Shown one piece after another: positions 1 to 38,855 of a stretch of DNA of 38,855 bases (position 1 is its first letter; every line of letters starts with the position of its first letter). Source of the DNA: Thermoplasmata archaeon (lineage in GTDB: Archaea; Thermoplasmatota; Thermoplasmata; Lutacidiplasmatales; UBA184); the NCBI GenBank assembly GCA_022750455.1, contig JAKIVR010000015.1:1-38855 (forward strand), read 5' to 3'. Position numbers and translations under genes: made by a program. The notes beneath the pieces were generated by a model, which was not told the DNA's origin, ran no database searches, and saw only the letters and a list, made by a program, of their open reading frames with translations.

Positions 1-1830
1 CAGAAGCGCCACATGATCCTCATCGGCGAGCCCGGGACCGGCAAGAGCATGCTCGCCCGCGCCATGGTCGACTTCCTCCCGAAGGAGCAGCAGCAGGACG
101 TCCTCGCCTACTCGAACCCCGACGATCCGAACGAGCCGAAGATCCGCGTCGTACCGGCCGGGAAGGGCAAGGAGATCGTGGCGGCCCAGAAGATCGAGGC
201 GGCCCAGAAGAAGGAGCAGCGGACGATCCTGATGGTGCTCATCGCGCTCGCCGTGATCGCGGTCGTGGTGTACATCACCTTCACGAGCCACGACCTCACG
301 GCGCTCCTCCTCGGCGTGTTCATCATCCTCCTCCTGTTCTTCATCTTCCGCGTCGGCACCGGCCGCCCGGAGGGCGGACCGAACGTCGCCAAGCTGCTCG
401 TGACCCACTCCGTCGACGACGGACCGGCGTTCATCGACGGGACCGGGGCCCACGCGGGGGCTCTCCTCGGCGATGTGAAGCATGATCCGTTCCAATCGGG
501 GGGGCTGGAGACGCCGCCTCATGAGCGGGTCGAGGTCGGTGCGATCCACAAGGCGAACGGCGGCGTCCTCTTCATCGATGAGATCAACCTGCTGAAGATC
601 GAGAGCCAGCACGCGCTCCTCACGGCCCTTCAGGAGAAGCGGTTCCCGATCATCGGCCAGTCCGAACGGTCGGCCGGCGCGATGGTCAAGACCGAACCGG
701 TCCCCTGCGACTTCGTCCTCGTCGCCGCCGGGAACGTCGACAGCATCCAGACGATGCACCCCGCGCTCCGCTCCCGGATCCGGGGGTACGGCTACGAGGT
801 CTACGTCAAGACGGCGATGCCCGACACCCCGGACAACCGCTGGAAGATCGTCCGGTTCGTCGCCCAGGAGGTCACCAAGGACCGCAAGATCCCCCACTTT
901 GAGATGCCGGCCGTGGTCGAGGTGGTCCGGGAGGCCCAGCGCCGCGCCGGCCGATCGGGCCAGCTGACCCTCCGCCTCCGGGAGCTGGGGGGCCTCGTCC
1001 GCGTCGCTGGGGACATCGCGAACACCGAGAAGGCGCCCCTGGTCACCGCGGACCACGTCGTGCGGGCGAAACGCGCGAGCCGCTCTCTCGAACAGCAGAT
1101 CGCCGACCGGTACATCGAGCGGCGCAAGGAGTACCGTTTCTTCTCCGTCGAGGGCGCCGCCGTCGGCATGGTCAACGGGCTCGCCGCCATCAACTCCCAG
1201 AGCGGGATGTCGGAGTACTCCGGGATCGTGCTCCCGATCGTTGCCGAGGTGACGCCGGCCCAGACCAAGGACGGCGGGGTCGTGGTCGCCACCGGCCGAC
1301 TCGGGGAGATCGCCCGGGAAGCGGTGCAGAACGTCAGCGCGCTCATCAAGAAATACACGGGCGAGGACGTCTCCCGCTACGACATCCACATCCAGTTCGT
1401 CGGCACCTCCGAAGGGGTGGAGGGCGACTCCGCCTCCGTGTCGATCGCGACCGCCGTGATCTCCGCCCTGGAAGGGGTCCCGGTCGACCAATCGGTCGCC
1501 ATGACGGGGTCCCTCTCGGTGCGCGGCCAGGTGCTGCCGGTCGGCGGTGTGACGGCGAAGGTCGAGGCCGCCGCCGATTCGGGCATCAAGCGCGTCCTGA
1601 TCCCCGAGGACAACATCTCCGACCTGGTGCTGGAGACGCGGTACATCGGAATGATCGAAGTGCTCCCCGTCGCGACGCTCCGGGACGTGCTCAAGTACGC
1701 CCTCGTGGGCCAGGGATCGAAGAAGGAGTCGCTATTGGAGCGCCTCGCCTCCATGGTGCATGCCACGAGCCGGACCGATTTGCCGACCGGCCCGAGCCCG
1801 ATCCCGCCGGCCGGGCCGGCGGGCTCGTGA
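1..1830 (+). CDS. lonB: Archaeal membrane-anchored ATP-dependent Lon protease (LonB), 5' end truncated by window edge
   Basis: Walker A GEPGTGKS, Walker [10 protein letters not shown], two TM segments inserted in the AAA domain, C-terminal Lon protease domain with [12 protein letters not shown] (catalytic Ser) and KVEAA (Lys). Frame is open to base 1 ([12 protein letters not shown]). Confidence 0.95.
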
Positions 1831-2069
1831 AGCCGTCGCCCCGCGTGATGGGGCACCGTCCCCTCGACGGGATGGTCATCGACAACCTCCACCTCGGCCC
1901 GGAGGAGGAGGAGGACAAGTTCGTGAACCGGCCGTGCTTCCAGTTCAATCCGAAGCTCTCTTCGAGCCAGGACGACGCGCACTGCACGCACTGCCGGATG
2001 TATCTGACCGCCCAGTGCCCGCATATCGATGAGTTCTTGGATGACGTCGAAGACTACGAGCCCGAATAG
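1827..2069 (+). CDS. Small Cys-containing conserved-hypothetical-like protein (80 aa)
   Basis: GTG start overlaps the LonB stop (GTGA); contains [12 protein letters not shown], a possible metal-binding motif; its 3' end overlaps the nadM start. Confidence 0.65.
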
Positions 2070-2607
2070 GGTCGCACCCCGCCCCCGTGGACTGTACGTC
2101 GGGCGATTCCAGCCGTTCCACCTGGGACACCTCCGGGTCGTGGAACGCCTTCGCCGGGACCATCCCGAGGAGGGACTCCTCCTCGGCATCGGGAGCGCCC
2201 AGGAGTCCCACACCGCGGAGAATCCGTTCACGGCCGGCGAGCGGATGGAGATGATCGAGCGGGCGCTCGCGGCGGCGAAGGTCCCCGGAGTCGTCCCCGT
2301 GCCGATCCCGGACCTGAACCGCCACTCCCAGTGGGTGGCCTACGTCGTATCGATGCTCCCGACGTTCCAGCGCGTCTACACCAATTCATCCCTCACTCGC
2401 ACACTCTTCGAAGAGGCCGGCTTCGAGGTCCAGGCGATCCCGTTCGAAGACCGGGCCGAGCTCTCGGGAAAGCGCCTGCGGGCGGCGATGCGCACGGGGA
2501 AAAAGTGGCGTAACGCTGTTCCGCCGGCCGTCGGAGAGTATCTCGCATCGATTCACGGTGCCGAGCGGGTCCGAGGGCTCACCGTCAAGGACGATCCGCT
2601 CCAGTGA
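2041..2607 (+). CDS. nadM: Nicotinamide-nucleotide adenylyltransferase (archaeal NadM type)
   Basis: GLYVGRFQPFHLGHL nucleotidyltransferase motif, GIGSAQESHTAENPFTAGERMEMI, C-terminal ELSGKRLRAAMRTGKKW. ORF track starts at 2029; the in-frame ATG at 2041 is preferred. Confidence 0.9.
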   Translation: MTSKTTSPNRVAPRPRGLYVGRFQPFHLGHLRVVERLRRDHPEEGLLLGIGSAQESHTAENPFTAGERMEMIERALAAAKVPGVVPVPIPDLNRHSQWVAYVVSMLPTFQRVYTNSSLTRTLFEEAGFEVQAIPFEDRAELSGKRLRAAMRTGKKWRNAVPPAVGEYLASIHGAERVRGLTVKDDPLQ

Positions 2608-2869
2608 GCCCGTGCCCTCCGAGCGATGGCCGGGGCCCCCAACCCACCGTTTGGTTCGGGGCCGGGCGTTGGACCCCGGCAGACGGAAGGCAGATGAACG
2701 CGCGCCGTGAGGACGCCCCCCGTAGCTAGAGTTTCCCCGCGGTGGAACTCCGACGGTCGTTCGGGGTGGCGATCGGGAATCTCCCGGGGGACGTCCCCGG
2801 CGGTCGCGGCAGTATCTCGGCACCCACTCGCCGCCAGTGTTATGGCGGAGGCGCCTTCACCGCCCCAGC

Positions 2870-2942
2870 GCCACCGTAGCTCAGTTGGCAGAGCAGCTGA
2901 TTCGTAATCAGCAGGTCGAGGGTTCAAGTCCCTCCGGTGGCT
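2870..2942 (+). tRNA. tRNA-Thr (anticodon CGU)
   Basis: Full cloverleaf by eye: acceptor GCCACCG/CGGTGGC, D-arm GCTCAGTTGGCAGAGC, anticodon stem GCTGA/TCAGC with loop TTCGTAA (CGU), T-arm GAGGG-TTCAAGT-CCCTC, discriminator T, no encoded CCA. A TATA-like gttatggc lies about 30 nt upstream. Confidence 0.93.
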
Positions 2943-3100
2943 CTCTCGGGATTCCCCGGACGTCCCGAACGAGTTCTCCCTGGGTCCGGATCAACCCGGG
3001 GGGCCCTGAACTCGCCGTCCGCCGCCTCTCCCAGGTGAGGGTGACAAGGGTAGGAAGGATGGTATATCGATGTCCACAACGTTAACCAGAGGCAGTATCG

Positions 3101-3310
3101 ATGGACACGGTGACCGTCTCGCCAAAGTTCGAGGTAGTGATTCCGGAGCGAATCCGAGACGAGTTCCACATCCGGGCCGGCGACAAGATGGCCGTGATCG
3201 TAAAGCACGGCATCCTCCACTACGTCCCCATTCGACCGTTCGAACTCACCAAGGGCATGACCCCAGGGCTCGACACGAAGGACCTCCGGGACAAACACGA
3301 CCGCTTCTAG
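3101..3310 (+). CDS. vapB: AbrB/MazE-type antitoxin (VapB-like)
   Basis: MDTVTVSPKFEVVIPERIRDEFHIRAGDKMAVIV swapped-hairpin AbrB signature; immediately upstream of a PIN-domain gene. Confidence 0.85.
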   Translation: MDTVTVSPKFEVVIPERIRDEFHIRAGDKMAVIVKHGILHYVPIRPFELTKGMTPGLDTKDLRDKHDRF

Positions 3311-3322
3311 GTCGGGGCGACC

Positions 3323-3694
3323 ATGATTTCCATCGATAGCTACGGTTGGATCGAACGATTCGGCGGAGGCCCTAAACAAACCCAGTACAACCGCGTGATC
3401 GACACGGTCACCCCGAAGGAGATCGTGACCTCGGCGGTGATCTTGTACGAAGTGTACAAGAAGGCGAAATTAGCTCGAGGCGAGCGTGCCGCCCTCGAGG
3501 ACATCGCTGCGCTGGGGCACACTACGGTCGTGCCGGTCGACCACGAGATCGCGTTGACCGCCGCCGATTACAGCCAGGAGCACGGCCTCCACTTTTCGGA
3601 CGCCCTGATATATTCGACGGCCCGTCCCCAAAATGCGGAACTCTACACGAGCGATCCGGCCCTCCGCCATCTCCCGGGAGTTTGGTTCCTCTGA
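3323..3694 (+). CDS. vapC: PIN-domain ribonuclease toxin (VapC-like)
   Basis: N-terminal MISIDSYGWIE, central conserved E (VILYEVYK), C-terminal HFSDALIYSTAR...LYTSDPAL, consistent with PIN acidic residues; paired with the AbrB-type gene. Confidence 0.85.
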   Translation: MISIDSYGWIERFGGGPKQTQYNRVIDTVTPKEIVTSAVILYEVYKKAKLARGERAALEDIAALGHTTVVPVDHEIALTAADYSQEHGLHFSDALIYSTARPQNAELYTSDPALRHLPGVWFL

Positions 3695-3870
3695 ACGCAC
3701 AAGCGTGGCATCCACCGATTGCGAGTCCGACGGGTAGGACCTGGAACCTCCGGCTCGTTTCCGTCCCGCCGGCCGGAAGTCTTGTGTTCGGGTAGTAGGC
3801 TCGATGGTTCCGGACCCATGCCCAGCGTTCTCATATGAGACCTCGACCATTTCCGCCCGGAGGAGGACGG

Positions 3871-4926
3871 ATGCCCGATCGAGCCCCCACGGTCGCGGAC
3901 TCTCCCGATTCTCCCGGCGCCCAGATCGAATCGTTTCTCGTCCGCAAAGTTCGGGCGAAGCCCGGGCTTGGGTTCAGCGCCATCGTGGATGCGGCACAGG
4001 TCACCTGCCACGTCTCCCGGGCGACGGCGGCCCGCCACCTGTCGCGCCTCGTACGGTTTGGGGACGTCACGCTCTTACCGGATCGAACGTACGTTATCGG
4101 GGAATCCGCGACGCCGGGCCCGCGCCCGACCCTCGAGTTGAGGTGGGTCGAATCGAGGACGTTCATTCGCGCCGACGGCACCGCGTGGAGCTCCGTGGAC
4201 CAGGAGTACCGCGTCGCGTCAGGTACCTTACACCATTTCGACTTCTTTCGACCGAAGCCGCACCGACATATTCTATGGTGGAGCACCGCTCCGAGCCACG
4301 TCAGTCGGATCCCCGCCGGACCGGGGCACGGTCTCCAAGGGACGCATCGAGTCGAGTTCGACCCTCCCCTGAGCTCCCGGAACGCCACGTGGCAACGGAT
4401 GCATCTGGCGGAGGAGTTCCCGCGGCGATATCGGATGATGCAGGGACCCCTCGGCGCCTCGGCCGAAAGCACCGCCCCGGGCGAGGGCGCTCAAGAAGCC
4501 GATAACCTCGAGGTCCACTCCCAGCGGTCCAATTTCGCGCAGCGGTTCTCCTCGGATGCCCGGCTCCGTTTGCAGGTGGTGCTTCCGACGGGCTACCCGA
4601 TCGGGGCTGCGGAGTCCCGGATCGCATTCCCGACCCGACCGGACCGCATGGATCCCGCCGAGCAGCTTCGGGTCGATACCCTTAGCCAGGCCTCCCGACA
4701 CTTCGAAGGGCTCCGCCGCTCGGGTTCCACTCTCACCCTCTCGGTCCCGCGCCCCCGGCTGGACCGTCGGTACGAGATTCGATGGACGCTCCCTACCGCC
4801 GCTGGGAGGGACCGCTGGCTCGCCGACGACCAATCCCCCGAACTTCGCCGAGCCCCCCCGCTCCGGAGTCGTACGGGAGAACGTTCCCCAGTTCGGCGCC
4901 ACGGCGTGAGGTCCGGCACTGGCTGA
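3871..4926 (+). CDS. Putative winged-helix DNA-binding protein with uncharacterised C-terminal domain
   Basis: N-terminal wHTH-like AIVDAAQVTCHVSRATAARHLSRLVRFGDVTLLPDRTYVIGE; SD-like ggaggagg just upstream of ATG 3871 (ORF track starts at 3835). Confidence 0.6.
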   Translation: MPDRAPTVADSPDSPGAQIESFLVRKVRAKPGLGFSAIVDAAQVTCHVSRATAARHLSRLVRFGDVTLLPDRTYVIGESATPGPRPTLELRWVESRTFIRADGTAWSSVDQEYRVASGTLHHFDFFRPKPHRHILWWSTAPSHVSRIPAGPGHGLQGTHRVEFDPPLSSRNATWQRMHLAEEFPRRYRMMQGPLGASAESTAPGEGAQEADNLEVHSQRSNFAQRFSSDARLRLQVVLPTGYPIGAAESRIAFPTRPDRMDPAEQLRVDTLSQASRHFEGLRRSGSTLTLSVPRPRLDRRYEIRWTLPTAAGRDRWLADDQSPELRRAPPLRSRTGERSPVRRHGVRSGTG

Positions 4927-5106
4927 GCCCGACGGACCGTCGTCGCCGGGGACGGGTCTTATCGGAAAGCTGAGACCATCTCAGTGGCCTTAGTCTTGAA
5001 AGGCCGGAACTTCGGTCGCCCTCCCCGATTGTCGAGCCAGACCCGGCGATCGAGAAGATGCATGAGAGGTAGCACGCGTCAACGCGGGGAGCCGGGGGCG
5101 GCGATC

Positions 5107-8100
5107 ATGGGGGTTCCGTCTCGAGTTTCCCCGCAAAAGTACCGGGTGGGATTGGATCGGCCCCGGACGATTCATTGGGCACCGTTCGTGCTCTTCGCGA
5201 TCTTGGTCACCTCTCCGTTCCTCGCCTTGGTGGGTACCGCCACCGCCGTTCCCCCCCTCGCCCCGGGCGCCTCGTCGCCGATCACCCCGCCTGGCACTTC
5301 GGGCCTGATCCTGACCCCGACGACCGGTCCAGTGGGCAGCGTCGTAGCCGCCTCGGGAACGGGGTATCCAGCGAACTCCACGATCGCCTTTTCGTTCGAC
5401 GGTCAAACGGTCGCTTCCAACTGCACCGCCGACGAGAGCGGAAGCTTCCCCGGTACGAGTGGCACGCCGTGTGACCTGACGATCCCCGCGACGCCTGCGG
5501 GCACTGACGCCGTCACGGCCTTCGCTTGGAGCACTTCCGCGATCAACGTGGGAAACGAACCGTACGCTCTGGCGTATGATTCTGGCACCTCCCAGGTCCT
5601 TGTCGCCGACGAGGGCGACGACAATGTGACGGCGATCTGGGACTCCAATGGTTCGATTGCGGCGACCATCGGGGTGGGCGTGGAGCCGGATGGCCTGGCC
5701 TACGACCCGGACCAAGGAGAGGTGTTCGTCGCGGATCATAGTTCCGGCAACGTGACTGTGGTCAACGAGACGGATGACTCGGTGGTGGACACCATCGCGG
5801 TGGGGGCCCACCCGACCGGCGTGGCGTTCGACACCGCGCAAGACGAGCTGTTCGTGGCCAATACCCGCTCAGACAACGTGAGCGTGATCTCCGGAGCGAA
5901 CAACTCGGTGGTCACCTCGATCGGAGTGGGAGATGGTCCGGGGAGCGTGACCTATGACGCCGGGACCGACGATGTGTTCGTGGTCAACTCTGGGGACGAC
6001 AACGTGAGCGTGATCTCGGCCGTCACCGACCGTGTGGTCGCCAATGTCTCCGTGGGGGACTTCCCTCGATTCTCGGCCTATGACTCCCGCACGGGTCAGG
6101 TATTCGTCGTGAACTTGGGCGACGACACCGCCAGCGTCATCTCCGATACCACGGACACCGTCGTCGCCACGGTGCCCGCGGGAGACTTTCCGTATGGGAT
6201 CACCTATGACACCGGCACCGGAGAGATGTTCGTGGCGGATCAGGCGGCGGATGATGTCAGCATCATCTCGGATGCGACCAACTCCGTGGTCTCGACGCTT
6301 CCCGTTGGTTCCTCTCCGTGGGCGGCCGTCTACGACCCCGGGACCGGCCAGGTGTACGTGGCGAACATCGGCTCCAATAATGTGAGCGTGATCTCTCCGT
6401 CCAATGGGTCGTCCGGACCGTTCACCGTCATCTCTCTCGCCTCGTTGGTACGTGGAAGCGGCGTCAGCGACACACTCGTCACGGTCACAGGGACGGGTTT
6501 CGCGGCGAGCTCTCCTATCAATTTCACCTTTGGAGGGTCGGCCGTGGCCTCGAGCTGCTCCACGGATTCGACCGGAACGTTCCCCGGAATCTCCGGAACG
6601 CCCTGCTCCCTTCTCGTGCCAGTGTCGGCCGGGGGCGGGCATGCGATCCTCGCCTCGGATGGGACCAACCAGGCGACGGTGTCGTACTTCGTGACCAACG
6701 TGAGCATCTCCCAACCGAGCGGGACGGTCGGAACTGCGGTCGCGGTGAGCGGAATCGCGGACACCATGAACTCCGGGATCAACCTGACGTTCGAAGGCGC
6801 CGCCGTGCCGTCCATGTGTTCGACGGACGGCACGGGAGCGTTCCCCGGAACGAGCGGGACGCCTTGTATGATCGCCGTGCCGGCCGCCTCGGCAGGGCTC
6901 CACGATCTCGTGGCGTACGGCGGCTGGACCAACACCACCCCCATCGGCGTCGGACCGAGCCCGTACGGGATCGTCTACGATCCAGGGACCGGCGAGCTCT
7001 TCGTCGCGGACTCCCAGACCAGCAGCGTGAGCGTGATCTCCGAGCAGACGGACCTGGTGGTCGCCACGATCCCCGTGGGGAACACGCCCACGGGTCTCGC
7101 CTACGACCCAGGTCTCGGAGAGATCTTCGTCGCGAACGAGGTCGATGATACGGTCAGCGTGATCTCGGACACCAATGACTCGGTCGTCGCCACGATCCCC
7201 GTGGGACTGGACCCCCTCGAGGCGGCTTACGATCCCCAGAACGGGGAGGTGTTCGTGACGGACCTCCTCCAGGGGGCCGTGAGCGTGATTTCGGATTCGA
7301 ACAACACCGACTTTGCGACGGTGCCAGTGGGCAACGGATCCCAGGGGATCGCGTACGATCCGACCACGGGGCAAGTGTTCGTGGTGAACGACTACACCGA
7401 CAATGTGAGCGTGATCGCCGGCGGGAATGACACGGTGGTCGCGTCGATCAATGTGGCGGACCAACCGTCGTCCATCGCCTACGACCCGGACACCCGCGAG
7501 ATGTTCGTCGGATGCCGAGCGCCGGACCAGATCGACGTACTCTCTGATGTTTCCGACACTCAGGTCGCCAATGTGAGCGTCGGCAGCAATCCATATTCGA
7601 TGACCTACGACTCGAGCCTGCACGAGGTGCTGGTGGCCGACGAAGGCTCTAGCACCGTTACCGTGATCTCCGGCGCGAACGTCACGAATTTGACGACATT
7701 CGGGGTCGGAGCCAGTCCGGAGGGGATCGCATTCGACCCCGCGGTCGGGGAGGCATTCGTAACCAGTTCTCAACGGAGCGAAGTCGACGTCGTCTTCGAC
7801 CCAGTGGAGGGGACGGTGCCCTTCACCGTACTCCCCAGCGTCGCGTTGGGGGCGAGTGCAGATATTGGTCAGACCGTGACAGTCCAGGGAGCCGGGTACG
7901 GGTCTCTCGACTCGGTCCCCACTTTCACTCTGGGTACCGCCAACCTCACCTGCGTCAACGCCACGGTCGGTACGTGCGCGGCGGGGGTCGTCTCCACGGC
8001 CCAGAACGGCTCGTTCGACTCGGCGATCGTCATTCCGTCGGTCCCCTCCGACGGCTCGTACAACCTGACGGCGACGGATTCGCAAGGGAACTCCGCCACG

Positions 8101-9642
8101 ACGATGATCTCCGTCTTCTTCGACCCCACGCTCGGATCGGTCTCCGCGACGGCCCTATCGATCGATCTCGGACAGTCCACAACGTTCCAAGTGATGGCAG
8201 AGTCCGGCACCGGTTCGTACACCTACGCGTGGTCCGGACTTCCTTCGGGATGCAATAGCACGGTCCTCGCTTCGGTCCAATGCACACCGTCGCTCCCGGG
8301 GAACTTCTCGGTCTCCGTGCTGGTGACGGATTCGAACGGAGCCACCATCGCCGGCGGACCTCTGGCTGTCTCGGTCGATTCCGATGTCGTGGCCGCGACC
8401 CCGACAGCCAGCACGGGCTCGGGGACCGTCGATGCGGGCCAGAGCGTCGTCTTCACGACCTCGGCCAGCAACGGATCGGGAATCTACACCAGCTTCACCT
8501 GGACGGGCCTCCCCACGGGTTGCAACGGGGTCACGGCGTCCGTCACATGTTCCGGCGCGGACCTTCCCGCGGGGCAGTATTCGATCGCCGTCTCCGCCAC
8601 CGACTCGAACGGATTCACCTCCGTGCCAACCATCCCGATCAATTTCGCGGTGATCCGAGATCTGACCGTGACCACGCCCTCTGCAAGCCGACCCTCCGGC
8701 GATCTGGGGCAGTCCGTGACCTTCACCACGATCTCCAGCGAGGGATCCGGTGGCGCGATCTTCGCGTGGTCGGGCCTCCCCACGGGTTGCAGCTCCGTCG
8801 ACTCCGACTTGATCCAATGTGAGCTCAACACCCCCGGCTCGTTCTCGGTGCAAGTGCAGGCGACCGACTCGAACCAGTTCTCGGTGACGAGCGCCGTCCT
8901 TCCGTTCCAGGTCGACATCGACCCCACCGCCACGCTCACGGCCAATCGGACCATGTTCGATGTCGGGCAGACCGTGACTCTCTCGGCGACCGGGGCTTCG
9001 GGATCCGGAGTGTACACCTACTCTTGGCTAGGGCTTCCCAGCGGCTGCAGCGGCGCGACCGCCGTGCTGAACTGCACCCCCCCTGCCGCGGGGAATTTCT
9101 CGGCCGAGGTCAAGATCACGGATTCCGACGGAATGACGGCCGACTCGCCCATCGTGGCCTTGGTGGTCGCCGCAACGCTCACGGGAGTCATTGTGGCGAG
9201 TTCTGGCTCCCCCACGGTGGGTCAGAGCGTCACGCTCACCGCCAGCCCCAGCGGCGGAACCGGGCCGCTCAGCATCGCGTGGTTGTTCGGGGACGGCTCG
9301 AAAGGGAGCGGCGTGAGTGTGAACCATACCTACAGTTCTGGAGGATCCTACGTCGTCACGGTGTGGATCAATGACAGCCGGGGGGAATCCGTCGAGAAGA
9401 CCCTCGATCTCTCGGTCGGGGCGTCCAACACGCTGTTCGGCCTCGGCGCCGGCACCGCGGAGCTCGTGATCGTGGCGGCCGTGGTCGTGGTGGCCCTGGC
9501 AATCGTCGCCTCGGTGTTTCTCCTCCGTGGCCGCCGGCAGGCACCCCCGTCCAGCCCCGGGAGCGAGGAGAGTCCTTCCCCCAACGGACCAGATGAGGGA
9601 AATCCGACCACCGATCCCGCCCCGAACGCTTCGGACCAATGA
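5107..9642 (+). CDS. Giant secreted/membrane-anchored surface protein: Cys-paired modules, two YVTN beta-propellers, Ig-like repeats, PKD domain, C-terminal TM and acidic tail
   Basis: Hydrophobic N-terminal signal segment (HWAPFVLFAILVTSPFLALVG); 7+7 blades of the form VxVGxxPxGxAYDxxxxxxFVAxxxxxxVSVIS; PKD motif LFGDGSKGSGVSVNHTY; TM LVIVAAVVVVALAIVASVFLLRGRR. ORF track begins at 4984; ATG at 5107 judged more likely. Confidence 0.88.
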   Translation: MGVPSRVSPQKYRVGLDRPRTIHWAPFVLFAILVTSPFLALVGTATAVPPLAPGASSPITPPGTSGLILTPTTGPVGSVVAASGTGYPANSTIAFSFDGQTVASNCTADESGSFPGTSGTPCDLTIPATPAGTDAVTAFAWSTSAINVGNEPYALAYDSGTSQVLVADEGDDNVTAIWDSNGSIAATIGVGVEPDGLAYDPDQGEVFVADHSSGNVTVVNETDDSVVDTIAVGAHPTGVAFDTAQDELFVANTRSDNVSVISGANNSVVTSIGVGDGPGSVTYDAGTDDVFVVNSGDDNVSVISAVTDRVVANVSVGDFPRFSAYDSRTGQVFVVNLGDDTASVISDTTDTVVATVPAGDFPYGITYDTGTGEMFVADQAADDVSIISDATNSVVSTLPVGSSPWAAVYDPGTGQVYVANIGSNNVSVISPSNGSSGPFTVISLASLVRGSGVSDTLVTVTGTGFAASSPINFTFGGSAVASSCSTDSTGTFPGISGTPCSLLVPVSAGGGHAILASDGTNQATVSYFVTNVSISQPSGTVGTAVAVSGIADTMNSGINLTFEGAAVPSMCSTDGTGAFPGTSGTPCMIAVPAASAGLHDLVAYGGWTNTTPIGVGPSPYGIVYDPGTGELFVADSQTSSVSVISEQTDLVVATIPVGNTPTGLAYDPGLGEIFVANEVDDTVSVISDTNDSVVATIPVGLDPLEAAYDPQNGEVFVTDLLQGAVSVISDSNNTDFATVPVGNGSQGIAYDPTTGQVFVVNDYTDNVSVIAGGNDTVVASINVADQPSSIAYDPDTREMFVGCRAPDQIDVLSDVSDTQVANVSVGSNPYSMTYDSSLHEVLVADEGSSTVTVISGANVTNLTTFGVGASPEGIAFDPAVGEAFVTSSQRSEVDVVFDPVEGTVPFTVLPSVALGASADIGQTVTVQGAGYGSLDSVPTFTLGTANLTCVNATVGTCAAGVVSTAQNGSFDSAIVIPSVPSDGSYNLTATDSQGNSATTMISVFFDPTLGSVSATALSIDLGQSTTFQVMAESGTGSYTYAWSGLPSGCNSTVLASVQCTPSLPGNFSVSVLVTDSNGATIAGGPLAVSVDSDVVAATPTASTGSGTVDAGQSVVFTTSASNGSGIYTSFTWTGLPTGCNGVTASVTCSGADLPAGQYSIAVSATDSNGFTSVPTIPINFAVIRDLTVTTPSASRPSGDLGQSVTFTTISSEGSGGAIFAWSGLPTGCSSVDSDLIQCELNTPGSFSVQVQATDSNQFSVTSAVLPFQVDIDPTATLTANRTMFDVGQTVTLSATGASGSGVYTYSWLGLPSGCSGATAVLNCTPPAAGNFSAEVKITDSDGMTADSPIVALVVAATLTGVIVASSGSPTVGQSVTLTASPSGGTGPLSIAWLFGDGSKGSGVSVNHTYSSGGSYVVTVWINDSRGESVEKTLDLSVGASNTLFGLGAGTAELVIVAAVVVVALAIVASVFLLRGRRQAPPSSPGSEESPSPNGPDEGNPTTDPAPNASDQ
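5542..6396 (+). repeat. YVTN beta-propeller 1: seven ~41-aa blades (~122-bp coding repeats)
   Basis: Seven successive NVGNEPYALAYD / GVGVEPDGLAYD / AVGAHPTGVAFD / GVGDGPGSVTYD / SVGDFPRFSAYD / PAGDFPYGITYD / PVGSSPWAAVYD motifs. Confidence 0.85.
6942..7800 (+). repeat. YVTN beta-propeller 2: seven ~41-aa blades
   Basis: GVGPSPYGIVYD / PVGNTPTGLAYD / PVGLDPLEAAYD / PVGNGSQGIAYD / NVADQPSSIAYD / SVGSNPYSMTYD / GVGASPEGIAFD. Confidence 0.85.
8122..9171 (+). repeat. Four tandem Ig/PKD-like modules with GLPxGC-X8/9-C motif
   Basis: GLPSGCNSTVLASVQC, GLPTGCNGVTASVTC, GLPTGCSSVDSDLIQC, GLPSGCSGATAVLNC, each followed by V.(A/K)TDS(N/D). Confidence 0.75.
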
Positions 9643-9733
9643 TTTCCGCGACAGCCCTCCGGCCCGAGGTCGTCCGAAAACCGGATGAGCTTCGTGAAGC
9701 CACCGCATCTGGGACCGGCGGGACACGCCCTCC

Positions 9734-12700
9734 ATGAGCGCCTTGGAACGGCTTGAGCGGGAAGCCGTCGACTTTCGGGAGATCGGGGAAATCGACAATC
9801 CTCTGAGCGCGCCGCGTGTCGAGAACGTACCCCGGCCTCGCCCGTTCGCCGGGGGCGGACGTGTCGGGTTCCTCGCCCCGGTCTTCATCCTGACGCTCCT
9901 CGTCACGTCTAGTTCGGTGGTCATGGTAGGAATTCCCCGGCTGGGCGCCTCCTCACCGGGTTCGTTCTCCGGTGAACCGCCCGTCGAGCTCGCGACGACC
10001 ATTGTGGATCTCACTCCTGGGGGCGGGGAGGTCGGGAGCCTCGTGGCGGCGTCGGGATCGGGATTGCCCGCGAACGCTTCGGTCGACTTCGCCTTCGGAG
10101 GTCTCGGTGTGGCTACGAACTGCACGACGGACGCGGCCGGTAACTTCCCCGGCTCAACCGGATCTGCATGCGATTTCCTCGTGCCCGCGACGCCGGCCGG
10201 GCCCACGAACTTCACCGTAACGAGCCAAGACCCGGGCGAGCTGAGCAAGCTCGTGGGTGACTCGCCCGGTTCGGTCACCTACGATTCGGGGACTGGGGCC
10301 CTGTATGTGGCCAACCAGGGCTCGGACAATGTCAGTGTCTTCGTCGGGGCGAACCACACGGCCCACGGTGCGGTGGCAGTCGGATCCTCCCCCGATGGCC
10401 TCGTGTACGACTCAGGCGCGGCCGAGATCTTCGTCGCCAATAGGGGTTCCGATGATGTGAGCGTCATCGCGGACTCGAACGATACGGTGGTCTCCACCAT
10501 CTCCGTGGGGGTGGCACCGAGCTCGCTGGCGTACGCCCCCGGACTCGGAGAGCTGTTCGTGACCAATTCCGGCTCCGACAACGTCAGCGTGATCTTGGAC
10601 ACCCACGACACCGTCCTCACGAGCGTGGCAGTCGGAGGAGGACCCGACAGTGCAGTCTACGACTCAGCCGCGGACGAGCTGTTCGTGGCGAACTACAACT
10701 CGAGCAACGTGAGCGTTGTGGCGGTGGGAAATAGTTCGGTCGTCGCATCGATCCCCGTCTGCGGGGCGCCGTGGGGGGTCGCCTTCGATCAGGAGAGGAA
10801 CGAGCTGTTCGTCTCCTGCCTGTTGCTCCCCGGAATCGACGTGATCTCAGGCACGACGGATTCTGTGATTGTCAAGTCACGATTGCCCAACATCCCGTTC
10901 GGTATCGCCTACGACCCCGCCTTGGACGGCGTGGTCCTCTCCAACGAGGGTTCCAATGCGATCAGCGTCATCTCCGATTCGAATGACTCGTTGGTCTCCC
11001 GGGTGGCAGTCGGTCATGATCCGATCGGCCTCGCGTACGCCTCCGGCACCCGTGAATTGGTCGTCGCGAACTCCGGATCGGACAATATCACCCTCGTCCA
11101 CTGGAGCCAGAGCAACACCGTGTTCACGGTGAACTCCAGCCTGGTGCTGAACACCTCCACGGGAAGTGCAGATGCGGGACAAACCGTGTCGGTGCAGGGT
11201 ACTGGGTACGGGAGCTCTGTGCTCCTGAGCAATTTCTCTCTCGATTCGATTTCGTTGGCGTGCACGAACGCCACGAATGGGACCTGCCTGGCTGGCAGCC
11301 TTACGACTGATCCCTCGGGTTCGTTCAATGCGCAATTCTTGGCGCCGGTCGTGCCCGATTCAGGGGTTTACGTGGTCAACGCCACCGATTCGGAGAACCA
11401 TACCGCGAACCGAACCCTCGAAATCTACTTGGATCCAAGGGTGGGACCCATCTCGGCGGCCCCCGGCTCCGTCGACGTCGGTCAATCGGCCACCTTGCGT
11501 GTGAACGCTACTCTCGGATCGGGCGGCTACGCGTATCGATGGATCGGGCTTCCCACCGGCTGCGATGGAGCGACCGCATCGATCCGTTGCTCGCCGGTCT
11601 CCTCCGGTTCGTTCTCGATCCTCGTCCAGGTCACGGATTCCAACGGGTTTCTCGTCAATAGCACGCTCGCGGCGTTCACGGTGTACGCAGATCCCGAAGT
11701 CGGGGCTCCGAGGAGCGATCCCGGCTCCGGGTCCGTGGATGCGGGGCAAAGCGCTACCTTCACTGAGGCCCCCAGCTTCGGCACGGGGACGTACGCTTCC
11801 TTCACTTGGGTCGGCCTTCCCGGACAATGTGAGGGCACGACGTCCTCCGTCACTTGCGCCGGGGCCGACCTCCCCGCCGGAGCGTTCTCGATCTCGGCCG
11901 AAGTGACGGACTCCAACAACGGCACCTCCCTCCCGAGCCCGTCGTTGGCATTCGTGGTGGACCCGGATCTCACGGTAGCCCTCCCCACGGCTAACCGGGC
12001 GTCGGGTGACATCGGCGAGAGTGTCACATTCAATGCGACGGCGACGGCCGGCTCGGGAAGCTACACGTACGCGTGGATCGGCTTGCCGAACGGTTGTTCC
12101 TCGCTTTTGCTGGACCCGGTCAGCTGCACGTTCACATCCGCCGGCTCGTTCGCGATCCAGCTGACAGTGACGGACGAAAGCCAGTTCGTGGTCACCAGCG
12201 GGAAGTTGCTCTACACGGTGAACCCGGATCCGACCGCGAACCTCACCGCGAGCCGGATCGTGTTGGACGTGGGTCAATCGCTGACACTCAACGCCACGGG
12301 GGCGCTGGGCTCCGGCGGATATTCCTACGCCTGGAGCGGACTCCCGCCGGGGTGTGAGGCACCCGCCGCTCTCCTCGGGTGCTTCCCGACCTCCGCCGGC
12401 AACTTCGTCGTGAAGGTGAAGATCACGGACTCGGACAACACCTCGGTCGTATCGGCGCCGATCGAGTTGACGGTCGCGCCCGCTTTGACCGCGGGATTCT
12501 CGGCGGCCCCCGACTCCCCCACCGTCGACCAGAATGTCGAGTTCCAATCGACGGTCAGCGGAGGGACGGGAGCCCGGACGTACTCCTGGCAGTTTGGGGA
12601 CGGGACGGTGGGGAGTGGCTCCACGGCCGATCACGCCTTCACCAAATCGGGGACGTTCGACGTTACCTTGTGGGTGAACGATAGTGTCGGCGCCTCGACC

Positions 12701-12940
12701 GAGAAGACCCTCGAGCTCACTGTGGCCACCCCGTCGGAGCCATCCGAAGGGAGCTCGAGCCCGGTGAATTGGGGGATCGAACTGGTCGGGGTCTTCGGGC
12801 TGATCGTCGCGGGGGTCGTGGGGCTCCTCGTAGTTCGCAGCGTAAGGAAGCCGAAGCTGCGTTCGGCAGATTCGGGAGATGGACCCGGCCAAGACCCACC
12901 GTACTCTCAGGGCGAGGATTCGAGCGAGCACTTGGAATAG
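9734..12940 (+). CDS. Paralogous giant surface protein: one Cys-paired module, one YVTN beta-propeller, Ig-like repeats, PKD, C-terminal TM
   Basis: Same module order as the upstream protein but with one propeller; signal segment FLAPVFILTLLVTSSSVVMVG; PKD WQFGDGTVGSGSTADHAF; TM IELVGVFGLIVAGVVGLLVVRSVRK. Confidence 0.9.
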   Translation: MSALERLEREAVDFREIGEIDNPLSAPRVENVPRPRPFAGGGRVGFLAPVFILTLLVTSSSVVMVGIPRLGASSPGSFSGEPPVELATTIVDLTPGGGEVGSLVAASGSGLPANASVDFAFGGLGVATNCTTDAAGNFPGSTGSACDFLVPATPAGPTNFTVTSQDPGELSKLVGDSPGSVTYDSGTGALYVANQGSDNVSVFVGANHTAHGAVAVGSSPDGLVYDSGAAEIFVANRGSDDVSVIADSNDTVVSTISVGVAPSSLAYAPGLGELFVTNSGSDNVSVILDTHDTVLTSVAVGGGPDSAVYDSAADELFVANYNSSNVSVVAVGNSSVVASIPVCGAPWGVAFDQERNELFVSCLLLPGIDVISGTTDSVIVKSRLPNIPFGIAYDPALDGVVLSNEGSNAISVISDSNDSLVSRVAVGHDPIGLAYASGTRELVVANSGSDNITLVHWSQSNTVFTVNSSLVLNTSTGSADAGQTVSVQGTGYGSSVLLSNFSLDSISLACTNATNGTCLAGSLTTDPSGSFNAQFLAPVVPDSGVYVVNATDSENHTANRTLEIYLDPRVGPISAAPGSVDVGQSATLRVNATLGSGGYAYRWIGLPTGCDGATASIRCSPVSSGSFSILVQVTDSNGFLVNSTLAAFTVYADPEVGAPRSDPGSGSVDAGQSATFTEAPSFGTGTYASFTWVGLPGQCEGTTSSVTCAGADLPAGAFSISAEVTDSNNGTSLPSPSLAFVVDPDLTVALPTANRASGDIGESVTFNATATAGSGSYTYAWIGLPNGCSSLLLDPVSCTFTSAGSFAIQLTVTDESQFVVTSGKLLYTVNPDPTANLTASRIVLDVGQSLTLNATGALGSGGYSYAWSGLPPGCEAPAALLGCFPTSAGNFVVKVKITDSDNTSVVSAPIELTVAPALTAGFSAAPDSPTVDQNVEFQSTVSGGTGARTYSWQFGDGTVGSGSTADHAFTKSGTFDVTLWVNDSVGASTEKTLELTVATPSEPSEGSSSPVNWGIELVGVFGLIVAGVVGLLVVRSVRKPKLRSADSGDGPGQDPPYSQGEDSSEHLE
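10241..11109 (+). repeat. YVTN beta-propeller: seven blades
   Basis: VGDSPGSVTYD / AVGSSPDGLVYD / SVGVAPSSLAYA / AVGGGPDSAVYD / PVCGAPWGVAFD / LPNIPFGIAYD / AVGHDPIGLAYA. Confidence 0.82.
11432..12471 (+). repeat. Four tandem Ig/PKD-like modules with GLPxxC-X8/9-C motif
   Basis: GLPTGCDGATASIRC, GLPGQCEGTTSSVTC, GLPNGCSSLLLDPVSC, GLPPGCEAPAALLGC. Confidence 0.75.
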
Positions 12941-13116
12941 CGTCGGATTCGGTACCGACCGGGGAGACGGGATCGTATCCGAATGCCTGGGAATTCGGAG
13001 TTCCGCAAACTGAAATCAGTGCCATTGGCGCTCGATTTCTTTGGCTTCACCCCTGTGGCACTCTCTAAGTAGGGCTGCGGGTCCGCCCCCCGCCACTGAG
13101 GAGAGCCACCCCTTCC

Positions 13117-14796
13117 ATGCCCGACGAGAACGTGACAACCGATCCGTACACCGGCGCCGTGGCCGGCTCGGCCTCCGAGATCCCCCCCACGGGGTATCAT
13201 ATCTCGACCCGGGCGGCGACGTTCGTCGTCCTCGGGATCTTCCTCGCGCTGCTCATGGGGGCGCTCGACAACTTCGTCGTTCTGACCGCGCTCCCGAACA
13301 TCCTGCAGAGCCTCAAGGAGCCGTTCGCCGGTCAGACGTTCGTCGTCAGTGCGTACTTGATCACTTCGACCGTCGCCATCCCGATCTTTGCGAAGCTGTC
13401 GGATGTGTACAACCGAAAGACCGTGTTCCTCTCGGGGCTCGTGATCTTCGTCGCCGGCTCCGCGCTCGCCGGGCTCAGCCAGAACTTTGGGGAGCTGGTC
13501 GTCTTCCGAGCGATCCAAGGGTTCGGGAGCGGCGACTTCTTCCCCGTCGGGATCGCGATCTCGGCGGTCATCTTCCCGCCGGCGATGCGCGCCCGCGTCG
13601 TCGGACTGCTCTCCGGGGTCTTCGGGATCGCGACCGTGGCCGGGCCGTTCCTCGGCGCTTTCATCGTTGACCATACCACGTGGCGCTGGATCTTTTACAT
13701 CAACATCCCGATCGGGCTTCTCGGCATGGCGATCCTGCTCGTCGTTCTCGGACCGATCCTCCCGGAGAGGAAGAGCCGGTTCGACATCCCCGGAGCGGCG
13801 CTGCTCGCCGGCTGGGTCGGCGCCCTGATGTTCGCGCTGGTGCAGGTCTCCGAGGCGGGTTGGGCATGGACCGACCCCCGGACCCTCGCGCTCCTCGCCA
13901 GCTCCTTGGGGCTCTTCGTCATCTTCGTCGTCTGGGAGCTGCGAGCGACCGAGCCGCTCGTCCCGCTTCGGTTGTTGAAGCGACGGGTCGTCGCGGCGAG
14001 CGGGGGAACGACCCTCCTAGTCGGATTGGTGATCTTCCCACTGGCGACGTTCCTCACGTTCTTCATCACCTACGTCACGCTCGGCGGAACGGGAAGTGCC
14101 TCGGACACGATCCGAGACGTCCTGTACGCCCTCGTGATTCCGCTGGTATTCGGGGCCGCCACGGGGGGCGGCCTGATGACCCGTCTCTCGTACCGCGCGA
14201 TCGCCGCCAGCGGGATTCTCATCGCTCTGGTCGGGACCGTCTTCCTCCCCTCGTTCTCCACCTCGACCCCCGTGTGGACGTTCGCGTTCGGCTTCCTCCC
14301 GACGGGGGGGATCGTCCTGCCACTCATCCCGATGGGATTCGGCGTGGGCCTCACATTCCCGGTCTTCCTCCTGGCGGTTCAGAACCAGGTCCAGGAGGCC
14401 GATGTGGGAGCGGCCGGAGGACTGATCCAGTTCCTCCAGTCGTTGGGCGGCGCCGTCGGCCTCTCGTTGCTCTCGTCGTTCCAAGAAGTCCGCCTGCAGG
14501 CTCTCGAGCCCACCGTACCCGCGGGAGGTTGTCCGACCGGCGCGGCGCCCTCGTCGGCGTGCTTGCAATACTTCCAGGCCGCCCAGAGCGCGTTGGCGTC
14601 ATCGTACGACCAGGTCTTCCAGGTGATGCTGGTGCTGCTCGTGCTCGCCCTGTTCTGCACCTTCTTCCTGACCGGACACCATCCCCGGGACTCCGACCCG
14701 AAGATTCCGGCCACCCCTTCGACCGAATCGTCGCTCCTCCCTTCGTCTGGCGTCCCGGCGTTGCCGCAGGCTGAGATGGCGCCAGAACTTCCGTAG
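13117..14796 (+). CDS. MFS multidrug-type transporter (DHA2/14-TM-like)
   Basis: LALLMGALDNFVVLTALPNI, ITSTVAIPIFAKLSDVYNRKTVF, FGIATVAGPFLGAFIVDHTTWRWIFYINIPIG motif C, many TM helices; SD-like gaggag upstream. Confidence 0.9.
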   Translation: MPDENVTTDPYTGAVAGSASEIPPTGYHISTRAATFVVLGIFLALLMGALDNFVVLTALPNILQSLKEPFAGQTFVVSAYLITSTVAIPIFAKLSDVYNRKTVFLSGLVIFVAGSALAGLSQNFGELVVFRAIQGFGSGDFFPVGIAISAVIFPPAMRARVVGLLSGVFGIATVAGPFLGAFIVDHTTWRWIFYINIPIGLLGMAILLVVLGPILPERKSRFDIPGAALLAGWVGALMFALVQVSEAGWAWTDPRTLALLASSLGLFVIFVVWELRATEPLVPLRLLKRRVVAASGGTTLLVGLVIFPLATFLTFFITYVTLGGTGSASDTIRDVLYALVIPLVFGAATGGGLMTRLSYRAIAASGILIALVGTVFLPSFSTSTPVWTFAFGFLPTGGIVLPLIPMGFGVGLTFPVFLLAVQNQVQEADVGAAGGLIQFLQSLGGAVGLSLLSSFQEVRLQALEPTVPAGGCPTGAAPSSACLQYFQAAQSALASSYDQVFQVMLVLLVLALFCTFFLTGHHPRDSDPKIPATPSTESSLLPSSGVPALPQAEMAPELP

Positions 14797-14909
14797 CGTT
14801 ACGGCGGGAGCGCCGGCGATCTGGTGGCCCCGACTTGCGACGCAGTCACCCTTGGGCTCGCAGGGTTCGAAGCCAAACCGTATAGAGAGCAGAGCCTCCT
14901 TAGGACTCG

Positions 14910-17900
14910 ATGAGGCGCCGCATGCGCCGCTCCGTGCTCTGGGCCATCGCGGTGGTGGGGCTGTTCGCCATCCAGGGCCTTGCCGCGGCGGAACCGACTG
15001 CTCTCTCCTCCTCTCCCGTCGCCGCTCCTGCCCCGTCTCGTTCTGTGTCACCATCCACCGTCTCTCCAGAACGGGCGTCCGAACTCCCAGCAACTCCCCT
15101 GGCGGCGGGGAGCAACTCATTCCCCTCCGCCCTCGGCTCTTCCCGGCCAGCGACCTCCCCAGCCGTCCAGCGACCCCGCATCGTACCGCTCGCCCCGGCC
15201 CCAACCGCCCGCGTGATTGGAACGGTCGTCCGGGGCATCGCCCCGTACACTCCGATCTCTGGTGCGCTCGTGACGGTTCAACCGCTGGAGGCGAGCTGCC
15301 CCGGACTGTGCCCCGTCGCGTACTCGGCGTACGCCGGCTCGTTTTCCGTGGCGGCGAGCCCCGGGCTCGACGAACTGACCGTACAGGACGGATTCTACCT
15401 CGAGAACTACACGATTCTCCCCAACATGACCTCGGGGCAAACGTTCCCCCTCGGCGTGATCCAACTCGTCCCCGATGCGATCGTTACGGGGGTGGTCCGG
15501 GGCTCGGACCCCACCCACGAGCCGGCGGCGCAGATCCTGGTCGTTGGCTCGACTCGGGATGGCAGCAAGACCGGCGTCCCGGATGCGCTCACAGGCTCCT
15601 CGGGGGCCTTCGAGATCGCGGTGCCCCCGGGAGCGTCCGAGATCGACTTCACTCCGAACTCGCCGAGCCAGAATCCCCTCTACATCGTCAACTACACCGC
15701 GTCACCGTACCTGGGCAACACCACCTACATCGATCTCGCTCCCGGGGCGACGTACGATCTCGGGACCGTGTACCTGCCGACCGGGGTCCTGGTCACGGCG
15801 CAACTCGATAGCTCCCTCACCCACGCCGGGATCCCGCCGAACGCGAACGAGTCCACGTGGGGGTGGACCAACGCCAGCTGTGCCGCCTTCGCGCCGTCGG
15901 TCTGTCAGTTCCAGGGCGGTCACGCCTCATGGAGCTACGACGGGATCCACTACTTCCCAGTGACCCCCCTCAGTGCCATCGAGATCTGCTCGCGCAGCTC
16001 GGAGGTCTGCTTCCCCGAGGGCGCCTCCCAGTGGATCGGGAGCTCGGTGTACGCCTGGGCCCCGCCGGGGTTCGACACGCTCTACGCCTACGCGGACGGG
16101 TATGTCCTCAACGCCACACCCGTCAACGTCCCCTCCGTCCCGTTGGGCCAACTGGTCCGGCTCGCGCCCGTCGACCTGGTGCCGGATGGCTGGATCTCGA
16201 TCACCGTGAACGTGACGGACCTGGCGAGCGCCCCGACCTCGCTCTGGCACACCGGCTCCTACCTCGTGGAGGTCTGCTCCCTCGATGGGTACGAGATGCC
16301 GTATTCGATCTTCAACGCCAACCAGGGTTCGGCGTGGACCATGAACACGGGGACCTGCGTGGAAGGGGGCTGTGTGCCCGTCGGGACCACCGCCATGATC
16401 CCCGTGGCGCCGCTTCGCGACAGCATCCAGGTCCTTCCGGATGACGCACCGACCAGTGCCGGGAGCTGTTGGGACGGGCTTCCGTTGCGGTGGCCGATCC
16501 CCCTCGACCTTCCGGTCACGGACAACTACACTTGGGTCAACGCGACCCCCGGACAGACGCTCGATCTCGGGAACGTCAACCTCACCCCCGGCACCTACGT
16601 GGAAGGCCAGGTGAGCGCGACGACCCAGAACTGGACGGTGCAAGCGTGCTCCGTGGAGGCGGCGGAGATCTGTATGCCCGCCTCGGGCGCCACCGATACC
16701 GTGCAGAACGGCAGCTACGTCGACGACCCGTCGAACTGTCCGCTCTCGGCGACGATCTTCTGCGTCCCGGCGCCGCCCGGGGACGACACCATCACCGTGA
16801 GCGATGCGGAGACGGGTGAGACCCAGTCGGTGGCCGCGAGCGTTCCGTTCGGGAGTTGGGGCGCGACGCCGCTCCTCCTTCAGGACGCGACCACGGCGCA
16901 CCAATCGACCCTCGCCTTCCCAACCGGGACGATCACCGGGACGGTCGTCGACGCGTCGACCCAACTGCCTTCGACGGGCACGCCCCCGGTCGTCACCGCC
17001 CTCCCCGCCGGAGCCTCCACCGCCGGATTCAGCGTGGCGGTCACAGGTCCTGCAGGCACCTACTCCCTCGTCGTCCCTCCGGGTTGGTATGAGATCCAGG
17101 CGAGCGCCCCAGGGTTCGAAGACAATCTCGCGTGGGTCGACGTCAACGCCTCCTTGGTGACCACGGCTCCGACGATCGACCTCACCGCGGATGGCGTCGT
17201 CGAGGGGGAGATCACCGGCTCAGGAGGGGCGCCGCTCTCGATCGCCCAGGTCAGCGTCTGCCCCGTGGACGAATCGAACGGGGCCGGATGTGTCGCGTCG
17301 GCGGGTGACGGATACACGACCACGGGGGGCGAGTTCTACGCGCTCGTCCGCTCCGGCGCCGGGATCCACGCCGCCTACTATGTGGAGGCCTCCGCCATCG
17401 GGTACGAGAGCAACTTCACCTGGGTGAACGTGACCGCTCCGGGGCAGCTCGTCATCGCCCCTACCGTCCAGCTCGAGGGCGAGATCGGAGGCGGGCCCGG
17501 ACCAAGCCTCGCCGCGTATGTCGTCGGCCGGATCATCGGCTCCGACACCGGCCAGGGATTGCCGGACGCCGAGGTGCAGATCTCCCCGGTGGCCGGGGGC
17601 GGCCCGATCTCCCTGGACACGTCGATCGGCCCGAGTGGGTCGTTCAACGTGACCGTCCCGACCGGGCAGTACTGGGCGAACTTCTCCGTTCTCGGTCACT
17701 ACTACGCTTCCACGATCTTCCTCAATATCAGCGGGCTCGCACCGGTGGTGGACCTCGGCACCATCGCATTGGACCCATACGGAGTTCTGTACGGTCGGGT
17801 CCTCATCCAGCCGTGGTCCGAAGGGGTCGATGACGCCTACGGCCTTGGTCCCGGCTCGGTGGAGATCGAGGTCTGTGGCGCCGGTCTGCTCGGGTGCGCT

Positions 17901-20795
17901 CAGGTCGGGGAGACGAACGCGGCGGGCGAATTCAACGTCTCGGCGCCGTACGGGCCGAACGATACGGTCCTGGCGATCCCGACCGGCGGACTGGGCAACT
18001 CCGGCAACTATGGGACCTCCAGCGCGTCGGGCTCGGCCCCGGGGGGCTTCCAGAAGAATTTGACCGCGTTCACGTCCGTCGATCCTTCGCCGGAGGTCAA
18101 CTTCCTAGAGGTCAATGTGACGGTGTTCGGCGGGATCCGCGGGAGCGTCACGGACGAGGGGAATGGTCCCCTCCGCTGGGGGACGCTGCTGGCGGAGTCG
18201 ACACCCCCGAGGGCTCCTCCGTCGATCGTGAGCCTCACGCTCTCGGGCAGTGGCACATTCGAGGCGTTCTTTGCCGCCGGGCCGACCGCGGTCGAGGTCG
18301 GCGGTGGGCTGTTCGTGCCGTACAACTATGCCGGACTCACGACGAAGGCCGGTCAGGTGACCACCCTGAGCACCCCGGGACTGACGCCGTTCGGATGGAT
18401 CGAGTTCAACGTCACAGCGACCGCCGCTCCGTTCGGCAGTAGCTCCACGCAGGTTCCGTTCGCCGACGTCTCGGCCACCATCCCGAGCGCCCCGGGATCC
18501 TTGCCGGACTCCGGCTCGGCCGAGGCGAACGTGACCGGATACGTGAACGTGACCGCCCCACCGGGGTTCGTCACCGTCTCCATTTCGGCTCCGGACTTCA
18601 ACGCCCGCACCGTCTCCGACATCGTGGTCGGGAGCGGCCAGACCACGGTCGTGGCGCCCGGGACCCTCGGATCCCTCGTCCCCTGGGGATGGGCCGAGGG
18701 GACGGTGACGGATGCTGCCACCGGAGCGCCGATCCCGGACGCGTCGGTGAAGGTGTCGGCGGCCGGGAACGTGATCGGCCGGGACGGCGTGGCCACCGCC
18801 TCCAACGGTCTCTGGTTCCTCGATGCCCCCCCTCTCGGGGACGACAACGTGACCGCGAGCGCCCCGGGGTACCTCGTGGGGAACACCACCGTGACGGTCG
18901 CTTCGGGTCACGGCGCGGCGGTCTCCCCGATCGCCCTTCGAGCCGATGGGATCCTCCAAGGGGACGTGACCTCGTCCCTCGATGGCGTGGGGATCGGAGG
19001 AGCCACGGTGGCCGTCTGTCCCTGGACGGCCCCCCTGTGCGGGAATTTCACTTCCACGACGAACTTGGCAGGGGAGTACGCGATGGTGGCACCCGCCGGC
19101 GAGGACGTGTCGAACGTGAGCGCTTCCGGGTTCGTCTCCAGTCCCTCCGTCAACGTGACCGTCGGTTCGGGGGATTGGGTCGACCTCGGACCTACCCAAC
19201 TCGCCCCCTACGCGGAAGTCGGTGGGATCGTGATCGAATACCCGTCCGGGGTCCCCGTCGTCGGGGCGAACGTCAGCCTCTGCGCCGAATCCGAACTTCC
19301 CGGGTTCGCCGATGGACCGTGTTTCTTGACCGTTCCGTCCGGGATCGGAGGCTCCTTTTCGCTCTCCTCACTTCCGGGGAACTACGTCCTGCAGGTGAAC
19401 GACACCGATCTGAACACGACGTATCTCCCACTGGCCGTCGATGCGGGCGCCCAGATCAATCTCGGGTCGATCCCGATCGACCAGTACGGCTCCCTGGAGG
19501 GGACCGTCGTCGATCGCGACACCGGGCTTCCGGTCCCGGGAGCGGACGTCCTGGTCTGCCCCGACTGGGTCGCGACCACTTGCACGAACCCGATCGTGGT
19601 CGGGTCGGACGGGACGTTCCTCGTGAGCCTACCGGCCGGGCCGTACTCCTTGCAGACGACGGCCGACCAGTACCAGGTCACGTACGGGAACGCGCAGGTC
19701 GTGAGCGCCCAGTTGGATGACCTCGGTTCGATCGCACTCGTCGCGCTTGGGGCTCCGAGCCAGTTCGCGGTGACCGGCACGGTGCTCGCCTCCGACACCG
19801 GCCAACCCCTGGCGGGAGCGTCCGTGTCGGAAGGCGCAGAGAGTTCGACGGTGACGAACGCCTCGGGCGGATTCCTCCTTCAGCTCTCGTGGGGAGCGCA
19901 GGTATTGACGGTCTCAGCGACTGGGTATCTGACCCAGTCTCGGGGGATCGCCGTCACCGCGCCGCTCGCCGGACTCTCGTTCGTTCTCGCACGCTCCGGA
20001 TTCCGGCTGAGCGGGACGGTGAGCAACGGCCTCGCGAACGCCCCGTTGTCCGGCGTTCGGCTCGTGACCGGTTCCACGCTGGTCGCGACCAGCGCGGCGA
20101 ACGGAACGTACAGCGGGTTCCTGAACAACGGCTCGTACGCCGTCGTGGTCCGCCCGAACGCCACGACCTCTCCCGGGCTCCCTCCGTTCACGATCGTCGT
20201 CGTCATCGCCGGGGAAGCCCAGACGCGAAACTTCACGCTGTTTCCCCCGGCGATGGACTTCTCCGTGGCGCTGATCAATGGAGCCAGTCGTCTGCCCCTT
20301 TCGGCGGGGAGCGTCAACATCTCCGGGACCACGGTGGAAGGGACCATGTGGAGCTCCACGGTCAGCACGGGCTCCACTGGTACGGTGACGTTCCCGATCT
20401 ACCCCGGGAACTACACCATCACGGCGAGCGTCCCGGGGTACGCGACCGCGACCTCCCCCCTCCAGGTCGGAGGGAGCCCCGTAACCTCCGTGATCCTTCC
20501 GCTCGCATCCACCGGTGCCGCGGCGCCCGCCGCGAGCATCCCGTGGATCGTGGTGGGGACGGCCATCGCCGCCATCCTGGCGGTGGGGATCACCGCCGTG
20601 CTGGTCCGCCCCCCCGGACGTTCCGCCCTGTTCGCCTCCGAAGAGGAAGAGCCCGAGGAGGGTGAGACTTTCGACTCGGAGGCTCCCCGCCCGGGCCCCT
20701 CGTTCGGAGGCGCCGTTCCACCCGGCGGCGACCCGGTCGAGGAGGAGCTGGGCCGGGCGACCGGCGAGCCGACGCGCCCGGATGAGGGTCTCTGA
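14910..20795 (+). CDS. Giant (1961 aa) surface protein of tandem carboxypeptidase-regulatory-like (CarboxypepD_reg) domains, C-terminal TM and acidic tail
   Basis: Signal peptide MRRRMRRSVLWAIAVVGLFAIQGLAAAEP; recurrent G.V.d..tg.pl.gA.V motifs (GTVVDRDTGLPVPGADVLVCP, GTVTDAATGAPIPDASVKV, GTVLASDTGQPLAGASV, etc.); TM IPWIVVGTAIAAILAVGITAVLV. TATA-like cgtatagag about 30 nt upstream. Confidence 0.88.
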   Translation: MRRRMRRSVLWAIAVVGLFAIQGLAAAEPTALSSSPVAAPAPSRSVSPSTVSPERASELPATPLAAGSNSFPSALGSSRPATSPAVQRPRIVPLAPAPTARVIGTVVRGIAPYTPISGALVTVQPLEASCPGLCPVAYSAYAGSFSVAASPGLDELTVQDGFYLENYTILPNMTSGQTFPLGVIQLVPDAIVTGVVRGSDPTHEPAAQILVVGSTRDGSKTGVPDALTGSSGAFEIAVPPGASEIDFTPNSPSQNPLYIVNYTASPYLGNTTYIDLAPGATYDLGTVYLPTGVLVTAQLDSSLTHAGIPPNANESTWGWTNASCAAFAPSVCQFQGGHASWSYDGIHYFPVTPLSAIEICSRSSEVCFPEGASQWIGSSVYAWAPPGFDTLYAYADGYVLNATPVNVPSVPLGQLVRLAPVDLVPDGWISITVNVTDLASAPTSLWHTGSYLVEVCSLDGYEMPYSIFNANQGSAWTMNTGTCVEGGCVPVGTTAMIPVAPLRDSIQVLPDDAPTSAGSCWDGLPLRWPIPLDLPVTDNYTWVNATPGQTLDLGNVNLTPGTYVEGQVSATTQNWTVQACSVEAAEICMPASGATDTVQNGSYVDDPSNCPLSATIFCVPAPPGDDTITVSDAETGETQSVAASVPFGSWGATPLLLQDATTAHQSTLAFPTGTITGTVVDASTQLPSTGTPPVVTALPAGASTAGFSVAVTGPAGTYSLVVPPGWYEIQASAPGFEDNLAWVDVNASLVTTAPTIDLTADGVVEGEITGSGGAPLSIAQVSVCPVDESNGAGCVASAGDGYTTTGGEFYALVRSGAGIHAAYYVEASAIGYESNFTWVNVTAPGQLVIAPTVQLEGEIGGGPGPSLAAYVVGRIIGSDTGQGLPDAEVQISPVAGGGPISLDTSIGPSGSFNVTVPTGQYWANFSVLGHYYASTIFLNISGLAPVVDLGTIALDPYGVLYGRVLIQPWSEGVDDAYGLGPGSVEIEVCGAGLLGCAQVGETNAAGEFNVSAPYGPNDTVLAIPTGGLGNSGNYGTSSASGSAPGGFQKNLTAFTSVDPSPEVNFLEVNVTVFGGIRGSVTDEGNGPLRWGTLLAESTPPRAPPSIVSLTLSGSGTFEAFFAAGPTAVEVGGGLFVPYNYAGLTTKAGQVTTLSTPGLTPFGWIEFNVTATAAPFGSSSTQVPFADVSATIPSAPGSLPDSGSAEANVTGYVNVTAPPGFVTVSISAPDFNARTVSDIVVGSGQTTVVAPGTLGSLVPWGWAEGTVTDAATGAPIPDASVKVSAAGNVIGRDGVATASNGLWFLDAPPLGDDNVTASAPGYLVGNTTVTVASGHGAAVSPIALRADGILQGDVTSSLDGVGIGGATVAVCPWTAPLCGNFTSTTNLAGEYAMVAPAGEDVSNVSASGFVSSPSVNVTVGSGDWVDLGPTQLAPYAEVGGIVIEYPSGVPVVGANVSLCAESELPGFADGPCFLTVPSGIGGSFSLSSLPGNYVLQVNDTDLNTTYLPLAVDAGAQINLGSIPIDQYGSLEGTVVDRDTGLPVPGADVLVCPDWVATTCTNPIVVGSDGTFLVSLPAGPYSLQTTADQYQVTYGNAQVVSAQLDDLGSIALVALGAPSQFAVTGTVLASDTGQPLAGASVSEGAESSTVTNASGGFLLQLSWGAQVLTVSATGYLTQSRGIAVTAPLAGLSFVLARSGFRLSGTVSNGLANAPLSGVRLVTGSTLVATSAANGTYSGFLNNGSYAVVVRPNATTSPGLPPFTIVVVIAGEAQTRNFTLFPPAMDFSVALINGASRLPLSAGSVNISGTTVEGTMWSSTVSTGSTGTVTFPIYPGNYTITASVPGYATATSPLQVGGSPVTSVILPLASTGAAAPAASIPWIVVGTAIAAILAVGITAVLVRPPGRSALFASEEEEPEEGETFDSEAPRPGPSFGGAVPPGGDPVEEELGRATGEPTRPDEGL

Positions 20796-20898
20796 GCCAG
20801 GCTACCCCCTCGACGAACCTCCGTAGGTGGTAGTAGGTACCTCGGACAACGACCGAGGACTCTTAAGGGCCGGCGCCTCGAACGGGCGAGGCGCCCAG

Positions 20899-22221
20899 AT
20901 GGCGGAGATCGCTCAGGGGTCCGGGCTTCTCTCCAGCCTCGCCCTCCCTCGCAGTCGGGCGATCCTGCGCTCCCCGATGGGGCGAGCCTTGACCGTCTCG
21001 GTAGCGTTCGTGTATGGCTTCATCTCGCTCCTGGTCGGCAACATGCTCTCCTTCGGCCCGACGTTCTCCTCCGGGACCGTCGTCCAAGTCCTGAGCCAGG
21101 GGAACGCCCCGCAGTGGTGGAACTATCCGGCCCTCGTGGTCATCGCCCCCGGGGGAACGCTGATCCTCCCGTTCTTCGCCACGGTCACGATGGTGATTGT
21201 TTCCATCGGCGTCGGAATCGGGATGTCGGTCGGCGTCGTCCTCGCCGTGCGCCTGCTCCGCCGACGGACGAAGGAGCTTGGCGGACCGACGGCCGTCAGC
21301 TCGTTGGCCGGACTCACCCCCGCGATGCTGGCGTTGGTCACGCTCGGTGCCTGCTGCTCCACCACGGCGGCCGCGACCGCGGGAATCGGGGTGGTGGCGC
21401 AAGCCAGCGGGTCCAGCTCGGCGGCTCTTCTGACCAGCTCGGTGTGGTATCTCGGGGTGTTCCAGATGGTTGTACTGTTCGTGGCACTCGTCGCCCAGGA
21501 GCAGTTGCTGGCGGTGTACGGGATCCTGTTCGGCGTCGAGTCGCCCAGCCGCGCGACCCCCCCTCGCCCCCTCCGGTTCGACACCCGATTCCTGGTCGGC
21601 GGGATGGCGCGGGTCGCTCTCCTCGTGGCCGGGGTCACGTGGTCGCTGGCGATCGTGGCCGAGTGGGCAACCACGTCACAGGGGAGCGTGGCCGCGGCGG
21701 TAGGCTTCCAGGCGATCGTCGAGCACCAACTGGTCGCCCTCCTCGCCGTGGCGGCCGGGCTGTTCACTCTCGGTACGGCACGAGCCTTCCAAAGGATCGG
21801 AGCCCAGGGTGTCGGGCTCCTCCTTCGAGCCCTCCTGCTTGCCGGAGGGCTGATCCTCTTGATCGGGGTGCCTCCACCGATCTCCGGGTGGGGAGTCCAC
21901 GGACTCGGGAACGAGGTCATCGCGACGCTCGGCGGGACGACCTCGGAGGGCGGGGTCCCCGCGGGGGTCGGGGGCGTCGCCCTCCTGTTCCGCTGGAGCT
22001 TCCAATTTCTGCTCCTGGGAGGTTTCGCCGTCGCTGTAGCGCTCGCCCCGGAGCGGGCGTTCCGCCCGCTGTTGTGGACGACCTTGACCGACCCCGCCGG
22101 TCCTGGGGACCGCCTCGATCTGGAAACACCCCATCCCACTCCCGTGCCCACGGTGACCGTGGGCCGGGCCCACGCCCTCGACAACACGCGACCGTCCCCC
22201 CTCCCTCCGGACTCCCCATGA
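20899..22221 (+). CDS. Polytopic membrane protein of unknown function with intramembrane GACCSTTAA motif
   Basis: Many hydrophobic segments; ORF track starts at 20827 but ATG 20899 (MAEIAQGS) follows a TATA-like ctcttaaggg about 30 nt upstream. Confidence 0.75.
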   Translation: MAEIAQGSGLLSSLALPRSRAILRSPMGRALTVSVAFVYGFISLLVGNMLSFGPTFSSGTVVQVLSQGNAPQWWNYPALVVIAPGGTLILPFFATVTMVIVSIGVGIGMSVGVVLAVRLLRRRTKELGGPTAVSSLAGLTPAMLALVTLGACCSTTAAATAGIGVVAQASGSSSAALLTSSVWYLGVFQMVVLFVALVAQEQLLAVYGILFGVESPSRATPPRPLRFDTRFLVGGMARVALLVAGVTWSLAIVAEWATTSQGSVAAAVGFQAIVEHQLVALLAVAAGLFTLGTARAFQRIGAQGVGLLLRALLLAGGLILLIGVPPPISGWGVHGLGNEVIATLGGTTSEGGVPAGVGGVALLFRWSFQFLLLGGFAVAVALAPERAFRPLLWTTLTDPAGPGDRLDLETPHPTPVPTVTVGRAHALDNTRPSPLPPDSP

Positions 22222-22261
22222 CGTCGTCCACCTCGGTCGACCGAACCGGAGCGTTGGTTCC

Positions 22262-24409
22262 GTGGTAGTCTCGGCGTTGGAGCTGTCCCCGTTCGCGGCG
22301 GTGATGGCCTTGACGACCGCGCTCCTCGTGAAATGGGGCGCCGAGGCGAAGACACCCGTCGCAGCGGCGGTCGTGGTCTTCCTCCTCGGGATGATGGCCG
22401 CCATGCTGGGAGGCGCGGCGATCTACTTCCTCCACCCGGGCCTCCCGTCGTTCCTGTCGGGGCTGTGGTTGGCAAGCGCCGTGATGTCCGTCAGTGTGGT
22501 GCCCGTCTTCCTCACGTTCCTGCGGGAGGCGAAGCTCCGCCTCGAGGCCGGATCGGGGTACGCGCCGACCCAATTGCGCGACCCGCGCCTGTTCGTCGGA
22601 ATCGTCGTCGGCCTGGTTCTCGCGAACGAGCTCCTCATGGGGTGGGCGTTCTCCCTCGCCACGGGAACGTTCTCGGCCGGCAGCCTGGGTTTCAATGGCC
22701 TCGCCTCGACCCTCGTGGGGGCCATCGATTCCCCGTGGTTCTTGTTCACCATGTCCGCGGAGATGGCCCTCACCGCGTGGCTCCTTCGGGACCGGCTGCC
22801 CCGGTCCGTCCTCGTCCTGTTCGCGGTCCAGGCCGGGATCATGTTTCTCTCTCCTCCGGCACTCGGGAACCCGGCCTGGCACGAAGCGTCGGTCTACCTG
22901 TCGAGCGCGGCGATGATCGGGCTCGTGATCTTCGTCATGGAATGGATCTATCGGAACAAGGAGCTGACGGTCGGGTTCTCCAACTACACCGTCCGGCTCC
23001 TCGCCGTCTACTCGGTGATGATGGCCGGGCTGTTCGTATGGGCAGGGTACGGCTCGAGCCTCCTCTTCGCCCTCTCGGTCGTCCTGGAGATGGTCCTGTA
23101 CTTCGACGCGGTGTTGTCGCCCGACCGGTTCGAGAAGGGGGAGCGATTCCCGTGGCAGTTGAACGCGCGCTGGGCGTTCGAACTCCTCGCCGGGATCTTC
23201 GTCGCCGAACTGTTCATGGGAGCTCTCCTCGACGTCCAGATCCAGCCGCAGCTCTACCTCGCCGGCCTTCCCACCCTCGCGCTGAGTGGACCGCCCTTGA
23301 CGATCCTCACGAACGCCGCCTCCAACGGATTCTGGTTCCTCGCGCTGGTCACCGGCTCGACGTGGTTCCTCGCCATGATGGGTCTCGAGATGGGGACCCT
23401 GGTCGTCTTCAAGTTCCGGGAGAGCCGTGAACGCGAGACGAAGATCCGTCTCGGGCTGATGATGGCCTGCTACGCCCTGTTCGTTGTTTTCTTCCCGAGC
23501 CTGTACTACAACGCCTTGTTCCCGAAGTTGCCGTCGGGGACCCAGGTCCCGGTGCTCGGATGGAGCATGGGGCTCGGATCGGCCCCGATCGTGCCGTCCC
23601 TCTTCTTGGTGATCCTGATCACCTACGTGGTCACCGGGTCTCTCTCTGCTCTGTTCGGTCGGCGCGTCATCTGCTCCACGTTCTGCTCGGCCCCTCTCAT
23701 GTACCAAGGCACCACGATCGATTCGATGAAGAGCTTCAACCGGACCTCTCCCATCGGTCGGAAGTTCCTGGGCAGTCGATTCTCGACCGCGTACTCGGTC
23801 AGCACCGGCGTCGTGATGACCTCGCTCGTGGGGGTCTCCTTCGTGTCGTACTTTGACCAGACCGGCGCGCTGAACATCTCGGTCGGAGGGACCGACCCGT
23901 CGGTGTTCCTGTTCATCCTCTCGTTCAACGTCGCCTGGTATCTGATGTTCGTCACCATCCCCTACACGGGCAATTACAACTGTGTCACGATGGGCTGGTG
24001 CTACACGGGAACGGTGGCCCAAGCGTTCCAAAAGATCGGATTCTTCAAGCTGAAGGTACGCAGCAAGGAAGTATGCAAGGCGTGCACGACGCTCGACTGC
24101 GCCAAGGGGTGCCCGGTCGGACTCGTGGACATGCCGGGGCACTTCCGCACCAAGGGGGAGTTCCGCAGCACCAAGTGTTGCGGCGTCGGAGACTGCGTCG
24201 AAGCGTGCCCGTACGGAAACCTGTACATCTACGATGTGCGTCATTGGGTCCGTCGCCGATTCGGGTGGCCGGAGACCCCCGCGAGGGGCGTCTCGCGGCA
24301 CGATGTTCCTCTCCCGATGGTCGCGATCGCGCGGCGAACGACCCCGGCTACGGTCGCCGCGGACGGGGTGGCCCGGCCACCGCCCCCGGTCACGGCATCT
24401 CAGGGTTGA
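22262..24409 (+). CDS. Polytopic membrane protein with C-terminal ferredoxin-type 4Fe-4S region (NosR/NapH/CcoG-like organisation)
   Basis: Numerous TM helices, then CSTFCSAPL, NYNCVTMGWC, and C-terminal VCKACTTLDCAKGCPVG...STKCCGVGDCVEACPYGNLYIYD. GTG start with SD-like ggag 10 nt upstream. Confidence 0.8.
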   Translation: MVVSALELSPFAAVMALTTALLVKWGAEAKTPVAAAVVVFLLGMMAAMLGGAAIYFLHPGLPSFLSGLWLASAVMSVSVVPVFLTFLREAKLRLEAGSGYAPTQLRDPRLFVGIVVGLVLANELLMGWAFSLATGTFSAGSLGFNGLASTLVGAIDSPWFLFTMSAEMALTAWLLRDRLPRSVLVLFAVQAGIMFLSPPALGNPAWHEASVYLSSAAMIGLVIFVMEWIYRNKELTVGFSNYTVRLLAVYSVMMAGLFVWAGYGSSLLFALSVVLEMVLYFDAVLSPDRFEKGERFPWQLNARWAFELLAGIFVAELFMGALLDVQIQPQLYLAGLPTLALSGPPLTILTNAASNGFWFLALVTGSTWFLAMMGLEMGTLVVFKFRESRERETKIRLGLMMACYALFVVFFPSLYYNALFPKLPSGTQVPVLGWSMGLGSAPIVPSLFLVILITYVVTGSLSALFGRRVICSTFCSAPLMYQGTTIDSMKSFNRTSPIGRKFLGSRFSTAYSVSTGVVMTSLVGVSFVSYFDQTGALNISVGGTDPSVFLFILSFNVAWYLMFVTIPYTGNYNCVTMGWCYTGTVAQAFQKIGFFKLKVRSKEVCKACTTLDCAKGCPVGLVDMPGHFRTKGEFRSTKCCGVGDCVEACPYGNLYIYDVRHWVRRRFGWPETPARGVSRHDVPLPMVAIARRTTPATVAADGVARPPPPVTASQG

Positions 24410-24535
24410 ACGGACCCACGGCTCCCCGTTCGGGCCCGGGCCGGTGCGACCGCGCGCGGAGGAGCGAGAGGGCGTCCGTTCTCGCTTCCGTCACGCCGGA
24501 ACCCATAAGAGGCACGAACCAAGTTCGCCCGGTGG

Positions 24536-25192
24536 ATGGCTTTTCGATATTACAGTCCTCGAACCACCGGTCCGTCCCGGGGTTCCAGCACCGGGCAGAG
24601 CCTCGTCATCCCTGTCCAACGGCCTCCGGCCCTCGCGACGGCGAGGATCCTTAGCATCCTCTCGGTCGTGGCGCTCCTTGTGATCGCGGGCTACGTGGGG
24701 CTCGCCATCTACTCGGCCACGCAGGTGAACGCGAGTTCGGGCGGTTGGCATACGACCACGCTCGCCAACGACGCGATCGAGCTGAACGCGAACGCCACGA
24801 TCCGGAACCCGGAGTTCTTCTCGGTCACGGCGCTGACCGTCGTCGTCGCCGTGAGCCCCTGGCCTCCGTGCGGCGGCGGCGTGGTGGACGCCTCCATCGT
24901 GCGCGCCGGTTCGATCCCTGCCGAGTCGACCGTGGTGCTCCCCATCACGATCCAACTGCCCGCCCCGACGGCGTGCGGCTACTCTGCGACTCAGCCGCCC
25001 CCCGACCACATCGCGCTCAACGTCGGCATTTGGAGCAACGCTTCCTACGCTGGGATCTCCAACTTCACCGTGCACGCCGTCACGACCGTGGTCGCGACCC
25101 TCCCGAGCACCGGCCCGACCCCGACCGCCACCTCTCTGGGACAGGCGCCCTCAGTGGGCGTGGCGGCCCGCGAGGAGGCGGGGTCGGCGTGA
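24536..25192 (+). CDS. Single-pass membrane protein with extracytoplasmic domain, unknown function
   Basis: One N-terminal TM (ILSILSVVALLVIAGYVGLAIY) followed by a Thr/Asn-rich ectodomain with two Cys; TATA-like cataag about 30 nt upstream. Confidence 0.65.
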   Translation: MAFRYYSPRTTGPSRGSSTGQSLVIPVQRPPALATARILSILSVVALLVIAGYVGLAIYSATQVNASSGGWHTTTLANDAIELNANATIRNPEFFSVTALTVVVAVSPWPPCGGGVVDASIVRAGSIPAESTVVLPITIQLPAPTACGYSATQPPPDHIALNVGIWSNASYAGISNFTVHAVTTVVATLPSTGPTPTATSLGQAPSVGVAAREEAGSA

Positions 25193-25686
25193 GTTCCCCG
25201 GAGGTTCCGTCGACCCCCCGTCCCGATGACGGAATCACGATCTATCGGATCGCGATCGGGATCGTCCTCGCCATCCCCCTCGTCTTCGTGCTCGTCATCG
25301 TCCCGGTCGAGGTGCTGGGGTTGCTCCCAGATCACGGGGTCACGATCCCGATCAGCTCGATGGTGGTGATCGTCGGGGGAACCGCCCTGGCGGCCGCCTC
25401 CGCGATCCGGTACATCGTCCGACCGTCGTCGTGGTTCGGACCGGCGGTGATCGGGCGGGCGGCGGTGGCGGCCTTGTACATGTACCTCCTCCTCCCCCTC
25501 GCGTGGGTCCAGATCGCCCTCCCGGGTTCCACGACGACCGTGAACCTCTCCTACGGATTCGTGATCGAGCTGCTGCTGGTCGTCCCTCTGCTCGGCGCCC
25601 TCGAAGGCGTGCTCATCCTCTACTCGGATCGGGTCGATCCGATGGTCCGACGGTCGATCGAGGCCCGGGTCGGATACCGGCGCTAG
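25189..25686 (+). CDS. Small polytopic membrane protein (~165 aa), unknown function
   Basis: In the frame of ORF 24745..25686; GTG at 25189 overlaps the upstream stop (GTGA); about four TM helices. Confidence 0.65.
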
Positions 25687-26147
25687 ACGACCTTCGCGGA
25701 CTCGATCCGGACCGGGGTCGAGGGTCGGTCGTTCCGGCCCCTCGGGGTCGCCGCGATCTTGTCGACCACGTCCTGGCCCTGGACGACCTTGCCGAAGACC
25801 GCGTGCTTGCCGTCAAGCCACGACGTCGCGGCGAGGGTGATGAAGAACTGGCTCCCGCCGGTGTTCGGTCCGGCGTTCGCCATCGAGAGGATCCCCGAAC
25901 TCGAGTGCTTGAGGGACGAATGGAACTCATCCGGGATCTCCCAACCGGGCCCGCCAGTCCCGTCGCCCTTCGGGCATCCTCCCTGGATCATGAACCCGGG
26001 GATGATGCGGTGGAACGTCAGCCCGTTGTAGAAGCCCTGATTCACGAGCTTCAGGAAGTTCGCCGCCGTCTTGGGGGCCTTGTCCTGGAAGATCTCGCAG
26101 CGCATCGTGCCCATCGTCGTCTTCAGCTCCACGGTCGGATTCGCCAT
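25683..26147 (-). CDS. Cyclophilin-type peptidyl-prolyl cis-trans isomerase
   Basis: [44 protein letters not shown] signatures. Confidence 0.95.
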
Positions 26148-26229
26148 GGCTCCGCCGAAGGACGTCCACGGAAAAGGGTGCCGCCCTGGGGGCCCACCGT
26201 TAAGTTCCCGGCCCGGGGTGGCGTTCCCG

Positions 26230-26760
26230 ATGGCGCCGGAGCCGGGGAGCCTTGAGGCGACGCTCCCCCGCGGTACGGTCGTCTTTCCTCCGCTGGTACA
26301 GGTTCATTTCGATGGGGCGTGCGAGGACTCCCCGCTCGGCCGGATCGCCACGTACGGGTTCGTGGTGGAGGGGACGATGGGGACTCACGAGGAGTGCGGG
26401 TTGGCGGTCCGACCCGGCTCCGAACGGGCCACGAACAACGTGGCCGAGTACACTGGTGCGATCCGCGCTCTCGAGTACCTTCACGAGAGCTCCTTCCGTG
26501 GTGAGGTGCTGATGTTCGGGGACAGCCAACTGGTCGTCCGCCAGGTCGAGGGGGAGTACGCTGTGCGCGCCGAGCATCTCAAGCCGTACCTCGAACGGCT
26601 CCTCGCGCTCTGCAAGGAGTTCCAAGAGGTCCGATGGAGCTGGATCCCGCGCGAAGAGAACGTTCGAGCCGATGAGCTGACCAAGATGGCGATCTATCGA
26701 GAGATGCGCGGCCTGGAACGAGCCCCTACCCGGGGCCCTCGTCGGGCGCTCCGAGACTAG
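26230..26760 (+). CDS. rnhA: RNase HI family protein
   Basis: [22 protein letters not shown] (catalytic D), [13 protein letters not shown] (E), [13 protein letters not shown] (D), [16 protein letters not shown] (D). TATA-like gttaagtt about 30 nt upstream of ATG 26230. Confidence 0.9.
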
Positions 26761-26764
26761 CGGT

Positions 26765-26977
26765 TCACGACCAGTGGACCGTGTAGACGAACGTTCGTCC
26801 TTCGACCGCCGCGCGCGCGCGGGCGGGGTCGACGTACGCGGCGAACGTCGCGGCGACCGACGGCTTTAGTTTCGGGCGCCGGCGCACGGGGTAGTAGTGC
26901 GGGAGGGTCATGTGAGGGACCTTCCCCGGCTTCGTCTCTTCCAGGAGCGCGGGTTCGCGTCGGGACGCGGCGGTCAT
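26765..26977 (-). CDS. Small protein (70 aa), unknown; second gene of a coupled pair
   Basis: ATG (26977) overlaps the stop of the upstream minus-strand ORF by 4 nt (ATGA); sequence MTAASRREPALLEETKPGKVPHMTLPHYYPVRRRPKLKPSVAATFAAYVDPARARAAVEGRTFVYTVHWS. Confidence 0.55.
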   Translation of the reverse strand: MTAASRREPALLEETKPGKVPHMTLPHYYPVRRRPKLKPSVAATFAAYVDPARARAAVEGRTFVYTVHWS

Positions 26978-27177
26978 GCCCCCTCGCGAGGCTCCGGAAG
27001 CACGCGGGCCACCAGCGGGAGGCGAACCCACACCGGAGCGGCCCAGACGCTGGGAGGAAGATCCGGTTCCTCGGGAGGAGGAGCCTCCTCCATCACCAAC
27101 CAAGGCGCGATCGCCGCCGTCCACCCAAATGTCGCCGGGTCAAACTTGGGGTCGTACATTGCACCGCTCCTATCCAT
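26974..27177 (-). CDS. Small protein (67 aa), unknown; first gene of a coupled pair
   Basis: ATG 27177 (or 27159) downstream of TATA-like CTATATGTA on the minus strand and a perfect palindrome; overlaps the next ORF by ATGA. Confidence 0.55.
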   Translation of the reverse strand: MDRSGAMYDPKFDPATFGWTAAIAPWLVMEEAPPPEEPDLPPSVWAAPVWVRLPLVARVLPEPREGA

Positions 27178-27183
27178 TTGTCA

Positions 27184-27193
27184 GACACGTGTC
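27184..27193. promoter_or_regulatory. Perfect 10-bp palindrome GACACGTGTC between TATA-like box and start of the minus-strand small-ORF pair
   Basis: Read directly: tcaGACACGTGTCatacatatag; minus-strand TATA (TATATGTA) at about 27194-27202, ATG at 27177. Confidence 0.55.
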
Positions 27194-27266
27194 ATACATA
27201 TAGCCCCGTATTCGAGTGGAAGAGGAGGGGTCCGGGGCGATTTTCACGAGAGGGAGCGCGTCGCGG

Positions 27267-27290
27267 ACGTCTGGCAGACGTATATAAACA
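27267..27290 (+). promoter_or_regulatory. Inverted repeat ACGTCTG-g-CAGACGT abutting strong TATA box TATATAAA
   Basis: Read directly: 7-bp perfect arms, 1-nt spacer, followed immediately by tatataaaca. Confidence 0.6.
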
Positions 27291-27407
27291 AAAAATCCGT
27301 GTTGGGTGCTAGTCCGGCACGCGGCCATTTGGGAGGCGATCTGACGCGAAATTTGACTGGGATCGGGGAGACCCGGTCACTAAGTCCTCCCCGGCCCTAA
27401 ATCCGGC

Positions 27408-28373
27408 ATGTTGCCTCCTTCGGTCGCCAGCTCATTTGAGAATCGAGTTCCGGATGCCGTCGCCGCGGTCTCTCCGAGCGTGGTCGTGGTCACGCAACGT
27501 GCCGGGCACGCACCGGGCGGTTCGCCCTCCCGGCGGTCGGTCGCCACCGGGACCGGCTTGATCGTTCACTCCGGCGGATACGTCGTCACGAACCGCCACG
27601 TCGTCGGAAAGGCGTCGCAGGTCGAGGTCGCCGGCGCGGGGGGAGAAGCGGCCACCGGTCGCGTCCTGGGCTTCGATGCCGTCACGGATCTCGCCGTGGT
27701 ACACGCCCCCGAGCTCGCGGGTCCGGCGGCCCGGCTCGGAGATTCCCATACTCTCCGTGCGGGGGAGTTCGTCATCGCGATCGGCAACTCGCTCGGCCTT
27801 CCCGGTGCCCCGACCGTCTCCCTCGGGGTCGTCAGCGCGACCGCGCGACCACTTCCGGGAACGGAGTTCCAACTCGAGGGTTGGATCCAGACCGATGCGG
27901 CCGTGAACCCCGGCAACAGTGGAGGACCGCTCGCTACATTGAACGCGGACGTCGTGGGGATCAATACCGCGATGGTGCCGTACGCCCAGGGCGTGGGATT
28001 TGCGATCCCGATCAACACGGTGAAGAGCGTCTTCCAGTCGCTCGTGGATCACGGTCGCGTCATCCGACCGTGGCTGGGAATCATCGGGGCGACGCTCACC
28101 CCGGAGCTCGCGCGGCGATCCCGACTCTCCGGGGTCGAAGGCGTGGTGGTGGCGGATCTGCAAGAGTCGAGCCCGGCCGAGGCGGCCGGGTTGCGGACGG
28201 GGGACGTGATCGTCGCCGTGGACGGCCGGGCGGTCAGGGGAATGACGGAGTTGCTCCGCCGTCTCTCCGAGATCTCGGTGGGTCACCGGGTTCCGGTCAC
28301 GGTCCGGCGGGCAGAGGCGACGCTCTCCCTCCCCATCGCCTTGCAAGAGGCGCGCGTACTTCCGACGGCGTGA
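27408..28373 (+). CDS. HtrA/DegP-like S1C serine protease with PDZ domain, no evident signal peptide
   Basis: Catalytic triad motifs TNRHVV, TDLAVV, GNSGGPL; C-terminal PDZ (GVVVADLQESSPAEAAGLRTGDVIVAVDGRAV). Confidence 0.93.
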   Translation: MLPPSVASSFENRVPDAVAAVSPSVVVVTQRAGHAPGGSPSRRSVATGTGLIVHSGGYVVTNRHVVGKASQVEVAGAGGEAATGRVLGFDAVTDLAVVHAPELAGPAARLGDSHTLRAGEFVIAIGNSLGLPGAPTVSLGVVSATARPLPGTEFQLEGWIQTDAAVNPGNSGGPLATLNADVVGINTAMVPYAQGVGFAIPINTVKSVFQSLVDHGRVIRPWLGIIGATLTPELARRSRLSGVEGVVVADLQESSPAEAAGLRTGDVIVAVDGRAVRGMTELLRRLSEISVGHRVPVTVRRAEATLSLPIALQEARVLPTA

Positions 28374-28463
28374 CGGGGTCCGATCGTCCCCGCCGGGGTC
28401 GCGGGACGTTAAAATCCGGGTTCCCTTCCCGGGCCGGGTGATCCGCCAGAGAGGCACGCGACG

Positions 28464-28886
28464 TTGCAAGCGAAGGAGATCATGCAGACCGAACTGTTGA
28501 CGGTCGACGCGGGCACGAGCCTCCGGCAGTGCGTCCAGCGGATGGATGCGGCCCGGACCGGCTACGCGCTAGTGGTTCGCGACGGCCAACCGTTCGCCAT
28601 CGTCACGGAGTGGGATCTCCTCCACAAGGTCCTCGCCACCTCCATCGACCCCGATCGGACGACGGTGGAGACGATCGCCAGCTCACCGTTGGTATCGGTC
28701 GATAGCGAGACGAGCACCTACGACCTGGTCGAAATGATGGCCGATCGTGGGATCCGCCGGATGGTCGTCACCCAGGGGGGGCAGGTCGTCGGGATCGTGA
28801 CCGCGAAAGGCGTGCTCGCGGCGTTCCGGAAGTACGTCGATCGTCTCTCTTCGGAGATCGGCCGGATGCAGGCCCCGCCGCCGTGA
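28464..28886 (+). CDS. CBS-domain-pair protein
   Basis: TELLTVDAGTSLRQCVQRMDAARTGYALVVRDGQPFAIVTEWDLL ... SPLVSVDSETSTYDLVEMMADRGIRRMVVTQGGQVVGIVTAKGVL. TTG start at 28464 or ATG at 28482. Confidence 0.88.
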   Translation: MQAKEIMQTELLTVDAGTSLRQCVQRMDAARTGYALVVRDGQPFAIVTEWDLLHKVLATSIDPDRTTVETIASSPLVSVDSETSTYDLVEMMADRGIRRMVVTQGGQVVGIVTAKGVLAAFRKYVDRLSSEIGRMQAPPP

Positions 28887-28932
28887 TTCCTCCGGCGGGA
28901 GCCCGGGCCGCCCGAGGGGGGTTCGAACCCCG

Positions 28933-30366
28933 ATGAAGTACTCGTGGGTCGTCCTCTCCGTCACGACCGTGGGGACGCTGATGGCGTCCCTCGACACGAA
29001 CATCGTCGTCATCGCCCTCCCCACGATCGCCCGCCAGCTTCCAGGCGAGACCGTCGTCACCGTCCTCTGGACCCTGATCGGCTACTCTCTCGTCACCGCC
29101 ACCCTGCTCCTGAGCTTCGGCCGGCTCGCCGACATGCATGGACGGGTGCGACTGTTCACCCTCGGGTTCGCCATCTTCACCTTCGGATCGTTCCTCTGCG
29201 GATTCTCTCAGACCGGGATCGAGCTCGTCGGATTCCGTATGGTCCAGGCGACCGGGGCGGCGCTCCTGTTCGCGAATTCCGCGGCGCTCGTGACCGACGC
29301 GTTCCCCCCGGACCAGCGGGGGATGGCGCTCGGCATCAACCAGGTCTCGATCGTCGTCGGCTCGGTCTCGGGCCTCGTCGTGGGAGGCACGCTCACCTCC
29401 CTCGTCGGCTGGCGCTGGATCTTCTTCGTCAACGTCCCCATCGGGATCTTCGCCGTCTTCTGGGCGCGCTGGCGCCTGAAGGAGATCGCCACTGTCGACC
29501 ACGTGCAAGGGATCGACTGGCCGGGGAACCTCTCGTTCGCTGGAGGGCTGACGATGGTGCTCGCCGGGGTGACGTTGTACCCGCTCCAGGCAATCTCCAC
29601 CATGTGGTTCGTGCTCCTGGTGGTGGCGGGGGTCTCCTCCCTGGCGACGTTCGTGTGGGTGGAACGGCACGTCGCCTCCCCGATGTTCGACCTGAGCTTG
29701 TTCAAGGTACGAATGTTCGCCGCGGGGAACATCTCGATCTTCCTGAACGCGTTGGCCCGGGGCGCGTTCACGTTTGTGATGGTGTTCTACCTCCAGGGCC
29801 CCCCACACGACCTGAGCGCGCTCTCGGCCGGCGTCTACCTCATTCCCGTCTCCCTCTCCTTGGCCCTCACGGCGCCGGCGAGCGGGTACCTGTCCGATCG
29901 GTACGGGGCGCGTCCGTTCGCCACCGCCGGCCTCCTCCTCACCGCGTCGGGATTCGCCATCCTCGCCGTTCAGACCGGGGCGACGACGACGTTCTGGACC
30001 CTGTTCCCGGCGCTGGTCCTCATCGGCGCGGGGTTCGGGATCTACGCCTCCCCGAACCGGTCGTCGATCATGAACTCGGTCCCGCCGAACCGCCGTGGGG
30101 TCGCCTCCGGGATGAGCACCACGTTGTTGACTTCGGGGAACACGTTCAGCTTCGCGTTCAGCATCGCGATCCTCTCCGCCGCGATGCCGCTGGCGACGAT
30201 CGTCGCGATCTTCACGGGGACCGGCTCGGTCGCGTCCAACCCGGCGATCACGGTCGGGCCGTTCCTCCGTGCGATCCACACCGTGTTCACGCTGTCGGCG
30301 ATCTTGCTCCTCGTCGCCGTGATCCCCTCGGCGCTGCGCGGGAAGGAGAATCGTCGTGCCGCTTGA
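28933..30366 (+). CDS. MFS transporter (DHA2/14-TM-like)
   Basis: LMASLDTNIVVIALPTIA, LLLSFGRLADMHGRVRLF, SVSGLVVGGTLTSLVGWRWIFFVNVPIG. Confidence 0.92.
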   Translation: MKYSWVVLSVTTVGTLMASLDTNIVVIALPTIARQLPGETVVTVLWTLIGYSLVTATLLLSFGRLADMHGRVRLFTLGFAIFTFGSFLCGFSQTGIELVGFRMVQATGAALLFANSAALVTDAFPPDQRGMALGINQVSIVVGSVSGLVVGGTLTSLVGWRWIFFVNVPIGIFAVFWARWRLKEIATVDHVQGIDWPGNLSFAGGLTMVLAGVTLYPLQAISTMWFVLLVVAGVSSLATFVWVERHVASPMFDLSLFKVRMFAAGNISIFLNALARGAFTFVMVFYLQGPPHDLSALSAGVYLIPVSLSLALTAPASGYLSDRYGARPFATAGLLLTASGFAILAVQTGATTTFWTLFPALVLIGAGFGIYASPNRSSIMNSVPPNRRGVASGMSTTLLTSGNTFSFAFSIAILSAAMPLATIVAIFTGTGSVASNPAITVGPFLRAIHTVFTLSAILLLVAVIPSALRGKENRRAA

Positions 30367-31582
30367 TCCGGGGGCTCTTCGCCCGCACGCCCAACGGGTC
30401 CCGGGACTCCACGAATCGACGATGTAGTTCCGCCAGGGAACGTTCGCCATCGGCCTGCGGAACCAGCACCGAGATCTCATTCGCGTCGCCCCAGACGGCC
30501 ACGGCTCGGTGGAGGACCGGCGGGGGCAGCTGGTCGATTTCGTCGAGCACGCCCCTCCCCACGATCGAGATGCGCGCCAGTGGTCGGGCTTGAGTGCCTT
30601 CCCCCGGGGGGAACGTCAACGTCAGGATTCGCGAGGTGCGGCGGCAGATGGGATCGATCCGCGTCACCAGCTGCGGATCCTGCAAGGAGATCAGCCGGAG
30701 GGGGATCCCGGCACTTCGAAGCGGGACCACCGTGCGGGGATGGAGGATCCGGGCCCCCGACACGGCCAGTCGCTCGGCATCCTCGTACGAGCATCGCGGG
30801 ATCGGGCGGGCCGTCGGGATCAGATCCGGATCCGCGGAGCAGAGCGCGGTGCTCCCCTTGACGAGGTCCACGGACCGGGCGCGAAGGATCGCGGCGAGGG
30901 CCGCGGCGCTGTAATCTGAGCCGCCTCGACCGAGTTCATTCGCACAGCCATCTGGTGCGCGGCCGAAGTAACCGGTCACGACCGGGACCACGCCATCCGC
31001 GAGGGCCCGGGAGATCGCTGTGGAGACCTCCCCACGGGAGGCTTCGAGATCGATGGTCCCGTGATGGGAGACTCCATCCGTCCGCAACCCGATCAGGTCC
31101 GCCTCCAAGGTGCGGGCCGCGGTGCCGGAGGCCGCGAGTCGAGAGGCGAACCAGCGGGCCGAGAGTCGTTCGCCCACGGCGACGAAGTTGTCGTACTCGT
31201 GCTCGAGACATTTCGGAGGATCCTCCGCCCGGCGGAACCCCCCCCTGAGCACAGGCGCGGCGAGCCGATCGAAGTCGGATTCCGGCAGCTCGGGGTACGA
31301 CAATCGCAGGAACCGCCGAAGATCCTCCCCGGCCTCGCCGGAGTTCCGGGCCGCCACCAAGCGGTCGGTGACTCCCGGACGTGCCGAGACGACCACGACC
31401 GAGGGAATCCCGTCGTGGAGGCGCCCGAGAAGGTAGTGTACCGCCGCCTCGGGGAACGCCAGGGCCTCCCCTCCGAACTTGAGGATCCGCGGCGCGGGCG
31501 GGTTCGGTGCGGACGACCCCCGGGCGGACGCGCGACCTCGAGGTTCGGCGGCCGAAGCGAGGGTCCGACGTCCCCCGATCAT
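30287..31582 (-). CDS. Aspartate kinase
   Basis: ILKFGGEALA N-terminal K-F-G-G motif, NELGRGGSDYSAAALAA, GARILHPRTVVPLRSAGIPL; fourth ATGA overlap of the Thr operon. Confidence 0.88.
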   Translation of the reverse strand: MIGGRRTLASAAEPRGRASARGSSAPNPPAPRILKFGGEALAFPEAAVHYLLGRLHDGIPSVVVVSARPGVTDRLVAARNSGEAGEDLRRFLRLSYPELPESDFDRLAAPVLRGGFRRAEDPPKCLEHEYDNFVAVGERLSARWFASRLAASGTAARTLEADLIGLRTDGVSHHGTIDLEASRGEVSTAISRALADGVVPVVTGYFGRAPDGCANELGRGGSDYSAAALAAILRARSVDLVKGSTALCSADPDLIPTARPIPRCSYEDAERLAVSGARILHPRTVVPLRSAGIPLRLISLQDPQLVTRIDPICRRTSRILTLTFPPGEGTQARPLARISIVGRGVLDEIDQLPPPVLHRAVAVWGDANEISVLVPQADGERSLAELHRRFVESRDPLGVRAKSPRIKRHDDSPSRAAPRGSRRRGARSPTA

Positions 31583-32619
31583 CGAGCCCCCTGAACGCTC
31601 GGGCCCGTGCCGGATCGAGCCTCAAACCCGTCCGCCGGCTCTCCCGCGTGCTCGAACGCCTGGACCATCGCCCGGGTCACGGCCCGGATCCTCCGCGCCG
31701 GTGCCAGCGCGAAGACGGCGGGTCCGCTCCCTGACAGTGCCGCCCCAAAAGCCCCCGCATCGATCGCCGCCTGACGGACCTTAGACAAGCCAGGTACAAG
31801 GGACTCCCGGTGACGCGCCGCGACCCGATCTTCGAGATTTTGACCGATCGCACGTACGTCGCCCCGGGCAAAGGCGCCGACGATCCCCGAAACCTTCCCG
31901 AGGTTGGCGACCACATCTCCCAACGGCACTTCCCGAGGGACCACGCGCCGGGAGTCCGAGGTGGAGATGGGTCGTGTGGGGACGGCGAGGGCGATGGAAA
32001 GCGCCGGAGGAGCCGGCAGTCGGACGATCCGAAGCGGGTCCAACGACTCGATGGCGATGAACCCCCCGAAGAGGCTGGCGGCGACGTTGTCGAAGTGCGG
32101 GGCTCCAGCGGCCGCCCGCTCGCCGTCGGCGGCCGCCGCAAGGACGGACGCGACCTCCGACGGCGCTCGAAGTCGAAGCCCGAGGGTGAACGCGGCGCCG
32201 AGCGCTCCCGCGACTGCAGAAGCTCCGCTGGATCCCAGCCCGGTACCGGACCGGAACCCCTTGCTCAGACGAACGGAGCTCGGAGGGAGCGGGACCCCCG
32301 AGCGTCGGAAGAGGGATTGGTAGGCGATGCCAGCGACGTTGCGCTCCCAGACCGCGGAGACGCCCGCCGAACCGCCTATCTGGAAGCGATGCTCGGGGCC
32401 TCCGTTCTCGATCTCCAAGACATCCTGTGGCCCGTCCAAGCACAACCCCAATCGGTCGAAGCCCGGTCCGACGTTGGCGATGCTGTACGGTACGGAGATC
32501 GTCAACTTCGGGCGGCCGCGACGCGACGGAAGGGAGAACGGAAGCGTCGGGAGCTCCGGTGAAGTGGGGCGTGCCCGCCGGGAATACTGCGCTCGGGCGC
32601 GGGTCTTGGTCGCCATCAC
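31579..32619 (-). CDS. thrB: Homoserine kinase (GHMP family)
   Basis: VPYSIANVGPGFDRLGLCLD, GTGLGSSGASAVAGALGAAF GHMP glycine/serine loop, GAFGAALSGSGPAVFAL. GTG 32619 or ATG 32616. Confidence 0.92.
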   Translation of the reverse strand: MMATKTRARAQYSRRARPTSPELPTLPFSLPSRRGRPKLTISVPYSIANVGPGFDRLGLCLDGPQDVLEIENGGPEHRFQIGGSAGVSAVWERNVAGIAYQSLFRRSGVPLPPSSVRLSKGFRSGTGLGSSGASAVAGALGAAFTLGLRLRAPSEVASVLAAAADGERAAAGAPHFDNVAASLFGGFIAIESLDPLRIVRLPAPPALSIALAVPTRPISTSDSRRVVPREVPLGDVVANLGKVSGIVGAFARGDVRAIGQNLEDRVAARHRESLVPGLSKVRQAAIDAGAFGAALSGSGPAVFALAPARRIRAVTRAMVQAFEHAGEPADGFEARSGTGPSVQGAR

Positions 32620-33737
32620 GCTCCCGGAGTCGGCGGAACCGCTTTCGGCGAGGTGTGAAGGGTCTCAGCGACGAACGTCGCGGGGACGGTCGTCGAGGTC
32701 CATCCCCCCGATGACTGCAGGCAACGCAACCCGAGCAAGTCGGCGAGGACTCCACTCGCCGTCGCCTCCGGTCCAGCCCCGGCTCCCCGGAACCAGAGAG
32801 TGCCGGCATGCCGAGTCTCGACCCGGAAGACATTCGTCGCCTCGCGGACATCCCACGGTCCCCCGCGGACCACCGGGCAGAGCCGGATCCGTACCGATTG
32901 GGGCTCGACCTCCAACAAGGCGGCGACCCGATGAGAGGAATCACAGTCCCTGGTCGCCTCCTCGACCCGCCGGGGGTCGACCTCCTCTCGCTCGACCTGC
33001 ACCGGAGTGATCGGCGGCGCGAAGAGCAGATTGTGGATGATCGTTCCCTTCAGAGCGCTATCGAAACCCGAGAGATCCCAGGAAGGGTCACTCTCCGTCA
33101 ATCCCTGTCGCCGCGCCTCGGAGAGGGCCGCCGGGAAGCTGCTCCCGTGATCCAACGAATCGAGGACGAACTGGGTCGTACCATTGGCGATCCCGTCCAC
33201 GCGAAGGACCTCGGCCGCCCGCAGATGTTCCTTTAGCGCCGAGAGGATGGGAACGATCCCGCCCACGGTGGTCGAGTGCCGAAGTTCGCTGCCCTTCAGG
33301 AGCGCCCTCCCCTGGAGCTCGTGGCCGTGGTGGGCGATCGGCAGCTTGTCCGAGGTGACCACATCGATCCCGGCCTCAAGGGCGGTGGAGATGATCGTCG
33401 TTCCGGGTTCGGCCGTGCGGGGGTCGGAGCGCGCGACTTCGATCACCACGTGAGGGCGCAAAGTTCTCCACAGCCCGGAGGCGTCTCGCGGAACACCCCC
33501 GATGGATCCCGTCGCGAGCTTGGCGTAAAGGGTGCCCGCCAGGTCGATCCCCCGGTCATTAATGATCCAACCACTGGAATCCGCGACGGCCACGACCCGA
33601 CACGAGCGTCGATCCGGAAGTGCGAAGTTTGGTTCGAGGAGCCGCCGAGCGACCTCCTGGCCGACCGAGCCGAATCCGACGAGCGCGAGCCGCAACGGCT
33701 CGACCCCCGTCGGGAGCGACGCGAGAGGCTTCGTCAT
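32616..33737 (-). CDS. hom: Homoserine dehydrogenase
   Basis: LALVGFGSVGQEVARRL Rossmann motif, TSDKLPIAHHGHEL, GGIVPILSALKEHL, GIANGTTQFVLDSL, DPSWDLSGFDSALK. Confidence 0.93.
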   Translation of the reverse strand: MTKPLASLPTGVEPLRLALVGFGSVGQEVARRLLEPNFALPDRRSCRVVAVADSSGWIINDRGIDLAGTLYAKLATGSIGGVPRDASGLWRTLRPHVVIEVARSDPRTAEPGTTIISTALEAGIDVVTSDKLPIAHHGHELQGRALLKGSELRHSTTVGGIVPILSALKEHLRAAEVLRVDGIANGTTQFVLDSLDHGSSFPAALSEARRQGLTESDPSWDLSGFDSALKGTIIHNLLFAPPITPVQVEREEVDPRRVEEATRDCDSSHRVAALLEVEPQSVRIRLCPVVRGGPWDVREATNVFRVETRHAGTLWFRGAGAGPEATASGVLADLLGLRCLQSSGGWTSTTVPATFVAETLHTSPKAVPPTPGA

Positions 33738-34012
33738 CCGCCCGCCACCGCTGGGATCAGATCCACCCTCGACGTCGGAGTAATTGGAGTCGCCAATCCC
33801 GAAAGATACCGAACGTCCGTCCCATCCACGAACACATTCAGGTACCGCCGCAATCGGTCGCCATCGAAGATCCGTCCCCGAAACGAGGGACCCCCTTCGG
33901 CACTGACCGTGTTGAGGAATTCGAGGAGTGAACCACGGAATCCGTCGTACTCCTTCTGGTGGAGCGACGGCGCTGATTGACGGAGGACGGAGGCGAGGAC
34001 CAAGGTGGTCAT
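33734..34012 (-). CDS. Ubiquitin-like MoaD/ThiS-family sulfur-carrier-like protein (92 aa, C-terminal Gly-Gly)
   Basis: ATG 34012 overlaps the thrC stop (ATGA); MTTLVLASVLRQSAPSLHQKEYDGFRGSLLEFLNTVSAEGGPSFRGRIFDGDRLRRYLNVFVDGTDVRYLSGLATPITPTSRVDLIPAVAGG shows the RYLNVFVDGxDxRxLxGLxTPxxxxxxxxxxPAVAGG pattern. In the frame of ORF 33734..34888. Confidence 0.85.
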   Translation of the reverse strand: MTTLVLASVLRQSAPSLHQKEYDGFRGSLLEFLNTVSAEGGPSFRGRIFDGDRLRRYLNVFVDGTDVRYLSGLATPITPTSRVDLIPAVAGG

Positions 34013-35346
34013 TCCGCTCCTCCCAACGCTTCGGGTCGAGGACCCACGTGCAATTGGCTGAGGTCGGGGTGCACTGGGTCGAGATGGATGGGTGCTGACC
34101 CCACGCGGGAAAGAGCGACGGCGTGCGAGATCTTCCAGCCGGCGCCGGTCAAGAAGGCCACGACCCGGTCCTGCCGGCGAACTGTTCCAGCTTCGCGCAA
34201 TCGCCGGAGCGTGGCGATCACCGTCCCCGCCGCCGGTTCGACCCAGATCCCTTCGGTCCGAGCCAAGGCACGGATCGCGGCGATGACCTCCTCGCTCGTG
34301 GGACTGTCCGCGGCCCCGCGTGACGCTCGGATTGCTCGTAGCGCCTCGTACCCTGAACCCGGATCCCCGATCGCGAGACTCTCGGCGATGGTCCGTGGGT
34401 GCTCCACCGGGACGATCTCGTCGCTCCCGGCGTCGAACGCGTCGGCGATTGGGGCGCATCCGTCCGGCTGGGAGCCCAGCAACGCTGGCCCCGGCCCCGA
34501 GGGGATCCATCCAATCTCCCGAAGCTGCGAGATGGCGCGTTCGGTGGCGGCTAGGAGGGCGCCGGAGCCGAGCGGGAGGGCGATCGCGTCGGGCGGGTTC
34601 CACCCGAGAGCCTCGAACGTCTCGAGCGCGAGGGTCTTCGACCCCTCGGTGTAGTACGGTCGGAGCGTGATGTTCACGACACCGATACCCGCCGCCTCGG
34701 CGGCGAGGTTCGCCACTCGGTTCGCCACGTCGTACGGTCCTTCGACCTCGACGATCTGGCCCCCGAACTGGCGCACCGGATCCAGTTTGGAATCGGGCAG
34801 TCCCGCCGGGACGAATACAAAACAGGGAAGGGACGCCCGCACCGCCGCGCGGGCCGTCGCGGCCGCGAGATTGCCCGTCGAGGCGCAACCGACCGCCCGA
34901 TGTCCCTGAGCCGCCGCGAACGCCACCGCGACCGACGCGGGCCGGTCCTTGAACGAACCGGTCGGGAGCACCGTGTCATCCTTCAGCCATACGGTCTCCA
35001 CGCCCAACCACTCGGCCAGACGCGGAGCAGGACGGAGCGGGGTGGTCTCCAGGTCGAGCCTCGCGGACCACGGAAGCGAGAGGGGGGGAAGCAACTCGGC
35101 AAATCTGCCGATCGACCGCGGACGGCCGGAGAGCCGATCGCTCGGTACGCTCCCTCGGAGCGTCGAGAGGTCATAGGTCACCGCGAGGGGTCCTAGGCAG
35201 GCGGGGCAGCTCTGGTGGACCTCCAGCCGTGTCTCGTGACCGCATTCCACGCACCGAAGAGTTCGGGCTAGACTGGCGATTGCTAGATTTCCGGGGGCCG
35301 AACCGACTGACTCTCGGACGACCGGCTCGACCGTACTGCCTCCCAT
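34009..35346 (-). CDS. thrC: Threonine synthase (PLP fold-type II, N-terminal zinc ribbon)
   Basis: LRCVECGHE...SCPACLGPLAVTYD, TTPLRPAPRLAEWLG, LPTGSFKDRPASVAVA (PLP Lys), CASTGNLAAATAR. ORF track has a GTG start at 35370; ATG at 35346 preferred. Confidence 0.9.
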   Translation of the reverse strand: MGGSTVEPVVRESVGSAPGNLAIASLARTLRCVECGHETRLEVHQSCPACLGPLAVTYDLSTLRGSVPSDRLSGRPRSIGRFAELLPPLSLPWSARLDLETTPLRPAPRLAEWLGVETVWLKDDTVLPTGSFKDRPASVAVAFAAAQGHRAVGCASTGNLAAATARAAVRASLPCFVFVPAGLPDSKLDPVRQFGGQIVEVEGPYDVANRVANLAAEAAGIGVVNITLRPYYTEGSKTLALETFEALGWNPPDAIALPLGSGALLAATERAISQLREIGWIPSGPGPALLGSQPDGCAPIADAFDAGSDEIVPVEHPRTIAESLAIGDPGSGYEALRAIRASRGAADSPTSEEVIAAIRALARTEGIWVEPAAGTVIATLRRLREAGTVRRQDRVVAFLTGAGWKISHAVALSRVGSAPIHLDPVHPDLSQLHVGPRPEALGGAE

Positions 35347-35398
35347 GGTTCCTGACGGTGCGTGGCGCACCCGAGGTCCTCAATCCTGAACGGCCATA

Positions 35399-35453
35399 AT
35401 GCCGAGGGTCTGGAATATTCCTTTAAGACTAATCGTTTCCATGCCTCGGCATG
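35399..35453. promoter_or_regulatory. Divergent promoter/operator region between thrC operon and XRE-CBS regulator
   Basis: ATGCCGAGG (35399-35407) inverted against CCTCGGCAT (35444-35452); local IR CATGCC-TC-GGCATG (35440-35453) over the ATG at 35451; palindrome GGAATATTCC (35412-35421); TATA-like tttaaga about 25 nt upstream of the ATG. Confidence 0.65.
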
Positions 35454-36044
35454 CCTGGGTTGGAGAACATCGCCCCTCGCGCCTCTCCGGTCCCCCTCTC
35501 CGAGATCCGTCGCCGGCGGGTCGCGGCCGGTATGACGCAAGGAGAGCTCGCCCGGGCCGCCGGGCTGAGTCAGTCCCACGTCGCCAAGATCGAGCGTGGA
35601 CGGGTCGAGCCCTCCTACCGGAACGTGACGGCCTTGCTGACGGTGCTCGAGGACCGCCTCGCCCACGCGGTCAAGGAGGTCACGGCGGGCCGGCTGGCGA
35701 CCCGGAACATGGTCGACCTTCCATCGAAGGCGCTTCTCATCGAAGCTGCGCGGATGCTCCGTCGGCACTCCATCAGCCAGCTTCCCGTCGTCGACCACGG
35801 GGTCGTCGTGGGTTCCCTGACCGACCGGCGCGTCGTCGAGTGCATCGCCGATCCCGCCACCGCCGGCCGGTTGGACCGCCTCCTCGTTCGAGAGGTCATG
35901 GAGGAGCCGTTCCCCCAGTTGGATGCGTCCACCTCCGGACGCGTCGCGGCGGAGCTGCTCCGCCACGTGCCGGCCGTTCTGGTGACCGAGCGGGGTCGCC
36001 CGATCGGCATCCTGACCCAATCGGACCTGTTCAAAGGGATCTGA
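35451..36044 (+). CDS. XRE-family HTH regulator with CBS-domain pair
   Basis: SEIRRRRVAAGMTQGELARAAGLSQSHVAKIERGRVEPSYRNV HTH_XRE; then two CBS motifs (LPVVDHGVVVGSLTDRRVVE; VLVTERGRPIGILTQSDLFKGI). Confidence 0.92.
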   Translation: MPGLENIAPRASPVPLSEIRRRRVAAGMTQGELARAAGLSQSHVAKIERGRVEPSYRNVTALLTVLEDRLAHAVKEVTAGRLATRNMVDLPSKALLIEAARMLRRHSISQLPVVDHGVVVGSLTDRRVVECIADPATAGRLDRLLVREVMEEPFPQLDASTSGRVAAELLRHVPAVLVTERGRPIGILTQSDLFKGI

Positions 36045-36117
36045 CGCGCCGTCGAGCCGGTGCACGCGATGCAATCCGGCCCGCAGCGGGTGCCGCCCTC
36101 GCAACCATTATGGTGAA

Positions 36118-36147
36118 AGGCCTCTCCGACCGACTCCGCAGAGGCCT
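36118..36147. promoter_or_regulatory. Inverted repeat AGGCCTCT-N14-AGAGGCCT upstream of the E1/rhodanese gene
   Basis: Read directly; lies between ACCATtATGGT (36104-36114) and ATG 36157. Confidence 0.5.
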
Positions 36148-36156
36148 GATCCGGAG

Positions 36157-37359
36157 ATGACGCAGGAATTGGCGGCGCAGGAGTCGGGGGGGTCGAACCC
36201 CGCTTCCCTGGCCCGCGGATTGACCCCCGAACAACTCCGACGATACAGCCGCCACGTCCTCCTGCCCGAGGTGAGGTTGAAGGGCCAGGAACGACTTCGT
36301 GCCTCCAAGGTCTTGATCGTAGGAGCGGGCGGCCTCGGCTCCCCGATCTCGCTCTACCTCGCCGCCGCCGGCGTCGGGGAGATCGGCCTGGTCGACTTCG
36401 ATTGGGTCGACGTCTCGAACCTCCAGCGACAAGTCCTCTACGTCACCTCCGACGTCGGGCAACCGAAATTGGAGGCGGCCCGGGCTCGGCTTCATGCCTT
36501 GAATCCGGAGCTCCAGATCACCTTGCACGCCGGCCCCTTGACCTCGGAGAACGCGCGCAGCATCCTCTCGCCGTACGACGTGGTCATCGATGGAACGGAC
36601 AACTTCCCGACGCGGTACCTCGTGAACGATGCCTGCGTGCTCCTCGGGAAGCCGAACGTCTACGGGTCGATCTACCGGTTCGAGGGACAGGCGAGCGTGT
36701 TCGATGCCCGGCGAGGTCCGTGCTACCGATGCTTGTACCCCGAGCCTCCGCCGCCCGGGTCCGTGCCCTCGTGTGCGGAGGGCGGGGTGCTGGGAGTCCT
36801 CCCCGGGACCATCGGCTTGATCCAAGCGACCGAGACGGTGAAGCTCCTTCTCGAGATCGGGACCCCGTTGATCGGTCGCCTGCTCCTCTACGACGCTCTG
36901 ACGATGCAGTTCCGAGAGCTCGCGCTCCGGAAGAGCCCGGAGTGCGTGATCTGCAGCGCTCACCCGAGCCAGACCGACCTCATCGATTACCCGGCGTTCT
37001 GTGGGGTCGAGGCCGAGGACCCGACGTCCCCCACGGACGGATTGCCCCTGATCTCTCCGCAGGAGCTCGAGGCGCGGCTCGCCCGCCCGTCGCCCCCCCT
37101 CCTCTTGGACGTGCGGGAGCCGGGCGAGTGGGAGATCGCCCACCTGCCGAACGCCGTCCTGATCCCCCGGGAGGAGCTCCCCCAGCGGATCTCGGAACTG
37201 ACGCAGGCGGAGGAGATCGTCGTCTACTGCAAGTCGGGTCGACGATCGGGGATGGCGACCCGTCTTCTGCTGGATCTTGGGTTCACTCACGTCCGGAATC
37301 TGCGGGGAGGACTCGACGCTTGGACCGCCGAGATCGACCCGACTCTGCCTACCTATTAG
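36157..37359 (+). CDS. MoeB/ThiF/UBA4-type E1-like sulfur-carrier adenylyltransferase with C-terminal rhodanese domain (MoeZ-like)
   Basis: RYSRHVLLPEVRLKGQERLRASKVLIVGAGGLGSPISLYLAAAGVGEIGLVDFDWVDVSNLQRQ, DGTDNFPTRYLVND, CYRC...CVIC zinc ligands, PSCAEGGVLGVLPG; rhodanese LLLDVREPGEWEIAHLPNA and VVYCKSGRRSGMA. Confidence 0.95.
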   Translation: MTQELAAQESGGSNPASLARGLTPEQLRRYSRHVLLPEVRLKGQERLRASKVLIVGAGGLGSPISLYLAAAGVGEIGLVDFDWVDVSNLQRQVLYVTSDVGQPKLEAARARLHALNPELQITLHAGPLTSENARSILSPYDVVIDGTDNFPTRYLVNDACVLLGKPNVYGSIYRFEGQASVFDARRGPCYRCLYPEPPPPGSVPSCAEGGVLGVLPGTIGLIQATETVKLLLEIGTPLIGRLLLYDALTMQFRELALRKSPECVICSAHPSQTDLIDYPAFCGVEAEDPTSPTDGLPLISPQELEARLARPSPPLLLDVREPGEWEIAHLPNAVLIPREELPQRISELTQAEEIVVYCKSGRRSGMATRLLLDLGFTHVRNLRGGLDAWTAEIDPTLPTY

Positions 37360-37372
37360 GAAGCGCCGACGA

Positions 37373-38278
37373 TCAGGCCGAGAGATCGATCGTCAGGTGG
37401 TACGAACCCCCGGGCGGTGGGATGTACGTCAGGTAGAGGACGAGCTCGTTGAGGCCGGCCGTGGCGATCTCATTCTCGGTCGAGGTCACGAACGGCGAGC
37501 TCACGCCGGTCACCGCGTACGTCCGGCTCGACGAATCCGTCCAGTTGGACGTCAGATAGACGATGACCTGTCCGAACCCGCCTTGCAGCGTGGTGTTGAG
37601 CTCGATCGGGCAACTGACGAGCAAGCAACCGTTCTGATGTGCCGGGCCCAGCCACTGGTCCGAGGGGTCCGAGTAGGCGATCTGGAACTCGATGGTGCTC
37701 AATGTGATCACTCCCACCTCCGACGGGGGCGACGAGTTGCCGTTCCCCGGACCGAGCACGTCCAGTTGCGAGAGAGCCGAGCCGATGGGGAGGAAGACGC
37801 TGAAGATCACGAGGAACGCCACCCCCATCCCAATCCCTCCGATGTACGCCAAGCGGAGGCTTCGTCGGTAGACGCGGAGCACCGGGGTCGTCTCCGAGGA
37901 GGTGGACGTGGTGGGGGAGCGTCCGCTGCTCGAGGCCGCCGCATTCGCGTTCGGCGAGGGCCGGGGCGGGGTACGGCCCGTCCCGAGCGGCACCCCACAT
38001 TTCCAGCAGAACGCTCCGGTCAACTGGAACACGGCTCCGCAGTTCTTGCACGCCGGAACCTGTTCCGGAGGACGGTCCGGTGGAGCGGAGAGGCGGGGAG
38101 ACCCGCACTGCGGGCAGAAACCCCAGCCCGGCAGGACCGGGGAGTGACAGGTCTCGCACGGGGGCACGTCGTCGGTCACGTCAGGCACCGGACGGACGGG
38201 AACCGCTCCCCAAATAGCCGTTGTGCCCGGTGGGGCTCCGGTCGGCCGTGGGCCGGCTCCGCGCCGCCGCCCACTCAC
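37373..38278 (-). CDS. Double zinc-ribbon, single-TM membrane protein with extracytoplasmic domain
   Basis: CETCHSPVLPGWGFCPQCGS and CKNCGAVFQLTGAFCWKCGVP, then TM IGGIGMGVAFLVIFSVFLPIG. GTG 38278 overlaps the upstream stop (GTGA). Confidence 0.75.
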   Translation of the reverse strand: MSGRRRGAGPRPTGAPPGTTAIWGAVPVRPVPDVTDDVPPCETCHSPVLPGWGFCPQCGSPRLSAPPDRPPEQVPACKNCGAVFQLTGAFCWKCGVPLGTGRTPPRPSPNANAAASSSGRSPTTSTSSETTPVLRVYRRSLRLAYIGGIGMGVAFLVIFSVFLPIGSALSQLDVLGPGNGNSSPPSEVGVITLSTIEFQIAYSDPSDQWLGPAHQNGCLLVSCPIELNTTLQGGFGQVIVYLTSNWTDSSSRTYAVTGVSSPFVTSTENEIATAGLNELVLYLTYIPPPGGSYHLTIDLSA

Positions 38279-38855
38279 TCGGAGTCAGGGGGGAGTTCGG
38301 CCCCGCTGGACGGCTCCGGGTCGTCGCTCAGGGCGCCGCCTTCGTCGGTGGGGCTCCCCTCCGGGTCCTCCGGCGGCTGCCGGGGAGGTCGGTTCAGGAG
38401 CAGGTACCCCACGAGAACACCGACCACGAGCAGGGCGAGGAGCGCGGCCAAGGCGACCGGGAGGCCGGCGAGGTTGGAGCTCCCGTTCGTCGAGGGAGTG
38501 GGCGGTACGCTGGTGTTCGAGGCGAGCGGAACGAACTCGGCCGCCTCGATGATCGGACCTTGGACCGTCACGTTCGCGGAGGCCGTGCTGCCGGAGTACG
38601 AGCCCAAGCCGGTGCCGTTCCAGCCGAAGAACTCGTACCCGCTGGCGGCGACCGCCGACAGATCGAGCCGTTGGCTCTGGTTCGCCCATTGGGTGGCGGT
38701 GCCCGGGCTCCCACCTTGGCTGGCCACGATCGTGACCAGGTACTCCTCGGAGAAGACGACCTGCGCGGACGAATTGGCATCGATCAACGTCGGACCGGAC
38801 GGTGGGACCAACGTGGGTACGTATCGGATCGTAGGGGTCGGGGCGACGACGGAGA
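38275..38855 (-). CDS. C-terminal part of a surface protein with InlB-B-repeat-like module, TM and acidic tail (truncated by window edge)
   Basis: SAVAASGYEFFGWNGTGLGSYSGSTASANVTVQGPIIEAAEF; TM LPVALAALLALLVVGVLVGYLLLNR; acidic Pro-rich tail. Frame is open to the window end. Confidence 0.7.
   Translation of the reverse strand, partial: SVVAPTPTIRYVPTLVPPSGPTLIDANSSAQVVFSEEYLVTIVASQGGSPGTATQWANQSQRLDLSAVAASGYEFFGWNGTGLGSYSGSTASANVTVQGPIIEAAEFVPLASNTSVPPTPSTNGSSNLAGLPVALAALLALLVVGVLVGYLLLNRPPRQPPEDPEGSPTDEGGALSDDPEPSSGAELPPDSE

Follow-up and report, generated by a model that had tools for sequence, protein, structure and literature searches.

The window analysed here, a 38,855-nucleotide stretch of a Thermoplasmata archaeon contig, carries a run of five genes on its minus strand that is headed by a threonine-synthase-like gene and, on its plus strand, a regulator gene and a gene for an E1-rhodanese enzyme:

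30287..31582, minus strand: aspartate kinase, kinase domain (AA_kinase 3e-33)
31579..32619, minus strand: homoserine kinase (thrB), which makes O-phosphohomoserine (TIGR00191 and NF002288 over cut-off)
32616..33737, minus strand: homoserine dehydrogenase (hom; PF00742 5e-36)
33734..34012, minus strand: CysO/SAMP-type sulfur carrier, 92 aa, C-terminus DLIPAVAGG with an exact Gly-Gly end
34009..35370, minus strand: ThrC2, a threonine-synthase-like PLP enzyme, 453 aa (PALP 2.4e-69)
35451..36044, plus strand: HTH and CBS-pair regulator, divergent from thrC2, between it and the E1-rhodanese gene
36157..37359, plus strand: E1 adenylyltransferase fused to rhodanese, MoeZ/UbaA-type (ThiF 9e-84, Rhodanese 1.5e-21)

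Open reading frames, family assignments and junctions confirm the proposal of a first-pass annotation, made from the sequence alone, that thrC, a 92-aa carrier ending in VAGG, hom, thrB and aspartate kinase form one overlapping operon. The Pfam and NCBIfam calls for the window are PALP/thrC, ThiS, homoserine dehydrogenase, GHMP kinase/thrB, AA_kinase and ThiF with rhodanese. Each of the four junctions is a 4-nt overlap, that between carrier and hom having been read directly from the junction sequence; the thrB start is a GTG, and an ATG one codon further on would still give an overlap, of 1 nt. In the aspartate kinase, the family search returned no ACT domain match and the asp_kin families scored below cut-off. 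The E1-rhodanese gene does lie on the opposite strand, as had been described, but at ~0.8 kb from the thrC start rather than 2 kb. Its product contains a CKSGRR loop, and we propose, inferring activity from its family, that it both activates and thiocarboxylates the carrier.

The carrier matches the ThiS family with 28.3 bits against a cut-off of 22.5, and its profile matches known structures and proteins including CysO (3dwg chain C, 1.9e-13), 4n6e (1e-15) and Ta0895 (1.6e-13). It is therefore a CysO-type protein with a C-terminal Gly-Gly, as expected of the carrier in a CysO/CysM system. According to a gene inventory made by family searches, it is also the only ThiS-family match in its 93%-complete, Thermoplasmata-type genome (G000). 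A place in a complete molybdenum cofactor pathway had been named as grounds for refuting a special role for this protein; no MoaE was found in G000, unlike in the 13 other relatives tested, and we rule out that the carrier is the MoaD of this genome.

The thrC-carrier pair recurs in seven relatives of the window organism. Among 80 loci retrieved with the carrier profile alone, ThrC not being used as a query, the gene immediately upstream of the carrier is ThrC-like in 61, and this arrangement spans about a dozen phyla of archaea (Thermoplasmata, Heimdall-, Brock- and Bathyarchaeota, Methanosarcinales) and bacteria (Chloroflexota, Actinomycetota, Acidobacteria, Planctomycetes, Verrucomicrobia, Clostridia, Elusimicrobia, Proteobacteria). 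Recurrence on this scale indicates that the pairing is not due to chance; it bears out the earlier suggestion that such neighbourhoods exist elsewhere and removes a lack of conserved linkage as an objection. None of the 61 linked loci encodes a carrier-ThrC2 fusion, and 37 of 60 linked carriers have an exact Gly-Gly end, the other 23 having 1-8 residues after it. A literature search found no published report of the pairing, most subscription papers lying outside its coverage.

The carrier-linked ThrCs form one clade, which we call ThrC2 (UFBoot 97, SH-aLRT 98, recovered in 100% of 200 bootstrap trees), and do not group with canonical ThrC, itself a separate clade (support 98/96). Numbered as in T. 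thermophilus ThrC, all 62 ThrC2 sequences carry the substitutions T88L, F134Y, L138N, N157R, R160Y, A240S, W249G and A291G, at positions where 34-36 of 36 canonical ThrCs keep the usual residue; the set T88, N157, R160, Q164 and W249 likewise differs throughout in 62 of 62 ThrC2 and is kept in 35-36 of 36 canonical sequences. We assume roles in the T. thermophilus enzyme for Thr88 and for Arg160, the latter presumably a substrate-pocket residue of canonical ThrC. Loss of Arg160 fits an altered chemistry, though it might equally indicate that O-phosphohomoserine is not the substrate. Residues K61, S84, T85, N87, K116 and T317 are retained, and the PLP lysine and ThrC fold that define a canonical threonine synthase are both present in ThrC2. 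The window protein, of fold type II, has zinc-ribbon-like cysteines at its N-terminus. The closest structures to an AF2 model of ThrC2 (pLDDT 88.5) in Foldseek are threonine synthases, a comparison that confirms the fold and nothing further; no ThrC2 chain was found in the PDB. In a mirror-tree comparison the carrier matched ThrC2 and canonical ThrC equally well (0.63 v 0.62), and we do not use it as evidence. The window ThrC is not an ordinary ThrC. About 40 of the 50 sampled ThrC2 genomes have a canonical ThrC in addition, making it unlikely that ThrC2 is their threonine synthase; no second ThrC was found in G000 or in G013, and in these two threonine synthesis may fall to ThrC2, unless another copy lies in a gap of the assembly.

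The genes around ThrC2-carrier pairs include those for sulfite reductase (7 loci), PAPS reductase (6), ATP sulfurylase (4) and TusA (3) from sulfur assimilation, and Hom (4 loci) and ThrB (6) from the homoserine pathway, with the order ThrC-ThrB-ThrC2-carrier at two loci (L120 and L131). An E1 gene adjoins the pair in 19 loci; it is not conserved as a neighbour within the window organism's family, and E1-ThrC2-carrier clusters occur in other phyla. A CysH-ThrC fusion has been described in three Thermoplasmata assemblies (PMC11237513).

The sampled ThrC2 genomes, mostly metagenome-assembled and of unknown completeness, show a gap in homocysteine synthesis. A PF01053 enzyme is absent from 29 of the 50 and present in 13 of 14 controls; 24 of those 29 also lack HcyS (PF01837), which leaves 24 of the 50 without a recognised homocysteine synthase in these searches; 13 of these 24 have a homocysteine S-methyltransferase domain. 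HcyS occurs in 8 of the 50 (absent from 42) and MetY scores over cut-off in 5, G000 not among them; homocysteine synthesis by ThrC2 would be redundant in these genomes, which counts against it. The window's genus (G000 and G004) has a methionine synthase, its only full-length PF01053 unit is CBS+CGL, and neither HcyS nor a CysM-carrier cluster was found there. HcyS/L-ASST (DUF39, PF01837) provides an alternative homocysteine route in anaerobes, starting from aspartate semialdehyde; this enzyme is not homologous to ThrC2, which does not match PF01837, and its route was ruled out for the window's relatives by its absence in 14 of 14. Price et al. 2018 state that one or more routes to homocysteine are still to be found (PMC5764234).

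We conclude that the "threonine synthase" next to the carrier is probably not the threonine enzyme but a second one, so far unrecognised, whose role is to introduce sulfur into an amino acid; its likeliest product is homocysteine, the methionine precursor. The specific reaction, conversion of O-phosphohomoserine to homocysteine by ThrC2 with the carrier thiocarboxylate, has not been shown biochemically, and we assign it a probability of roughly 60%. It was the lead inference of the first-pass annotation and remains the best-supported reading on account of the conserved pairing, the distinct clade, the altered residues, the coexisting ThrC, the sulfur-related neighbours and the missing homocysteine synthases. 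In the pathway we infer, the E1-rhodanese would, judging by its family, adenylate the C-terminal glycine of the carrier and make the thiocarboxylate; ThrC2 would bind O-phosphohomoserine supplied by Hom and ThrB and expel its gamma-phosphate, leaving a vinylglycine-type intermediate bound to PLP, as in threonine synthase; and the thiocarboxylate would attack C-gamma, in place of water at C-beta, release from the carrier then giving homocysteine. This product could proceed to methionine via MetE/MetH and, in the window's genus, also to cysteine via CBS/CGL. By a slightly better than even estimate, ThrC2 represents a widespread, unrecognised homocysteine synthase, a ThrC paralogue that has its own protein-thiocarboxylate donor for a gamma-replacement on O-phosphohomoserine; in many Chloroflexota and archaea it would then be the main point at which sulfur enters amino acids.

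The same thiocarboxylate dependence could serve another product, either cysteine from O-phosphoserine, ThrC2 then being a CysM analogue on a ThrC fold, or a beta-methylcysteine-like thiol amino acid. The CysO-CysM precedent, the CysO-like carrier and the changes at conserved ThrC residues are all compatible with this, and 24 loci have CysK/CBS genes as neighbours, with a carrier fused to a CysK-like domain at one locus (L095). We nevertheless find it doubtful: hom, thrB and aspartate kinase rather than serine genes adjoin the pair in several lineages, cysteine synthesis has its own CysM-carrier-E1 cluster in many relatives, and what is systematically lacking is a homocysteine synthase.

That ThrC2 is instead an ordinary threonine synthase, merely sharing an operon with a regulator or with a general sulfur carrier for tRNA thiolation or molybdenum cofactor, appears distinctly improbable given the separate canonical ThrC in most ThrC2 genomes, the separate clade with its changes at invariant positions, and the recurrence of the pair in the absence of hom/thrB and in the company of sulfite reductase, PAPS reductase, TusA and E1. 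NCBIfam does call the window protein thrC (190 bits, cut-off 167), and G000 keeps this reading alive, its only detected ThrC lying with hom, thrB and aspartate kinase and its only detected carrier perhaps serving tRNA thiolation too. The archaea Haloferax and Thermococcus conjugate carriers of the CysO/SAMP type to proteins (PMC2948915, PMC11323500), a precedent for covalent modification of ThrC2 or its neighbours as SAMPylation-type control of aspartate-family flux. Such control would not account for the sulfur-assimilation neighbours, for the occurrence in bacteria or for the changed residues of ThrC2, and we regard it as very improbable; neither covalent modification of ThrC nor flux coupling, both offered earlier as alternatives, gained support.

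Should homocysteine synthesis by ThrC2 prove true, thiocarboxylate-dependent sulfur assimilation would gain a further variant, and a second fold would be seen to have converged on making homocysteine from a thiocarboxylate; a family at present annotated as threonine synthase would be renamed, and false predictions of methionine auxotrophy removed for Chloroflexota and archaea. Found in many genomes without a known homocysteine synthase, ThrC2-carrier is a concrete, sequence-defined candidate for the missing pathway to which Price et al. 2018 drew attention.

ThrC2-carrier resembles CysO-CysM of Mycobacterium tuberculosis (with Mec+ and MoeZ) in its CysO-type carrier, its MoeZ-class rhodanese-E1 and the adjacency of carrier and fold-type II PLP enzyme genes. 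It differs in that the PLP partner belongs by sequence and fold to the ThrC family, not CysK/CysM, and in its linkage to homoserine genes and coexistence with separate CysM-carrier clusters; the JAB/Mec+ protease of the CysO-CysM cluster is also not a feature of these loci, where JAMM-motif ORFs number only 2 in 61 (one a confirmed Prok-JAB). With the HcyS-MetY system of Wolinella succinogenes (Krishnamoorthy & Begley 2011, cited in PMC5764234 and PMC6271081), it would share its product and logic, a carrier thiocarboxylate feeding an activated homoserine, which for ThrC2 is inferred; residues after the Gly-Gly also occur in some ThrC2 carriers. MetY, however, is a fold-type I enzyme (PF01053) acting on O-acetylhomoserine, whereas ThrC2 is fold-type II, and most ThrC2 genomes lack MetY. 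Canonical ThrC (PDB 1uim, 2d1f, 2zsj, 6cgq) shares with ThrC2 the fold, 32-37% identity, the PLP lysine and the ASTGN loop, and is set apart from it by the ThrC2 substitutions, separate clade, carrier linkage and coexistence described above. Cysteate synthase of Methanosarcinales, which evolved from ThrC (Graham 2009, cited in PMC12068725), is likewise a paralogue of ThrC that has been turned to sulfur chemistry; it uses sulfite and O-phosphoserine, without a carrier, and the window protein was ruled out as a member (55 bits, cut-off 325). The gene for the HTH and CBS-pair protein is kept beside thrC2 in five further genomes (G004, G013, G036, G047 and G058).

Re-derived ORF coordinates place the five minus-strand genes and the E1-rhodanese gene where the first-pass annotation had put them:

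34009-35370, minus strand: thrC (ThrC2), PALP/thrC families
33734-34012, minus strand: carrier, ThiS family, ending VAGG
32616-33737, minus strand: hom, homoserine dehydrogenase family
31579-32619, minus strand: thrB, homoserine kinase family
30287-31582, minus strand: aspartate kinase, AA_kinase family, 431 aa
35451-36044, divergent from thrC, between thrC and the E1 gene: HTH protein with a CBS pair
E1-rhodanese gene: ThiF and rhodanese families

The end-to-end stop/start overlaps described for this operon are present at all four junctions (4 nt each, or 1 nt for thrB if it starts at ATG), and that between carrier and hom was confirmed by direct reading of the junction sequence. Pfam detected no ACT regulatory domain in the aspartate kinase, whose gene shares an 80-nt tail-to-tail overlap with a plus-strand MFS transporter gene (window 30287-30366).

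Our search covered 61 genomes, the window's own and 60 relatives; in seven of the relatives the strongest carrier matches come immediately after a ThrC-like gene. Five of the seven belong to the window's family, in which hom and thrB follow the pair, and two to another family of the class, in which the pair occurs without them; the HTH-CBS regulator is kept beside the pair among relatives. Other relatives have different carriers, adjoining an E1 or behind a CysM-like gene, which sets the thrC-linked carrier apart as its own type. The proximity of an E1, to which the first-pass annotation had also drawn attention, is real in the window but is not conserved in its family, though E1-ThrC2-carrier clusters exist elsewhere. 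We then scanned approximately 85,000 species genomes using only a carrier profile built from eight thrC-linked carriers, and kept the best 80 matching loci; in 61 of them the gene immediately before the carrier, co-oriented with it and no more than 900 bp away, is ThrC-like. This fraction is biased upward by the composition of the query and by the restriction to the best 80 matches. The taxonomic spread is free of that bias and takes in archaea (Thermoplasmata, Heimdall-, Brock-, Bathy- and Thaumarchaeota-labelled MAGs, Methanosarcinales) and bacteria (Chloroflexota, Actinomycetota, Acidobacteria, Planctomycetes, Verrucomicrobia, Clostridia, Elusimicrobia, Proteobacteria). The carrier also occurs in at least one further setting: in Arthrobacter, carriers of this type come directly after a BNR/sortilin-like repeat protein rather than ThrC2 (L098:3795-4892, L149:3418-4899).

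Judged from sequence, the linked ThrC is a paralogue of canonical ThrC. With B. subtilis ThrC as query, 40 of 50 genomes holding a linked ThrC also encode a canonical enzyme (43-62% identity, at least 230 bits) and one more has a split canonical copy; the linked proteins are mostly 34-44% identical to the query. They form one clade in our tree (support 97/98, found in all 200 bootstrap trees) and canonical ThrCs the other (98/96). T88L, F134Y, L138N, N157R, R160Y, A240S, W249G and A291G (T. thermophilus numbering) are invariant in linked ThrCs, and Q164S and N191L almost so, at sites invariant or nearly invariant in canonical ThrC; they include Arg160 and Thr88, which we take to be substrate-pocket residues. 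The PLP lysine K61 and S84, T85, N87, K116 and T317 are unchanged. The predicted ThrC2 structure has the ThrC fold (pLDDT 88.5) with threonine synthases as top PDB matches, a PDB search found no solved structure for any linked ThrC, and NCBI family models label the family threonine synthase.

Among solved proteins, the carrier profile best matches CysO-type carriers (4n6e, 1e-15; Ta0895, 1.6e-13; M. tuberculosis CysO 3dwg, 1.9e-13). The carrier is the sole ThiS-family match in the window's genome (92.75% complete, 129 contigs), where a family search found no MoaE, which is present in 13/13 other relatives tested. In 23 of 60 ThrC2-linked carriers, 1-8 residues extend beyond GG (including L083, L093, L107, L128, L138 and L139); these would need protease trimming, yet JAB genes are seldom close by.

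The homocysteine synthases known so far are either PF01053 enzymes (MetB, MetY, MetZ) or HcyS (PF01837). At a threshold of 1e-60, PF01053 was not found in 29 of the 50 ThrC2 genomes and was found in 13 of 14 controls. Five of the 29 have HcyS, leaving 24 in which neither was found; 13 of these carry a homocysteine S-methyltransferase domain, in several cases within frames of 1,150-1,290 codons, a length typical of MetH. In the window's genus (the window's genome, G000, and its relative G004), methionine synthase is present, the sole full-length PF01053 unit is a CBS-CGL pair, and neither HcyS nor a CysM-carrier cluster was found. Homocysteine thus appears to be the sulfur entry point there without any known enzyme for its synthesis, an argument softened by the ability of CBS in some species to use serine and sulfide. 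According to Price et al. 2018 (PMC5764234), at least one homocysteine pathway still awaits discovery.

Genes neighboring the 61 ThrC-linked pairs include E1 (19), CysK/CBS-like genes (24), sulfite reductase (7), PAPS reductase (6), ATP sulfurylase (4) and TusA (3), with the order ThrC2-carrier-E1-sulfite reductase-TusA in Brockarchaeota. The pair also lies next to homoserine-pathway genes in Thermoplasmata, in Heimdallarchaeota (Hom), in another euryarchaeon (ThrB) and in a Ktedonobacter-type lineage, where the order is ThrC-ThrB-ThrC2-carrier; this placement points to O-phosphohomoserine. CysH-ThrC fusions in three Thermoplasmata assemblies have been tabulated without remark on their meaning (PMC11237513). 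Five Chloroflexota clusters (L103, L114, L123, L142, L147) have ThrC2-carrier alongside a second set of CysK/CBS-like gene, E1 and further carrier.

Threonine synthase eliminates the gamma-phosphate and then adds water at C-beta; thiol attack at C-gamma of the intermediate before that addition yields homocysteine, the same gamma-replacement that MetY/CGS perform, but on another fold. That chemistry is established, and we infer that ThrC2 could follow this course with the carrier thiocarboxylate as thiol donor. Such thiocarboxylates act as donors in CysO-CysM and in Wolinella HcyS-MetY. The window's E1-rhodanese would be the obvious candidate activator, and the CBS-pair regulator, of a class often binding adenosyl ligands, would fit control by S-adenosylmethionine. 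In the absence of biochemistry, we put the probability that ThrC2 and the carrier make homocysteine at roughly 0.6, and are distinctly more confident that they support some thiocarboxylate-dependent amino-acid synthesis.

Against homocysteine formation stand the 10 of 50 genomes with HcyS or MetY alongside ThrC2. Many survey genomes are MAGs of unknown completeness, and the 24 lacking a known synthase are not independent because Chloroflexota dominate them. No second ThrC was found in the window's genome or in one relative (G013); threonine synthesis there may fall to ThrC2, or else the second gene is unassembled. A role in cysteine synthesis remains open and is left possible by a Bathyarchaeota locus (L095:4841-6055) in which an in-frame fusion of carrier and CysK/CBS-like PLP domain lies directly behind ThrC2; its GG motif would be internal.

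Elsewhere, the window encodes three very large proteins (4984-9642, 9734-12940 and 14910-20795; 1552, 1068 and 1961 aa), two with beta-propeller/PKD domains and one with carboxypeptidase-regulatory-like repeats, which are probably at the cell surface. At 27408-28886, a CBS-pair protein with a TTG start comes after the gene for a Trypsin-PDZ (DegP-like) protease.
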